In this document: positions 1 through 48,001 of the stretch, one piece after another
How the letters are laid out: every line of letters begins with the position of its first letter
How positions within the stretch are numbered: position 1 is the first letter of the stretch
DNA from: a virus
DNA: 48,001 nucleotides
Virus record (IMG/VR): IMGVR_UViG_3300020469_003175
Span: 1-48,001 of that record
Reading direction: 5' to 3' (one strand)
Program-made: the position numbers and the translations under genes
Notes under the pieces: generated by a model
The model's input: the letters and a program-made list of their open reading frames with translations, nothing else
What the model was told of the DNA's origin: nothing
Databases searched by the model: none

Positions 1-486
1 GCATGGCGTGTAGCACAATGGGTAACAACAGGCTTCCTGTGGTTTACTTGGCTAAGTCATGACATGGCAAACATTGCCGTGTTCCTACCAAGACAGATAC
101 CTTGGGACCTTATGGTATTAGTAAGTCTTATATTTGTATTTGGATTAGGATACATGTTCCGTGAAGGCGGAGGTAAGATACAAAATATTGTTATTGAAAA
201 GCACAACACAAGATATGTTCGTAGTGCTACCATAATTGATGCAGTATACTTTTTAATACTATTGTTCTTCAAAGAAATAAACGATATTCCAATGTCAACA
301 ACTTGGGTGTTTGTTGGACTATTATGTGGACGTGAACTTGCTATGGCAACTATGACAGGCAAAGAAAAGTTCAAAACAGTATTTCCTTTGATTACCAAAG
401 ACTTCATTAAAATGATGATTGGCTTAGGTGCTTCTGTGGGAGTAGTGTTAATGATACACTATGTTATTGTACCTAACGGATACTAA
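1..486 (+). CDS. Membrane protein, 5' end truncated by window edge
   Basis: The reading frame is open from base 1, so the gene begins before the window; an ATG at 64 is in frame, but the codons before it encode a plausible hydrophobic, Trp-rich stretch (WVTTGFLWFTWL). The visible 161 residues hold four or five hydrophobic segments (around residues 7-18, 32-50, 80-90, 100-110 and 140-158). No catalytic motif is seen. A terminator follows directly, so this is the last gene of its transcript. The family is not recognised; a small phage inner-membrane protein is the safe description. Confidence 0.7.
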   Translation, partial: AWRVAQWVTTGFLWFTWLSHDMANIAVFLPRQIPWDLMVLVSLIFVFGLGYMFREGGGKIQNIVIEKHNTRYVRSATIIDAVYFLILLFFKEINDIPMSTTWVFVGLLCGRELAMATMTGKEKFKTVFPLITKDFIKMMIGLGASVGVVLMIHYVIVPNGY

Positions 487-494
487 TATATTGG

Positions 495-526
495 AAAAGG
501 TAGTGTGCAACGATACTACCTTTTTT
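495..526 (+). terminator. Rho-independent terminator after the membrane gene
   Basis: AAAGGTAGT pairs with ACTACCTTT around a short loop and is followed by a T run. It separates the upstream unit from the prs promoter. Confidence 0.75.
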
Positions 527-527
527 C

Positions 528-556
528 TTGACTTTAGATAAGTATGAGCATATAAT
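528..556 (+). promoter_or_regulatory. Sigma70-type promoter for prs
   Basis: TTGACT (528-533), a 17-base spacer and TATAAT (551-556) match the host housekeeping consensus. This suggests early expression of prs by unmodified host RNA polymerase. Confidence 0.8.
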
Positions 557-605
557 ACAAATATAATATTACTTTTAACACCTTGCGTAATAGAAAGGAC
601 AACGT

Positions 606-1562
606 TTGAAGATGAAAATCATAACAGGAAATGCTAATCCTGAATTAGCACAAAAGATCGCAGAACACTGTTTTAGCGATTTAGTCCCAGCCAAAATAAC
701 ATCGTTTGCAGACGGCGAATCGAGTGTAGAATTTACTGAAAACATACGTGGCGAAGATGTGTTTATTATTCAAAGTACATGCACACCTGTTAATGACAGT
801 CTAATGGAGTTGTTGATTATGATTGATGCGGCACGTAGATCAAGTGCAAGTAGAATTACCGCAGTCATTCCTTACTTTGGTTACGCTAGACAAGATCGTA
901 AGAGTGCTTCACGTACTCCTATTACTGCAAAGTTAGTTGCTAATTTATTAACAACATCAGGTACAGATAGAATACTTACAATGGATTTACACGCAGGACA
1001 AATACAAGGTTTCTTTGACATCCCAGTGGATGATTTAACAAGCCGTGTAGCATTTGCTAAAGATATCAAAAAGCAATTTTATAAAGATGGTAATAACATT
1101 GATGAAGTAGAAACTGTATTTGTATCACCAGACGCAGGTGGTGTTGTTCGTGCTAGAAAGTTTGCTGATATGTTTGGCGGCGACATTGCTATTGTAGACA
1201 AACGTAGACCAGAAGCAGGCAAGAGTGAAGTAATGAATCTAATTGGAGATGTTAAAGGCAAACATGCTATCCTAGTAGATGATATTATTGACAGTGGTGG
1301 AACATTGTGTAATGCGGCCAAAGCAATTATAGATGCTGGAGCATTATCAGTACGTGCTTATATCACACACGGTGTATTGTCAGGCGAAGCATGTCAAAAA
1401 GTTGAAAAGAGTGTACTAGATGAATTAGTTGTAACTGATAGTATTCCTAACCGTTGTCCTAAGAACTGTAAAAAGACACGCCAAGTAAGTGTATCTACAT
1501 TATTTGGTGAAGCAATACGTAGAGTTACAAACGAAGAATCTGTCAGTAGTCTTTTCGTATAA
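606..1562 (+). CDS. prs: Ribose-phosphate pyrophosphokinase (PRPP synthetase)
   Basis: Makes PRPP from ribose 5-phosphate and ATP, the entry metabolite for purine, pyrimidine and NAD synthesis. The 318 residues match the usual length (about 315). Class I signatures are present: the flexible ATP loop YARQDRK (93-99), [12 protein letters not shown] (126-137) and the PRPP-binding loop [11 protein letters not shown] (223-233). The TTG at 606 is six bases from AAGGA and is preferred; the ATG at 612 is the alternative. It has its own sigma70-type promoter after a terminator, so it is probably an early single-gene unit. It pairs logically with the guaC and nrdAB genes in this window. Confidence 0.95.
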
Positions 1563-1612
1563 ATAATTTTGTAGGAACAAAGACCGCCCAACAATAAATC
1601 AAAGCGGCCAAT

Positions 1613-1631
1613 AGTTTTACATTGTAAAACT
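1613..1631. repeat. 19-base perfect inverted repeat after prs
   Basis: AGTTTTACA-T-TGTAAAACT has 9-base arms around a single base, too tight to fold as an ordinary RNA hairpin. It lies between prs and a tiny ORF. A protein-binding operator is possible; no T run follows, so it is not an obvious terminator. Confidence 0.4.
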
Positions 1632-1642
1632 TCTAACTAATA

Positions 1643-1798
1643 ATGAAACGCAAATATAAAAAAACTGTAAACAACAGTCGGATGATTGCTGATATAAAAC
1701 ATCAATTGACAAAGACTTCTGATCCTATAGATAAAGAAGCACTGCAACAACGATTACATCATTATCAAATGCAATCTAAAAATACTAAATCTGAATAG
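1643..1798 (+). CDS. Small hypothetical protein (51 aa)
   Basis: An ATG-to-TAG frame in the prs-lipase gap encodes a 51-residue, Lys/Gln/His-rich protein beginning MKRKYKKTVNNSRMIADIKH. No clear Shine-Dalgarno precedes it (ACTAATAATG), and its last 14 bases overlap the 3' end of the converging lipase gene. Without it the gap would be empty, and its composition resembles other small basic phage proteins here. Function unknown; it could be a chance frame. Confidence 0.4.
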   Translation: MKRKYKKTVNNSRMIADIKHQLTKTSDPIDKEALQQRLHHYQMQSKNTKSE

Positions 1799-2594
1799 TT
1801 TCTGAACCATCTTTATGTTTTGCAAGATGCTTCACATACTCAGTCATACTATGATCTGAGAAATTATCAATTTTACCTTTTTTGATTCCGCGCCACATAC
1901 CACGTAACTTGTCTTTGAACAGTTGCCATCCTGACGGAGTACGAACATTGCCCCATGTGTTTAAGTAATGTTGTTGTCCGTGATGCTTGTACCCCATTAC
2001 CCATAATGGAACACTAGTTACTATGTCATTGTTATTCTTCCAGCGATGATGCACAACTGATAGACTATCTACATAAGTTGGCCAACCAACTCTAGGGGAA
2101 CCGAATGTATATAATTCTTTAGGATCAAGATTGTCAAGGTTGTGTTTACAACGGCTTGCCATAATAGTAGCCATTGCCGCTCCTAGCGAATGCCCACAAA
2201 ACCATAACTCTTTATCTTTGTTCTGTGTTCTTGTGATGTCCTCTCTGACCATAGGCCATAGTTCATCTACTTCTGCTTTGAAGCCTCTGTGTACTCTACT
2301 TATTGTTTCTGATTTTACTGGATAAGCCTGTAGGTCTGCTTTAAGATCATTGAACTCTGTTGGTTCAGTACCTCTACAAGCAATAACAATATCATGCTTG
2401 TTCATAAAGCGATATGTCTGTGCTCCGTCCAAGTCATAGTATTCAATTGTTGTAAATCCTAGTTGTTTTGCTATCTTTGTAGCATTTTTCTTTTCCAAAT
2501 ACGCTATCTGTGCTAATTCGGCAAATAAAAGACTGCGTTCTTTGAAATTTAATGTTACAATAGGTTTAGTTAATTTATTTGTATGTATTTCCAT
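1785..2594 (-). CDS. Class 3 lipase-like alpha/beta hydrolase
   Basis: A 269-residue protein with the class 3 (fungal-type) lipase signature GHSLGAAMA, nucleophile Ser136, in the expected context (LWFCGHSLG). Asp190 (NNNDIV) is the likely acid; His248 (SDHS) or the HH pair near 204-205 could complete the triad. YTFGSPRVG (162-170) is also typical of the family. AGGAGCG lies seven bases before the ATG. No signal peptide is apparent, so it may act inside the host, for example on membrane lipids late in infection. The only leftward gene in this part of the window. Substrate unknown. Confidence 0.85.
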   Translation of the reverse strand: MEIHTNKLTKPIVTLNFKERSLLFAELAQIAYLEKKNATKIAKQLGFTTIEYYDLDGAQTYRFMNKHDIVIACRGTEPTEFNDLKADLQAYPVKSETISRVHRGFKAEVDELWPMVREDITRTQNKDKELWFCGHSLGAAMATIMASRCKHNLDNLDPKELYTFGSPRVGWPTYVDSLSVVHHRWKNNNDIVTSVPLWVMGYKHHGQQHYLNTWGNVRTPSGWQLFKDKLRGMWRGIKKGKIDNFSDHSMTEYVKHLAKHKDGSETIQI

Positions 2595-2642
2595 AGTTTC
2601 GCTCCTAATTTCGTTCCCTATGGTATTTACCGTGTTACACCA

Positions 2643-2649
2643 CTAAATA
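2643..2649 (+). promoter_or_regulatory. Late promoter box CTAAATA
   Basis: T4-type late box upstream of the gene at 2669, inside the short palindrome CACTAAATAGTG; AAGGAG follows before the ATG. Confidence 0.55.
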
Positions 2650-2668
2650 GTGTTAAGGAGTTACGACA

Positions 2669-2941
2669 ATGAAACGCAAAACTAGAAGCCTATTAGAAGA
2701 ACTTAATGATTTCGCTGTAACTAAAAAGACAGAGAATATTGTAGAGTCAAGAGCAAATCATGTAATTGAGAGTGCTATCAACATAGTTGAAATGATACGT
2801 ACAAACTTTGATGGTGAAATTGCTCAGGATTTAGAGAAGCGGTTTTATAACTCTATCAAGTCAGGCGATGCAACAAAATTTATGCGAGGCATCAAAAAAA
2901 TCAAAGCAAGTGATAAAAGTGAATTAGACGATGTTAATTGA
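2669..2941 (+). CDS. Conserved small phage protein (90 aa)
   Basis: A 90-residue, charged, largely helical protein beginning MKRKTRSLLEELNDFAVTKK. It has a strong Shine-Dalgarno (AAGGAG, nine bases from the ATG) and a late promoter box just upstream. Its last 11 bases overlap the nucleotidyltransferase-like gene at 2931, so the two are probably translationally coupled. The Leu/Glu-rich N-terminus (SLLEEL) resembles the capsid-targeting-like leaders of neighbours. No known domain is recognised; structural or DNA-associated roles are both possible. Confidence 0.8.
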   Translation: MKRKTRSLLEELNDFAVTKKTENIVESRANHVIESAINIVEMIRTNFDGEIAQDLEKRFYNSIKSGDATKFMRGIKKIKASDKSELDDVN

Positions 2942-4166
2942 AGACATTATAAGGCTACAAGAAGCCGAGGGTAAGAATACACATATGGAACACGTTGAGG
3001 AAGAAGCACTCAACCGTGGTAAAGAAGGGGCTGAATATGCAATCAATCAAATGATGTTGTTTGCAGATATGCTCAAAGGCCGTACTAACAAAAAGTTAAG
3101 AGTAAGTGTAAAATGGGATGGTGCTCCTGCAATTATATGCGGAGTTGATCCTGAGAGTAAAAAATTCTTTGTAGGAACAAAGGGTGTGTTCAATGCTAGT
3201 CCTAAACTAGGAACTAGTCATGAAGAAATTGACAGACTATACGGAGAGTCAGGTGCAGTATCAAAGTTACATCTAGCATATGATTATCTTAGCAAACTAG
3301 GAATTACAGGCGTACTACAAGGCGACTTTATGTTTGACGATAGTTCAAGACGTGAAGAAGAAATTGACGGCGAAAAGATGTACACTTTCAAACCACAACT
3401 TATTACATATGCAGTACCAGTAGACAGTGACATTGGTAAGCGTATTGGAAGTGCAAAGTTTGGTATTGTCTTTCATACAAACTACGAAGGCAACACATTA
3501 GCAGATGCAACAGCAAACTATGATGTTAATGTTAGTAACTTAAAACGTTCAAACGATGTTTGGTTTGACGATGCGTTCTTTAAAGACGTTTCAGGTTCAG
3601 TGCTAATGACAAAAGATGAAACAGCACAAGTGAAAAAAGATTTGGCAGATGCAATGGGGGCTTATAAAGCAGTACCAAATGCAGTATGGGAAGCAATGAA
3701 ATCAAATGATGATTTTATTAAAAACTTTAAGATTTGGATTAATACAAATATTAGACAAGGTAAACTAGCAGGCGATCCAGGCGAATTTTTAAACGGCTTT
3801 ATTGATTGGTATAAAGAAAGAATTGAAGGCGAGATTGCAAAACTTAAGAATCAAGATCCAGAGAAACCAGCAGTTAAAAATAGATTACAAAAGATTGAAA
3901 ACAATATGAATTTTATTAATACAAATAGAAAAGGCTTGTCAGGCATTATTATTTTTATGACTGAGATTACAAACCTAAAGAAAATTTTTATTACTAAACT
4001 TAACAACATTGAAAGTATTGCACACTTTTATAAAACAGCAGATGGCTATGAAGCAGGCTCACCTGAAGGCTATGTAGCAATTGATCATACAGGTGGAGCA
4101 GTTAAGATTGTTGACAGACTTGAGTTCAGTCGCAGAAACTTTACTACTCCTAAGGACTTTGGTTAA
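2931..4166 (+). CDS. Ligase-like nucleotidyltransferase of T4-like phages
   Basis: A 411-residue protein of a family I recognise from T4-like marine phages, usually left unnamed. It shows the covalent nucleotidyltransferase motif order of ATP-dependent ligases: motif I KWDGAP (Lys61), a motif III-like VLQGDFMF (128-135), motif IV EGYVAI (from Glu379) and motif V GAVKIV (Lys392). A DNA or RNA ligase, or protein/RNA nucleotidylation, is therefore plausible. The N-terminus (MLIEDIIRLQEAEG) resembles a T4 capsid-targeting peptide with an L-x-E cleavage site, hinting at packaging in the head. It overlaps the genes on both sides. The activity is inferred from motifs only. Confidence 0.75.
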   Translation: MLIEDIIRLQEAEGKNTHMEHVEEEALNRGKEGAEYAINQMMLFADMLKGRTNKKLRVSVKWDGAPAIICGVDPESKKFFVGTKGVFNASPKLGTSHEEIDRLYGESGAVSKLHLAYDYLSKLGITGVLQGDFMFDDSSRREEEIDGEKMYTFKPQLITYAVPVDSDIGKRIGSAKFGIVFHTNYEGNTLADATANYDVNVSNLKRSNDVWFDDAFFKDVSGSVLMTKDETAQVKKDLADAMGAYKAVPNAVWEAMKSNDDFIKNFKIWINTNIRQGKLAGDPGEFLNGFIDWYKERIEGEIAKLKNQDPEKPAVKNRLQKIENNMNFINTNRKGLSGIIIFMTEITNLKKIFITKLNNIESIAHFYKTADGYEAGSPEGYVAIDHTGGAVKIVDRLEFSRRNFTTPKDFG

Positions 4167-5041
4167 TGTCAGAGTTTAAGTTTTTAGATTTTATCACAGA
4201 AGGCAAAATGATTCGCAACTCAGATGGCGTTAGTAGGTTAACGTTTACTGATGCCTCTGATCTAGTACTACTATACTTTTTAGCATTGCATGTAATGCGT
4301 CATTATCCAAGCAGACGCTTTGCAAAGTTATACAGTGAACAAGTACTTAAATGGCAAAACTGGAATAACTTTAGAAGTAGTGCTAATGACTTACATTGTT
4401 TGTTAAACATTATCGATGGCGACGAACGTATTGTAGAAAAACTAAAAGACTCAAGGTCAGCAAAGATGTTGCGTAAGCGTTTTACATTTCCTACACTAAC
4501 TGCAAAAAGATTGTTAAGAAGTTATACTAATAGCAATCCAAGTTATGCAGATGCAAACGACTTGTTAAAAATAGACAACGGATTATCCAACAGTCGCTAC
4601 AGTGGATTGCGTAGACGTATTGCAAATTACGGAAGACTAACTCCAACAGAAAAACGTAAAGCAGTTACTGAATTAGAAATGGCTTTAAAAGCAAGAGGAC
4701 GTAACTCAGACATAGTTGATTATTATGTGTTGTTTGTTAAAGACTATGACTTAGAAAGTTCACAAGTTAGAGACACTGAGCCAACAGTAAGTGTTAGTGA
4801 TCCTGTACTAGCAGACACAAAAGATATACAGATGTTAAGACTATTAGGTGTACCTAATAAAGACTTGCCTTTTGCATACAAAGTATTAAGTATGACAAGC
4901 AGAGGCTTAGGTATTCCTCCACGTTTTGCACAAGCATATGCTCCTGTTATGCGTATTGTAAACGACATTATAAAAGCAGGTCCAGGATATGTAAACTTGT
5001 TAAAACAAGTACATAATAGAGCAAAACGAGTAGTACGTTAG
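4166..5041 (+). CDS. Phage protein of unknown function (291 aa)
   Basis: A 291-residue protein whose start overlaps the previous stop by one base (TAATG), so it is translated with the nucleotidyltransferase-like gene. It is helical and rich in Arg, Leu and Tyr, with the N-terminus MSEFKFLDFITEGK, which fits a capsid-targeting peptide with an I-T-E cleavage site. No catalytic motif was found. A head-internal or DNA-associated protein is a reasonable guess, not an assignment. Confidence 0.75.
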   Translation: MSEFKFLDFITEGKMIRNSDGVSRLTFTDASDLVLLYFLALHVMRHYPSRRFAKLYSEQVLKWQNWNNFRSSANDLHCLLNIIDGDERIVEKLKDSRSAKMLRKRFTFPTLTAKRLLRSYTNSNPSYADANDLLKIDNGLSNSRYSGLRRRIANYGRLTPTEKRKAVTELEMALKARGRNSDIVDYYVLFVKDYDLESSQVRDTEPTVSVSDPVLADTKDIQMLRLLGVPNKDLPFAYKVLSMTSRGLGIPPRFAQAYAPVMRIVNDIIKAGPGYVNLLKQVHNRAKRVVR

Positions 5042-5058
5042 TTCATTTTCCAAAGTAA

Positions 5059-5066
5059 GATAAATA
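5059..5066 (+). promoter_or_regulatory. Late promoter box GATAAATA
   Basis: Sits 8 bases upstream of a leader element that is repeated before the gene at 5641, and drives the single gene at 5133. Confidence 0.7.
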
Positions 5067-5070
5067 TTAG

Positions 5071-5106
5071 CACGGATGTCATGGAGAGTGACATACGCCA
5101 TAAGAG
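5071..5106 (+). promoter_or_regulatory. Conserved leader element with hairpin, copy 1
   Basis: The leader matches the one at 5583-5616. Its hairpin is TGTCA (5077-5081), loop TGGAGAG, TGACA (5089-5093). Copy 2 has TGCCA and TGGCA, a compensatory pair change, with an identical loop. This indicates a selected RNA structure in the 5' UTR. Confidence 0.65.
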
Positions 5107-5132
5107 CAATTTATTAACAAGGAGAATATAAA

Positions 5133-5501
5133 ATGGCTTCAATTACAAGAGTAAATCCAACAGCAGTTGCTAGAGGAACTATGCAAGAACTTACTTCTGT
5201 ACAAATTTTCAAAGTTGTACTAGCAGGTGGTAACGGTCTTGGCGCTATGGGTTCTGACGCGGCGGCGGCTAAAGTAACAGATGCATTAGGTGGAATGTCA
5301 CACATTTTACAAACTAAAGCAAATGGTTCTGAACTATACATGGTAGCAGACACACACGGTGTTGATATCGATTCAATTGCAAGAACAATTGGTCAAGTAT
5401 TAGACACAGGTACGTTGGCTGGTCTAACTGGTGGTGTACAAACATTATCAGATGGTGACACAGTAACAGTTACAGTAGTAACAGACATCGAAGCAATCTA
5501 A
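5133..5501 (+). CDS. Small abundant virion-type protein (122 aa)
   Basis: A 122-residue Ala/Gly/Thr/Val-rich protein (MASITRVNPTAVARG) without charged clusters, resembling small beta-rich structural proteins. It has every mark of high late expression: a late promoter, a structured leader, a strong Shine-Dalgarno (AAGGAG) and its own terminator. The gene at 5641 has the same unit design, though the proteins are not clearly alike in sequence. A decoration, fibre or other minor capsid/tail role is likely but not shown. Confidence 0.8.
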   Translation: MASITRVNPTAVARGTMQELTSVQIFKVVLAGGNGLGAMGSDAAAAKVTDALGGMSHILQTKANGSELYMVADTHGVDIDSIARTIGQVLDTGTLAGLTGGVQTLSDGDTVTVTVVTDIEAI

Positions 5502-5528
5502 TAAAGTTAGATTACTTTTACAAGTATC

Positions 5529-5558
5529 AAAAGGGCGGCTTTATGTCGCCCTTTTTTT
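5529..5558 (+). terminator. Terminator after the 122-aa gene
   Basis: AAAGGGCG pairs with CGCCCTTT and is followed by seven T residues. Confidence 0.85.
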
Positions 5559-5569
5559 ATGGCTATATT

Positions 5570-5577
5570 GATAAATA
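5570..5577 (+). promoter_or_regulatory. Late promoter box GATAAATA
   Basis: Second member of the paired promoter-leader units; drives the gene at 5641. Confidence 0.7.
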
Positions 5578-5582
5578 AAAGT

Positions 5583-5618
5583 ACGGATGCCATGGAGAGT
5601 GGCAGACGCCATAAGAGA
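5583..5618 (+). promoter_or_regulatory. Conserved leader element with hairpin, copy 2
   Basis: Hairpin TGCCA (5588-5592), loop TGGAGAG, TGGCA (5600-5604), followed by ACGCCATAAGAG as in copy 1. The C-G pair replaces the T-A pair of copy 1. Confidence 0.65.
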
Positions 5619-5640
5619 AAACTTTTAAAGGAGAAATAAA

Positions 5641-5976
5641 ATGGCTATATTAACAAACAACGCGGCGGCGATCGCAGGCAACGGAATTGGTCCTAGAACT
5701 AGAATCATCAACCTTGCAAAAACTAACATGACACAAGCAGAACTAGATGCGGCTTTGTTATATCTTGCGGCAGGTGATGTTGCTGGTACTAACGATGCAC
5801 ACACTATTGCAGGTGTTTCAGTACTAACTGAAGACGGTGTTTTCACAAGTGGAACTACTGACAACGTACAAGTTGCTATCCAAGGCACAGGTGTAATTAC
5901 AGTTGGTGCAAACTTTGGTACAGGTACTACAGGTGTAACTTCAAGTTTACTTGCAGACATGGCTATCGTTTCATAA
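5641..5976 (+). CDS. Small abundant virion-type protein (111 aa)
   Basis: A 111-residue protein rich in Ala, Gly, Thr and Val (MAILTNNAAAIAGNG) with no charged patches, no membrane segment and no recognised domain. It has its own late promoter, leader hairpin, AAAGGAGA Shine-Dalgarno and terminator, copying the layout of the preceding unit. Its composition and expression signals suggest a virion surface or fibre-associated protein. Runs of GCG codons for Ala in an AT-rich gene fit the avoidance of GCWGC noted in the findings. Confidence 0.8.
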   Translation: MAILTNNAAAIAGNGIGPRTRIINLAKTNMTQAELDAALLYLAAGDVAGTNDAHTIAGVSVLTEDGVFTSGTTDNVQVAIQGTGVITVGANFGTGTTGVTSSLLADMAIVS

Positions 5977-5996
5977 TTGAAACTATAACTAATATT

Positions 5997-6027
5997 AAGG
6001 GTGTCGTTTTTACGGCACCCTTTTTTT
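5997..6027 (+). terminator. Terminator after the 111-aa gene
   Basis: AAGGGTGTCG pairs with CGGCACCCTT (one G-U pair) and is followed by seven T residues. Confidence 0.85.
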
Positions 6028-6035
6028 ATGGCTGG

Positions 6036-6041
6036 TAAATA
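6036..6041 (+). promoter_or_regulatory. Late promoter box TAAATA, leaderless arrangement
   Basis: TAAATA is followed by exactly five bases and then ATG (6047). T4 late transcription starts about six bases after the box, which would be the A of this ATG. Confidence 0.6.
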
Positions 6042-6046
6042 TGTGT

Positions 6047-6454
6047 ATGAAAATACGTATTAAAACATTGGTTGATATCACTCGCACAGACGTAAGGCGT
6101 AAAGGCCAAGGCGATGAACTCAAACTCAATCAACAACACAATTTTCAAACTTTACAACAAGTTATTGCTTTGCGTAATTTAATCAATCTCAACGACGATC
6201 CATATTTGGAAACACGTAACGTAAATGACGAGTTTGGAACAAACTACAAAGGTGAACACAAAGTTTGGACATACGAATTTGAAGTTGACCATGCTGATGC
6301 TTATTACGATGATAAAAACGACCCCGTAGGACTATTAAAGCAAGATTTAGAACTAGTACCTATAACTGGTAGTTTAACCGAAACGGTGCCTAAACCAAAA
6401 ATGTTTATTGTAAACAACAAAGGTAATTCCAATATTACCGTTGAAGTTGTATAA
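6047..6454 (+). CDS. Phage protein of unknown function (135 aa)
   Basis: A 135-residue acidic protein beginning MKIRIKTLVDITRTDV. An in-frame ATG at 6041 overlaps the late promoter box, so the 6047 ATG, five bases after the box, is the better start; there is no Shine-Dalgarno. The middle (FEVDHADAYYDDKNDPVGLL) is Asp-rich and the C-terminus (MFIVNNKGNSNITVEVV) looks beta-stranded. No family is recognised. It lies right after the two abundant-protein units and is followed by another late promoter, so it is likely expressed late. Confidence 0.75.
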   Translation: MKIRIKTLVDITRTDVRRKGQGDELKLNQQHNFQTLQQVIALRNLINLNDDPYLETRNVNDEFGTNYKGEHKVWTYEFEVDHADAYYDDKNDPVGLLKQDLELVPITGSLTETVPKPKMFIVNNKGNSNITVEVV

Positions 6455-6457
6455 ATA
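6450..6457 (+). promoter_or_regulatory. Late promoter box TATAAATA
   Basis: Exact T4 late consensus overlapping the stop of the previous gene. The leader to the start at 6560 holds the hairpin ACCCTT-AGAGA-AAGGGT (6524-6540). Confidence 0.65.
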
Positions 6458-6559
6458 ACTATGAAGGCACAAAATAGGCATACCAAAACACATTAAGGCT
6501 AACGACAAAGAGTTTACTTAATAACCCTTAGAGAAAGGGTGTTTACGGAGATATTAACT

Positions 6560-6796
6560 ATGGCACGTGCCACAGACTTAGAGAAACAGAATTTAGAAGC
6601 ACACGTTGACTTATGTGAGCAACGTTATAACAACCTAGAAAAACGTTTGGGTAAAGTTGAAGAAAAAGTTCAACATATCCATGATGATTTAGGCAAGTCA
6701 CATTCTTCTTTAATTAAAGTTATTATCGGTACCTCAGGTACAATCATTGCAGGACTGTTATCTACAGTCGTTGTTATTCTCATTAACATGTCTTAA
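6560..6796 (+). CDS. XhlA-like coiled-coil membrane protein (lysis-associated?)
   Basis: A 78-residue protein: an N-terminal coiled coil (MARATDLEKQNLEAHVDLCE, heptads to about residue 50) and one C-terminal membrane span (VIIGTSGTIIAGLLSTVVVILI). This is the architecture of the XhlA hemolysin/lysis family, in which the protein anchors at the inner membrane and assists a holin. GGAG lies nine bases before the 6560 ATG; an upstream in-frame GTG at 6539 lies within the leader hairpin and is less likely. No separate holin is recognised, so it could itself contribute to membrane disruption. Confidence 0.65.
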   Translation: MARATDLEKQNLEAHVDLCEQRYNNLEKRLGKVEEKVQHIHDDLGKSHSSLIKVIIGTSGTIIAGLLSTVVVILINMS

Positions 6797-6797
6797 A

Positions 6798-6804
6798 CTA
6801 AATA
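6798..6804 (+). promoter_or_regulatory. Late promoter box CTAAATA, leaderless arrangement
   Basis: CTAAATA-N5-ATG (6810) with no Shine-Dalgarno. Confidence 0.6.
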
Positions 6805-6809
6805 CTAAC

Positions 6810-7085
6810 ATGTTGTTAGTAGAACTTTTTAATAATCTCGCGGAGAAGCAAATTTGGGGACGAAAAGGCAAAGCCCTCGTTCGTAAGTTTCGTTGTAGTG
6901 GAGGCAAGCGTCATGGACGTATTGTTTCTAAAGCACAACAATGCTTTGCTCCACCAAATATACAAGCCAAGATGAAGATGCGTATTACACGTAAGAAACT
7001 TGGACAAAGAATGATGCGTAAGGCTAAACGTACTAAACGTACAAACCCAGCATCTAGAGCATTGAAGACGTTGAATAGAAGATGA
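6810..7085 (+). CDS. Strongly basic head-type protein, paralogue 1
   Basis: The 6810 ATG gives a 91-residue protein starting MLLVELFNNLAEKQ, like the leaders of its neighbours; a longer frame from 6747 runs through the previous gene and is rejected. The body is very basic and shares a pattern with the next gene: KFRC-x-SG-x(2)-GRIV-x-K-x(3)-C-x-AP, ending in a Lys/Arg-rich tail. The two are tandem paralogues. The leader contains an L-A-E site like T4 prohead protease targets, so a packaged DNA-binding protein is suggested. The paired Cys might bind a metal. Confidence 0.7.
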   Translation: MLLVELFNNLAEKQIWGRKGKALVRKFRCSGGKRHGRIVSKAQQCFAPPNIQAKMKMRITRKKLGQRMMRKAKRTKRTNPASRALKTLNRR

Positions 7086-7414
7086 GACTTTTTGAATTAA
7101 CAGAAGCAGGTGGTAAGTTTATCTTTGGTCGAGGTGGTAAGCCAGGTGGCTCACACAAAGGTCAAATTTCACGTAAGTTTAGATGTGTAAGTGGTCCACG
7201 TAAAGGACGTATTGTTGCAAAGATGTCTACATGTCATGCACCAATTGACGCACAAAAGAAAAAGACAATGACTGTTACTAGATCCAAAGCACCTAAGTTG
7301 GCGGCAAAGAAATCAATGTTTACCAAACGAGGTTCTGGAGTAAGTAGAGCAGTATTAAGTAAGAATAGAGCAAAAGCACCTAAGAGAGCAAAAGTACAAA
7401 AAAGGAAACGTTAA
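7082..7414 (+). CDS. Strongly basic head-type protein, paralogue 2
   Basis: A 110-residue protein, start overlapping the previous stop (ATGA). The N-terminus MRLFELTEAGGKF contains L-T-E followed by A, matching the T4 prohead protease rule. The shared core KFRC-x(2)-GP-RKGRIV-AK and later C-x-AP identify it as a paralogue of the 6810 product. The C-terminal half is almost entirely Lys, Arg, Ala and Ser, like a histone tail. Likely a DNA-condensing internal head protein; no experimental family known to me. Confidence 0.7.
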   Translation: MRLFELTEAGGKFIFGRGGKPGGSHKGQISRKFRCVSGPRKGRIVAKMSTCHAPIDAQKKKTMTVTRSKAPKLAAKKSMFTKRGSGVSRAVLSKNRAKAPKRAKVQKRKR

Positions 7415-8082
7415 TGCGTATTGACGAGATTGATTCAAAACACAGTAAGTTCAAAGAAGTTATACTCGATCACGAGTTGACTGAAGAACAGTTAGATGAA
7501 GTCCTTCCTATTATTGGTGCTCTTGCAGGAGTAGGCGCAACAGCCGCAAGAGTTGCAGGCGGAGCATTGGTTCGTGGTGCAGGTGCATTAGCACGTGGAG
7601 CAGGAGCATTAGCACGTGGTGCAGGAAAAACAATTCAAAAAACAGCACGAAGCATGGCTCCAGTACCAAAAACAGGACCAGGCTCGGGTACAAACAATAA
7701 TAACGGCACTGTTGGTAAGATAGGTAAAGCAGTAGGTAACCTAGGAACTGACCTTGCTTCACAAGAACGTGGTACTGCTAGAAAACAAAGCAACAACCAA
7801 CAAAGTTTAAAAACAAACACAGCACAGAAACTTTCACAACAAGGCAGTGGACAAGGAACTATTGGTACACAGGGTACGCAAGGTACACAACAAACCAAAC
7901 TACAAAGAGGGCAAGAATTTCAAGTGCCTATTGCAGATCCAAAAAGTCCAAACAAAACAGTAAATGCCAAAATGAAAGTAAAGAATGTAACCGGTAGTGA
8001 AATTGAACTGCAACCTTCTAAAAAGCAAAAAGGTATGCCTAAAACGGTTAAGTATAATAAAAAAGATCTTGCATTAAATTAA
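7414..8082 (+). CDS. Low-complexity Ala/Gly/Arg and Gln-rich protein (222 aa)
   Basis: Starts on the last base of the previous stop (TAATG). Residues 31-70 form a hydrophobic, glycine-rich stretch with the repeated unit GALARGA, three times in tandem, like membrane-active or glycine-zipper segments. Residues 85-165 are Asn/Gln/Gly/Thr-rich linker. A short beta-rich, Lys-rich domain closes the protein (KVKNVTGSEIELQPSKK). The N-terminus MRIDEIDSK resembles the packaged-protein leaders. An injected or membrane-interacting virion protein is possible; function unknown. Confidence 0.7.
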   Translation: MRIDEIDSKHSKFKEVILDHELTEEQLDEVLPIIGALAGVGATAARVAGGALVRGAGALARGAGALARGAGKTIQKTARSMAPVPKTGPGSGTNNNNGTVGKIGKAVGNLGTDLASQERGTARKQSNNQQSLKTNTAQKLSQQGSGQGTIGTQGTQGTQQTKLQRGQEFQVPIADPKSPNKTVNAKMKVKNVTGSEIELQPSKKQKGMPKTVKYNKKDLALN

Positions 8083-8097
8083 GTTTTACGCTATACT
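8069..8097 (+). promoter_or_regulatory. Sigma70-like promoter before 8106 gene
   Basis: TTGCAT, 17 bases, TATACT. The ATG at 8106 lies nine bases after the -10, so the transcript would have almost no leader. Confidence 0.5.
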
Positions 8098-8105
8098 TTA
8101 AAGAC

Positions 8106-8594
8106 ATGAAACCAGAAGTTAAAAAATTAGTATCTGCCTTTCAGGCCACTGCACAGTCAGTAAAGATTCGTTTGAAACAAAACGGATTTGTATTGCCTGT
8201 TTCGCACAATGGTGGAATCAAATTCAAACATTGTTATATAAAGAAAGATAGACACGGCTGGTATAATATACTAAATCTACACAATCCAAAGATATCATAC
8301 TATAAAGGCATTGCTAATCACAAGATAGCAGTAGCAATATCAATATATTTGGGCATGGATGTAGGATTTGATGAACAGGAGCATTTAGATGCAGATCATA
8401 AATATTTGCACTATTATAATGAAATACGCTTTTTAAAGCATGGATTAAAGATTGCTGAACAAAACAATGAAGATTTTAAAATAGATATGTATAATGCTAG
8501 ACTGCATGAATATATGCCTAAATATGAAAAATATAAGCACACAGTAGGATTGCTTCTAGATGAAGCCGAAACTTTACTGTTTGACACTAAATAA
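8106..8594 (+). CDS. Phage protein of unknown function (162 aa)
   Basis: A 162-residue, Lys/His/Tyr-rich soluble protein (MKPEVKKLVSAFQATAQSV). No Shine-Dalgarno precedes the ATG, and a sigma70-like promoter ends nine bases upstream, so initiation may be near-leaderless. His residues are frequent (for example HKYLHYYNEIRFLKHG) but no metal-enzyme motif is clear. It sits between the low-complexity protein and the acidic 439-residue protein, each with separate signals. Family not recognised. Confidence 0.75.
   Translation: MKPEVKKLVSAFQATAQSVKIRLKQNGFVLPVSHNGGIKFKHCYIKKDRHGWYNILNLHNPKISYYKGIANHKIAVAISIYLGMDVGFDEQEHLDADHKYLHYYNEIRFLKHGLKIAEQNNEDFKIDMYNARLHEYMPKYEKYKHTVGLLLDEAETLLFDTK
8587..8593 (+). 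promoter_or_regulatory. Late promoter box CTAAATA
   Basis: Overlaps the stop of the previous gene; AGGGGAA then leads to the start at 8625. Confidence 0.6.
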
Positions 8595-8624
8595 CACTAT
8601 AATAACGTTAGGGGAATACACACG

Positions 8625-9944
8625 ATGAAAACGTCAGATTTTATGAACACAGTTACAGTAGAGTCTTTACAGAAAGACTTGCGTAGCAAACATGGTATTA
8701 CAGTTGATGTGGCCAAATACAGCCAAGCACAACTAGAATCTTATAGTACAAAGATTCAAAATAAATTAAAAGAATTCGAAATTAAGCATAAGTTTAATGA
8801 ATCACTAAAAAGTGATGAATATCAAAAAACATTGCTGATCAGCAAAATTGTAGAAAGTGCAATTAATCAATATCTTGACAATCCCCTTGAAAGTGTTGAT
8901 GAGTACGATCTAGGCGAAGACATTATGAATGTTGAATCTGACGATGCTGACGTACAACGTGATTTTGCAGAAGCAAATCCAAATGATGATATTGATGATG
9001 ATCCAGGTGCAGGTACTGACGTTGACCCTAACATGGATAACAATACGAAACAAGATTCTAAAGTACTTACAGCATTAAGAGTTGTAATGGACGATCCAAG
9101 TAAAGCAAACTTGGCTAGAATGGCAATTGAAAAGATCATGCAAGGTAAGCCGTTAAACAAACAACAAATTGATGGCTTTAGAGATGCTATGACATCAATG
9201 ATGCAACCTTTCTTAAGTATGCAAGGTGTACAAAGATTAAAGGCAATGAAAAAAGGAATGCCAAGTGCTGAAGCAGTAGGCGAAAGTAAAATTGTTAAAG
9301 AAGGTGCTGAAGAACAAGCAGAATTAACAATGGCCGCTAAAGACATGGTAGATAGATTTACAGCATTCTTAGAAGATGTTGCTGAAATGGGTGCAGAAGG
9401 AATGTTAGAACTAGCAGACTCAATTAGAGATGAACTAGGACTAGAACAATCAGAAGCATTTGTTGCAACAGTTAAACCTGCATTAGAAGCAACACAAGAT
9501 GTATTAACTACATCACGTGAAGCACTTACAGCCGGTGTACAAATTGTTACAGGCGAACAAACACCAGCAGATACTATTGGTGCTGATCCAGAAGGCGAAG
9601 AAGAACTAGATCCTGCGATGGATGTAGATGCAGACGGACCAGTTGATGCAGTTGATCCTATTGATCCAGCAGATGAGTTTAGTGCAAGTGACGCCGCAAG
9701 TGGTGGAGAAGAAACTGCAGGCAGAGAAAAGCGTGAGTCAATTGGCGAAGGTGCTGTTAAAAAAGGATTAGAAGATGATGCTGAAAGCATGACTAGAAAA
9801 GAATTTATTGAAAAACATGGTGACGCAGAATTCTTTGACAACTACAATGGTAGCGATGAAGAAAATGATACACCAGAGTCATACACACCTAAGAAAAAAT
9901 CAGTAGCGGAATCAACTCGTATAATGAACAAGTTGGCTCAATAA
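8625..9944 (+). CDS. Acidic structural or scaffold-like protein (439 aa)
   Basis: A 439-residue, strongly acidic protein. Residues 1-85 are helical and mixed-charge (ESLQKDLRSKHGITVDVAKY), a segment I recognise from T4-like marine phages. Residues 100-145 are Asp/Asn-rich. A helical middle follows, then an Asp/Glu/Pro-rich linker (about 325-365) and a Lys/Glu tail. Late promoter, good Shine-Dalgarno. The composition and size fit a prohead core or scaffold-type protein, and the flanking genes encode capsid-targeted-looking proteins. A 324-residue antisense frame here is a composition shadow. Confidence 0.7.
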   Translation: MKTSDFMNTVTVESLQKDLRSKHGITVDVAKYSQAQLESYSTKIQNKLKEFEIKHKFNESLKSDEYQKTLLISKIVESAINQYLDNPLESVDEYDLGEDIMNVESDDADVQRDFAEANPNDDIDDDPGAGTDVDPNMDNNTKQDSKVLTALRVVMDDPSKANLARMAIEKIMQGKPLNKQQIDGFRDAMTSMMQPFLSMQGVQRLKAMKKGMPSAEAVGESKIVKEGAEEQAELTMAAKDMVDRFTAFLEDVAEMGAEGMLELADSIRDELGLEQSEAFVATVKPALEATQDVLTTSREALTAGVQIVTGEQTPADTIGADPEGEEELDPAMDVDADGPVDAVDPIDPADEFSASDAASGGEETAGREKRESIGEGAVKKGLEDDAESMTRKEFIEKHGDAEFFDNYNGSDEENDTPESYTPKKKSVAESTRIMNKLAQ

Positions 9945-9954
9945 GGAGTCGAAC

Positions 9955-10305
9955 ATGAGACTATTTGAATTTTCAGGTAGTGATTTAGAACAAGATATAG
10001 TATTGCTTTTCCGCAATCAAATTCAACGTGCTAACCAAACAAACAATACTGCTGAACTATCCTATCAAGCAATAGGTTCGCTTATGAAAGCAAACGGTCA
10101 TGGTAGTTTTGATTATGGAATCTTCAAAGACTTGTATGATACATCAGATGAAGTTAAAGCAGTTATAAAAAACTTTGATCAAGATGGTGTTACACTTAAC
10201 ACTCAAATGCAACGTGACGCAGATGGTACAGTTGACGATGTTGACTCTAGTCCAACCAATAATATAGAAAAAATGGCAAAACGAGCAACAAACCGACGCT
10301 CATAA
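9955..10305 (+). CDS. Phage protein with capsid-targeting-like leader (116 aa)
   Basis: A 116-residue acidic protein starting MRLFEFSGSDLEQD, with AAGGAG before the ATG. The MRLFEF opening is shared with the 7082 product (MRLFEL) and contains an L-F-E site of prohead protease type. The rest is helical, with a disordered Asp/Asn/Ser-rich C-terminus. It follows the acidic scaffold-like gene by 10 bases and is probably co-transcribed. Function unknown. Confidence 0.7.
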   Translation: MRLFEFSGSDLEQDIVLLFRNQIQRANQTNNTAELSYQAIGSLMKANGHGSFDYGIFKDLYDTSDEVKAVIKNFDQDGVTLNTQMQRDADGTVDDVDSSPTNNIEKMAKRATNRRS

Positions 10306-10306
10306 C

Positions 10307-10336
10307 TTGACATTCGTCCCCCTTAGAAGTTATAAT
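10307..10336 (+). promoter_or_regulatory. Sigma70-type promoter for the exonuclease gene
   Basis: TTGACA, 18-base spacer, TATAAT. No strong Shine-Dalgarno lies between it and the ATG at 10366. Confidence 0.75.
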
Positions 10337-10365
10337 TAATACTACAACTACAGGATTTTTTATTA

Positions 10366-11061
10366 ATGGAAAAACATACCCCACCAACTTATGTGGAACG
10401 TTACAAGTATCACACAGTTAAACAAATAAACTTACAAGGCAAAAGACTTTACGAAGCACCCGATGGTAGTAAAACACCAAGCGTTACAACGATCCTAGGT
10501 AAAACGAAGGATATGACGCATTTAATCGCATGGAAAAAGCGAGTGGGCGAAAAACAAGCACAGCAAATTGTAACTGAGGCCGCAGGTGTTGGTACAGCAA
10601 TGCACAACAATTTAGAACGTTTTCTTATTGGCGAAGAACGTAAGCCGGGCAACAACCTAGTACATGTTCAAGCAAACAAAATGGCTGATGTAATTATTGA
10701 ATCTGCTCTAGTAGATGTAGATGAAGTATGGGGTATTGAACAAGCATTATACTATCCACAGATGTATTCAGGTACTTGTGATGTTGTAGGACAGTACAAA
10801 GGAACTCCTTGTATTATGGACTTTAAACAAACTAACAAGCCTAAGAAAAAAGAATGGGTAGAGGATTACTATTTGCAGATGGCGGCATATGCTATGGCAC
10901 ACAATGCAGTATACGGCACTGATATACGTGAAGGACATGTGTTTATGTGTAGTAGAGCATTAGAATACCAGCAGTTTGACCTAGTAGCAGATGAGTTTGA
11001 ACACTGGTCTAACGAATGGTTAAAGCGAGTTGAAGATTACTATGCCAATCATCACTTCTAA
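10366..11061 (+). CDS. PD-(D/E)XK exonuclease, Cas4/RecB-like
   Basis: A 231-residue nuclease of the RecB/Cas4-like PD-(D/E)XK superfamily. Key features: His80 in GTAMHNNLERFL, Asp139 in YSGTCDVVG, Asp152 and Lys154 in MDFKQT, and the QxxxY motif Q171-Y175 (YLQMAAYA). These are the metal- and DNA-binding residues of the fold. No Cys cluster is seen, so it should lack the Fe-S cluster of Cas4. A sigma70-type promoter suggests early expression, fitting DNA metabolism or host-DNA degradation. Confidence 0.85.
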   Translation: MEKHTPPTYVERYKYHTVKQINLQGKRLYEAPDGSKTPSVTTILGKTKDMTHLIAWKKRVGEKQAQQIVTEAAGVGTAMHNNLERFLIGEERKPGNNLVHVQANKMADVIIESALVDVDEVWGIEQALYYPQMYSGTCDVVGQYKGTPCIMDFKQTNKPKKKEWVEDYYLQMAAYAMAHNAVYGTDIREGHVFMCSRALEYQQFDLVADEFEHWSNEWLKRVEDYYANHHF

Positions 11062-11065
11062 TTGG

Positions 11066-11071
11066 TAAATA
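11066..11071 (+). promoter_or_regulatory. Late promoter box TAAATA
   Basis: Lies just after the nuclease stop; AGGAGA follows before the GTG start of the tail spike at 11095. Confidence 0.6.
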
Positions 11072-11094
11072 CACATATAAATTAGGAGAACACA

Positions 11095-12750
11095 GTGGCA
11101 GTCGTACAGATTTCAAAAATTCAACATAGACGTGGTAAGGAAACTATAACTGGTTTACCACAACTTGCCAGTGCAGAATTAGGCTGGGCAGTAGACACAC
11201 AAAAATTATATATTGGTAATGGCAGTGTAACCGAAGGTGCTCCGGCTGTTGGAAATACTGAAATCCTAACAGAAAAAACAAACATTTTTCAATTACTTGA
11301 TCAATATGAATTCCAAGGAAACACAGACGCAACTGTACAAACAGGCGAGTTTTCTAACAATCCAATTAAAAGAAATATACAAACACGTTTAGATGATATC
11401 GTAAGTATTAAAAGTTTTGGTGTAATTGGTGACGGTGTTTCAGATGATACTGAAGCATTACAAAGAGCAGTTGATCAAATCTTTTTAAACAGTAGCGACA
11501 AGTTTAATGCAAATTCAAGAAGAGCATTAAAGTTTGAAGCAGGCTCATATAAAATTACAAACACAATTCATATTCCACCTTATGCAAATATTATAGGTGA
11601 CGGACCTGACAAAACTATTATCACAATGCACGTTGATACAAATGAATTATCACAAACTGCAAAACCTGTTTTTCAAACAGTAGGCGGAAATAGTACTCCA
11701 GGAAGTTATGTAGAGTTTGCTTCGATGCAAAACATTAGCCGTCCACAAAATATTATGATACAAGGTATGACACTAACAGTTGACGCAACAGTAACAGCAG
11801 ATGCTCCATTACTTTACTTAGATAATACAACAGAAAGTATTATTGATAATGTTAAATTTACAGGTACATGGAATGCACTACAAGGACTAGATGCGGCACA
11901 GTCTGGTATTGAAGTAAGAGGCTTAGGCGCACTTACATCTGAAAACGTTACAATTAGTAACTGTCAGTTCACACAATTAAGTATTGGTGTTTACAGTATA
12001 TACGACACACAAACAATTACAATTAAAGATAGTTTGTTTACATTTGGTCATGTTGGTATTGACTTAGGTAGAACAAGTTCAGGATCAGGTTCTCAAGCAC
12101 AAGGTCCAAGACATTACTTAATTACTAATTGTAAATTTGATAAGATTGATGACTTTGGTATTGCAGTACATGCACCAAACAACACAACTCCATATGGACA
12201 CACATCATCTTCAAATATGTTTATTGATGTTGCTAACAACGGCAACGGACAAAACTCACCACAAACAAGTGTAATTAAATTTGACGGTGAACTATGTGCA
12301 AGTGTTGGAGACTTTTTTGAGAGAGATGCATTTGTAAATCAAACTTCATTAAGTGCAGTTCCATTTAAACCAACAGTTGATGGATTACATTATACTAAAT
12401 CACGTTTGAAAACTGAAACACTATCAGAAGTAGATGCACCTACACAAATTATTAAATTACCTTTTACCAAAGATAAGATTGCATACATTGATTATCTTGT
12501 TGTAAAAGACGGAACATCTAGTGATACAACTAGACAAGGTAAGTTAACACTTACAGTTAGAAATGACAGTAGTATAAACATAACAGACAACTACAGTCAT
12601 ACAGGCACGAGCGACGGTGCTATCGAATGGACAGCAGTACTTGATGACATGGACAGTACATCAGGTAGTGAAACTTTATTAGTTAAGTATAGAAACCCAA
12701 TCGGTAATGGTATAGGAACCCTAAGTTATTCTATCAGTTACTTTGCATAG
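11095..12750 (+). CDS. Tail spike / fibre with pectate-lyase-type beta-helix
   Basis: A 551-residue protein starting with GTG after AGGAGA. The N-terminus (QISKIQHRRGKETITGLPQL) is the attachment domain seen on many marine T4-like phage fibre and baseplate proteins. From about residue 100, IKSFGVIGDGVSDDTEALQR is the start motif of the pectate_lyase_3 right-handed beta-helix, with repeated strand turns to about residue 400 (NVTISNCQFTQL, HYLITNCKFDKI). The C-terminal 120 residues form a separate beta domain. Probably a depolymerase or receptor-binding spike; the catalytic residues cannot be named. Confidence 0.85.
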   Translation: MAVVQISKIQHRRGKETITGLPQLASAELGWAVDTQKLYIGNGSVTEGAPAVGNTEILTEKTNIFQLLDQYEFQGNTDATVQTGEFSNNPIKRNIQTRLDDIVSIKSFGVIGDGVSDDTEALQRAVDQIFLNSSDKFNANSRRALKFEAGSYKITNTIHIPPYANIIGDGPDKTIITMHVDTNELSQTAKPVFQTVGGNSTPGSYVEFASMQNISRPQNIMIQGMTLTVDATVTADAPLLYLDNTTESIIDNVKFTGTWNALQGLDAAQSGIEVRGLGALTSENVTISNCQFTQLSIGVYSIYDTQTITIKDSLFTFGHVGIDLGRTSSGSGSQAQGPRHYLITNCKFDKIDDFGIAVHAPNNTTPYGHTSSSNMFIDVANNGNGQNSPQTSVIKFDGELCASVGDFFERDAFVNQTSLSAVPFKPTVDGLHYTKSRLKTETLSEVDAPTQIIKLPFTKDKIAYIDYLVVKDGTSSDTTRQGKLTLTVRNDSSINITDNYSHTGTSDGAIEWTAVLDDMDSTSGSETLLVKYRNPIGNGIGTLSYSISYFA

Positions 12751-13167
12751 ATGTTCTTAGATACAAATACTGACGAACGTATAACACAATGGCGAACTTT
12801 TAGAGATACACTCGAAGAGTGTATTGACCCTTACAGAGCATCTTTAGAGTTCTGGAAGACTGCTCCGGTTACAGACAAATACCTTAACCCTTACAATTCT
12901 CAACAGTGGCCAACGCCTTGGGAGTTAATTAAAGAAAACCGGTATTGTCCCGTCGGTATACCCCTTATGATAGGACATACCCTGAAGTTAACTACAAGGT
13001 TTACCAAAACGTCTGTATTGATAAAAATATATATAGACCATACGACAAAAAGATACTATAATGTAGTTAAAGTTTTAGACAATATTATTGACTATGAAAA
13101 TAATAATGTTTGTATAAGTAGTGAATTGCCAGACAGTATGGTTTGCCAAGAAACAATTGAATTGTAG
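12751..13167 (+). CDS. Conserved phage protein downstream of tail spike (138 aa)
   Basis: Begins on the base after the tail spike stop, so it is translated with it. The 138 residues are rich in aromatic residues, Thr and Pro (EFWKTAPVTDKYLNPYNSQQ) and Trp-Pro pairs, typical of small tail or baseplate-adjacent proteins in marine T4-like phages. No enzymatic motif. Its coupling to the spike suggests a chaperone or accessory tail role, but this is inference. Confidence 0.75.
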   Translation: MFLDTNTDERITQWRTFRDTLEECIDPYRASLEFWKTAPVTDKYLNPYNSQQWPTPWELIKENRYCPVGIPLMIGHTLKLTTRFTKTSVLIKIYIDHTTKRYYNVVKVLDNIIDYENNNVCISSELPDSMVCQETIEL

Positions 13168-13176
13168 TTTTTGTAT

Positions 13177-13182
13177 TAAATA
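13177..13182 (+). promoter_or_regulatory. Late promoter box TAAATA
   Basis: About 45 bases upstream of nrdA. A 10-codon frame (13197) between them is probably not a gene. Confidence 0.45.
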
Positions 13183-13227
13183 CTGGACTGCACACATGAT
13201 AAAAGAACGTATAGAAAAGAGGACATA

Positions 13228-15609
13228 ATGAACGCATCTAAAGAAGTTTTTATAACCAAGAGAGACGGAAGTAAAGTAAAGTTAGACTTAGATAAAATTC
13301 ATTTTGTTGTAGAAGAAGCCTGTGAAGGACTTACAGGTGTATCAGCATCACAAATTGAAATGAATGCGGATTTACAATTTTACGACGGAATGACAACTGA
13401 CGAAATCCAAAACATTTTAATTCGAAGTGCAAATGATTTAATATCACTTGAATCACCTAACTATCAATATGCCGCGGCAAGATTGTTATTATACGGACTT
13501 CACAAACAAGTTTACGGAACTTATGAACACATGACTCTTTCTCAAGTTATAGATGCTAACATTGAGCGAGGCGTTTACGACTCTAACATACGTGACAAAT
13601 ATACTGAAACAGAACTTAAAAAATTAAATACATTTATTAAACACGATCGTAATGAAGAATTTACATACGCAGGTCTAAGACAAGTAGTAGACAAATACCT
13701 TTGTCAAGATAGAAGCAGTGGAGCAATTTATGAAACTCCGCAATTTATGTACATGATGATCGCGGCAACGTTGTTTGCTGAATACCCACAGGAGACACGT
13801 TTAAACTACGTGAAAAAATATTATGACGCGACCTCACTTTTTAAAGTCAACATACCAACCCCTGTCATGGCTGGAGTGCGTACTCCTATTCGTCAGTTTG
13901 CCAGTTGTGTTCTTGTTGATGTGGATGATACTCTTCCTAGTATCTTTAGCAGTAATAGTGCAATCGGTTACTACATTGCTCAAAGGGCAGGAATTGGAAT
14001 CAATGCGGGACGAGTACGAGCAATCAATTCGAAGATCCGAGGCGGAGAAGTAGCACACACAGGTGTAGTTCCTTTCCTAAAAGTTTATGAAGCAACAGTA
14101 AGAAGTTGTACACAGAATGGTGTACGTGGTGGTAGTGCAACTACACACTTCCCACTTTGGCATTATGAAATTGAAGATATTCTTGTACTAAAAAATAATA
14201 AAGGTACAGATGATAATAGAGTACGTAAGTTAGATTATTCTATTCAACTTAACAAATTAATGTATGAAAGGTTATTGTCCGGTGGAGACATAACTCTTTT
14301 CTCGCCACACGAAGTGCCAGGATTATATGAAGCATTTTATTCAGGCGACAATGAAAAGTTTAAAGAACTATATGAAATGTATGAACGTAAAACATCTATT
14401 CGTAAAAAGAAAATAGATGCACATGAATTATTTTCAGCAGTGTTAAAAGAACGTGCAGAAACAGGACGTATCTACATTATGAATGTTGATCACTGTAATA
14501 CACACAGTTCATTTAAAGATCCTATTTACATGAGTAACTTATGTCAAGAGATTACATTGCCTACTAAACCTATTCAGCATATTGATGATGCTGAAGGCGA
14601 AATTGCATTATGTATTTTAAGTGCGATTAATATAGGTGCATTAACATTAAACAAAGAAAATTCAGAACTTGAAGAACTGTGTGAGTTGTCCGTTCGAGCA
14701 TTAGAGGAAATTATTGAATATCAAGGATATCCTGTAAAAGCCGCTGAGATCAGCACAAAGGCTCGACGCTCATTAGGTATTGGTTATATCGGCCTAGCAC
14801 ATTACCTAGCAAAACACAAAGTCAACTATGCCGATAAAGAAGCATGGAAACTTGTACACGACCTAACTGAAAGTTTCCAGTATTATCTATTAAAAGCAAG
14901 TAATAAGTTAGCAGAAGAACGTGGTGCTTGTGAGTACTTCGATCGTACTAAATATTCAGAAGGCATTATGCCTATTGACACGTACAAAGAAGAAGTCAAC
15001 GACATCGTTGGAAAGAAACTTAATCATGATTGGACTACTTTACGCAAGAGCATCAAGCAACACGGGTTACGGCACAGCACATTGTCCGCACAGATGCCTT
15101 CGGAGAGCAGTTCCGTTGTGTCGAACGCTACCAACGGAATCGAACCACCTAGAGGCTACTTGTCCGTTAAGAAGAGCAAAAAAGGGCCTCTTAAGCAGAT
15201 TGTACCACAGTATAGTCAACTAAAGAACTTTTATACCCTACTATGGGACATGAAAGGTAACGAAGGTTACATAAATATCGTCGCTGTAATGCAAAAGTTT
15301 TTCGACCAAGCCATTAGTGGTAACTGGTCATATAATCCGTTACAGTATGAGAACAACGAAGTACCTATGAGTATTATGATGAAAGACATGTTGACAACAT
15401 ATAAGATGGGTTGGAAAACAAGTTACTATCAAAACACTTATGACTTCAAAGGTGCTGAAGATGATGCTGACCAATTGGAACAACAAGCGGTTGACAACAA
15501 AACAAATGGTGCTATAATTAATGGTACAAACGGTCATACAAATGGCCAGAACGGTGATACGCAGACAGTTGATCAAGATGATGAAATGTGTGATGCGTGT
15601 GCCATTTAA
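13228..15609 (+). CDS. nrdA: Class Ia ribonucleotide reductase alpha subunit
   Basis: The 793-residue large subunit, which reduces NDPs to dNDPs with NrdB and glutaredoxin. The ATP-cone occupies about residues 5-95 (ITKRDGSKVKLDLDKI). Catalytic-site signatures are FASCVLVDVDD, SNLCQEITLP and ALCILSAINIG, providing the redox Cys pair and the radical Cys with its Asn and Glu neighbours. The redox tail ends CDACAI, as needed for reduction by the adjacent glutaredoxin. An unusual Asn/Gly/Thr-rich linker (TNGTNGHTNGQNG-like) precedes the tail. First gene of the nrdA-nrdB-grx operon. Confidence 0.97.
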   Translation: MNASKEVFITKRDGSKVKLDLDKIHFVVEEACEGLTGVSASQIEMNADLQFYDGMTTDEIQNILIRSANDLISLESPNYQYAAARLLLYGLHKQVYGTYEHMTLSQVIDANIERGVYDSNIRDKYTETELKKLNTFIKHDRNEEFTYAGLRQVVDKYLCQDRSSGAIYETPQFMYMMIAATLFAEYPQETRLNYVKKYYDATSLFKVNIPTPVMAGVRTPIRQFASCVLVDVDDTLPSIFSSNSAIGYYIAQRAGIGINAGRVRAINSKIRGGEVAHTGVVPFLKVYEATVRSCTQNGVRGGSATTHFPLWHYEIEDILVLKNNKGTDDNRVRKLDYSIQLNKLMYERLLSGGDITLFSPHEVPGLYEAFYSGDNEKFKELYEMYERKTSIRKKKIDAHELFSAVLKERAETGRIYIMNVDHCNTHSSFKDPIYMSNLCQEITLPTKPIQHIDDAEGEIALCILSAINIGALTLNKENSELEELCELSVRALEEIIEYQGYPVKAAEISTKARRSLGIGYIGLAHYLAKHKVNYADKEAWKLVHDLTESFQYYLLKASNKLAEERGACEYFDRTKYSEGIMPIDTYKEEVNDIVGKKLNHDWTTLRKSIKQHGLRHSTLSAQMPSESSSVVSNATNGIEPPRGYLSVKKSKKGPLKQIVPQYSQLKNFYTLLWDMKGNEGYINIVAVMQKFFDQAISGNWSYNPLQYENNEVPMSIMMKDMLTTYKMGWKTSYYQNTYDFKGAEDDADQLEQQAVDNKTNGAIINGTNGHTNGQNGDTQTVDQDDEMCDACAI

Positions 15610-15645
15610 GGATTTATGACGAGGAAGAAGGGTAATACTAAAGCG

Positions 15646-16749
15646 ATGACAAAGACAGTTTTTAACCGAGAGAAGGTTGATTTTACAAAAGAGCATATGT
15701 TCTTCGGAGCAGATCAAAACACACAGAGATATGACATATTCAAATATCCTGAGTACGATAAACTTAATCAAACAATGCTTGGTTATTTTTGGAGACCAGA
15801 GGAAGTTAGTCTACAAAAAGATAGAGGTGACTATCAGCAACTTCGTGATGAACAAAAGCATATCTTTACAAGTAATCTAAAATACCAAACACTACTTGAT
15901 AGTGTACAAGGACGTGGACCATGTCTAAGTTTTTTACCTTACTGTTCAAATCCAGAACTAGAAGGTTGTATTATTGCTTGGGACTTTTTTGAAACAATTC
16001 ACTCACGTTCATATACACACATTGTAAAAAATGTATATGCTAATCCTAGTGAAGTGTTTGATACTATCCTTGATGATGAAAAAATTATTGAACGTGCAAT
16101 TAGTGTTACAAAATACTATGACGAGTTTAATGACATTGCAAACAATTACTTTAATAAAGATCAAGGTAATCTCTATGATGTCAAGAAAGCATTATACAAA
16201 GCAATGATGACTGTAAACATTTTAGAAGGTTTACGTTTTTATGTTTCATTTGCATGTACGTTTGCATTTGGTGAATTAAAAATGATGGAAGGTAGTGCTA
16301 AGATTATTAGTCTTATTGCAAGAGATGAAGCAACACACCTTAACCTAAGTACACACATTCTCAAACATTGGGCTAAAGGTGACGATGATCCAGACATGGC
16401 TAAAATCGCAGTAGAACTTAAAGATGAAGTTTATGACCTATGGCGTGAATGTGTTGAGGAAGAAAAGAATTGGGCGAACTACTTATTCAAAGACGGAAGT
16501 ATGATTGGACTTAATGCTAATCTTCTTCATGCTTATGTTGAGTTTATTGCTAACAAGAGATTGAAAGCACTAGGACTTGATATGTTATATGATCGTCCAT
16601 TAAACACTAATCCGCTACCGTGGACACAACATTGGTTGTCAAGTGCAGGACTACAAGTTGCCCCACAAGAAACAGAAGTTGAAAGTTATATCGTTGGCGG
16701 TGTTAAACAAGACATTAACAAAGATACATTTAAGGACTTCAAACTATGA
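15646..16749 (+). CDS. nrdB: Class Ia ribonucleotide reductase beta subunit
   Basis: The radical-generating small subunit. Iron ligands sit in AWDFFETIHSR, NILEGLRF and RDEATHL, and the tyrosyl radical residue is the Tyr of HSRSYTHI. The start at 15646 (MTKTVFNREKVDFTKE) aligns residue-for-residue with the E. coli NrdB N-terminus; an in-frame ATG at 15616 would add ten residues but is only three bases from its Shine-Dalgarno. The C-terminus (KDTFKDFKL) is the usual NrdA-docking tail. It overlaps the glutaredoxin start (ATGA). Confidence 0.95.
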   Translation: MTKTVFNREKVDFTKEHMFFGADQNTQRYDIFKYPEYDKLNQTMLGYFWRPEEVSLQKDRGDYQQLRDEQKHIFTSNLKYQTLLDSVQGRGPCLSFLPYCSNPELEGCIIAWDFFETIHSRSYTHIVKNVYANPSEVFDTILDDEKIIERAISVTKYYDEFNDIANNYFNKDQGNLYDVKKALYKAMMTVNILEGLRFYVSFACTFAFGELKMMEGSAKIISLIARDEATHLNLSTHILKHWAKGDDDPDMAKIAVELKDEVYDLWRECVEEEKNWANYLFKDGSMIGLNANLLHAYVEFIANKRLKALGLDMLYDRPLNTNPLPWTQHWLSSAGLQVAPQETEVESYIVGGVKQDINKDTFKDFKL

Positions 16750-16997
16750 TCGAAATATTCGGAAAGCCAAGTTGCCCGTATTGTGTTAAAGCAGTAAATC
16801 TGTGCAAGACAAGACAACTTGAACATACATATAAATCTTTAGGAACTGACTACACTAGAGAAGAATTAATGGAGTGGTTCCCAACTGCAAGAACTGTACC
16901 ACAAATCAAAATCAATGGAAAAACTATTGGGGGTTATGATCAACTTGTAAACTACATTGATGAAACAGGTTATAACGGAACAGGACACACAATATAA
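16746..16997 (+). CDS. grx: Glutaredoxin, electron donor for NrdAB
   Basis: An 83-residue classical glutaredoxin. Active site CPYC (Cys10-Cys13), the cis-Pro motif TVPQI and the glutathione-site motif GGYDQL are all present. The ATG overlaps the nrdB stop, so it is co-translated with the reductase it presumably reduces. The next gene starts on its stop codon. Confidence 0.95.
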   Translation: MIEIFGKPSCPYCVKAVNLCKTRQLEHTYKSLGTDYTREELMEWFPTARTVPQIKINGKTIGGYDQLVNYIDETGYNGTGHTI

Positions 16998-17308
16998 TGT
17001 TAATAGAAGCACCATATAAAGTTGGAGATACAGTTACTTTTAAACTTAACTCCGGCGAAGAAATTGTAGGTAAACTTACAGAAGAAAATGAAAAGGGTTT
17101 TAAGATTAAAACTCCTCTTACTCTTGTAATGAATGGGCAAGGGTTAGGGTTACAACAGTTCTTATTTACAGGTGAGCCTGACAAAGGATACTTGTTTAAA
17201 AAAGAAAGCATAATGGTTATTACTAAAACTATTAAGCAGTTTGCAGAACTATATCAACAACAAACATCAAGCATAGTAACTGCACCACCAAATCTCAAAG
17301 TAAAATAA
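16997..17308 (+). CDS. Small beta-barrel protein, Sm-like (103 aa)
   Basis: Starts on the glutaredoxin stop (TAATG). The first 65 residues (VGDTVTFKLNSGEEIVGKL) have the strand pattern of an Sm/LSm-like small barrel; the C-terminal 30 residues are a helical or disordered extension. Such proteins occur in marine T4-like phages without assigned function. RNA binding would fit an Sm fold but is only an inference from pattern. Likely part of the nrd transcript. Confidence 0.7.
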   Translation: MLIEAPYKVGDTVTFKLNSGEEIVGKLTEENEKGFKIKTPLTLVMNGQGLGLQQFLFTGEPDKGYLFKKESIMVITKTIKQFAELYQQQTSSIVTAPPNLKVK

Positions 17309-17310
17309 AA

Positions 17311-17316
17311 TAAATA
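17311..17316 (+). promoter_or_regulatory. Late promoter box TAAATA, leaderless arrangement
   Basis: TAAATA-N5-ATG (17322); the preceding sequence is only A and T with no Shine-Dalgarno. Confidence 0.6.
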
Positions 17317-17321
17317 CTCGT

Positions 17322-17528
17322 ATGAACGAGTTTACATTTATAGTTGAAGGCAAACAGGTAACTGTGGATAAATGGGAAGATGTTCCTAGCAAATTTGATC
17401 ATGTAATTAAGTTTGTACCACACATACCTGAAGCCCCACATACAGAAGAACAACACGCTGAAATAGAAAAATGGCCTGCTAGGTTAGAACAACTTATGGA
17501 GATTGAACGTAATGCCATCAATAACTAG
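17322..17528 (+). CDS. Small acidic protein (68 aa)
   Basis: A 68-residue protein (MNEFTFIVEGKQVTVDKWED) with a likely short beta meander then a helix rich in Glu, Gln and His. Its ATG lies exactly five bases after a late box, and there is no Shine-Dalgarno. The 3' end overlaps the PAAR gene start by 17 bases and supplies that gene's ribosome binding site. Probably a late tail-assembly accessory, judged by position only. Confidence 0.7.
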   Translation: MNEFTFIVEGKQVTVDKWEDVPSKFDHVIKFVPHIPEAPHTEEQHAEIEKWPARLEQLMEIERNAINN

Positions 17529-17802
17529 AATAGGTGATGCAGATATTGCACACTGTTCAGGAATGACTAGAGCAGTAGGAAGTAGTACTGTATTTGCTAA
17601 TGGTATTGGTATTAGTAGACAAAGTGATGTAAACACAACACACTTATTACCTGGTGTTCCTTGTCCTTCACATGCGGCTCCAATAGCAGTTGGTTCAAGT
17701 ACAGTATTTGTAAACGGTTTGGGTTGTGGTAGAGTAGGCGATGGCATCAGCGGATGCACAGCAGTTGCCGCTGGTAGTGCTAATTGTTTTGCAGGTGGTT
17801 AG
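17512..17802 (+). CDS. PAAR-repeat tail spike tip protein (T4 gp5.4-like)
   Basis: A 96-residue PAAR protein (MPSITRIGDADIAHCSG), the cone that sharpens the central spike of contractile tails and carries a metal ion near its tip. Typical repeats: GSSTVFANGIGISRQSD and GSSTVFVNGLGCGRVGD, with conserved His and Cys residues for metal binding. GGAG is 10 bases from the ATG at 17512, favouring it over a TTG at 17503. Confirms a contractile-tail phage. It meets the leftward small-gene operon head-on. Confidence 0.9.
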   Translation: MPSITRIGDADIAHCSGMTRAVGSSTVFANGIGISRQSDVNTTHLLPGVPCPSHAAPIAVGSSTVFVNGLGCGRVGDGISGCTAVAAGSANCFAGG

Positions 17803-17987
17803 GCTCTACCCCAAGCAATAGGAATATCTTTATCATCAACTACTAAATCTCTAGTATCTTTATATTGAGCAACCATTATACCTTTACCTTTGCCATCAGC
17901 AATATATTTGCAAGGTATAATTTCTCTTTCTTTGTGATATCTTTTTAAGTGGTTAGTAATAACTCCACGTGCTTTTATTCCAGCCAT
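17799..17987 (-). CDS. Small basic protein (62 aa)
   Basis: Last gene of a leftward four-gene operon. The 62 residues (MAGIKARGVITNHLKRYHKE) are basic, with an apparent beta-rich second half. AAGGA lies six bases upstream of the ATG, inside the previous gene, whose stop overlaps this start (TAATG). Its 3' end overlaps PAAR by four bases. Family not recognised; tiny early phage proteins of this kind often modulate host proteins. Confidence 0.65.
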   Translation of the reverse strand: MAGIKARGVITNHLKRYHKEREIIPCKYIADGKGKGIMVAQYKDTRDLVVDDKDIPIAWGRA

Positions 17988-18130
17988 TATTTTCCTTGTC
18001 CTCTATAAAACTTGTGACTACGTTTTTTAGATTTGTTCATTGATGAAAACTTGCAACGTGCTTTGGTACCTGCTTGACTTGTTTTCTTAGGTTGTGAAAC
18101 ATGTCCTTCAAAAGATTTATGTATTTTCAT
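17987..18130 (-). CDS. Tiny Lys/Ser-rich protein (47 aa)
   Basis: A 47-residue frame (MKIHKSFEGHVSQPKKTSQA, ending KSKKRSHKFYRGQGK). It is well supported: AGGAAAG precedes the ATG by five bases, and it fills exactly the space between two operon genes, overlapping the next start as TAATG. Very basic, without hydrophobic segments. Nucleic-acid binding is likely from composition alone. Confidence 0.65.
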   Translation of the reverse strand: MKIHKSFEGHVSQPKKTSQAGTKARCKFSSMNKSKKRSHKFYRGQGK

Positions 18131-18131
18131 A

Positions 18132-18380
18132 TTACTTTCCTAACTTTGCTTTTAAGGCCGCTCTTTTCTTTTCTAGTATTGCCGCCTGTCTTATTTTTCT
18201 ACCTAATGGTAATGATTGTATCATTTCGTATGTTCCGCCTTTTTTGGCTGTCCATTCTACTCTAACTGATTTACTTTTTGTGCTACCTTGGAAAGAGCGT
18301 ACTGCTTTCCTATAACTCATTTCTTCTTTAGTTTCTACATTGTCTCCGTCGTAGAAAGTATATGTTCTCATTTTGGCCAT
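18132..18380 (-). CDS. Small basic protein (82 aa)
   Basis: An 82-residue protein (MAKMRTYTFYDGDNVETKEE) with GGAGA eight bases before the ATG. The first half suggests a small beta/alpha domain; the C-terminus is a Lys/Ala/Leu-rich basic helix. It is separated from the next gene by one base and overlaps the previous stop by one. No named family recognised. Confidence 0.65.
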   Translation of the reverse strand: MAKMRTYTFYDGDNVETKEEMSYRKAVRSFQGSTKSKSVRVEWTAKKGGTYEMIQSLPLGRKIRQAAILEKKRAALKAKLGK

Positions 18381-18574
18381 TATTCTATCTCCGTTCTTAC
18401 AATATGTTTTCGTAAGGCTCTAACTAGTTCTTCAATTTTATCTACTACAGATATCATATCTTTATCTGTAATATATTTTTGTTTTTCTCTTAACTTGTCA
18501 TATTCTTTAAGAGGTATAGTTACTGTACTTTGTTCATTTTCAAATGTTTTATCAACTGATCTATCATCTGTCAT
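18380..18574 (-). CDS. Small coiled-coil protein (64 aa)
   Basis: First gene of the leftward operon, 64 residues (MTDDRSVDKTFENEQSTVTI) with a predicted coiled coil over the second half (YDKLREKQKYI to VRALRKHIV). GGAGAG precedes the ATG. The start region faces the tmRNA promoter; a 12-base palindrome lies between them. Function unknown. Confidence 0.65.
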   Translation of the reverse strand: MTDDRSVDKTFENEQSTVTIPLKEYDKLREKQKYITDKDMISVVDKIEELVRALRKHIVRTEIE

Positions 18575-18616
18575 AACTCTCCATTGTTAATATTGAGTAT
18601 TTTCTTGAGCATTAGT

Positions 18617-18628
18617 TATTACGTAATA
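18617..18628. promoter_or_regulatory. Palindrome TATTACGTAATA between divergent units
   Basis: A perfect 12-base palindrome in the gap between the leftward operon and the tmRNA promoter. Its position suggests an operator for a dimeric regulator; none is identified. Confidence 0.35.
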
Positions 18629-18659
18629 GATGCACACTAATAGATTCTGAAGAAAATGG

Positions 18660-18688
18660 TTGACATTTTGGTTAAAAGATAGTATAAC
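18660..18688 (+). promoter_or_regulatory. Sigma70-type promoter for tmRNA
   Basis: TTGACA, 17 bases, TATAAC. Strong host-type promoter, consistent with early expression of the stable RNA. Confidence 0.8.
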
Positions 18689-18692
18689 TATA

Positions 18693-19094
18693 TTATGTAA
18701 CGTTGAAGCAATTTAAACGCTATTCAGGACCCCGGGGCAGTACCGGGCGACTCCACCATAAACACATTTACTGAGTGTGCTTATGATGGGGTCGAAATAG
18801 GATCGACTGGTAGTTAATAGAGTTAGTGGAGTTATCCGGATCTAAGCACGGTTATCGCGAAGAAAACTTATAATTGCAAATGACAATTATGCGCCAGAAA
18901 TGGCATTAGCGGCCTAGTTTAGGCACGTAGGGGTTGGCAACTTACCTGGCAACAGAAAAGTTGCGTACTATATAGAGCAATATAAATAGTGTATATACAA
19001 AAGCACCTTTAACTATAACAAAAAGAACACAGTATAGAACGGACTCTATCCACGCCGTAGGCGACATTACATTTAAAACAAGTATATTTAAAAG
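18693..19094 (+). ncRNA. ssrA: Circularly permuted two-piece tmRNA
   Basis: Rescues stalled ribosomes by trans-translation. The gene order is permuted: the acceptor piece comes first, with T-arm CCCGG-GGCAGTA-CCGGG and CGACTCC-A-CCA ending at 18758; a hairpin spacer (18759-18787) follows; then the coding piece starts GGGGTCG (18788-18794). GGGGTCG pairs with CGACTCC (7 bp, one G-U). The tag frame 18876-18917 encodes ANDNYAPEMALAA and a TAG stop; the LAA end is the ClpX degron. Permutation is characteristic of alphaproteobacteria. The outer limits are set by promoter and terminator; exact processed ends are not visible. Confidence 0.92.
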
Positions 19095-19128
19095 ATAGGA
19101 GTGTTGGAAACAATGCTCCTATTCTTTT
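19095..19128 (+). terminator. Terminator of the tmRNA transcript
   Basis: ATAGGAGTGTTG pairs with CAATGCTCCTAT (two G-U pairs) across a GAAA loop, followed by TCTTTT. Confidence 0.85.
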
Positions 19129-19136
19129 ATCAACGG

Positions 19137-19142
19137 TAAATA
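19137..19142 (+). promoter_or_regulatory. Late promoter box TAAATA
   Basis: Lies between the tmRNA terminator and the tail fibre start; AAGGAG follows. Confidence 0.6.
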
Positions 19143-19163
19143 CAGTAAGGAGAACCATAAAAT

Positions 19164-22100
19164 ATGTCAGTAAAAGTAATCGATTCATTCCGTATAATGG
19201 CCTTTCAAAAAGCCGGGTCTAGCGTAGGGCAAGTAGTTGCAGACGCAGACAATGACACACTTACGGTAATTGGAGGCCCAGGTGTTAATTTTACTGTTGA
19301 TTCAAACTCAGATGCTGTTACATTAAGTCTACAAAGTGCAGAAGATATTGTTGCTAGTGCTATTGGTAGAGTTGAATTACGTGCAGATGATAGTACAGTT
19401 AGAATTGTACAAGGTGGTGAGAACTTAGGTATACTAGGTGACAGTGGAGTAATTAGTACTGCTTCAAATGCTGAAGGTGATATTACTATAAGTGCTAACA
19501 CTGACCTATCACAATACAACAATGCAACATCGGCTTTTATTACTGACGTTAGTGGAGACAATTTAGGCACACTTGCTGATGTTAATATAACAAGTATTGC
19601 TGACAATGAATTATTACAATATGATACAGGTACCGGTGCTTGGATCAATCAAACAATTACAGAAGCAGGATTTGCCGCAGTAGCAACTAGTGGTGGATAC
19701 GGAGATTTAACAGGCAGACCAAACATTACATTTGACGGAGACATGAGTGGTAACACTGGTGGAGCCATTGCCGCAAACGCAAGTACAGTTACACTTACTC
19801 TTGACACAGTAAACTCCAACGTTGGAACATTTAATACTGTAACGGTAAATGCTAAAGGACTAGTTACAGGTGCTGTTAATACTGCATTCGCAACAGTAGC
19901 AACGTCAGGTGACTATGCAGACTTAACTAATACACCAAGTCTAGCAGGAACATACAAATGGAACATTGCAGATGATGCTTCTGCAAGTTATCAAGTATCA
20001 ACAGATTCAACAATACAAATTTTAGGTGCTAACAGTATTTCAACAAGTGTTAACACAGGTACTGGTGCACTTACTATTACAGGACCTGCTAACGTTTCAG
20101 ACCTTACAAACGACACAGGATTTATTACTGCAAGTTCATCAGACACACTAGTAAACAAATCAGGTAACATTACTCAGTGGACAAACAATGCAGGGTATGT
20201 TACACTTGCAGATATTCCAAATAACTTTACATTGAATGTAGGTGCAGACGATTCAACCATGCGTGACATTAATGCAGGTGAAGGTTTTAAAATACTTGGT
20301 GGTACAAATATTACAACAGCAAGTGATGCCGAAGGCAATATTACAATCACAGGTCCAACATTAACTACATACCAACAAGCAATAGCAACAGCAGGTAACA
20401 CAGGTACAGGTAGTATTGGTGTAGGCGATACATTTACAGTACTAGGAACAACAGGACAAATTAAAGTTGATGCGGCGGGATTTGCTTTATCAATAAGTTT
20501 AGAAAATTTAATTAACACAGATTTAAAAGGTTCAGTATTTGCAGATGACAGTACATTACTTGTTGACGGTGTAAGTGGATCAATACCTTACAGTGTTTTA
20601 AGCGGAGCACCTACAACAGTTAGTTCATTTACTAACGATAGCAACTTTGTTTCTAGTGGTGCAAACATTACAGAATTTACAAACAATGCAGGTTACGTAA
20701 CAGCCGCCCAAGTAGGATCAACATATAATTTTCGTATAGGTGCAGATGATAGTACAATGCGTACAATTGATGCAGGTGAAGATGTTAAAGTTTTAGGTGG
20801 AACTGCAATTACAACAGCAAGTGATGCTGAAGGAAATATTACAATCACAGGTGTAGCACAAGACTTTACTTGGGGTAGTGTTACAGGAACACCAACTACA
20901 CTTACAGGCTATGGTATCACAGACGCTTATACACAAGCACAAGTAGATGTTAAGGTAGCGGCAGTACTAGACAGTGCTCCTGAACAATTAAACACTCTAA
21001 ATGAATTAGCCGCGGCACTTAATGACGATGGAAACTTCGCAACAACAGTTACAAGCAGGTTTACAAGTATTGAAAACAACTTGTTTAGCATTGGAGCAGA
21101 TGACTCTACAATGCGTGTTGTTAAACAAAGCGAAAACATTAAGATACTTGGAGGAACAAACTTAACAACTTCAAGTGATGCTGAAGGAAACATAACTGTA
21201 AACTTTGTCAATCCAGGTTACATTACTTCAGGTTTAGAAACAGGCAACAATGTAAGTGAACTTGTAAATGATGCAAACTATATTTCACAACTGTTTGTAA
21301 CAGGTGATGATAGCACAGTTAGAACAGTAGTCAAAGACGAAACAATTAAATTTGCTGGTACAGGTAACATTACAACTACAACCGATGCAGAAGGTAATAT
21401 TACTATCGACGGTGGCAATGAAACAATTACATTGTTTGGTGATGTAACAGGTACTGGTACAACATCAATAAACGTTTCACTTGCTGACAGTCCTATTGCT
21501 CCAGGTACATATAATAGAATTACATTTGATACAAAAGGGGTTGCACAAAGTGGTACACTAGTTGACTACTTAACTGACGGTTCTAATATTAGTAGATTAA
21601 CTAATGACGCAGGTTACTTAACAAACGAACAAGCAATTAACTTTAATATTGTTGGTGATGATTCAACAGGCTTTAATATGGCCAACCAAGGTACATTCCA
21701 ATTTGTAGGTACTAATGGTGTTACAATTACTGCCGCACAAGACCAAACTACTCCAACTGTTACTATTGACGGAACAAGTTTCTTACAAGCAGGCAATAAT
21801 ATAAGTGTGCTTACAAATGATTCAGGTTACTACAAAGCAGGTGATTCTATACTTGGTAACTTTACTGGTAGTGTGTTTAGTGATAACTCTACTCTAGTAC
21901 TTGACGGCTTAACAGGACAACTACATGGTACACTTAACGGAATACTTAAAGGTGACGTAAGAGGTAGCGTGTTTGCAGATGATTCTACAATGATCATTGA
22001 TGGCGGTACAGGTAAAGTAGCAACTGCACAACTTGATACATATGCAGAAGGATTACATGATTATACAATTACAGGATCATCAAGCGGAAGTTTAACAACA

Positions 22101-22451
22101 ACTACAGGCTTCCAAAAAATGAGTTACACTAAAATAGGAAACCGTTGTTTCATTAGTGGTAAACTACAAACGTCAAACGGACAGGCATTACCATCAGGTG
22201 ATATAAGAATTAGTCTTCCATTTGCATGTGCTGACTTAACTGATCAAGGCGGACAAACAGGATTTCCAATTATGCTGTATAACGTGTCTGGATTTAGTGG
22301 AGGTGTTACAGTACATGCTCAAATTGAAGAAAGTAATTCATTCTTTACTATTGTCACAGTAGACGCTAACGGAACGGACAGTACACAATCTTTTAGTGAT
22401 ATCTCCAATAGTGGTATGGAAATTTTAATTAACGGCCACTATCCCGTATAA
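19164..22451 (+). CDS. Large repeat-containing tail fibre protein (1095 aa)
   Basis: A 1095-residue fibre, almost all Thr/Ser/Asn/Gly/Asp/Val. A repeat near 38 residues long (core DDSTMR ... LGGT ... DAEGNITI) recurs at about residues 73, 359, 525, 643 and 712; a second repeat (GSVFADDST ... VDG) recurs at about 453, 895 and 933. These look like a beta-structured trimeric shaft. The last 120 residues (from SGSLTTTTGFQKM) are non-repetitive and probably form the receptor-binding tip. Late promoter with AAGGAG. The nearly identical repeats could recombine and vary fibre length. Confidence 0.85.
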   Translation: MSVKVIDSFRIMAFQKAGSSVGQVVADADNDTLTVIGGPGVNFTVDSNSDAVTLSLQSAEDIVASAIGRVELRADDSTVRIVQGGENLGILGDSGVISTASNAEGDITISANTDLSQYNNATSAFITDVSGDNLGTLADVNITSIADNELLQYDTGTGAWINQTITEAGFAAVATSGGYGDLTGRPNITFDGDMSGNTGGAIAANASTVTLTLDTVNSNVGTFNTVTVNAKGLVTGAVNTAFATVATSGDYADLTNTPSLAGTYKWNIADDASASYQVSTDSTIQILGANSISTSVNTGTGALTITGPANVSDLTNDTGFITASSSDTLVNKSGNITQWTNNAGYVTLADIPNNFTLNVGADDSTMRDINAGEGFKILGGTNITTASDAEGNITITGPTLTTYQQAIATAGNTGTGSIGVGDTFTVLGTTGQIKVDAAGFALSISLENLINTDLKGSVFADDSTLLVDGVSGSIPYSVLSGAPTTVSSFTNDSNFVSSGANITEFTNNAGYVTAAQVGSTYNFRIGADDSTMRTIDAGEDVKVLGGTAITTASDAEGNITITGVAQDFTWGSVTGTPTTLTGYGITDAYTQAQVDVKVAAVLDSAPEQLNTLNELAAALNDDGNFATTVTSRFTSIENNLFSIGADDSTMRVVKQSENIKILGGTNLTTSSDAEGNITVNFVNPGYITSGLETGNNVSELVNDANYISQLFVTGDDSTVRTVVKDETIKFAGTGNITTTTDAEGNITIDGGNETITLFGDVTGTGTTSINVSLADSPIAPGTYNRITFDTKGVAQSGTLVDYLTDGSNISRLTNDAGYLTNEQAINFNIVGDDSTGFNMANQGTFQFVGTNGVTITAAQDQTTPTVTIDGTSFLQAGNNISVLTNDSGYYKAGDSILGNFTGSVFSDNSTLVLDGLTGQLHGTLNGILKGDVRGSVFADDSTMIIDGGTGKVATAQLDTYAEGLHDYTITGSSSGSLTTTTGFQKMSYTKIGNRCFISGKLQTSNGQALPSGDIRISLPFACADLTDQGGQTGFPIMLYNVSGFSGGVTVHAQIEESNSFFTIVTVDANGTDSTQSFSDISNSGMEILINGHYPV

Positions 22452-22457
22452 TAAATA
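22451..22457 (+). promoter_or_regulatory. Late promoter box ATAAATA
   Basis: Just after the fibre stop, about 54 bases before the 22511 start. Confidence 0.5.
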
Positions 22458-22510
22458 CACATACACTAAGGCAACTTAGGCACAAAGGCATATAAAAGGA
22501 GAATCAAGGC

Positions 22511-22999
22511 ATGAAAGCAAATCTATCTTCGTCCAATCTGGACAATAAATCCAATTACGAACACAAAGTGGTAAAATTGGTAAAATCTACAATTGACAAA
22601 ACCTCTGAAGCAGTGTATTATAATACTAATACTGGTAAAACTGGTATTATTAAAACTAATGGCTTAAGGAGGCAAAACACAATGGCTAAAAGTATAGAGG
22701 TACTTGAAAACATCAAGACGATCTGCCGCAATGAATGGGGCAACGAATCGGTGTATGAAGGACCGTCAGGCAAATATAAATGGGAAGTAGGCAGAGACAC
22801 AGGCAATGGTATAATCAACGGCGTTGTACGTAAATTTGTTGCAGAAGACAAAGACGGCAATGAGATTTACACAGTAGCAGGTAGTTTCAAAATCAATAAC
22901 GACGGTGAAGTATCACGTTGGACAGGGTTACCGAGACGATTCCAAAAAGAAGCAAGTGAACTAGCAAAATTAACAAACGGTCATACTAACGGAGACTAA
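22511..22999 (+). CDS. Phage protein with possible internal second start (162/105 aa)
   Basis: A 162-residue frame from 22511 (AAAGGAGA upstream). An in-frame ATG at 22682 is preceded by a better ribosome site, TAAGGAGG, and would give a 105-residue protein (MAKSIEVLENIKTI). The first 57 residues are Ser/Asn/Lys-rich; the remainder looks like a compact domain (YKWEVGRDTGNGIINGVVRK). Either two isoforms are made or the upstream part is a separate leader. The C-terminal NGHTNG echoes a linker in NrdA. No known family. Confidence 0.7.
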   Translation: MKANLSSSNLDNKSNYEHKVVKLVKSTIDKTSEAVYYNTNTGKTGIIKTNGLRRQNTMAKSIEVLENIKTICRNEWGNESVYEGPSGKYKWEVGRDTGNGIINGVVRKFVAEDKDGNEIYTVAGSFKINNDGEVSRWTGLPRRFQKEASELAKLTNGHTNGD

Positions 23000-23000
23000 A

Positions 23001-23195
23001 ATGCAGTTTAAAGAGGCTTGTTGGAGAATGCCCAAGGAGGACCGTATGGCGCTTTGGATGAAACGAATAGAAAGTGTTGACACAGTGCTTGAAACAGCAA
23101 ACACAGGCTGGCAACTAAACTATTGGGGAAGTGTTCGAAGACAACTTGTATATCAACTATCACTGTTAAGCAACGATAAAGTTTATGAAAAATAA
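23001..23195 (+). CDS. Small Trp-rich protein (64 aa)
   Basis: A 64-residue protein (MQFKEACWRMPKEDRMALWM) with four Trp residues and amphipathic helices. It follows the previous stop by one base and its 3' end overlaps the lysin gene start by 11 bases, so it is probably co-translated with the lysin. Could influence lysis by position; no motif supports a specific role. Confidence 0.7.
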   Translation: MQFKEACWRMPKEDRMALWMKRIESVDTVLETANTGWQLNYWGSVRRQLVYQLSLLSNDKVYEK

Positions 23196-23832
23196 ATTTA
23201 AAAAGTTCTTACCAACATTATTCAGATACACAATAGTAATCACTATTATTGGAGTAGCGTATATATACGGAACTTGGCGTCCTAACGATATTGTAAAGAA
23301 CAAGATCATTCACACAGTTGAAGCAGATGTAGTCGAAACTGCACACAGTTTTGGTTTACATGAACCTTCGTTCGAATACAATAATGACGAATCATTTATT
23401 TCATCTTTAAAAACTTGTATTGATTATATCAATTTTAAAACTGCACCAAGGCAAAGAATACCAAGTGCTATTATAATAAGCATGGCAGGAATTGAATCCG
23501 CTTGGGGTACAAGTAGATTTGCAACAGAAGGCAATAATCTATTTGGAATAAGAACATGGGATCCAGATGCACCGCAACTCAAACCATTAGAAGTTCCTAA
23601 TGCTAGATTTGGAGTAAAAGTGTATAAAACAAAATGTTCTAGTGTACAGGATATGATTGATACAATTAATAACCATTCTGCATATAAAGACTTTCGTAAA
23701 GAAAGAGAAAAACAATATGATAATGGAGATTGGGATTACCGAAGATTGTTAGAAAAACTAGATGCTTGGAGTACAAATCCAAAATACGCAGGCATAGTTT
23801 TTGATACAATTATAACTAGACAATTACCATAA
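23185..23832 (+). CDS. Membrane-anchored glucosaminidase-type lysin (Bax/GH73-like)
   Basis: A 215-residue protein with one N-terminal membrane segment (about 14-30, YTIVITIIGVAYIYG) and a catalytic domain of the Bax / endo-beta-N-acetylglucosaminidase family. The motif IIISMAGIESAWGTSRF contains the probable catalytic Glu104, and NNLFGIRTW is also typical. It would cleave peptidoglycan. The N-terminal segment could be a signal anchor that is later released (SAR endolysin), which would need no classical holin. Likely the main lysis enzyme of this phage. Confidence 0.85.
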   Translation: MKNKFKKFLPTLFRYTIVITIIGVAYIYGTWRPNDIVKNKIIHTVEADVVETAHSFGLHEPSFEYNNDESFISSLKTCIDYINFKTAPRQRIPSAIIISMAGIESAWGTSRFATEGNNLFGIRTWDPDAPQLKPLEVPNARFGVKVYKTKCSSVQDMIDTINNHSAYKDFRKEREKQYDNGDWDYRRLLEKLDAWSTNPKYAGIVFDTIITRQLP

Positions 23833-23852
23833 ATGGAGTTACAATAACTATT

Positions 23853-24314
23853 ATGACAATGCATCTAGCAAGAGGGTTGACTACTCTCAACACAAAAAAA
23901 CGTAAGTCTAAAAAAGTTACAGAAGCACAACTTAAAAAGTATGAAGTGCAATGGCGTCAGCATAACAAAGAAATGCGTCGAAAGCATCTTCATCAGCATC
24001 AGTTTGAACAACTAGATGATTATATCGCTTACTGTAAAGGGCAGTACAAGCCTAAACAAACAAAAGCAGTATCAAGTGTTCCGTGGCAATATTCAAGTCC
24101 ACAAACAAGAACAACTGAAAACATTCCAAGTCTTGCATCAAAGGAAAGTTTTGCACCTGCTACTAGAAAAGAATCAATGCAATACACAGGTGAACGCAAA
24201 CTTGTAGGTATTGCTATGATGCACAAAAGTAATCTTGTTCCTGTATTTGCGGACGAAGATGATACAACAGGATCTAAACAAGCGACAGAGATCGCACAAA
24301 TGAGGAGAAACTAA
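23853..24314 (+). CDS. Conserved phage protein, Gln/His-rich (153 aa)
   Basis: A 153-residue protein beginning MTMHLARGLTTLNTKKRKSK, an opening I recognise from marine T4-like phages. The N-terminal half is a basic, Gln/His-rich helix (QHNKEMRRKHLHQHQFEQL); the middle is disordered and Ser/Thr/Pro-rich; the end carries KLVGIAMMHKSNLVPVF. No assigned function. One base separates it from the next gene. Confidence 0.75.
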   Translation: MTMHLARGLTTLNTKKRKSKKVTEAQLKKYEVQWRQHNKEMRRKHLHQHQFEQLDDYIAYCKGQYKPKQTKAVSSVPWQYSSPQTRTTENIPSLASKESFAPATRKESMQYTGERKLVGIAMMHKSNLVPVFADEDDTTGSKQATEIAQMRRN

Positions 24315-24315
24315 A

Positions 24316-24552
24316 ATGGCTGACCCAGCACTAAAGACATCCAAACTAGCATATCAAATTCTAGGAGATGTAAAAAAAGTATCGCCCAAAGCAGGAGACG
24401 TTATTGTTGTAGAACATAAACTTCCGTTAGCAACAGGTGATAGAATGAAAGTACAAAAACAATTTCAGAGTTTATTTCCAAATAATACTGTAGTAGTAAT
24501 GCAGGCAGGAATGGAAATGAAATTAGTCGGAACTGGTGGAGGACAAGGGTAG
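24316..24552 (+). CDS. Small phage protein (78 aa)
   Basis: A 78-residue protein (MADPALKTSKLAYQILGDVK) with GAGGAG before the ATG. The sequence suggests a small alpha/beta fold (GDVIVVEHKLPLATGDRMKV ... NNTVVVMQAGMEM) with a glycine-rich tail. It ends the transcript that starts near 22451; a new sigma70-type promoter follows. Family not recognised. Confidence 0.7.
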   Translation: MADPALKTSKLAYQILGDVKKVSPKAGDVIVVEHKLPLATGDRMKVQKQFQSLFPNNTVVVMQAGMEMKLVGTGGGQG

Positions 24553-24575
24553 GTTCACTTTGGTAAACTTAACCG

Positions 24576-24603
24576 TTGACAAAACCGGTAATGATGTTAT
24601 TAT
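24576..24603 (+). promoter_or_regulatory. Sigma70-type promoter for lipoprotein cluster
   Basis: TTGACA, 16 bases, TATTAT. The short inverted repeat ACCG ... CGGT spans the -35, a possible operator. Confidence 0.65.
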
Positions 24604-24645
24604 GTATATATAGGCTAAACAAACAGGCTAACAAAGGAGGCAATA

Positions 24646-25134
24646 ATGAAAGGCTTATTTAAAATCGCAGTTGCAGGAGTAATTGCAAGTACACTTGGTG
24701 CTTGTTCATCTATGACAACTATCGCAGAAAGAGACACATATGCACAACCTAAATGGTATGCGTCATGTGCCCAATCAGGAACCGAAGGATACTTTTGGTG
24801 GACTAAAGAGTATGCATATGCATGTGGGGCTGGAGAAAGTATTTTCCAACAAGCCGCAGAAGAGCAGATGTATGCTATTGCAATGAATAATTTTGCAAAA
24901 CGTATCAACGGTAACGTAAACTCAAAAACAGAACTTGAGTTTAAAAACGACAGTAAGACAACTAATACATTTATTTCTTACGTTGTAAAAGATACACCAA
25001 TTACACAACACATCGAAGAAGATAGAGCAACTTATGTATACGCAGGTAAACAATATACTTTCGTAAAACTTAGAATGCCTAAAGATGTATTTGATAGTTT
25101 GGTAGCAGAGTCTAAGACACAGAGAACAGACTAA
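24646..25134 (+). CDS. Lipoprotein, LPP20-like (162 aa)
   Basis: Has a lipoprotein signal peptide with lipobox STLGAC (Cys20). The mature part (KWYASCAQSG ... QQAAEEQMYAIAMNNFAKRI) resembles the LPP20-like lipoprotein fold. AAGGAGG gives a strong ribosome site. It is the first of three consecutive lipoprotein genes with overlapping ends under a sigma70-type promoter, so an envelope change early in infection, such as superinfection exclusion, is a reasonable hypothesis. Confidence 0.8.
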   Translation: MKGLFKIAVAGVIASTLGACSSMTTIAERDTYAQPKWYASCAQSGTEGYFWWTKEYAYACGAGESIFQQAAEEQMYAIAMNNFAKRINGNVNSKTELEFKNDSKTTNTFISYVVKDTPITQHIEEDRATYVYAGKQYTFVKLRMPKDVFDSLVAESKTQRTD

Positions 25135-25460
25135 TGAGGTGCTTGGTAATCCTATTTGGATTAGCAGTTATGACAGGATGCTCAAGCACTCCTAAGATGG
25201 TAGTTGATCAATCACAGTATTGTCATACGTCAAGTACGAAGATACTGAAAGATAGTACTACTAGTTCTAGTGAAGTGATAGTAGAGTGTACTGACAAACC
25301 TAATCCTAAAATGACACTACAAAGTGGCTTTGATGGTCGCAAGTGTGGATGGGCAAGACAAAGTTATCCTGTTGCAGGAAAATTAACTACAAGTTATACA
25401 ATGGCTTGTCAACTACAAGATGGGAGTTGGACTTATGTACCGAACGTTATTGCTCAGTAG
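25134..25460 (+). CDS. Lipoprotein with 17-kDa-antigen-like C-terminus (108 aa)
   Basis: Starts on the previous stop (TAATG). Lipobox VMTGC (Cys16). The C-terminal pattern RKCGWARQSYPVAGKLTTSY ... ACQLQDGSW resembles the C-R-x-x ... C-x-x-DGSW end of the rickettsial 17-kDa surface-antigen family of alphaproteobacteria. Probably an outer-membrane lipoprotein acquired from a host. Role in infection unknown. Confidence 0.75.
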   Translation: MRCLVILFGLAVMTGCSSTPKMVVDQSQYCHTSSTKILKDSTTSSSEVIVECTDKPNPKMTLQSGFDGRKCGWARQSYPVAGKLTTSYTMACQLQDGSWTYVPNVIAQ

Positions 25461-25866
25461 TGTACTATTAATTTTAGGTGCATGTTCTTCACACAATTAT
25501 AATAGTCCTGTAAGTAGCAACATGTCTATAAACAGTAAGTACAATCACACAGGTAATAGTGTGTCGACATCTGTTACAAGGATTATAGAAAACACAGTGT
25601 GGCGTATGCCACCAGAGGCGGCAAGTAAGCATACACAATCAATTTACTTTGCTATTAACAACATGACTGATGGCGAATCGATTAATTGGCAAGATGCAAA
25701 AAGCAACACATCAGGTAGTGTTAAAATTGTTATGACAAATACATACGGTGGTTCGTATTGTAGATTACTTAACAGTCAAGTATGGTATGAAACTAAGACT
25801 AGAAATTTGAGCGAGTATGCTTGTTCAACTAACATGGGAAAGTCTTGGACATTTAGACCATATTAA
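25435..25866 (+). CDS. Lipoprotein with 17-kDa-antigen-like C-terminus (143 aa)
   Basis: GGGAG eight bases upstream favours the ATG at 25435 (MYRTLLLSSVLLILGAC, lipobox Cys17) over 25420. It overlaps the previous gene by 26 bases. The C-terminal region (TNTYGGSYCRLLNSQVWYET ... CSTNMGKSWTFRPY) has the Tyr-Cys-Arg and second-Cys spacing of the 17-kDa surface-antigen family, as in the preceding gene. The pair may be distant paralogues. Confidence 0.75.
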   Translation: MYRTLLLSSVLLILGACSSHNYNSPVSSNMSINSKYNHTGNSVSTSVTRIIENTVWRMPPEAASKHTQSIYFAINNMTDGESINWQDAKSNTSGSVKIVMTNTYGGSYCRLLNSQVWYETKTRNLSEYACSTNMGKSWTFRPY

Positions 25867-25869
25867 ATA
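25864..25869 (+). promoter_or_regulatory. Late promoter box TAAATA (distal)
   Basis: Overlaps the stop of the lipoprotein gene; one of two boxes before the 25915 gene. Confidence 0.4.
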
Positions 25870-25901
25870 AGTACCAGGTTTACTAACACCAAATATAAGG
25901 T

Positions 25902-25907
25902 TAAATA
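25902..25907 (+). promoter_or_regulatory. Late promoter box TAAATA (proximal)
   Basis: TAAATA is seven bases from the ATG at 25915, giving a predicted leader of about two bases and no Shine-Dalgarno. Confidence 0.5.
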
Positions 25908-25914
25908 CAAGACT

Positions 25915-27846
25915 ATGTTATACGGTATACTTACACTATTATCTGCCTTAACAATTTCGGCAGTGGCTATATACTATTCCATTGCAGGTCTAGTGGCTAT
26001 TTTTGCCGCGGCGGCAATTCCCATTATTATTATGGGTACTGCATTAGAAATAGGTAAACTTGTTACCGCAGTATGGTTACACAAGTATTGGCAACAAGCA
26101 ACATGGTGGCTTAAAACATATCTCACAACCGCAGTTATTGTTCTCATGTTTATTACAAGCATGGGTATATTTGGATTCTTATCTAAAGCACATATTGAAC
26201 AAACAAGTGCAGGCGAAGAAAGTGTTGCACAAGTAGAACGTCTTGCAGGTGAGATTGAAAGACAACAAGATATTATTGTTCGTGCTGAAGAAAAAATTAA
26301 AAAATTAGAAACAAGTACAGTTGGTGGCGATGCTAACATACAATCACAAATAGATGCTGAACAAGAACGTATTGACAAAGCATATATTAGAGTACAACCT
26401 GCTATTGATGAACAACAAAAAATTATTGATAGTCAAGCAACACTATATAAAAATGAACTTGCTAAAATAGATGCTGAGATGGAAACTCTACAAGGTTACA
26501 TCGATAGTGGTGATACTAAAAAAGCACAACAAATGATTGGTGCTAGTGCTGACGGTATCTTTGGTAAAAAGACTGCTGACAAGATTGGTGACTGGCAAGA
26601 AGAAAAAGCAAAAGAACGAAACGAACTTATTGATAAGATTGAACGTGCTAGTAACAATCCTCAAGCAAAAGCGGCCGCAGAAGAAATTAAACGTCTACGT
26701 ACTACTGTAGAACAACAAATAAAAGATTCAAATGCTCTTATTAATCGTTTACGTAATCAACTAGGCGATACTGATAAGACAGCAGACATTGACGCACAAG
26801 TAGATGCACAAAACTTAAGAATTAAAAATGCTAACACAGAAATAGATACACTAACAGATGAGAAGTATGCACTTGAAGGTGAGTACAGAAAACTTGAAGC
26901 AGAAGTAGGGCCTATCAAATACATTGCAGAATTTGTTTATGGTGAAAATGCTACACAAAACATGTTAGAAGAAGCAGTACGTTGGGTTATTATTATAATC
27001 ATATTTGTATTTGATCCACTAGCAGTACTATTACTAATTGCATCACAATATACATTCCATTGGAGAAACACGGGAGGTAGTTTGCCCCCAAAGCACGATC
27101 CGGACAACGATCCGGATAACACTCCAACAGTTACACAAGAAGAGTGGGACGAAGCACACAGACAAAACTATGAGTTTGATCGTGCTAAAGCAATTGATGC
27201 CAATATTCCCCCGGACACAGAAGAAAAGAAAGAGTCCGTAATATCTAAAAAAAAGACTGACCAATATCTCCTTTGGGAAGACATAGATCCTGAACCGCAA
27301 GAAACTGTAGAACAAGAAGAAATTAATCCGCAGAAAACTGTTGATCCAAATCAAATAGAAATTGATTTTGATACAGAGCCTAAGAAAAAGTATACTAAAA
27401 CAATAAATCCGTTTTTCTATGCTGACGAAAAAGTAAATGATGTTGATGATACTATTGACGATATGAAAGACAAAGGGCAATGGCCGGATCAAGCATCAAA
27501 AGAATCACAACAAACAGTTACTCAACAACTTGAAAAGATTGATGACTTAGATGCTTGGAATAGTTGGGTAGAGAAAGCAAACGAAGAAGCAGAAAATAAT
27601 CCAGAAGATTTTAAACAAAATTCAGAACAGAATGAAAATAGTGTGTTTAACAAAATAAACAAAGCAAGACAAAACTTTGATCCTAGCAAGATTAAAGAAC
27701 TAGAAATTACTGAAGAACAGTATAGAGACGCAAGTCAAAAGCATATCATATCTCTTATAGAAAGGTTAAAGGACGGACTAATTAAAGTAGACGACCTTAC
27801 AGAAACTGAAGCAAATAAGATTACTACATTATTAGATAAGAATTAA
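25915..27846 (+). CDS. Large membrane coiled-coil protein (643 aa)
   Basis: A 643-residue protein conserved in marine T4-like phages. Two or three N-terminal membrane spans (about 5-40 and 65-90) precede a long coiled coil (about 100-340), interrupted by ASADGIFGKKTADKIGDWQ, which resembles a peptidoglycan-binding (PG_binding_1) motif. Another membrane span (about 355-375, VIIIIIFVFDPLAVLLLI) leads to an acidic, disordered C-terminal region of 250 residues. It could organise the host inner membrane or act as a tape-like tether; neither is shown. The predicted transcript has nearly no leader. Confidence 0.8.
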   Translation: MLYGILTLLSALTISAVAIYYSIAGLVAIFAAAAIPIIIMGTALEIGKLVTAVWLHKYWQQATWWLKTYLTTAVIVLMFITSMGIFGFLSKAHIEQTSAGEESVAQVERLAGEIERQQDIIVRAEEKIKKLETSTVGGDANIQSQIDAEQERIDKAYIRVQPAIDEQQKIIDSQATLYKNELAKIDAEMETLQGYIDSGDTKKAQQMIGASADGIFGKKTADKIGDWQEEKAKERNELIDKIERASNNPQAKAAAEEIKRLRTTVEQQIKDSNALINRLRNQLGDTDKTADIDAQVDAQNLRIKNANTEIDTLTDEKYALEGEYRKLEAEVGPIKYIAEFVYGENATQNMLEEAVRWVIIIIIFVFDPLAVLLLIASQYTFHWRNTGGSLPPKHDPDNDPDNTPTVTQEEWDEAHRQNYEFDRAKAIDANIPPDTEEKKESVISKKKTDQYLLWEDIDPEPQETVEQEEINPQKTVDPNQIEIDFDTEPKKKYTKTINPFFYADEKVNDVDDTIDDMKDKGQWPDQASKESQQTVTQQLEKIDDLDAWNSWVEKANEEAENNPEDFKQNSEQNENSVFNKINKARQNFDPSKIKELEITEEQYRDASQKHIISLIERLKDGLIKVDDLTETEANKITTLLDKN

Positions 27847-27847
27847 T

Positions 27848-28240
27848 ATGCCAAATAAAATAAACTTGATCACACCACCCGATAACTTATACAACAACAA
27901 CTTTTCTTTAAATCTAATCAATACTACAGATGCTGAAAAAGAAAAGATTAGTAACTACTTGGGCAAACAAAAAGATGATAGAGAAATAAACTTGTATGCA
28001 TATACAAATGAAAGTAATCCTACTTGGTTACTTAACAGAGTAAATGGTGAAATTAAAACCTATATTAATCTTGACAATACTAGTGATATTAGTGTACAAT
28101 ATACTAGTTACATATTAAGTAAGAGTAACGTTTACTACTACACAGAGGATAAAAATATGAAAGAAGTTTACAGTCTGATTAGTACAAACAATGTAACTGG
28201 CATCAATAATTTTTTAGATAAGGTATACAATGAGCAATAA
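27848..28240 (+). CDS. Conserved phage protein (130 aa)
   Basis: A 130-residue Asn/Tyr-rich soluble protein (MPNKINLITPPDNLYNNNFS), one base after the previous stop and overlapping clpX by 11 bases. I recognise the opening (INLITPPD-LYN) from marine T4-like phages, where it has no function. It sits between the membrane coiled-coil gene and clpX and is probably part of one transcript. Confidence 0.75.
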   Translation: MPNKINLITPPDNLYNNNFSLNLINTTDAEKEKISNYLGKQKDDREINLYAYTNESNPTWLLNRVNGEIKTYINLDNTSDISVQYTSYILSKSNVYYYTEDKNMKEVYSLISTNNVTGINNFLDKVYNEQ

Positions 28241-29483
28241 ACAACAAGATCACCACTGTCACTTTTGTGGCAAAGATAAAAAAGAAGTAACCAAATTAAT
28301 TGTCGGTGACGACAGTGCAATTTGTAATGAATGTATTGATTTATGTGTAACTATTTTAACTAAAGAAAAAGTCAAAAGTATTCATACTAAGAAAGAAGCA
28401 TTTGATACAACTAAACTTAATCCAAAAATGATTAAAGAGTATCTTGATCAACATGTAATTGGACAGGAACAAACAAAGTTAGCAATGAGTGTTGCAGTAG
28501 CACAACACTACAAAAAATTAAACAATCCAAGTGATGATATTAAATTAGATAAAACTAACGTAATGGTTATGGGTCCAACAGGATCAGGTAAAACATTAAT
28601 TGCACAAACTATTGCAGACTTCCTTAATGTACCGTTTGCTATTTGTGATGCTACAACACTTACAGAAGCAGGATACGTTGGTGATGATGTAGAAAGTATT
28701 ATTACTAGGCTAGTAACAGAAGCAGATGGAAACATTGAACTAGCACAACGTGGTATTGTGTTTGTAGATGAAATTGATAAAATTACAAAAAAATCACAAA
28801 ACGTTTCAGTTACAAGAGATGTTAGTGGAGAAGGTGTACAACAAGGTCTTTTAAAGATTATTGAAGGAACTAAAGTTAGAGTTAATGCAGGACAAAACAA
28901 ACGTAAGCATCCAGGTGCTGAAATGGTAGACATTGATACAACAGATATATTATTTGTAGTTGGTGGTGCATTTGTTGGATTGGATAAACTACTATCAGAA
29001 CGTACAAATCAAAACGGAATGGGTTTTGGTGCAGACATACAAGATCCAAATGCAGAAGCAGACTTATCACAAATACTTCCAGAAGACTTAATCAAGTACG
29101 GTTTCATTCCAGAGTTTATTGGTCGTTTTGGCTTAATTACATACGTAAATCAGTTGACACAAGAGCAACTATGTAGTATTATTAAAGAGCCTAAGAACAG
29201 TTTAGTAAAACAATATAGTTATTTGTTTGGACTAGACAATATAAACTTAGAGTTCACTGATGGAGCAATTAAAGCGATTGCTTCCAAAGCACAAGAACTT
29301 AAGACAGGTGCTCGTGGACTTAAAAAGATTATAGAAGAGGCATTGTTACAGTATCAATATGACGCTGAGGATTTAGCGGCAGAAGGTTTGGAGACTATAA
29401 CGATACAAGAAGAAACGATAACTAATAGCGACACACCGTTACTGGTATATAGAAACAAAAGGACAAATGGCAAAAAACATTAA
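28230..29483 (+). CDS. clpX: ClpX ATP-dependent unfoldase
   Basis: A full-length 417-residue ClpX. It has an N-terminal zinc-binding domain (Cys10, Cys13, Cys32, Cys35), Walker A GPTGSGKT (115-122), the GYVG pore loop (148-151), Walker B VFVDEID (177-183) and an RKH-type loop KRKHP (224-228) that recognises ssrA tags. The ClpP-docking loop reads MGF (264-266) in place of IGF, a mild change that should still dock. No clpP is visible, so it would work with host ClpP. With the phage tmRNA tag ending LAA, it forms a complete tag-and-recognise pair. Confidence 0.95.
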   Translation: MSNKQQDHHCHFCGKDKKEVTKLIVGDDSAICNECIDLCVTILTKEKVKSIHTKKEAFDTTKLNPKMIKEYLDQHVIGQEQTKLAMSVAVAQHYKKLNNPSDDIKLDKTNVMVMGPTGSGKTLIAQTIADFLNVPFAICDATTLTEAGYVGDDVESIITRLVTEADGNIELAQRGIVFVDEIDKITKKSQNVSVTRDVSGEGVQQGLLKIIEGTKVRVNAGQNKRKHPGAEMVDIDTTDILFVVGGAFVGLDKLLSERTNQNGMGFGADIQDPNAEADLSQILPEDLIKYGFIPEFIGRFGLITYVNQLTQEQLCSIIKEPKNSLVKQYSYLFGLDNINLEFTDGAIKAIASKAQELKTGARGLKKIIEEALLQYQYDAEDLAAEGLETITIQEETITNSDTPLLVYRNKRTNGKKH

Positions 29484-29733
29484 GGTAAGAACAATGGCAC
29501 AAGTTAGAGACCCCAACGAAGCGGGCCTGAGTGTAGTAGTACGTGGCGAAGGTGAACGAGAGTTTATGAAAGCCATGCGTAAGTTTAAACGTAAAGTTGC
29601 TGAAAGCGGAATTATTAATGACTTCCGAGACAAGCAGTACTATGAAAAACCTAGCGATAAGAAACGCAAGGCTAAGAAGCAGGCAGTACGTAGGCAACAA
29701 CGTGCATTGTTAGATGAAAAAAACAACTACTAA
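29467..29733 (+). CDS. rpsU: Ribosomal protein bS21 homologue
   Basis: The segment VVVRGEGEREFMKAMRKFKR, followed by KVAESGIINDFR and YYEKPSDKKRKAKK, matches the bS21 signature, with a basic tail. bS21 sits near the mRNA exit/anti-Shine-Dalgarno region of the 30S subunit; phage copies have been reported in pelagiphages and could bias initiation toward phage mRNAs. The start is 29467 (AAGGA upstream) or 29494. It overlaps the clpX stop by 17 bases. Relevant to the leaderless transcripts predicted here. Confidence 0.88.
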   Translation: MAKNIKVRTMAQVRDPNEAGLSVVVRGEGEREFMKAMRKFKRKVAESGIINDFRDKQYYEKPSDKKRKAKKQAVRRQQRALLDEKNNY

Positions 29734-29745
29734 TAGGCAATAGAA

Positions 29746-30285
29746 ATGGCAACACATGCAATGATAGACCTAGAAACTCTAGGCACTAAACCAGATTGTG
29801 TGATACTAACATTAGGCGCAATCAAATTCGACCCTTTCACTAATGAAGAACCACACAGTGGTCTTTATCAAAAACTTGACATAGACGAGCAAGATAAATT
29901 AAAAAGAACACAAGATGAAAGCACTATCGAATGGTGGGGTAAGCAAACCCAGAGTGTGCAAGAAGAAGCCTTTTCAGAAGAAGGGCGTATTAGTTTAGAT
30001 CAAATGACAAAAGAGATCAACAAGTTTCTTGTTGGTGTTGATGTAGTATGGGCTCAAGGGCCTGCTTTTGATATTGTTATATTAGAAAATTTATACCAGC
30101 AATTAGGATTACCTATACCGTGGAACTTTTGGCAGATAAGAGATAGTAGAACATTGTTTAGTTTACTATCTAAAGATCCACGTAAAGCAATTCAGCAAGA
30201 AGCACACAATGCCTTGGCTGATTGTTACTATCAAGCATTATCGGTACAGACCGCATACAAGGAGTTAAACTTAAATGCGAATTGA
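29746..30285 (+). CDS. dexA: 3'-5' exonuclease, DexA-like (DEDD)
   Basis: A 179-residue RNase H-fold exonuclease of the T4 DexA / Rv2179c-like type. Motif [10 protein letters not shown] (Asp8, Glu10), motif II in [14 protein letters not shown], and motif [13 protein letters not shown] give the DEDDh metal and catalytic residues. Probably processes DNA or RNA 3' ends. The 3' end overlaps the GMP reductase start by 11 bases. Confidence 0.85.
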
Positions 30286-31435
30286 AGAAGATTTAAAACT
30301 AGATTATAAAGATGTATTAATTAGACCCAAACGTAGTACGTTAGGTAGTCGCAAGGAAGTAGACTTAGAACGTGGATTTACTTTCCGCAACTATAGACCA
30401 TACGTAGCAACTGATGTATTACCAGATGGATATCCAGTAGTACAAGAACAATACAGACACTATCGCGGCACACCTATTATGGCGGCTAACATGGACGGAG
30501 TTGGTACATTTGAAATGGCTGATAAGTTAGCAGAAGGTAAAATTTTTACTTGCTTGGTTAAAACTTATAGTATAAATGAATTAGTTAACTATTTTGATAG
30601 TGACATGCCAGAACGTACAGACTATGTTGCTATGAGTATTGGTATTACAGATGCCGATCATGCAAAGTTTAGAGATGTATATGAACAAACAGGCAGTAGA
30701 CTAAAGTATGTTTGTATTGATGTAGCAAATGGTTATAGTAGTCGCTTTAGAGATACAGTATCAGAATTTAGAATGATGTATCCAAATCTAGTAATTATAG
30801 CAGGTAACGTGGTTACCGGAGAGATGACAGAGGAGTTGATTCTTGCAGGAGCAGATATTGTTAAAGTTGGGATTGGGCCTGGTAGTGTTTGTACTACTAG
30901 GATACAGACTGGTGTTGGATATCCGCAGTTATCCGCAGTCATGGAATGCGCCGACGCGGCACATGGCCTTGGTGGACATATTATCGCTGATGGCGGTTGT
31001 ACTTGTCCTGGCGATGTTGCTAAAGCGTTTGCTGGAGGTGCTGACTTTGTAATGCTAGGAGGTATGCTTGCCGGACACGATCAAGGTGGCGGTGAAGTAA
31101 TTACTAAACACTATCTTTCAAAAGAAGCAACTCTTTTAGACAATGGCAATTACATGCCACATTACGAACAAAAGCAGTTTGTACAGTTTTATGGCATGAG
31201 TAGTGATGCCGCAAATAAAAAGCATTTTGGTGGACTAAAGGACTATCGTTCATCAGAAGGCCGTGAAGTGTTTGTTCCCTATAGGGGCGATGTTGCGGCT
31301 ACAGTACAAGATTTACTAGGCGGATTGCGTAGTACTTGTACATATGCAGGTGCTATTAGACTTAAACACTTAATGCGTTGTACAACGTTTATTAGGTGTA
31401 CACAACAGTTTAATAGTGTTTATGCTAATAACTAA
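30275..31435 (+). CDS. guaC: GMP reductase
   Basis: A 386-residue TIM-barrel enzyme of the IMPDH/GMPR family. [20 protein letters not shown] (catalytic Cys206) is the GMP reductase signature, and the CBS domains of IMPDH are absent. It reductively deaminates GMP to IMP with NADPH, letting guanine nucleotides be rerouted to adenine nucleotides, useful in an AT-rich phage. Slightly longer than E. coli GuaC (about 347), mostly at the N-terminus ([18 protein letters not shown] insertion) and C-terminus. IMPDH is less likely given the length and signature. Confidence 0.9.
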
Positions 31436-31447
31436 TAAGGAAAGACA

Positions 31448-32002
31448 ATGATTAAAGGATTTAAAATCCCAAATACAACGTTCCAAGTTAGAACTGGCGA
31501 TTCGGTCTTAGATGACGGTTGCAGTTTTGATGAAGGTATGTGGACAACAATGACAACAGATGACTACTTCAAAGGTAGACGTGTTGTGTTGTTTAGTTTA
31601 CCAGGTGCGTTTACACCAACATGTACATCAACACAATTACCAAGTTTTGAAGAAAATTATAATACTATTAAATCATTAGGTATTGATGAAGTATATTGTT
31701 GTTCAGTTAATGATACATTTGTAATGAATGCATGGGCTGAGATACTTAAAGTTAATAATGTAAAAGTTATTCCAGATGGTAGTGGAAACTTTACACGTTA
31801 CATGGGTATGCTTATTGGTAAGAATCATAGAGGCTTCGGAAATAGAAGTTGGAGATACATGGCTGTTATTAATGACGGCGTTGTAGAACAATGGTGGCAA
31901 GAGCCAGGCATTAACAATGACGGTTCAGATGCTGATCCATATATTGAAACAACTCCAGAAAATATGATGACTTACTTACAGACTGCATCAACTCCAGAGT
32001 AA
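31448..32002 (+). CDS. Peroxiredoxin, Prx5 type
   Basis: A 184-residue peroxiredoxin with PGAFTPTCTSTQLP (peroxidatic Cys59) and CSVNDTFVMNAW, both typical of the Prx5 family. It reduces peroxides using glutathione/glutaredoxin or thioredoxin. Cys25, Cys84 and Cys85 are candidates for a resolving Cys. Other iron and redox enzymes in the window would make peroxide control useful. A strong terminator follows. Confidence 0.92.
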   Translation: MIKGFKIPNTTFQVRTGDSVLDDGCSFDEGMWTTMTTDDYFKGRRVVLFSLPGAFTPTCTSTQLPSFEENYNTIKSLGIDEVYCCSVNDTFVMNAWAEILKVNNVKVIPDGSGNFTRYMGMLIGKNHRGFGNRSWRYMAVINDGVVEQWWQEPGINNDGSDADPYIETTPENMMTYLQTASTPE

Positions 32003-32032
32003 GTATCACACAATTAGCATTAACTTAAATAG

Positions 32033-32066
32033 AACTGTTAGAGGCATGGTGTTTCTAACAGTTTTT
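32033..32066 (+). terminator. Terminator after peroxiredoxin
   Basis: AACTGTTAGA pairs perfectly with TCTAACAGTT and is followed by T residues. Confidence 0.8.
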
Positions 32067-32115
32067 AACGACCGCTAAGATTACATCGAAGCATTAAACA
32101 ACAGGAGAAATTACC

Positions 32116-33165
32116 TTGGAAAATATAAACTTGCTGTACAAGGGGCAAGAATACCTACTGTTTATTGCGTTCATTATGATGATTGCGGGTTTGATAAAAG
32201 AACATAATTTGTTTGCAGGTGCTTATGCCTACATACAAAAAGTGTTTAAATCAAAACGTGTAATTGTTGCACTAATGAGTGCGTTTACTGGTATACTTCC
32301 CATATCAGGTCGAGTAACAGTTTCGGCTGGTATGTTAGACACCCTCGCTCCTCCGAAAGGATCACCAGGACGAGAGAAGTTTGGCATTATCGACTATCTA
32401 TCAACTCACCACTACTATGTTTGGTCACCATTGGAAAAGACTATTCTTATTCCTATGGCCGCATTTAGTATTGGATACGGAGCAGTTGTGTTCAAACTAC
32501 TGCCTCTATTAATTGTATCACTAGGAGTAGTGTTTACATATATTACCTTCTTTGTAAAAGAAGATGACATCGAACTTAACACACAGAATAAACATTTTAA
32601 AGTATCAAACGTTATTAGAAATGTGTTTCCGTTTTTAGTTGCTATTGTTCTAGCACTTAAACCAATTGGAGGGTTAGACCCGTGGTTAGTGTTTGGTGCA
32701 TTACTATTTTACTATATGATTCTTACGTTAACATGGGATTATAAAAAGTTACTAGGCTTTGTAGATTTTAAGTTACTTGCTTGGGTAGCAGTTATCATTG
32801 TAGTTGCAAACTTTACTAGAGAGAATACTAATGACATCAAAGCATATCTTGAAAATACTGCATTTGATATTAATACAATAACAGGATTTAGTATCATAAG
32901 TGCGTTAGCATTTGGATCAGCATTCTTGTTTGGTTCAAGTAGCAGATTTGCCGCTATTACTACTATACTATCTTTAGTATACGGAGTTGAATATTTTGTA
33001 TGGTTCTTTGCATTAGATTACGCAGGATACTTAATATCACCTATGCACAAATGCATGGCAATTGGTAAACTATACTTTGGCACACCTTGGAAGAGATACT
33101 TAAATGCACTAGGTGCATGGATAGCATTACTTTTAGGTGCAGGTGCACTTACACTAATAATTTAA
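32116..33165 (+). CDS. DUF401-like integral membrane permease (349 aa)
   Basis: About nine membrane spans in 349 residues. The motif TGILPISGRVTVSAGMLDTL, followed by a short loop and LSTHHYYVWSPLEKTI, resembles the DUF401 / anion-permease-like membrane family, whose substrate is unknown. It starts with TTG, eight bases after AGGAGA. A full-length transporter is unusual in a phage and suggests nutrient uptake during infection. No membrane or substrate-binding partner is encoded alongside, but an outer-membrane barrel is next. Confidence 0.65.
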   Translation: MENINLLYKGQEYLLFIAFIMMIAGLIKEHNLFAGAYAYIQKVFKSKRVIVALMSAFTGILPISGRVTVSAGMLDTLAPPKGSPGREKFGIIDYLSTHHYYVWSPLEKTILIPMAAFSIGYGAVVFKLLPLLIVSLGVVFTYITFFVKEDDIELNTQNKHFKVSNVIRNVFPFLVAIVLALKPIGGLDPWLVFGALLFYYMILTLTWDYKKLLGFVDFKLLAWVAVIIVVANFTRENTNDIKAYLENTAFDINTITGFSIISALAFGSAFLFGSSSRFAAITTILSLVYGVEYFVWFFALDYAGYLISPMHKCMAIGKLYFGTPWKRYLNALGAWIALLLGAGALTLII

Positions 33166-33176
33166 AAAACTTAGGT

Positions 33177-33205
33177 ATCGGGCGAGGCTAATAATTTCGC
33201 CCGAT
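33177..33205 (+). promoter_or_regulatory. Strong hairpin before the outer-membrane protein gene
   Basis: ATCGGGCGA pairs perfectly with TCGCCCGAT across an 11-base loop, ending eight bases before the ATG at 33213, which has no Shine-Dalgarno. No T run follows. It may be a weak terminator or a translation control element. Confidence 0.5.
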
Positions 33206-33212
33206 CAATCAA

Positions 33213-33773
33213 ATGAAAAAAATTCTCACAACATTAATTTTATGTTTCCCTATGTTAGCATGGGCGGATGATTTCGATAGCAATCAATTCACACTAAAAA
33301 TACAAAACTCAAACTATGGTATAGAAACAAGACAGTATACCAACAGTGAGCGTTCTCATATACAAATAGAAAAGTATGTAGGCAAATGGAAGTTTGCATA
33401 TAGGTATGATGAAAACGGAAGTAAAACTGAACATCGTCCACGTATAGACTATAAACTATATGATAACGGTTTAGTTTACATAAAGCCTCGAGTTGAATAT
33501 CGTTACTACGAAGGTACACGCAACGACTATTGGAGAGTAAGATCTGCAATAGGGTTAAGAGTAAAAGGTATGTACTTAGAAGTTAATCCAATGCTTAGAC
33601 TAGGTAGTGGTTACAGTAATGATTTAAGTATAGATGAATATCAAACTAAACTAGGCTATAAGTTTCCACTAGGTACAAAAGCACAACTTAATATGTTCGT
33701 GCAACGAGATAGTGATAAGAACTTTAATAAAACAGATATGCTGTTTGGTACTAGTTTAGGATTTAAATTTTAA
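33213..33773 (+). CDS. Outer-membrane beta-barrel protein (186 aa)
   Basis: Signal peptide MKKILTTLILCFPMLAWA with cleavage before DDFDSN. The mature part alternates polar and hydrophobic residues (YKLYDNGLVYIKPRVEYRYY) like transmembrane beta strands and ends in SLGFKF; a C-terminal Phe is the outer-membrane assembly signal. About eight strands. Could be a pore, or mask the phage receptor against superinfection. It follows the permease and converges with the 2OG oxygenase gene, overlapping it by four bases. Confidence 0.75.
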   Translation: MKKILTTLILCFPMLAWADDFDSNQFTLKIQNSNYGIETRQYTNSERSHIQIEKYVGKWKFAYRYDENGSKTEHRPRIDYKLYDNGLVYIKPRVEYRYYEGTRNDYWRVRSAIGLRVKGMYLEVNPMLRLGSGYSNDLSIDEYQTKLGYKFPLGTKAQLNMFVQRDSDKNFNKTDMLFGTSLGFKF

Positions 33774-34327
33774 AGTTTAACAGTGTCTTGTTTATAACGT
33801 CCGGCCATGATCCAGTTTACACTGACTCGGCTGGGCGTTGTAGACTTAATTGGATAGTGATTTAATCTTGCATCAAAAAATACCGCAGTATTTTCTTTAT
33901 GATGATATTCAGTTCCATCAATAACTGTACCACCGTCAGCATCATTTAGATAGTATAACAAACTCCAACGATTTTCATTTTCGTTATCAATATGTGGACT
34001 TGTTACTTGTCCAGGAGCATACATGTTTGCTCTGCATCTCATTATATGCTCAATTTGTAACCAACTTTCATTGTGATATGCAAAACTATCAAATGCATGA
34101 GTAAGACTTGGTGCTAGGTACCATTTGTCGTCCCCTGTAGGTTTATCATAGAATTGTGTAGCAAAACATCTTGCATAAGGGTCTGGATCATCAATAACTG
34201 AAATGCCTGGATAGTGCCACGGAAACCCTTGATGAAGAATTTCTTTCTTAATACGTATGTGTAACCATTCTTCTGGTAAAAATGGATCTAATACTATTGG
34301 TTTTTTAGTTAATTGTACATCTATCAA
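33770..34327 (-). CDS. 2-oxoglutarate/Fe(II) oxygenase (185 aa)
   Basis: A prolyl-4-hydroxylase-like 2OG oxygenase: the HxD pair in SPHIDNENENRWSLLYYL, distal His in FFDARLNHYPIKS and the 2OG-binding Arg in PSRVSVNWI. The start is TTG at 34327, eight bases after AAGGA; no ATG fits the frame. Last gene of the leftward hemA cluster. Substrate unknown; hydroxylation of a protein or nucleotide are options. Confidence 0.8.
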   Translation of the reverse strand: MIDVQLTKKPIVLDPFLPEEWLHIRIKKEILHQGFPWHYPGISVIDDPDPYARCFATQFYDKPTGDDKWYLAPSLTHAFDSFAYHNESWLQIEHIMRCRANMYAPGQVTSPHIDNENENRWSLLYYLNDADGGTVIDGTEYHHKENTAVFFDARLNHYPIKSTTPSRVSVNWIMAGRYKQDTVKL

Positions 34328-34338
34328 TTTATATTTCC

Positions 34339-34536
34339 TTAACGATTAATATGATGGTTGTCATCATAGTACTGGACAATATGCTCATCGTCTTTGTCTT
34401 GTAGTTTTTCGCTCCACCAACTTAAGAGTATTGCTACGAAACCAATGGAAAGTATTACCCAAAAGAATGGCTCAGTGGTCAGCAAATGCCATAGCACTTG
34501 CAAACCATCTGTATCTGTATAATCTATTTCAGCCAT
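34339..34536 (-). CDS. Small single-span membrane protein (65 aa)
   Basis: A 65-residue protein with one membrane span (PFFWVILSIGFVAILLSWW, about 23-42) and a charged C-terminus rich in Asp and His. Its start overlaps the end of the DUF454 gene by 13 bases, so it is coupled to it. May be a subunit or regulator of the neighbouring membrane protein; no family recognised. Confidence 0.7.
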   Translation of the reverse strand: MAEIDYTDTDGLQVLWHLLTTEPFFWVILSIGFVAILLSWWSEKLQDKDDEHIVQYYDDNHHINR

Positions 34537-34943
34537 GCTACTTTTTCGCCTGCATCTATTCTACGCTGGTGTTCTTCAACTGAACCTGGATATCTCCAAG
34601 CCCAAATACCTACTAATACCATAAAGCCTCCGCTCCATAATACTGCTTTAATGTTACCAGTTGCAAAGAATGTAATTGCTAAGGTAGAAGCCATCATAGC
34701 GGCCATTAAGTATTTTCCTTTTGTAGGAAATACTCTTTTCTTATTCCAGTTAGTTAAAAACTTACCAAACCACGGATGGTTGTATAACCATTTTTCCATT
34801 TTTGGTGAACTCTTTGCAAATGCCCATGCGGCAATTACAAGGAAGATTGAAAAAGGTATTCCAGGTGTTACTACTCCGACATAGGCTAGACCAACACATA
34901 GAAAACCAATTGCTTGATACATATATTTTTTTATTTTATTCAT
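34524..34943 (-). CDS. DUF454 (YbaN-like) inner membrane protein
   Basis: A 139-residue protein with the DUF454 hallmark [20 protein letters not shown] followed by [22 protein letters not shown]. About four membrane spans. The start overlaps the hemA stop (ATGA), so it is translated with hemA. In bacteria, YbaN-like genes have occasionally been found near heme genes, but their biochemical role is unknown. Placement here suggests a tie to the tetrapyrrole module. Confidence 0.85.
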
Positions 34944-36130
34944 ATTATTTTGTGCCTTTCTAACACTGTAAGTAATTTATCCACAAGTTCATCCATCATT
35001 CCTGATGAGTGATTAGGGCCAGGACAAAACCTTAAACGTTCTGTGCCTTTTTCAACAGTAGGATAATTTATTGGTTGCACATATATTCCGTCTTTGTATA
35101 ATAAATCGTCTGATATTTGTTTACACTTTACAGGGTCTTTAATCATAACTGGAACAATATGGCTATTGTTTTCAAGTATCGGAATACCTTTGTCTATAAA
35201 CTTTCGTTTTAGTTCTTCCGACTTTACTTGCAACATCATTCTAAGTTCTTTATGTTCTTTTACATACTTTACTGATGCTAATGCACCTGCACATAAAACA
35301 GGACTCATTGATGTTGTAAATATAAATGCAGGTGCGTAACTTCGTATTGCATCTATAAATGTTTTGTCGGCGGCAATATATCCGCCTTGTACTCCATATG
35401 CTTTGGCTAGAGTACCATTGATTATATCAGGCTGTACATTTCTTTCTTCGCACACGCCTCCACCGTTTGGTCCATATAATCCTACAGCATGTACTTCATC
35501 TATGTAACTTATTGCGTTGTACTTTTTACATAGTTTAACAATATCACCTACTGGTGCTATGTCGCCGTCCATACTGTAAACAGATTCAAACACAACCATT
35601 TTAGGTCCTGTAATCTGTTTTAGTTTTAATTCTAATTCTTTTAAGTCATTGTGTGTCCAAATAACTTTTTTAGCACCACTGTGTCTTATTCCTTGTATTA
35701 ATGAACTATGATTGTTGCTGTCACTAATAAATGTAATGTCTGGAATAATTTTTGCAATAGTTTCTATTGTAGTTTCGTTTGCATTAAAGGCACTAGTGAA
35801 TAATAGTGCTGATTCTTTGTTGTGTAAACGTGCTAGTTCTAGTTCAAGTGCAACATGATAATGAGTTGTACCACTAATATTTCTAGTACCACCACTACCT
35901 GCACCTGCTGTTTCGAGTGCAGTTTTCATTGCATCTAAAACAAATTGATGTTGACCCATACCTAAGTAATCGTTAGAACACCAATTAACAATTTTTGTAA
36001 CAGCATACTTTGAATACCAGATTGCTTTAGGGAAATCCCCACACTCTCTTAGAATATCGTTGAACACACGATACCTGCCCTCTTCTTTAAGGTTTAGTAT
36101 CGCCTGTTCAAATTTATCAATGTGTTGCAT
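34940..36130 (-). CDS. hemA: 5-aminolevulinate synthase (C4 pathway)
   Basis: A full-length 396-residue PLP enzyme that condenses glycine and succinyl-CoA to 5-aminolevulinate, the committed step of heme synthesis in alphaproteobacteria. Landmarks: [11 protein letters not shown] (49-59), [25 protein letters not shown] (211-220) and the PLP lysine in [10 protein letters not shown] (Lys243). Bacteria other than alphaproteobacteria usually use the C5 route, so this gene points to that lineage. It overlaps its neighbours on both sides within a leftward operon. Together with heme oxygenase and the bilin reductase downstream it would drive bilin production. Confidence 0.93.
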
Positions 36131-36407
36131 TTAGTTCTGTTTCTAAGTCTGCTTGATGTTGCATTAACTTTTCAATGTTGTCTAGCATTTCCTGTCTTAG
36201 AGGACTTTGCATAGGTAACTTTCTAAACCTAATTTTAAGAACTTTAATTTCGTTCTTAAGTTTTTGAATCTCAAGTCTAACATTTGAATCATCAATAACT
36301 GGTATAGATGCTGTTGCTACTGGTTTGCTTTCCAAAGTAATATTCAGCGTATCCATAATCAAATCGATCTTTTTCTCTAACAAATCTAATCTTTTGTTTG
36401 TATCCAT
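36117..36407 (-). CDS. Coiled-coil protein upstream of hemA (96 aa)
   Basis: First gene of the leftward operon, 96 residues, with two coiled-coil stretches ([35 protein letters not shown]). AGGAT is about seven bases before the ATG, and a leftward late box TAAATA lies at 36433-36438. Its 3' end overlaps hemA by 14 bases. No family recognised. Confidence 0.7.
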
Positions 36408-36432
36408 GTTATATCCTATTATGTACGTATAT

Positions 36433-36440
36433 TATTTATC
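36433..36440 (-). promoter_or_regulatory. Leftward late promoter box GATAAATA
   Basis: On the minus strand, about 26 bases before the 36407 start; would drive the hemA cluster late. Confidence 0.5.
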
Positions 36441-36475
36441 ATGCTTGTTTGATCTAAAAATATTTCCAAAAAGAC

Positions 36476-36505
36476 TTGACTTTTTACTATTAATGCTTAT
36501 ATAAT
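36476..36505 (+). promoter_or_regulatory. Sigma70-type promoter for hsp20
   Basis: TTGACT, 18 bases, TATAAT. The inverted repeat TAACAG-N6-CTGTTA (36511-36528) just downstream may be an operator. Confidence 0.65.
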
Positions 36506-36526
36506 ATATGTAACAGATAAAACTGT

Positions 36527-36534
36527 TATAAATA
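36527..36534 (+). promoter_or_regulatory. Late promoter box TATAAATA for hsp20
   Basis: Exact T4 late consensus, overlapping the inverted repeat. The leader then forms TGTAC-g-CC-GAAA-GG-GTACA (36539-36557), a GNRA-capped hairpin, before AAAGGAGA and the ATG. Confidence 0.65.
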
Positions 36535-36590
36535 AAAATGTACGCCGAAAGGGTACAACAATTAATCTTGCTTAATAAAGGAGAAATAAT

Positions 36591-37028
36591 ATGACAAGAC
36601 TAACAACTCTAGACCTACCTAACTTCCAAAGAGCCACAATTGGCTTTGATAGACTGTTTAACGAAATGGAAAGACAGTTCGCAAATAGTCCAAACGGAAA
36701 CGGGTATCCCCCATACAATATAGCACAAATCAACGATGATGAGTATATGATCTCATTAGCAGTTGCAGGCTTTGGTATGGACAACCTTTCAATTACCACA
36801 GATGGTGATCAATTGAAAATCGAAGGAACTGCTCCAAAAGGAGATGAAGATGTCAACTACCTACACAAGGGTATTGGCGGACGCAACTTCCGTAGAGAGT
36901 TTACACTCGCTGACCATGTTAAAGTAGCAGATGCTAATCTTGAACTAGGTATGCTGAATGTGCATTTAGTACGTGAAGTACCAGAAGCACTAAAGCCAAA
37001 GACTATTAAAATTAATAGTCCTAAGTAA
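36591..37028 (+). CDS. Hsp20 / IbpA-like small heat shock protein
   Basis: A 145-residue holdase chaperone with the alpha-crystallin domain at about 35-130 (YMISLAVAGFGMDNLSITTD, KIEGTAPKG, LELGMLNVHLVREVPEALKP). It is the IbpA-like type common in T4-like marine phages. It has both an early and a late promoter plus a structured leader and its own terminator, indicating expression throughout infection. Probably protects aggregating proteins, and could help head assembly. Confidence 0.93.
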   Translation: MTRLTTLDLPNFQRATIGFDRLFNEMERQFANSPNGNGYPPYNIAQINDDEYMISLAVAGFGMDNLSITTDGDQLKIEGTAPKGDEDVNYLHKGIGGRNFRREFTLADHVKVADANLELGMLNVHLVREVPEALKPKTIKINSPK

Positions 37029-37042
37029 TACACAGCAATATA

Positions 37043-37070
37043 GGGGGAGTGTTTTGGCACTCTCCCTTCT
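37043..37070 (+). terminator. Terminator after hsp20
   Basis: GGGGGAGTG pairs with CACTCTCCC across TTTTGG, followed by a short pyrimidine-rich tail. Confidence 0.65.
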
Positions 37071-37102
37071 TGCATTATTAATTAATCTAGTGTATTATAT
37101 AC

Positions 37103-37110
37103 TATAAATA
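37103..37110 (+). promoter_or_regulatory. Late promoter box TATAAATA for clpS
   Basis: Exact consensus, 25 bases before the clpS ATG; AAAGG lies between. Confidence 0.65.
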
Positions 37111-37135
37111 TTAAAAAGGGTTAAAGGTAACTATT

Positions 37136-37441
37136 ATGACAACTCATACAGATACAGTAACAAAAGAAAAACAAATATCTGCTATTAAAGAACCTGGCAT
37201 GTACAAGGTTACATTTTTTAATGACAATGTAACTCCTATGGACTTTGTTGTACAAGTACTAAAGGAAATCTTTAAACATAATATAGATAGAGCAGAAGCA
37301 ATAATGCAACAGATCCATCAAAATGGACAAGGTGTTGCAGGAATCTACACATATGAAATTGCAGAACAAAAAGGTGTAGAAACAAGCGTACTAGCAAGAG
37401 AAAGCGGTTATCCACTTCAGGTCAAAGTAGATCTTGCATAA
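37136..37441 (+). CDS. clpS: ClpS adaptor of ClpAP (N-end rule)
   Basis: A 101-residue ClpS. The N-degron pocket is visible in FFNDNVTPMDFVVQVLKEIF (Asn29, Asp30, Met35) and the helix RAEAIMQQIHQNGQGVAG (His61); the AEQKG and final PLQVKVDL segments also fit. It delivers N-degron substrates to host ClpA. With phage ClpX and tmRNA it extends control over the host Clp protease. Its stop overlaps the next start (TAATG). Confidence 0.92.
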   Translation: MTTHTDTVTKEKQISAIKEPGMYKVTFFNDNVTPMDFVVQVLKEIFKHNIDRAEAIMQQIHQNGQGVAGIYTYEIAEQKGVETSVLARESGYPLQVKVDLA

Positions 37442-38058
37442 TGGATGCCTATCAATTTGCCAATATTGGATATGTAATTGCTGACGTTGATTCAAACGTT
37501 TTAGATATTCTTAGGCAAAAAGCAAATAGTTTAAAACAAAACTTTACTAGTGGTGTTGACTACAATAAAAATCTTGCAGGTAATATTGAAAACGAATTTG
37601 ACTTATCAGATATTAAAACACAATGCGAGCCGTTTATATTAAATGCTTGTAAGTTTTACAAAGATAACTATCCTGCATACAAACCACAGTTAGTAAGACA
37701 GTCACAAATTATATTAAAAGACTTTTGGATTAACTTTCAAAAGAAACATGAATTTAATCCTGTTCATAATCACACAGGACTTTTTAGTTTTGTTATATGG
37801 TTAGATATACCGTATAATATAAATGATGAGTTAGCAACTGGTCCAGGAAAACAAAGCAACAATAATCTTGCAGGACACTTTGAATTTGCCTTTAGAAATA
37901 CACTAGGCGAACATAGTACAGTACCTATTCCTGTAGACAAAAAATTTAATGGAAAGATTTGTATTTTTCCTAGTGCAATGCCACACACAGTATATCCTTT
38001 TTACACTAGCGATGATTATAGAATCACTGTTAGTGGTAATGTAAACTTTTCTGAGTAA
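37441..38058 (+). CDS. Putative 2OG-Fe(II) oxygenase (205 aa)
   Basis: A 205-residue protein of the phage-common putative 2OG oxygenase type. Probable metal ligands are in FNPVHNHTGLFSFVIWLDIP and SAMPHTVYPF, and the 2OG-binding Arg in DDYRITVSGNV. It is co-translated with clpS. Substrate unknown. One of three 2OG oxygenases in the window. Confidence 0.75.
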   Translation: MDAYQFANIGYVIADVDSNVLDILRQKANSLKQNFTSGVDYNKNLAGNIENEFDLSDIKTQCEPFILNACKFYKDNYPAYKPQLVRQSQIILKDFWINFQKKHEFNPVHNHTGLFSFVIWLDIPYNINDELATGPGKQSNNNLAGHFEFAFRNTLGEHSTVPIPVDKKFNGKICIFPSAMPHTVYPFYTSDDYRITVSGNVNFSE

Positions 38059-38061
38059 ATA
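38056..38061 (+). promoter_or_regulatory. Late promoter box TAAATA, leaderless arrangement
   Basis: Overlaps the previous stop; TAAATA-N5-ATG (38067), no Shine-Dalgarno. Confidence 0.6.
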
Positions 38062-38066
38062 TCAAT

Positions 38067-38606
38067 ATGGCAACACTTAAAGAACTAACCTGGGAATTTC
38101 ATAAATCTGCAGAACGTAGCAACTTTGCACGTAAACTTCTCAAAGGACAACTTACAGAATCACAATACGCAGAGTATCTATACAATCAATTGTTTATATA
38201 CCAAGCACTTGAAGAATGGGCAGGACATGCAGGCATTCTTAAAGGTATTGAAGGTATATGTAGAGCAGAAGCAATTAAAGAAGACTTTAATCAAATAGGT
38301 GGAAACTTTACTATAAAAGGCAGTGCAGTAGACTACAAAGAACATCTGTTTAAACTACACGAATATGATCCAGAACAATTACTTGCTCATATATATGTTA
38401 GACACTTTGGTGATCTACATGGCGGACAGATGATTGCTAAACGTGTACCCGGTGACGGAAACTACTATAAATTTGATGGCAAAGAAAAAGAACTTATTGC
38501 TGAAGTACGTAGTAGACTAGAAGGTAAAGAAGACCTATTCGTTGACGAAGCAATTAAATGCTTTCAATTTGCTACAGAACTATTCAAGGAGTTAAGCAAT
38601 GAGTGA
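38067..38606 (+). CDS. ho1: Heme oxygenase (biliverdin-forming)
   Basis: A 179-residue heme oxygenase. The proximal heme ligand is His12 in FHKSAERSNF; the distal helix is YVRHFGDLHGGQMIAK (110-125), with the flexible GDLxGGQ segment. It opens heme to biliverdin IX-alpha, CO and iron. It overlaps the bilin reductase by eight bases. The same gene pair has been described from uncultured marine phages. Its ATG is five bases from a late box, so the mRNA may be leaderless. Confidence 0.93.
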   Translation: MATLKELTWEFHKSAERSNFARKLLKGQLTESQYAEYLYNQLFIYQALEEWAGHAGILKGIEGICRAEAIKEDFNQIGGNFTIKGSAVDYKEHLFKLHEYDPEQLLAHIYVRHFGDLHGGQMIAKRVPGDGNYYKFDGKEKELIAEVRSRLEGKEDLFVDEAIKCFQFATELFKELSNE

Positions 38607-39306
38607 ACTTTGGAATAAACTTAATGATTGCAAATTCAACATTATTGATATGTTCGACGAGTATGGAACAGAATATGCTGAAGATGGATTAGACTATTTC
38701 AATCAACCTGACAACGGTTGGATTAACCGTGTGTGGCAAAACAATAACATTCGTAGAGCACATATCGATGTCGTAGATGCTACTACTACAAAAGGCCTAT
38801 GGATGATGCACGTTTGTATTTTTCCGCAACTACATAACAATGGTCCTATATACGGATTTGATGTTATTGCAGGTAAAAATAAAATGACAGGTGCATTTCA
38901 TGACTATAGTCCACTAGGTGGACCTAATGGGCAAGGTGCTAATCATAATATGGTAGAATGGTTTGAAGATACTGTAAGTGAATATGTTCCTAGCAAAAAA
39001 CGTGAATTACCAGAATGGGCAACTAACATATTTTCAGGCTCTATGGTTGCGGCAGGTAATGTAAGTGATATGGACGAAGCAGACACTATTATTGACCTAG
39101 CACAGAACAACTTAAAAGTATATCTTGAATCCATTGGTGATCATAATAACACAGGTGATCGCGACACAGTGCTTGAAGGACAAAACTGGTACTGTCACAA
39201 TCAGCAACAAAACCCACATACACCTAAAGTAATGAAGTCATTAGGACTTAACGAAGCAGATGTAGAACGATTTTGCACTGATATGTTATTTCCAAAAAAG
39301 GTATAA
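38599..39306 (+). CDS. pcyX: Ferredoxin-dependent bilin reductase, PcyX-like
   Basis: A 235-residue member of the PcyA/PebS/PcyX family. The core HVCIFPQLHNNGPIYGFDVI (71-90) carries the conserved catalytic Asp (Asp88) and nearby His residues, followed by GAFHDYSPLG. Reduces biliverdin using host ferredoxin. PcyX from non-cyanobacterial marine phage sequences, found beside a heme oxygenase, was shown to make phycoerythrobilin; this gene has the same partner. Subtype assignment rests on context and length, so PcyA-like activity is not excluded. Confidence 0.82.
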   Translation: MSELWNKLNDCKFNIIDMFDEYGTEYAEDGLDYFNQPDNGWINRVWQNNNIRRAHIDVVDATTTKGLWMMHVCIFPQLHNNGPIYGFDVIAGKNKMTGAFHDYSPLGGPNGQGANHNMVEWFEDTVSEYVPSKKRELPEWATNIFSGSMVAAGNVSDMDEADTIIDLAQNNLKVYLESIGDHNNTGDRDTVLEGQNWYCHNQQQNPHTPKVMKSLGLNEADVERFCTDMLFPKKV

Positions 39307-39309
39307 ATA
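39302..39309 (+). promoter_or_regulatory. Late promoter box TATAAATA, leaderless arrangement
   Basis: Exact consensus overlapping the pcyX stop, then five bases and ATG (39315). Confidence 0.65.
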
Positions 39310-39314
39310 TTGCT

Positions 39315-40472
39315 ATGAGAGCATTAGAATTCTTACGAGAGTATACCGATCCTGAAACGGCAAAGCAAGACATCTTTGATAGAGTCAAAGATCTTGATCC
39401 TAATGACGAAGAACAAGTTCAATTATTAGATCGTGTATACACACTATTACACAAAACAAATGTTGTTGACAGAATCTTTCCTAAGATTAGTAAAGAGTTA
39501 GCAGGCGAGTATGGTGAAAAAACTATTCAACTTATATCTGAAAAGATGGCAGGTGCTAACGGTTTAAGTATTGCACAAAAGAACAAGTTCTTAGATAACT
39601 TTGAAAAGAACAAATGTGTTAATCATGCTTGTTTCTTAAAAGACGGACACTACAACTTTGATGATTTATTTTACGGAGACAAAGTAAACGAAATAATGTT
39701 TATGGAGTTTATCAAATTTGGATTAGGTCAAAAAAGAGCAGGTAAAGGCGAACATGCGTTTGCTATTCTAAGTCAAAATATAACGCAACAAGGTACAGGT
39801 GATTTAATGGTAACAACTGGTAGAAACCCAGATGGATCTGCATCAGGTGTACCAGTAGAATTAAAAGTTGCACACTCAGAAAATATAGGTGGAGCAAAAG
39901 GTCCTACAGGCTCAGGTAGACTAGGAGAAGGTGGTGTTAGTACACGTGATGTTATTGATGTACTACAAAAGTTTCCTACAGTATCACAAGCCATTAGCGA
40001 TTACCAAAGCGGTGGACTACAAGATATGGAAGGTTATAAAACAAGTAAACTAAGAACCATAGACAAGCCACAAAAAAGTATTAACGTAGTTGATTTTGTA
40101 AGAGTAGTAAATCATTTAGATATGTCAACGCAGGAAAGACAAGCATTAGGTAATGCTATTTTCCAACAAAGATTCCAAACTTACGGAGATACAATTACAA
40201 GTGTTTTCCAAACACCTAACGTAAATCCAGACAAAGTACTTAATGCATATGTTCAAGCAAACTTTGACTGGTATAAAGAACATCACGATATGGGCGGAGC
40301 ATGGCGAACTGCTTCTAGTTTAGTTGTTGGAAACCGTTCAATGATAACTGCTTCATCAGGCGAAAGCATGGTTAAGTTAATGACTGGAGCATCAATTAAA
40401 AAATCGCTACCATCAATTATTCCTACACAAGGAACAGACACGTTCTTCCAAGTTAATCCAACTGCCAAATAA
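39315..40472 (+). CDS. Putative PD-(D/E)XK nuclease with capsid-targeting-like leader
   Basis: A 385-residue protein. GKGEHAFAIL (Glu146), GTGDLMV (Asp163) and VPVELKVAHS (Glu182, Lys184) have the order and spacing of the PD-(D/E)XK nuclease core; the rest is helical. The N-terminus MRALEFLREYTDPE resembles a T4 capsid-targeting peptide with an L-R-E site. A packaged, injected nuclease is therefore an attractive hypothesis. Predicted leaderless mRNA. No family name is recognised. Confidence 0.65.
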   Translation: MRALEFLREYTDPETAKQDIFDRVKDLDPNDEEQVQLLDRVYTLLHKTNVVDRIFPKISKELAGEYGEKTIQLISEKMAGANGLSIAQKNKFLDNFEKNKCVNHACFLKDGHYNFDDLFYGDKVNEIMFMEFIKFGLGQKRAGKGEHAFAILSQNITQQGTGDLMVTTGRNPDGSASGVPVELKVAHSENIGGAKGPTGSGRLGEGGVSTRDVIDVLQKFPTVSQAISDYQSGGLQDMEGYKTSKLRTIDKPQKSINVVDFVRVVNHLDMSTQERQALGNAIFQQRFQTYGDTITSVFQTPNVNPDKVLNAYVQANFDWYKEHHDMGGAWRTASSLVVGNRSMITASSGESMVKLMTGASIKKSLPSIIPTQGTDTFFQVNPTAK

Positions 40473-40476
40473 AAGG

Positions 40477-40505
40477 TTGACTTCTTAATCTAAAATAAGT
40501 ATAGT
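40477..40505 (+). promoter_or_regulatory. Sigma70-type promoter before 40537 gene
   Basis: TTGACT, 17 bases, TATAGT. Confidence 0.65.
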
Positions 40506-40536
40506 GTAAGTAACGCTAATACACAGGAAGGAATTT

Positions 40537-40737
40537 ATGTTGAAAGAAATATTGATCTCAGCGGCTAAGAAACATGCCGAAGCAGAAATTGATCTGCACA
40601 AAGCAAATATTGAAGTATACATGCAACAAGTCGTAGGCATCGGAGAGCATAGCGATATTATCGAAACTGTTCAAAAAGAGTTAGATAAAATGGCAACTGC
40701 ACACGATAGACTTGAAATGCTTAACAAGTACTTCTAA
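40537..40737 (+). CDS. Small helical protein (66 aa)
   Basis: A 66-residue, fully helical protein (MLKEILISAAKKHAEAEIDL) likely to form a helical hairpin or coiled coil. AGGAAGGA is a strong ribosome site. Its stop overlaps the next start (TAATG), tying it to the hydroxylase. Proteins with this opening occur in other marine T4-like phages without known role. Confidence 0.75.
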   Translation: MLKEILISAAKKHAEAEIDLHKANIEVYMQQVVGIGEHSDIIETVQKELDKMATAHDRLEMLNKYF

Positions 40738-41363
40738 TGCTTAACTCACCTATTCTATTTCAAACTTACTTAAAAGTCTTTACACCAGATGAGTGTAAAG
40801 AAATAGAACGGTTGGCTAAACTAGGTCATAACCAAAGAGGTATGACTGGATTTCAAACAAAAGACCCTGCTCATGAAGAAACATTTAGTGGCATTCCAAA
40901 TGCAGACATACGCAAAAGCGATCTTTGGTTCTTTAATGAACCTTGGGTATACGAACGTTTACAACAGATGTTCGTAACTGCTAATCAAGAATGTCAATGG
41001 GATTTACATGTTGATCAATTTGAAGATTGTCAATACACTGTATATCACGGGCATGAGCAGGGACACTACGATTGGCACTATGATGCCCATCCTTGGCCCT
41101 ATGGAGATGATACTGACTTCCCGGGTAAGTTAAGAAAATTAAGTGCAACTATACTAATGAATGATCCAAACGAATACACAGGTGGAGAGTTTGAATTAGA
41201 TGGCGGTATAGAACACAACGAACGCAAAACAGAAATTGTAAAACTAGGCGGAATTGGAGATATGGTTATCTTTAGTTCAACAGTTCCACACAGAGTTTTA
41301 CCAGTTACAGAAGGTACAAGAAAAAGCATGGTAGTTTGGGCATTAGGGCCGAAGTACAAATAA
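40737..41363 (+). CDS. PKHD-type 2OG-Fe(II) hydroxylase (208 aa)
   Basis: A 208-residue PiuC/PKHD-like oxygenase. GHYDWHYDAHPW holds the HxD metal ligands, FSSTVPHRVLPV the distal His, and EGTRKSMVVWALGP the 2OG-binding Arg. LSATILMNDPNEYTGGEFEL is also characteristic. The substrate of phage members is unknown; bacterial relatives are iron-regulated. Confidence 0.88.
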   Translation: MLNSPILFQTYLKVFTPDECKEIERLAKLGHNQRGMTGFQTKDPAHEETFSGIPNADIRKSDLWFFNEPWVYERLQQMFVTANQECQWDLHVDQFEDCQYTVYHGHEQGHYDWHYDAHPWPYGDDTDFPGKLRKLSATILMNDPNEYTGGEFELDGGIEHNERKTEIVKLGGIGDMVIFSSTVPHRVLPVTEGTRKSMVVWALGPKYK

Positions 41364-41366
41364 ATA
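41361..41366 (+). promoter_or_regulatory. Late promoter box TAAATA, leaderless arrangement
   Basis: Overlaps the previous stop; TAAATA-N5-ATG (41372). Confidence 0.6.
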
Positions 41367-41371
41367 CAACC

Positions 41372-41566
41372 ATGCGTTACACACTGCTGATATTCATCGC
41401 GATATTTCTTATATCTTGCACATTCAAATTGGACAACTGTAATGCTAAACCAACAGTAACCCAAAATAAAAATCCCCAAGCACCAAGCGATTCAGATGAA
41501 AAGAGTTTGATTGACGAAGTTGAACGTCATGTTAATCCAGGTGCTGAACTTACTTGTACATATTAA
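41372..41566 (+). CDS. Small lipoprotein (64 aa)
   Basis: A 64-residue lipoprotein whose signal peptide (MRYTLLIFIAIFLISC, lipobox Cys16) begins exactly at the ATG that lies five bases after a late box, which independently supports that start over the upstream in-frame ATG at 41336. The mature part is short and polar. Could be a spanin-like outer-membrane lysis component given its size, though no partner is proven. Confidence 0.7.
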   Translation: MRYTLLIFIAIFLISCTFKLDNCNAKPTVTQNKNPQAPSDSDEKSLIDEVERHVNPGAELTCTY

Positions 41567-41584
41567 ATTGGATTAAAAATCTGG

Positions 41585-41613
41585 TTGACAAAAAAGGTTT
41601 TACCATATATAGT
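41585..41613 (+). promoter_or_regulatory. Sigma70-type promoter for tRNA-Arg
   Basis: TTGACA, 17 bases, TATAGT, ending 23 bases before the tRNA. Confidence 0.75.
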
Positions 41614-41635
41614 TAAGTTATATATGAAACAAAAA

Positions 41636-41712
41636 CTGCTCGTAGTTCAGCCGGATAGAACATTGGTTTGCGGAACCAAAGGTCGGAGGTTCGAGTCCTC
41701 CCGAGCAGGCCA
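41636..41712 (+). tRNA. tRNA-Arg (GCG)
   Basis: Complete cloverleaf: acceptor CTGCTCG/CGAGCAG, D-arm GTTC...GAAC, anticodon arm TTGGT-TTGCGGA-ACCAA, T-arm GGAGG-TTCGAGT-CCTCC, discriminator G and encoded CCA. The anticodon GCG reads CGC and CGU. Bacteria normally read these with an ACG (inosine) tRNA, so GCG is unusual and avoids any need for the tRNA adenosine deaminase. Confidence 0.92.
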
Positions 41713-41732
41713 AAAACTAACAAAAGGAATGT

Positions 41733-41993
41733 ATGACAACTAAGACACTATTAACAATCGTAGCAAGTATAACAATATTATTTGTACTTCTTGTTACAAC
41801 AGCAAGTGCTGATGAAACAGTAACACCTAAGAAGAAACCTGTTATTGTTGAAAAAATAAATAACTGGGTAATCAGCGAATGGACAGATATAGTAGAATAC
41901 CAAAAAAATAGTTGGCAAGAAGGTAAAGAACAAACTACAAATAATTTTAACAAAATTAAAGCATTTGTGGTTGACAATACGACAAAAAGATAA
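41733..41993 (+). CDS. Small secreted or membrane-anchored protein (86 aa)
   Basis: An 86-residue protein with an N-terminal signal sequence or anchor (LLTIVASITILFVLLVTTASA) and a polar, helical remainder (NNWVISEWTDIVEYQKNSWQ). AAGGAA precedes the ATG. It lies between tRNA genes and its stop touches the next promoter. A periplasmic role such as an inner-membrane spanin is conceivable but unproven. Confidence 0.7.
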   Translation: MTTKTLLTIVASITILFVLLVTTASADETVTPKKKPVIVEKINNWVISEWTDIVEYQKNSWQEGKEQTTNNFNKIKAFVVDNTTKR

Positions 41994-41999
41994 TATACT
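41971..41999 (+). promoter_or_regulatory. Sigma70-type promoter for the tRNA-Trp/Cys leader
   Basis: TTGACA, 17 bases, TATACT; transcription should start near 42006, giving a leader of about 147 bases before tRNA-Trp. Confidence 0.75.
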
Positions 42000-42026
42000 A
42001 TAAAAAGTTAATAAGGAAAGCGAACA

Positions 42027-42092
42027 ATGAATACGAAGTATACAAATAATTATGAATGGTGTGGTTGTGAACCACCCGGGGGTGTCTTGTAG
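42027..42092 (+). CDS. Leader peptide with Trp-Cys-Gly-Cys codons (21 aa)
   Basis: A 21-codon frame with a good ribosome site (AAGGAAAG) about nine bases from the ATG, just after a sigma70-type promoter. It encodes NNYEWCGCEPPG in its centre: TGG at 42057, TGT at 42060 and TGT at 42066, amino acids that are otherwise rare. The next genes are tRNA-Trp and tRNA-Cys. The stop codon (42090) places a terminating ribosome over the antiterminator strand. Interpreted as an attenuation leader peptide, not a functional protein. Confidence 0.65.
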   Translation: MNTKYTNNYEWCGCEPPGGVL

Positions 42093-42152
42093 GCAGTTGT
42101 TCAGCAATGAATTTTAGACCCCCGGAGTTATAATGCTTACGGGGGTTTTTTT
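42061..42152 (+). promoter_or_regulatory. Putative trp-style attenuator before tRNA-Trp/tRNA-Cys
   Basis: Three RNA hairpins: GTGGTT/AACCAC (42061-42075), covering the Cys codons; CCGGGGGT (42076-42083) with ACCCCCGG (42118-42125), the antiterminator; and CCCCCG (42119-42124) with CGGGGG (42140-42145) plus seven T residues, the terminator. The last two share the C-rich strand and exclude each other. A ribosome stalled at the Trp or Cys codons would leave the antiterminator free; one reaching the stop would mask it. Confidence 0.7.
42119..42152 (+). terminator. Intrinsic terminator directly before tRNA-Trp
   Basis: CCCCCG/CGGGGG stem with TTTTTTT; the tRNA starts on the next base, so expression must depend on read-through. 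Confidence 0.75.
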
Positions 42153-42226
42153 ATGGGTGTGGTGTAATGGTAACACAACTGATTCCAAACCAGTTAATGG
42201 GGGTTCGATTCCCTCCACCTATGCCA
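42153..42226 (+). tRNA. tRNA-Trp (CCA)
   Basis: Acceptor ATGGGTG/CACCTAT (one G-U), D-arm GTG...CAC, anticodon arm ACTGA-TTCCAAA-CCAGT with an A-C mismatch at the loop end, T-loop TTCGATT, encoded CCA. Anticodon CCA reads UGG. Lies immediately downstream of the attenuator terminator. Confidence 0.88.
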
Positions 42227-42319
42227 AATAGGGAACGAGTAAAAACGTGGTTAGGCCTGAGCCCCTACATATAAGATCAGGCGGGAATAGGAGGTGCCCT
42301 CTAGAAAGGCCTCCACTTT
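42227..42319 (+). other. Structured spacer between tRNA-Trp and tRNA-Cys
   Basis: A 93-base, unusually GC-rich spacer with no good reading frame. It can form GCCTGA/TCAGGC (about 42255-42283) and GGAGG/CCTCC around the segment TGCCCTCTAGAAAGG (about 42291-42314). It does not fold as a tRNA. Could be a small RNA or processing element. Confidence 0.35.
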
Positions 42320-42393
42320 GTGGGCGTGGCGGAATGGTTACGCAGTGGATTGCAAATCCATGTATACAGGTTCGATTCCTGTCGTCCACTCCA
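42320..42393 (+). tRNA. tRNA-Cys (GCA)
   Basis: Acceptor GTGGGCG/CGTCCAC (one G-U), anticodon arm GTGGA-TTGCAAA-TCCAT, T-arm ACAGG-TTCGATT-CCTGT, discriminator T and encoded CCA. Anticodon GCA. Its discriminator U is the normal Cys identity element. Probably co-transcribed with tRNA-Trp from the attenuated promoter. Confidence 0.9.
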
Positions 42394-42401
42394 ATTTTTG
42401 G

Positions 42402-42430
42402 TTGACATCTGGTATTACCGATGTTATAAT
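42402..42430 (+). promoter_or_regulatory. Sigma70-type promoter for the phosphoesterase gene
   Basis: TTGACA, 17 bases, TATAAT: a perfect consensus. Confidence 0.85.
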
Positions 42431-42453
42431 GTATATAAGTTAGTTAGGAGAAT

Positions 42454-42978
42454 ATGATGGCAAAAGATATATGGTTAATAAGTGATACACATTTTAATCA
42501 CAGTAAGATCCTTGAATTTACACAAGGTGGTAGATCTATCAGACCTTTTTCTAACGTAGATGAAATGAATCAAACAATGTTAGATAACTGGGCAAACACT
42601 GTCAAACCGCAGGACACAGTTATACACTTAGGTGATGTATTGTTTGGTGAAAACAAAGTAGAATGGTTAGAAGCAAACTTTGCAAAGTTACCTGGTAAGA
42701 AAAGACTTGTTCTTGGAAACCACGATAACGTAAAACATGTTGCTCCGTTCTTTAAGGACATACAGTTGTGGATTGAGTTACCTGGTGTTATTTGTACTCA
42801 CACTCCATTACATGCAAGTACTCTTGAAGAAAGACATAGATGGGGTGATAACGGACCTGGAATAAATGCTCATGGACATATACATAGCAATCCTAGTCCA
42901 GATGGTCCTTACAAGTGTGTTTGTGTAGAACAAATTAATTTTACACCTATACACATTGATGAGGTTAGGAAAGGTTGA
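42454..42978 (+). CDS. Calcineurin-like metallophosphoesterase (174 aa)
   Basis: All family motifs are present in order: ISDTHFNH (D-x-H), HLGDVLFG (GD), GNHDN (GNHD), CTHTPLH and GHIHSNP (GHxH), which bind two metal ions. Phage relatives are annotated only as phosphoesterases; substrates could be nucleotides or phosphoproteins. AGGAGA precedes two adjacent ATG codons (42454, 42457). A perfect-consensus early promoter indicates strong early expression. Confidence 0.9.
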   Translation: MMAKDIWLISDTHFNHSKILEFTQGGRSIRPFSNVDEMNQTMLDNWANTVKPQDTVIHLGDVLFGENKVEWLEANFAKLPGKKRLVLGNHDNVKHVAPFFKDIQLWIELPGVICTHTPLHASTLEERHRWGDNGPGINAHGHIHSNPSPDGPYKCVCVEQINFTPIHIDEVRKG

Positions 42979-43005
42979 CAGTATAGTGCTTTGGTGCTAT
43001 ACTGT
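42975..43005 (+). promoter_or_regulatory. Sigma70-type promoter embedded in an inverted repeat
   Basis: TTGACA (42975), 17 bases, TATACT (42998-43003). The arms ACAGTATAG (42978-42986) and CTATACTGT (42997-43005) are perfect and cover both promoter elements, as an operator would; the RNA hairpin might also end the phosphoesterase message. Confidence 0.65.
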
Positions 43006-43022
43006 TAATAATTAAAAATTAA

Positions 43023-43097
43023 GGTCCCTTCGTCTATCGGTTAGGACAGCGGGTTTTCATCTCGCAAAGAGGAGTTCGATTCTCCTAGGGACTACCA
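43023..43097 (+). tRNA. tRNA-Glu (TTC)
   Basis: Acceptor GGTCCCT/AGGGACT (one G-U), anticodon arm GCGGG-TTTTCAT-CTCGC, T-arm GAGGA-GTTCGAT-TCTCC region, discriminator A and encoded CCA. Anticodon TTC reads GAA/GAG, and GAA is a frequent codon here. Followed within two bases by a late promoter. Confidence 0.9.
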
Positions 43098-43099
43098 AC

Positions 43100-43105
43100 T
43101 AAATA
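43100..43105 (+). promoter_or_regulatory. Late promoter box TAAATA, leaderless arrangement
   Basis: TAAATA-N5-ATG (43111); the spacer TGTGT is the same as before the 6047 gene. Confidence 0.6.
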
Positions 43106-43110
43106 TGTGT

Positions 43111-43392
43111 ATGGAAGATCGTACAAAAGAAGAAATCATAAAAAATATTGAGTATATTATTGATCAATATGTTCAACCAGCAGTTGAACAACACGGAGGC
43201 TATATTAAGTTAGAAGACTTTGATGTAGAGTCAGGTAAAGTTTCTGTGTTACTTCAAGGTAGTTGTAGCGGATGTGCAAGTAGCACTATTACGCTAAAAA
43301 TGGGTGTTGAGAATATGCTTAAACATTATGTACCTGAAGTAAATGCTGTAGAAGGCATGGACGATCCTAACTTCAACAATCCCTACTATTAA
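43111..43392 (+). CDS. nfuA: NfuA/NifU C-terminal domain Fe-S carrier (93 aa)
   Basis: A 93-residue stand-alone Nfu domain with the cluster-binding motif CSGC in LLQGSCSGCASSTITLKMGV; the start VQPAVEQHGGYIKLEDFD is also typical. It binds and transfers an iron-sulfur cluster as a dimer. An in-frame ATG at 43105 overlaps the promoter box, so 43111 is preferred. Possible clients in the phage or host include ferredoxin needed by the bilin reductase. Confidence 0.9.
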   Translation: MEDRTKEEIIKNIEYIIDQYVQPAVEQHGGYIKLEDFDVESGKVSVLLQGSCSGCASSTITLKMGVENMLKHYVPEVNAVEGMDDPNFNNPYY

Positions 43393-43403
43393 TCAACTAT
43401 GTG

Positions 43404-43410
43404 ATAAATA
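43404..43410 (+). promoter_or_regulatory. Late promoter box ATAAATA
   Basis: About 78 bases before the AsnRS-like gene. The leader holds GCTCAA-(T)7-TTGAGC (43429-43447) followed by a T run, which looks like an intrinsic terminator ahead of the gene. Confidence 0.5.
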
Positions 43411-43487
43411 GATGGACAAAGCAAATAGGCTCAATTTTTTTTTGAGCAAATTTTTTTTAGGTCGCAACTCGAAAAAAGGAAAAAAAG

Positions 43488-44318
43488 ATGACGCAGTTAA
43501 TATCCCCACAAAAATTTACAAACACAATTGGCCTTTTAAGGTCATTTTTTTTGGATAAAGGATTTTTAGAAGTCCACACCCAAAACAGACTCAGCATACT
43601 TGCCGCATGTGAAGATCCATTCAATGTAGCAACATATCAATACGCAGGCAAGACTTGGCCACTACCGCAAACAGGCCAGATGTGGCTCGAACATGAATTA
43701 TTAAGTAGCCCCGATAGTAAGGGGTTTTTTTGTGTCTCCACTTCCTATAGACAGGAACCAAATGCAATCCCAGGTAGACATGATATAATATTTCCAATGT
43801 TTGAATTTGAAATGCCAGGTGACATAGATGATCTTAAAAAGATGGAGTATGAACTATGTGAATACTTAGAATTCAAAAAGCCTACTGAAAAAACTTATGC
43901 TGAATGGCAAAAGCATTACGAACTTGCAGAAGATTACGAAATGACTGCTGATGAAGAAACTAAAATGCACAAGGAGTTTGGTACAACAATGATTACAGAC
44001 TTTCCAGAACTAACAAGTCCATTTTGGAATATGAGTAGAAATGCTGATGGCAAAACTGCTAAAAAGATCGATGTTATATTAGGTGGCATGGAAACTATTG
44101 GATCAGCAGAACGTTCGTGTGATGTTGATATGATGCGTGATACATTCCACAGTATTACAGACGGAGCATACTCAAAACTATTGTTTGAACTGTTTGGCAA
44201 AGAACGTGTAGAAGCAGAACTTGAAAAGTTTTTAGAGTTTGACTTCTTCCAAAGAGTGGGCGGAGGCATAGGTGTAACACGTATGATCCCTGCACTAGAA
44301 AATATCAATAAGATATAA
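43488..44318 (+). CDS. Miniature AsnRS-like class II synthetase core (276 aa)
   Basis: Contains only the class IIb catalytic core of the AspRS/AsnRS type: a motif 1-like helix and strand (LLRSFFLDKGFLEVHT, 16-31), motif 2 with Arg88 (VSTSYRQEPNAIPGRHD), METIGSAERS (201-210) and motif 3 GGGIGVTRMIPAL (Arg265). There is no N-terminal anticodon-binding domain. Archaeal relatives with this truncation make asparagine from aspartate (AS-AR); others aminoacylate small or unusual RNAs. It is not AsnA by motif. A tRNA with Asn anticodon starts eight bases downstream, suggesting a functional pair. AAAGGA upstream. Confidence 0.75.
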   Translation: MTQLISPQKFTNTIGLLRSFFLDKGFLEVHTQNRLSILAACEDPFNVATYQYAGKTWPLPQTGQMWLEHELLSSPDSKGFFCVSTSYRQEPNAIPGRHDIIFPMFEFEMPGDIDDLKKMEYELCEYLEFKKPTEKTYAEWQKHYELAEDYEMTADEETKMHKEFGTTMITDFPELTSPFWNMSRNADGKTAKKIDVILGGMETIGSAERSCDVDMMRDTFHSITDGAYSKLLFELFGKERVEAELEKFLEFDFFQRVGGGIGVTRMIPALENINKI

Positions 44319-44325
44319 GTTATAA

Positions 44326-44410
44326 TCTAGGGTGGTGAAATAGGTAAACACGCACGATTGTTTCTCGTGTGACGAAAGTCTTGGAGGTTCGAATCCTTCC
44401 CCTAGAGCCA
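44326..44410 (+). tRNA. Class II (long variable arm) tRNA with anticodon GTT
   Basis: Acceptor TCTAGGG/CCCTAGA, D-arm GTG...CAC, anticodon arm CACGA-TTGTTTC-TCGTG, variable arm TGACGAAAGTCTT with a GAC-GAAA-GTC hairpin, T-arm GGAGG-TTCGAAT-CCTTC, discriminator G, encoded CCA. GTT is the Asn anticodon, but tRNA-Asn normally lacks a long variable arm, which marks Ser, Leu and some Tyr tRNAs. G73 fits Asn or Ser. Positions 37-38 (T, C) are atypical. Charging identity is uncertain. Confidence 0.8.
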
Positions 44411-44418
44411 ACTATTAC

Positions 44419-44453
44419 CTAATAGATATACACTATTAGATTTTATATTTTTT
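44419..44453 (+). terminator. Terminator after the odd tRNA
   Basis: CTAATAG (44419-44425) pairs with CTATTAG (44433-44439), followed by TTTTATATTTTTT. Confidence 0.65.
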
Positions 44454-44455
44454 CT

Positions 44456-44475
44456 GTGCTATAATAATTTAAATA
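44456..44475 (+). promoter_or_regulatory. Extended -10 and late box before the oxygenase gene
   Basis: GTGCTATAAT gives an extended -10 (TGC-TATAAT, TATAAT at 44460-44465); TAAATA at 44470-44475 is a late box. AAGGAG follows before the ATG at 44493. Confidence 0.5.
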
Positions 44476-44492
44476 TAGCATAAGGAGAAGTC

Positions 44493-45557
44493 ATGCCACC
44501 ACGTAATCATAAGAATTGGTTAGCACAACCAAACGTAGAATCAATTAGCAGTTCAGCATATAACGATCCAGAAGTATTTGCACAAGAACAAGAACGTATC
44601 TTTAGTAAAGTTTGGGTACCTATGTGCCACATCTCGGAGATGTATAACAAACTAGACTACCGTACAACACAGATAGCAGGTGTTAATGTTATTGCATACA
44701 ATACAGGCAATGGTGTTCGAGCATATCGTAACTATGGCAGTTGGGCACCTAGTGGTACGCTAGGAGCACCTATTGTAACTGTTGAACCACAACTACATTG
44801 TGAAGTAAAGCACGGAGGTATGGTATGGGTAACACTTGATCCTAATCCCTTACAGAGTGTAGAACAATGGACAGCAGGAGCATTTGATTGTATTAGTGAT
44901 GCTATTGACACAGAAGAAATGGAAGTGTTCCATTACCACAAAGCAGTTATAGATACAAACTACAAACTGTGGCATGATACTAACAGTGAATTCTATCATG
45001 ACTTCATGCACTACTTTAATAGAGTAAGTGGATTTAACGATGAATACTTTGCACGTAAAAATATACCTTTTGACAACGGACATGTAAATGTAAGTTCATT
45101 CACTGTCAACTACGAAGAGTATGAAGGCTTTGAAGATAGAGGCCAACTATCCTTTCCTAATCTACCACCCAACCAGTGGTACATGGTCGACCTATTCCCA
45201 GGCTTTAATTTTAACTTGCGTGGTAGTGCATATAGAAGTGACAGTGTTACTCCAATAGGTTGTAATAAAGTTCTTATAGAATTTAGAGGTTATGGACTAC
45301 GCAAAGACACAGCAGAAGAAAGACGCACACGCATCAACCATCACAACAGCATATGGGGACCGTTTGGGCGTAACCTACATGAAGACCTAATTGGAGTAGC
45401 AGGACAAGGAACAACAATGCGTGAAGGCACAGAAGCACGTAACATATTGCATGGCAGACATGAGAATGGAACCATACACGATGAAGTTGGTATGCGCCAT
45501 TACTATAGTGAATGGGGCAAGTATTTGGATATTGATCCTTACCAATCCTTCTCCTAA
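44493..45557 (+). CDS. Ring-hydroxylating-oxygenase-like protein lacking the Rieske site
   Basis: A 354-residue homologue of Rieske oxygenase alpha subunits. The N-terminal opening (QERIFSKVWVPMCHISEM) and EVKHGGMVWVTLDPNP are standard, but where C-x-H-R ... C-x-x-H should occur the sequence reads RAYRNYGSWAPSGTLGAP (77-93), as if the cluster-binding loops were cleanly deleted. The catalytic domain keeps a non-heme iron-like site: Glu166, His169 and His173 (EFYHDFMH) and Asp298 (LHEDLI). Without the [2Fe-2S] cluster electrons must come from elsewhere, or the chemistry has changed. Confidence 0.75.
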   Translation: MPPRNHKNWLAQPNVESISSSAYNDPEVFAQEQERIFSKVWVPMCHISEMYNKLDYRTTQIAGVNVIAYNTGNGVRAYRNYGSWAPSGTLGAPIVTVEPQLHCEVKHGGMVWVTLDPNPLQSVEQWTAGAFDCISDAIDTEEMEVFHYHKAVIDTNYKLWHDTNSEFYHDFMHYFNRVSGFNDEYFARKNIPFDNGHVNVSSFTVNYEEYEGFEDRGQLSFPNLPPNQWYMVDLFPGFNFNLRGSAYRSDSVTPIGCNKVLIEFRGYGLRKDTAEERRTRINHHNSIWGPFGRNLHEDLIGVAGQGTTMREGTEARNILHGRHENGTIHDEVGMRHYYSEWGKYLDIDPYQSFS

Positions 45558-45581
45558 AGCCAACTAACAGATATAAGTAGT

Positions 45582-45597
45582 CGAGTGAAACCACTCG
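45582..45597 (+). promoter_or_regulatory. Hairpin enclosing the speD start codon
   Basis: CGAGTG-AAAC-CACTCG places the GTG start (45585) inside a perfect 6-bp stem; no Shine-Dalgarno is evident. Suggests controlled or weak translation initiation. Confidence 0.45.
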
Positions 45598-46034
45598 TGC
45601 ATAAGCATGTGATAATAAGAGCGGAAGTACTTAATCCGCCCACAAACGAAAACACAGCAAGTAATCAAATACAAACTCTGATTGACCGCATAGGCATGAA
45701 AGTGCTTATGGGTCCTTTTGCCAAGTATGTAGAGATGAAAGGTAACAGAGGATTAACAGTTGCCGCAATAATAGAAACTAGTCATATTGTACTACACAGT
45801 TGGGATGAAACAGATCCTGCATTAATACAATTAGATGTTTATACTTGTGGAGCATTTGATCCACGTACAGTGTTTGAGTGGGTTGAAGAGTACTACAACC
45901 CCGTTAAAATGGAATACAAATATCTTGATCGAGAACATGCTCTAACACCAGCACTATTACCTGAAAAAGATAAGTTTAAGTTTTCTACACAAGAATTAGT
46001 AGATGCTACAAATGCTATTCTGCAATCTTCTTAA
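45585..46034 (+). CDS. speD: S-adenosylmethionine decarboxylase proenzyme (SpeD)
   Basis: A 149-residue prokaryotic AdoMetDC, which supplies aminopropyl groups for spermidine. The self-cleavage region reads IETSHIVLHSWDE; Ser66 should become the pyruvoyl group. The residue before it is Thr, not the usual Glu, which is shifted back one place. His71 and Cys88 (VYTCGAFDP) match the processing and catalytic His and Cys. GTG start, within a hairpin. SpeD is known from marine T4-like phages. It converges with the Fis-like gene, overlapping by 20 bases. Confidence 0.87.
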   Translation: MKPLVHKHVIIRAEVLNPPTNENTASNQIQTLIDRIGMKVLMGPFAKYVEMKGNRGLTVAAIIETSHIVLHSWDETDPALIQLDVYTCGAFDPRTVFEWVEEYYNPVKMEYKYLDREHALTPALLPEKDKFKFSTQELVDATNAILQSS

Positions 46035-46272
46035 GTTTATATATTAAATTTTCTCTGCTAATATTAAGTAACCTAGCCGCTTTGGTTTTGTTATTATTAA
46101 CACTTTGCATTGCGTCTTGAACTAGTACCTTTTCTAAACTACTTAATTCGTCGTTAAGATCACATTTTACAGGATCAGGATCGTGGGGCCATATTACACT
46201 AAAAATCTCATATAAAGCATCTTGCTCTTTTCTAGATTGTAGTTGCTGTTCAGACTCTGATTGTGCTGTCAT
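46015..46272 (-). CDS. Fis-type helix-turn-helix regulator (85 aa)
   Basis: An 85-residue protein whose C-terminal half (NNNKTKAARLLNISRENLIY, then KLKKI) is a Fis/NtrC-type HTH (HTH_8). The N-terminal half is acidic and may dimerise. CAGGAG precedes the ATG. It diverges from the curli operon, and two palindromes lie in between, so it may regulate itself and csgFG. It could also be a nucleoid-type protein. Confidence 0.85.
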   Translation of the reverse strand: MTAQSESEQQLQSRKEQDALYEIFSVIWPHDPDPVKCDLNDELSSLEKVLVQDAMQSVNNNKTKAARLLNISRENLIYKLKKIAE

Positions 46273-46295
46273 TGGTTAAATACTCCTGGTTAATC

Positions 46296-46325
46296 GTAAA
46301 ATATTTTACAGTAAATAATACTGTA
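46296..46325. promoter_or_regulatory. Two overlapping palindromes between fis-like and csg genes
   Basis: GTAAAATATTTTAC (46296-46309) is a perfect 14-base palindrome. TACAGTA-aataa-TACTGTA (46307-46325) is a perfect inverted repeat overlapping it by three bases. Their placement between divergent genes suggests operator sites, plausibly for the Fis-like protein. Confidence 0.55.
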
Positions 46326-46341
46326 ATTACTTTACTATGAG

Positions 46342-46347
46342 TATTTA
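46342..46347 (-). promoter_or_regulatory. Leftward late box TAAATA before the fis-like gene
   Basis: Minus-strand TAAATA about 70 bases upstream of the 46272 start; the palindromes lie between it and the gene. Confidence 0.35.
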
Positions 46348-46367
46348 ACAAATGTTAAAGATCACGG

Positions 46368-46373
46368 TAAATA
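46368..46373 (+). promoter_or_regulatory. Late promoter box TAAATA for csgFG
   Basis: TAAATA followed after six bases by GGGAG and then the csgF ATG at 46392. Confidence 0.5.
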
Positions 46374-46391
46374 TCAATGGGAGAGCAGAAA

Positions 46392-46841
46392 ATGAAAAAA
46401 ATTATCACGACTACATTGTTCGTCTGTCTTATTGGTACGGCTGGAGCGAGCGAACAAGTATTCACTTTTAAAAATCCATCTTTTAGTGGATCAGGATACA
46501 GTAATCATGTACTGTCAATTGAACAGTTACAGTTTACTCGAAAGAAAGAAGCAGAAGAAAAAGCGGCGGCCGATGCGGCTAAAGCCAAACGTGAAGCGGA
46601 TAGCACTACCTTAGCAAAGTTTTTAAACAACATAGAATCTCGAATCTATGCTCAACTGTCTAAACAGTTAGTTGACAATATGTTTACTGATGACGGAGAC
46701 AGTTCTGGAACTGCAACTATTGAGGGTGCTACGATTTACTGGGTAAAGGATACAACGTCTGATACTATTACACTTCTAATTACAGAAGCGGACGGTAGCA
46801 CTACAGAGATTGTTGTTCCATTGAGCGGATTTGGATTCTAA
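46392..46841 (+). CDS. csgF: Curli assembly protein CsgF
   Basis: A 149-residue secreted protein. The start at 46392, seven bases after GGGAGAG, gives signal peptide MKKIITTTLFVCLIGTAGAS; an in-frame ATG at 46377 is less likely. The mature N-terminus EQVFTFKNPSFSGSGYSNHV is the CsgF signature that inserts into the CsgG pore. The Lys/Glu/Ala-rich segment (about 50-75) is a helical linker. CsgF couples subunit export to nucleation. First gene of a csgF-csgG-curlin operon; csgE is not seen. Confidence 0.9.
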   Translation: MKKIITTTLFVCLIGTAGASEQVFTFKNPSFSGSGYSNHVLSIEQLQFTRKKEAEEKAAADAAKAKREADSTTLAKFLNNIESRIYAQLSKQLVDNMFTDDGDSSGTATIEGATIYWVKDTTSDTITLLITEADGSTTEIVVPLSGFGF

Positions 46842-46844
46842 AAT

Positions 46845-47672
46845 ATGAGAGGTATAAGATTTTTAATAATTGGGTTTTTGGCAATGACGTTTTTAAACGG
46901 GTGTGCTACACAAACAGCAAAAGTAAACTGGAGCAGTCCAACCGAGGCACGCTCTCCCATACAGGATACTTTAGTTGCAATGCCAAAACTTGATGGTCCT
47001 AAAATTACTATAGCGGTTTATAGTTTTCAGGACAAAACTGGACAACGAAAACCAAGTGACTCATTTAGTCAGTTGTCTAGTGCGGTAACGCAAGGGTCTG
47101 AAGTTTGGGTTATTAACGCACTTCAGAAGGTAGGAGGAGGTTCTTGGTTTACCGTTGTAGAACGTGTAGGCTTAGATAATTTGGTTAAAGAAAGGCAATT
47201 GATAAGATCAACAAGGGAAGTATTTGAAGGCAAAGAGGCAGTTAAGTTAAAACCTATGTTATTTGCAGGGTTGTTATTAGAAGGTGGCGTAGTAGGCTAT
47301 GATTCAAATACAACTAGTGGCGGAGTTGGAGCAAGATATTTTGGTATCGGCGCTAACACAAGTTATCGAACTGATCAAGTAACAGTGGCAATGCGAATTG
47401 TAAGTGTTCAAACAGGTGAAGTATTACTTACTGTAGCCTGTGAGAAAACAATAGCAAGTCACAAGTCTGGAGCAGATGTATTTAGGTTTTTAGATCTTGG
47501 AACGAAAGCGTTAGAATTAGAAACGGGTTCCGCGGTCAATGAACCAACCAACTACGCAGTTAGAGCCGCAATAGAGGCATGTGTAGGGGAAATAGTAAAG
47601 AAAGGCGAAGAAGGCGAACTTTGGAAGTATAAAGGAAAAGAAATAACTTCAGAAGGACACCATCTTCATTAA
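46845..47672 (+). CDS. csgG: Curli secretion channel lipoprotein CsgG
   Basis: A 275-residue outer-membrane lipoprotein (lipobox FLNGC, Cys20), close to E. coli CsgG (277). Landmarks: KITIAVYSFQDKTGQRKPSD, FTVVERVGLDNLVKERQLIR, LLLEGGVVGYDSNTTSGGVG and ARYFGIGANTSYRTDQVTVA, the last covering the barrel hairpins and constriction region. It forms the nonameric pore through which curlin crosses the outer membrane. Three bases after csgF. CsgG/CsgF-like genes have been noted in pelagimyophages. Confidence 0.93.
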   Translation: MRGIRFLIIGFLAMTFLNGCATQTAKVNWSSPTEARSPIQDTLVAMPKLDGPKITIAVYSFQDKTGQRKPSDSFSQLSSAVTQGSEVWVINALQKVGGGSWFTVVERVGLDNLVKERQLIRSTREVFEGKEAVKLKPMLFAGLLLEGGVVGYDSNTTSGGVGARYFGIGANTSYRTDQVTVAMRIVSVQTGEVLLTVACEKTIASHKSGADVFRFLDLGTKALELETGSAVNEPTNYAVRAAIEACVGEIVKKGEEGELWKYKGKEITSEGHHLH

Positions 47673-47689
47673 AAGAACAAGGAGCGAGA

Positions 47690-48001
47690 ATGCAAAATAA
47701 AGTAAAATATATAATGATGGGTTTTGTATTATTCTTTTTCTCAGTTGGGTCTGGATTTGCGAATGACATATACATTCAACAGTCAGGTAACAACTTAGAT
47801 TTAGATATATCACAAGACGGACAAAACAACGTAATCGGTACAGCACAAACTGGTGTGACTCTTGCTGGTAACGCTATGACGTTTAACATTGACCAAATTG
47901 GTGGTGCTAACGTTGTATCAGCAATAGTTAAAGGTGTAACTTACACAGGTAATATTGATCTTACTGGTAACAGTAATGATGTAGCATTACTCTGTGATAG
48001 T
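47690..48001 (+). CDS. Curlin-like amyloid subunit, 3' end cut by window
   Basis: The frame is open to the window end: 104 residues. A signal peptide (MGFVLFFFSVGSGFAN) leads to repeats of the curlin type: IQQSGNNLDLDISQDGQNNV, AQTG, IDQIGGANVV, LTGNSNDV. These Q-x-G-x-x-N-like strands identify a CsgA/CsgB-family subunit. AAGGAGCG precedes the ATG at 47690. It follows csgG by 17 bases, completing channel, adaptor and substrate in one operon. Whether it is the major subunit or the nucleator cannot be told. Confidence 0.8.
   Translation, partial: MQNKVKYIMMGFVLFFFSVGSGFANDIYIQQSGNNLDLDISQDGQNNVIGTAQTGVTLAGNAMTFNIDQIGGANVVSAIVKGVTYTGNIDLTGNSNDVALLCDS

Follow-up and report, generated by a model that had tools for sequence, protein, structure and literature searches.

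tmRNAs are present in about 2% of sequenced phages, and their two-piece form has been established in marine phages, with 53 cases described (PMC9004378). The Methylophilales phage Melnitz bears an alpha-type tmRNA and infects an OM43 gammaproteobacterium (PMC9004378). In this sense, phage-borne permuted tmRNAs are already published, and the RNA described here, taken alone, is a further example: it lies in a 48,001-nt stretch of viral DNA (the window) and, like those of Melnitz and Mosig (PMC9004378), it is an alpha-type permuted tmRNA of a marine T4-like phage. Melnitz also shares the CsgG pore gene with the window, and its tmRNA scores 106.7 bits against RF01849 and encodes the tag ANDNYVPVDYALAA (126.3 bits and ANDNYAPEMALAA in the window). 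It differs in that its spacer measures 142 nt instead of 29 nt, and in that a glutamine riboswitch (RF01739, 52.8 bits) is situated 3' of the tmRNA, which was absent at 17800-20200 of the window even at E values up to 5. Alphaproteobacterial ssrA of the Caulobacter type (RF01849) has in common with the window copy the permuted order, the acceptor stem formed between the pieces, the GCAGUACC T-loop and an LAA-type tag; the window copy is phage-borne, and core identity reaches about 61% at the nearest sampled bacterium. Permuted tmRNAs above the Rfam cut-off were also found in the Caulobacter phages phiCbK and CcrColossus and in cyanophage S-SSM7 (NC_019405 103283-103601; NC_019406 132369-132662; NC_015287 21008-21227).

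Clp proteins are known from another set of phages. Several jumbo phages (Atu_ph07, PMC6102473; AP-J-162, PMC11242549; PA5oct/Callisto; phage G) carry clpX on the genome, some of them with ibpA and clpS close by; these papers assign ClpX to DNA replication or virion assembly, and a link between tag and ClpX is absent from them. More generally, jumbo-phage work treats Clp proteins and tmRNA separately (PMC7824862, PMC6102473, PMC11242549). Compared with these jumbo phages, the window phage stands far closer to the pelagimyophages. Both components occur together in Sinorhizobium phage Phosso (PV764938.1), which has a permuted tmRNA with a 410-nt spacer besides ClpX, ClpS and ClpP, and in Bacillus phage G (JN638751.1, 187784-189744 and 412060-412371), with a standard tmRNA and clpP-clpX. 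Finally, pelagiphages possess a tetrapyrrole cassette of 5-aminolevulinate synthase, heme oxygenase and PcyX-like reductase (PMC11480375); the HemO-PcyX/AlaS contigs of that paper, in which tmRNA is unmentioned, hold AlaS, heme oxygenase and the reductase together, as does the window at 34940-39306.

What is new here is the combination of a tmRNA with phage ClpX, ClpS and ClpP, and a gene-bearing spacer in the closest relatives of the window phage. We found no paper in the open-access literature linking a phage tmRNA tag with a phage ClpX, nor an earlier report there of genes in tmRNA spacers. The joint presence of a tag-encoding RNA and of ClpX, ClpP and ClpS in a single lineage of marine phages offers a direct, testable answer to why phages carry tmRNA, and a gene-bearing spacer would mean that a protein gene can occupy the part of a permuted tmRNA that is otherwise discarded.

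Identity and anatomy of the tmRNA

A cmscan search against Rfam assigned 18662-18969 (+) to alpha_tmRNA (RF01849) with 126.3 bits and an E value of 3.5e-34, the curated cut-off being 50 bits. The model tmRNA_permuted (RF04321) matched 18697-18917 with 112.8 bits, whereas the beta permuted model (61.9 bits, cut-off 84) and the cyano model (25.9 bits, cut-off 70) both stayed below threshold. ARAGORN, as a separate call, reported a permuted tmRNA at 18665-19008 with the tag ANDNYAPEMALAA, and both this program and direct reading give the permuted order on the DNA, namely acceptor piece, spacer and coding piece (Table 1). The first-pass annotation of this DNA, made from the sequence alone, had proposed a phage-encoded permuted two-piece tmRNA with these two pieces, a tag and a 7-bp acceptor stem between them, and had named the alphaproteobacterial covariance model as the check; the element is hereby confirmed: it is a permuted, two-piece tmRNA of alphaproteobacterial type, and it is complete. 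All seven acceptor-stem pairs form between the two pieces, and the third is G-U (G3-U70), the tRNA mark for alanine. The T-loop GCAGUACC is typical for alphaproteobacterial tmRNA in the RF01849 alignment, and the tag frame is open, with the alanine resume codon GCA, an LAA end and a TAG stop.

The hairpin formerly assigned to the spacer does fold, although not as a separate element: spacer and acceptor stem make a single hairpin (-24.1 kcal/mol, z -6.2, 0/200 shuffles), so that the 29-nt spacer extends the acceptor helix. The sigma70-type promoter and the terminator attributed to the gene were both recovered. A consensus promoter scan missed the former because it requires T at the final position. 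Similar TTGAC..17..TATAAC arrangements precede the gene in four sister phages (L084, L111, L210, L333); among diverged relatives the promoter is found in 13 of 72 distinct upstream regions, several of the 13 being near-copies, against 2.2% of control stretches. Conservation is thus weak in the latter, and it is mainly the window with its close kin that supports the promoter.

Table 1. Features of the window and of one overlapping contig (G085)
Feature	Position	Strand	Basis or remark
nrdB, syntenic marker ~2 kb upstream of tmRNA in relatives	15616..16749	+	synteny in relatives
sigma70-type promoter: TTGACA 18660-18665, 17-nt spacing, TATAAC 18683-18688	18660..18688	+	direct reading
acceptor piece (3' part of tmRNA, encoded first)	18697..18758	+	ends ACCA; 5' limit = RF04321 start, approximate; direct reading
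T-arm CCCGG-GGCAGTA-CCGGG, loop GCAGUACC	18731..18747	+	alignment to RF01849
acceptor stem 3' strand CGACTCC, incl. U of G3-U70	18748..18754	+	direct reading; covariation in relatives
ACCA end of acceptor piece	last base 18758	+	direct reading
spacer between pieces, 29 nt, without ORF	18759..18787	+	direct reading, fold
coding piece (5' part of tmRNA, encoded second)	18788..18969	+	3' limit approximate: RF01849 18969, ARAGORN 19008
acceptor stem 5' strand GGGGTCG	18788..18794	+	direct reading
tag frame GCA...TAG, peptide ANDNYAPEMALAA	18876..18917	+	ARAGORN; synonymous and stop-codon variants in relatives
intrinsic terminator: 13-pair stem 19094-19123, then T-rich CTTTTAT	19094..19130	+	terminator scan, fold
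ClpX, 417 aa	28230..29483	+	motifs
5-aminolevulinate synthase	34940-36130	-	tetrapyrrole cassette of pelagiphages
small heat-shock protein, IbpA-like	36591..37028	+
ClpS adaptor, 101 aa	37136..37441	+	motifs intact
heme oxygenase	38067-38606		tetrapyrrole cassette of pelagiphages
PcyX-like bilin reductase	38599-39306		tetrapyrrole cassette of pelagiphages
ClpP paralogues (L373, L374)	G085 18047-18610 and 23858-24451		right of window

Selection on the stem and the tag

In relatives fetched through neighbouring protein genes, and not by tmRNA sequence, the acceptor stem covaries across the separate pieces: pair 4 is G-C or C-G, pair 5 U-A, G-C or C-G, and pair 6 C-G or U-A, while G3-U70 and ACCA are kept in 27/27 cleanly parsed relatives. 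The tag is similarly constrained in its ends, since 54 of the 58 distinct viral tag frames finish with LAA and 53 start at GCA; three DNA frames, distinguished by synonymous substitutions and by stop-codon changes, encode ANDNYAPEMALAA itself. Compensated stem changes and the prevalence of the LAA end thus argue that the tmRNA is under selection.

The phage and its host

The 48 kb of the window form part of the genome of a T4-like phage and include nrdA/nrdB, tail fibre, CsgG pore, heme oxygenase, PcyX-like bilin reductase and 5-aminolevulinate synthase genes. Its CsgG is 63% identical to that of Pelagibacter phage HTVC008M, and its bilin reductase 51% to that of Pelagibacter phage Mosig. A SAR11-like host is probable on the evidence of these neighbouring genes, which correspond to the pelagiphage set of PMC11480375. 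An alphaproteobacterial host had previously been deduced from the permuted form; the RNA is indeed of the alpha type, but the deduction fails, since beta and cyano lineages are also permuted and the alpha-type tmRNA of Melnitz is found in a phage of OM43 (PMC9004378). A query with AlaS against genome contigs, in search of the host, returned only enzymes about 30% identical.

Two other genes of the window deserve mention. An asparaginyl-tRNA-synthetase-like protein (PF00152) is encoded at 43488-44410, with a tRNA-Asn gene 8 nt further on, and the annotation of its homologues from P-SSM2 and P-SSM7 reads "tRNA ligase". A Rieske-type ring-hydroxylase gene (44493-45557) is absent from the otherwise 99%-identical contig G085, and is a recent gain or loss.

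Clp proteins and the proposed pathway

ClpX and ClpS, both encoded in the window, went unnoticed in the first-pass annotation. The ClpX is intact, with C4 zinc finger, Walker A, GYVG pore loop, RKH, GMGFGA ClpP-docking loop and sensor 2, and the order clpX-ibpA-clpS is shared by most of the ClpX loci that were retrieved from viral contigs, and by Pseudomonas jumbo phages. Upstream of clpX, and kept with it in most loci, a 643-aa membrane and coiled-coil protein (25915-27846) matches no PHROG and gave only a weak Tetraspanin match. Contig G002, 99.1% identical to the window over 17794-33320, holds tmRNA and ClpX on one molecule. ClpP lies outside the window itself, in contig G085, which belongs to the same phage population, overlaps 37005-48001 at 98.7-98.9% (about 1.1 kb excepted) and extends to the right; its ClpP1 has an intact Ser/His/Asp triad, and ClpP2 is divergent. 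Judging by these sequences, one phage population encodes a tag, a putative LAA-reading unfoldase, a peptidase and an adaptor. SmpB was absent from the window and from 22 other phage records (23 searched), so host SmpB would have to serve.

We regard the locus, with good confidence, as an ssrA gene that works in a T4-like, pelagimyophage-like virus and whose tagged chains would be destroyed by phage and/or host ClpXP. The gene would be transcribed from its own sigma70-type promoter as a single precursor, from which host tRNA-processing enzymes would cut out the 29-nt spacer, leaving an acceptor RNA and a coding RNA joined by the 7-bp acceptor stem. Once charged with alanine via G3-U70, and with host SmpB, the tmRNA would enter ribosomes stalled on broken mRNA and release them; the unfinished protein would gain -(A)ANDNYAPEMALAA, whose LAA end is the expected signal for ClpX. 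Since ClpX and ClpS, and on the overlapping contig two ClpPs, are phage-encoded as well, destruction by phage and/or host ClpXP is the most likely fate of such chains. Ribosomes and amino acids would thereby go back to virion production while host mRNA decays, and the phage may run its own ribosome rescue and disposal of tagged proteins during the destruction of host mRNA.

The coupling between the phage tag and the phage ClpX is plausible on this gene content. On the other hand, the phage tmRNA might free ribosomes and tag proteins through the host system only, with phage ClpX, ClpS and ClpP engaged in unrelated work, such as virion assembly or the removal of host regulators, and their co-presence a coincidence in a large, gene-rich phage. 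We consider this a serious possibility, with chances somewhat below even. It is favoured by the distance between the genes, which stand 9-18 kb apart and not in one operon; by Atu_ph07, Callisto and SCTP-2, which have ClpX and no tmRNA above the cut-off; and by long relatives with tmRNA but without ClpX, namely G087 (203 kb), G088 (116 kb), G089 (153 kb) and G076 (56 kb). Host ClpX must therefore suffice in the latter, and phage ClpX may serve other substrates. Against it, the tags end in LAA, the ClpX signal, 7 of the 8 viral contigs that encode ClpX and measure 200 kb or more also carry a permuted tmRNA, and ClpX is joined with a standard-form tmRNA in phage G, Lak-B2 (borderline, 47.3 bits) and LR756511. 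When phage records of 200 kb or longer were compared, 11/15 ClpX-positive ones had a tmRNA against 3/15 ClpX-negative ones (p 0.009), in non-random sets whose positives are partly related and include one borderline case (47.3 bits) and whose negatives were hand-picked; for named phages alone the figures are 4/7 and 3/15 (p 0.14).

An obligatory coupling was rejected: it is contradicted by the long tmRNA-positive relatives without ClpX, and the large-phage comparison is suggestive at most. The tmRNA is the constant part and ClpX the optional one; none of the best 60 phage matches to ClpX came from Melnitz, Mosig or HTVC008M. In Escherichia coli, ClpS diverts ClpAP from ssrA substrates, and ClpS therefore need not share the tmRNA pathway.

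It has also been considered that the phage RNA acts as a competitor, displacing host tmRNA so that stalled host products receive a different tag and go to a different protease. A published precedent is the CDS-less tmRNA of phage DS6A, which inhibits the endogenous tmRNA (as cited in PMC11915505), and the variety of phage tags (58 distinct frames) would fit. Nonetheless, we judge this role unlikely: the tag frame is intact and has the canonical LAA end, and degradation is thus kept, not avoided.

Origin and distribution

A pattern scan detected permuted tmRNAs in at least 120 viral stretches, and in 33 of 41 kin records, chosen through nrdB or csgG, the tmRNA is situated 3' of nrdB. The earlier remark that phage tmRNAs are uncommon agrees with the figure for sequenced phages at large, but has to be corrected in view of the established marine two-piece cases and of the near-constant presence in this viral group. 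Two ORFs upstream of the tmRNA, 18132-18380 (-) and 18380-18574 (-), are conserved in kin, and no Pfam family was found for either. Within a sample of 385 alphaproteobacterial genomes, the closest bacterial tmRNA core ranked after 73 phage sequences, and in the core tree 19 alphaproteobacterial sequences lie beyond a branch with support 98/91, on the opposite side from the phage copies; the deeper branching is unsure because the core is short.

At integration sites, phages frequently possess tRNA-like genes. A recently acquired, drifting passenger copy of a host ssrA, for which that habit speaks, or bacterial contamination of the contig, is nevertheless very improbable and was rejected, given that many viral contigs, recovered from separate metagenomes, share this locus, and given the selection on stem and tag, the distance to the nearest sampled bacterium and the supported branch separating the bacterial copies.

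Short tmRNA-like matches, with no annotated feature beneath, were also seen in Ruegeria/Roseobacter and Rhodobacter phages (MH015255.1 9361-9408, KT870145.1 9256-9293, MW677525.1 32297-32332, OP186293.1 3419-3454).

A gene inside the tmRNA spacer of sister phages

Contig G004 matches the window at 94-98% identity in the tmRNA region, and its spacer of 205 nt holds a 62-codon ORF. In 31 contigs among the best 80 of 145 viral relatives, the gene for this 62-aa protein lies precisely in the interval from ACCA to GGG of a permuted tmRNA; it starts 12-15 nt past CCA and stops one base before the mature 5' end of the coding piece, and both tmRNA models still match at full length across the insert. 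Nested copies are found, among other loci, at L210, L443-L453, L465, L489, L494, L497, L508 and L521. The nested gene is under purifying selection, the median dN/dS of 22 distinct copies being 0.18 (225 pairs, which are not independent). Bacterial tmRNA spacers in the sample measure at most 48 nt.

The protein also occurs outside the spacer. Among the same best 80 of 145 relatives, non-nested copies often lie directly 5' of the tmRNA, 12 within 3 nt and 9 others at 419-480 nt, and five stand beside tRNA-Thr and/or tRNA-Leu; in the isolate Melnitz the homologue is gene 85, whose end lies 3 nt ahead of the tmRNA. The protein matched neither a Pfam nor a PHROG family and is confidently modelled as beta-beta-alpha-beta (pLDDT 89); the fold gave no significant match, the best E values being 0.013 (viral) and 0.23 (PDB). 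When the gene is nested, AAGGA within the spacer arm TAAGGACATTGAA is its likely ribosome-binding site; since this arm also pairs with the ORF at its 3' end, folding of the tmRNA and translation of the ORF may be mutually exclusive.

A gene within the spacer of the window itself was ruled out. This spacer is the short form, and the spacer gene thus concerns its relatives. A broader reading, which we put forward tentatively, at close to but somewhat less than an even chance, is that the permuted tmRNA gene of this phage group would yield three products from one transcription unit and supply one half of a tag-and-destroy pathway private to the phage: its spacer would provide a slot for small protein genes (empty in the window, at 29 nt), the tRNA-processing cuts would free a mini-mRNA, and phage ClpX/ClpP would degrade the tagged protein.

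The claim of a spacer gene leaves out three phages: G008 (L211) and Melnitz, whose spacer ORFs extend into the coding piece, and Phosso, with a doubtful 51-aa frame. The ORF of Melnitz (L523; spacer at 46077-46218 of its record) is led by a Shine-Dalgarno sequence. Other, unrelated spacer ORFs were observed as well, encoding 68 aa in G034 (L209), 24 hydrophobic aa in G025 (L205) and 42 aa, assigned to PHROG 9048, in G061 (L337).

Follow-up and report, generated by a model that had tools for sequence, protein, structure and literature searches.

A phage methanesulfonate-monooxygenase-type alpha subunit lacking its Rieske cluster, and a reciprocal iron-less partner in SAR116 bacteria

An examination of 48,001 nucleotides of viral DNA (positions 1 to 48,001 of IMG/VR record IMGVR_UViG_3300020469_003175, the whole of which is called the window here) shows an open reading frame at 44493-45557 related to MsmA, the alpha subunit of methanesulfonate monooxygenase, a Rieske oxygenase (RO). 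The features of this gene and its product are as follows.

44493 to 45557, + strand: Rieske-less MsmA-type alpha subunit ("catalytic half"), 354 aa, with ATG at 44493 and stop at 45555-45557
44493 to 44732, + strand: kept N-terminal framework of the Rieske domain, residues 1-80 (phmmer of PDB; alignment with full-length MsmA)
44733 to 44801, + strand: hypervariable loop replacing the [2Fe-2S]-binding segment, residues 81-103 (conservation, pN/pS)
44802 to 45527, + strand: catalytic domain, residues 104-345 (PF00848 across residues 141-345)
44988 to 45011, + strand: iron-site motif E166-F-Y-H169-D-F-M-H173, identical in 224/224 viral copies
45384 to 45386, + strand: third iron ligand D298, within NLHED (NLHEDL in 224/224 viral copies)

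The sole Pfam domain above the cut-off in ORF 44493-45557 is PF00848 (E=4e-6). The Rieske domain PF00355 was not found by Pfam, and a motif scan of all 354 aa returned zero CxH, CxxH or CxxC, the four cysteines of the protein lying at residues 45, 103, 133 and 257. Residues 10-80 align with RO alpha subunits such as CntA and naphthalene dioxygenase (phmmer of PDB) and the framework over residues 1-80 is kept, in agreement with the original prediction of a Rieske oxygenase homologue without its cluster. That prediction also had the framework joining directly where the cluster should be, which needs amending: about 80 MsmA residues, from CPHRG to about AGLRRL, are swapped for a short loop at residues ~81-103, the site of which holds CPHRG-X26-CMFH in aligned full-length MsmA. 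The iron site is complete, with the predicted ligands H169, H173 and D298 all present and E166 in addition (EFYHDFMH and NLHEDL), and D298 is invariant across distant ROs (alignment A2). The catalytic domain is ~74% identical to that of full-length MsmA, and the protein as a whole is 71% identical to the "MsmA" of isolate phage HMO-2011, which is annotated as a methanesulfonate monooxygenase alpha subunit. The CXH-X26-CXXH motif that defines this monooxygenase (PMC4433239) is absent, and an MsmA-lineage catalytic domain is present. At the level of sequence, ORF 44493-45557 is shown to encode a Rieske-oxygenase alpha subunit of the MsmA lineage that has lost the cluster and kept the mononuclear iron site.

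Structure prediction against known alpha subunits is consistent with this assignment. The AF2 model of the window protein (pLDDT 87.8) was built on a 63-sequence alignment that included full-length relatives and so biased the model towards the RO fold; it matches 7c8z_A with Z 33.6 over 316 residues, a predicted RO alpha fold obtained with full-length ROs in the alignment. The phage-only alignment A1 gave a poor AF2 model (pLDDT 47), and a search of the viral fold library returned two relatives, both weak. The closest solved relatives by profile or by fold, namely carnitine monooxygenase CntA, salicylate 5-hydroxylase NagG and terephthalate dioxygenase, differ from the window protein in being complete RO alpha subunits with their own cluster, and are 14-19% identical to it.

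Cellular relatives fall into two sets, 63 that are full-length or nearly so (~415 aa) and 17 without the cluster. MsmA from methanesulfonate degraders is defined by a long 26-residue spacer (PMC4433239), reflected in the C(P/S/A)HR-X26-type CxxH of 61 of the 63 full-length-type relatives, the two exceptions being L160, truncated before the motif, and L159, which has no motif match. An msmB-like gene adjoins every full-length gene (63/63) and an msmC-like gene 58 of the 63; the full-length form occurs widely in Alpha- and Gammaproteobacteria. A comparison of the full-length enzyme (MSAMO, MsmABCD) with the phage protein shows that the former carries both metal sites on one chain while the latter has no Rieske segment, and that the MSAMO genes are flanked by msmB/msmC-like genes whereas the phage gene has no msmB/C/D nearby; the two share the EFYHD-(F/Y)-(M/L/V)-H iron motif as well as the similar catalytic domain. 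The HxxxH spacing, originally regarded as an oddity of the phage protein, turns out to be common to the family: EFYHD-(F/Y)-(M/L/V)-H occurs in 63/63 cellular full-length-type MsmA relatives, compared with ExYHxxxxH in other Rieske oxygenases of the same genomes. Since all 63 have it, the spacing is, as read from these sequences, an ancestral MsmA-family trait and not peculiar to the phage protein. Two full-length loci, L109 and L134, were considered as tandem-duplication intermediates and rejected, as their extra "redox" matches are stand-alone reductases with no second alpha subunit.

At least 598 relatives of the window gene are present in IMG/VR, and 224 viral copies were analysed for motifs. 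The paired Rieske motif is found in none of the 224, as the original prediction had proposed to check, and EFYHDFMH and NLHEDL are found in all of them; because EFYHDFMH served among the six search seeds, the search itself slightly favours its constancy, and NLHED was not among the seeds. Among the viral copies pN/pS is 0.10 in the catalytic domain vs 0.68 for residues 77-103, with synonymous sites largely saturated, and conservation is 0.38 over residues 81-100. The phage Rieske-less gene is under strong purifying selection, and the loop where the cluster was lost differs in length and sequence from phage to phage. The gene occurs in at least two dissimilar phage groups. One comprises HMO-2011-type phages, in which it adjoins lysis and structural genes; the other, which includes the window, has T4-like genes and a tRNA-synthetase-like neighbor. 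Compared with phage records by Megablast, the window core had a single match, at 1%. Viral contigs were searched for MsmA-type Rieske domains and none was found, and no redox partner (described below), msmB, msmC, msmD or other msm operon gene is present in 223 viral loci (flanks up to 10 kb).

Several other genes of the window can be assigned. The tRNA-synthetase-like neighbor is a 276-aa class II (Asp/Asn/Lys-type) protein at 43488-44318 (+) that adjoins a tRNA-Asn gene at 44326-44410 (+), and a gene of this kind adjoins the Rieske-less gene in 30 viral loci. Directly 3' of the Rieske-less gene is an S-adenosylmethionine decarboxylase-like gene (45585-46034, +), and curli secretion genes occupy 46377-48001 (+), encoding CsgF-like, CsgG-like and curlin-repeat proteins, the last cut at the record end. 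A PLP aminotransferase-family protein resembling 5-aminolevulinate synthase is encoded at 34940-36130 (-), a heme oxygenase (PF01126) at 38067-38606 (+), and a ferredoxin-dependent bilin reductase (PF05996, PcyA/PcyX-like) at 38599-39306 (+). A tetrapyrrole cassette is known in phages (PMC11480375), from which the window differs in having the first gene on the opposite strand, apart from the other two. A ClpX-like AAA protein with a zinc finger (28230-29483, +), a ClpS adaptor (37136-37441, +) and a neighboring Hsp20 gene (36591-37028) form a possible phage proteolysis set. The window also carries a phage-encoded permuted tmRNA at 18665-19008 (+) with the tag ANDNYAPEMALAA. It is of alphaproteobacterial type, with weak matches across Alphaproteobacteria, none of them close in the genomes searched and SAR116 not close, which suggests an alphaproteobacterial host but not SAR116 in particular.

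The cellular copies without the cluster show a setting quite distinct from that of the phage genes. Fifteen of the 17 form one clade (99/97), mostly on SAR116 chromosomes. Two "bacterial" copies (L083 and L098) were set aside, as they group with phage branches in the tree and probably come from phage contigs that were binned with bacteria. In SAR116 the Rieske-less gene is the end of an operon and stands beside a second MsmA-like protein, the order being transport genes on the opposite strand, the gene for an 800-aa fusion, one that is msmB-like, those for a Rieske ferredoxin and for a Pfam-less protein, and the Rieske-less gene. Beyond the latter lie LysR and TauE, followed by PanB-, Fhs- and FolD-like genes, names that we assign presumptively from their own sequences. 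The operon itself places msmB-like and msmC-like genes beside the catalytic copy and encodes Ring_hydroxyl_B and Rieske-ferredoxin-type proteins; nearby are C1 genes of Fhs/FolD-like type, transport genes of NMT1 type and the gene for the sulfite exporter TauE. The Pfam-less protein, of ~275 aa, is conserved (L338:16555-17382 and homologues) and usually encoded immediately 5' of the Rieske-less gene in SAR116; near 13 full-length MsmA loci there are distant homologues, and it is a candidate assembly or helper subunit.

The 800-aa fusion combines an N-terminal MsmA-like part with a Rieske motif and a C-terminal half that is an FAD/NADH ferredoxin reductase, and its domain content mirrors that of the Rieske-less protein. 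Pfam finds PF00355 (3e-17), Pyr_redox_2 and Reductase_C in this redox partner, with PF00848 under the cut-off, and PF00848 alone in the SAR116 catalytic copy. CPHR-X26-CMFH is kept in 13/13 redox partners and E166, H169, H173 and D298 in 0/13; the iron motif is deleted or rewritten (e.g., KFHQDFMK in L338), and none of the 13 has the D298 segment. The reverse pattern, with iron ligands kept and cluster gone, holds in all catalytic copies examined (12 from SAR116 and 224 viral), and every aligned full-length MsmA and SAR116 catalytic copy has E166, H169 and H173. The redox partners are 95% identical to one another across the Rieske segment, falling to 43% across the catalytic remnant, and the SAR116 catalytic copies reach 94% in the catalytic domain and 79% in the N-terminal part. 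Within the SAR116 order the catalytic copy is present in 12 of 136 genomes and the fusion in 11 of the 12, a contig end cutting it in the twelfth; the other 124 have neither catalytic copy nor partner, and one of them has full-length MsmA. Two genomes have the catalytic and fusion genes ~12 kb apart, outside a single operon, and one SAR116 genome has the redox fusion as two ORFs of 330 and 465 aa (L335:3189-5572), reflecting either gene fission or a frameshift. Genome G092 (2,753,527 bases) has just two MsmA homologues, the pair itself, and an inserted molybdopterin oxidoreductase/ferredoxin/membrane gene set. We take G092 to be IMCC1322, the host of HMO-2011. Its two MsmA-type genes fit the published description of that strain (PMC4433239).

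The reciprocal gene structure, the co-occurrence, the selection and the predicted fold are all seen in the data, and the explanation we consider probable is that the product of the phage gene is an alpha subunit with a catalytic role only, part of a split RO of the methanesulfonate-monooxygenase type, and relies on a redox half made by the host. As read from these genes, this suggests a phage part that plugs into a host-made machine. A precedent for the electron path is NdmA/NdmB, in which the distance from cluster to iron is 12 A between subunits vs ~44 A within one chain (PMC10380055). Because electrons cross between RO subunits, a cluster-only and an iron-only alpha subunit can complement each other if assembled side by side. 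From here we infer the assembly, the electron path, the substrate and the joining of the phage subunit to a host complex. The catalytic and redox alpha-like proteins would form a mixed ring, and electrons would pass from NADH to FAD, possibly via ferredoxin, to the Rieske cluster of the redox subunit and then across the subunit interface to the iron of the catalytic subunit, where activated O2 would cleave a sulfonate to sulfite and formaldehyde. The substrate is most likely methanesulfonate, by analogy with the family to which the protein belongs. During infection the phage would add extra or replacement catalytic subunits, the redox half coming from the host. As none of the 223 viral loci has the partner, the electrons for the phage subunit most likely have to come from the host. 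A suitable host partner is present for HMO-2011 if G092 is IMCC1322; the host of the window phage may lack the redox partner.

Other explanations for the missing cluster have to be weighed against this one. The phage subunit could instead enter mixed trimers with ordinary full-length host MsmA and use its Rieske cluster, serving any methanesulfonate-degrading host. Such a partner is widespread in Alpha- and Gammaproteobacteria and present in one SAR116 genome, its catalytic domain is ~74% identical, and cross-subunit electron transfer is general to ROs; however, the only genomes seen with an operonic Rieske-less gene pair it with the iron-less protein and not with a full-length MsmA, and we regard this arrangement as unlikely. 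Direct reduction by a small ferredoxin, whether host MsmC-like or otherwise phage- or host-encoded, with no other alpha-type subunit, is rather improbable. It could draw on the Rieske-type ferredoxin encoded in the SAR116 operon, and the window encodes an Nfu-like protein as well as the ferredoxin-dependent bilin reductase, indicating that the host has ferredoxin chemistry. This route would not need the partner at all, yet the partner nearly always co-occurs with the catalytic copy and its Rieske segment is its best-conserved part.

The phage protein might also be no working oxygenase in infection, acting as a non-redox binder of iron or substrate or as a decoy that poisons the host complex, and the absence of its own cluster and of the rest of the pathway from every phage locus (223 viral loci) would fit such a role. 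A decoy has no need of an intact active site, and all iron ligands and nearly the whole catalytic domain are kept, with pN/pS at ~0.1, in at least two dissimilar phage groups, making this explanation very doubtful. Of the two implications drawn in the original prediction, a non-redox role is disfavored by the near-invariance of the iron ligands and the whole catalytic domain, while a new electron supply finds support in the form of supply in trans by an iron-less, reductase-fused MsmA paralogue in SAR116. Taken alone, the missing motif might reflect gene decay or a mistake in sequencing or assembly, and the chance of this is vanishingly small: the deletion is common to 224 viral copies and 17 copies from bacterial assemblies, an agreement that excludes chance or assembly error, and the reading frames are intact. 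Full-length relatives exist, yet the deletion is fixed in a clade with 100/100 support, so that it is not a local event.

The Rieske-less clade is large and sister to full-length MsmA (support 100/100). When the tree is rooted on full-length MsmA, the SAR116 copies form one clade (99/96) inside phage diversity, in a mixed clade with support of 94/92; the phages form one clade in 0/200 bootstrap trees, but a topology that unites them is still allowed by the AU test (p 0.123). The SAR116 catalytic subunit may be of viral origin. We tentatively envisage a scenario, on balance doubtful, in which the cluster was lost in phages and a copy entered the msm operon of the SAR116 ancestor, where the resident MsmA, its own iron site now dispensable, decayed to a redox-only form. 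Loss of the cluster in phages would have been bearable if a host cluster was borrowed across the subunit interface.

The absence of the motif was noticed earlier. Henriques and De Marco, 2015 (PMC4433239) reported that HMO-2011 MsmA, sequences from marine metagenomes and one of the two MsmA copies of IMCC1322 lack CXH-Xn-CXXH, and excluded such sequences from their MsmA tree without explanation. The HMO-2011 protein and the "second MsmA" of Ca. Puniceispirillum marinum IMCC1322 belong to the same Rieske-less family as the window protein; the loss of the iron site in the motif-bearing IMCC1322 copy and the complementarity of the two were not reported there. Phage msmA continues to be named as a methanesulfonate gene in later papers (PMC4928673, PMC10134843), and passages of two SAR116 papers list msmA and do not mention a split (PMC8547437, PMC12262181). 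No description of the reciprocal split was found in the literature searched, which consisted largely of freely accessible papers, making this a weak absence; as far as could be found, the split is new. The sole described case found of a cluster-free catalytic RO subunit is the caffeine N7-demethylase NdmC/NdmD/NdmE, in which the Rieske domain has moved onto the reductase (PMC4408171, PMC10380055). There, NdmD carries an extra Rieske domain on an FMN/[2Fe-2S] reductase, whereas in SAR116 the FAD/NADH (Pyr_redox_2) reductase bears an entire iron-less alpha subunit. The caffeine system also has the GST-like helper NdmE; a scan of proteins from the SAR116 operon gave no GST domain, with the ~275-aa protein Pfam-less. 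To judge from the genes, a split of the NdmC/NdmD type appears in the SAR116 gene pair but not within the phage itself, and the SAR116/phage split belongs to another RO lineage and has one half carried by a phage.

In conclusion, phage "msmA" has for more than ten years been included among the sulfur-cycle auxiliary genes carried by the highly abundant HMO-2011-type phages despite its missing cluster, and a mirror-image host partner would account for that absence. The annotation of these genes should be corrected, as neither half alone is a complete MsmA. If the proposed split is true, the phage provides one half of a heteromeric enzyme and the host the other, and ROs would be divisible into a pair of degenerate alpha subunits, since electrons in these enzymes already pass from one subunit to another. 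If a viral origin is also true, a bacterial enzyme of carbon and sulfur metabolism would depend on a domesticated viral catalytic subunit.
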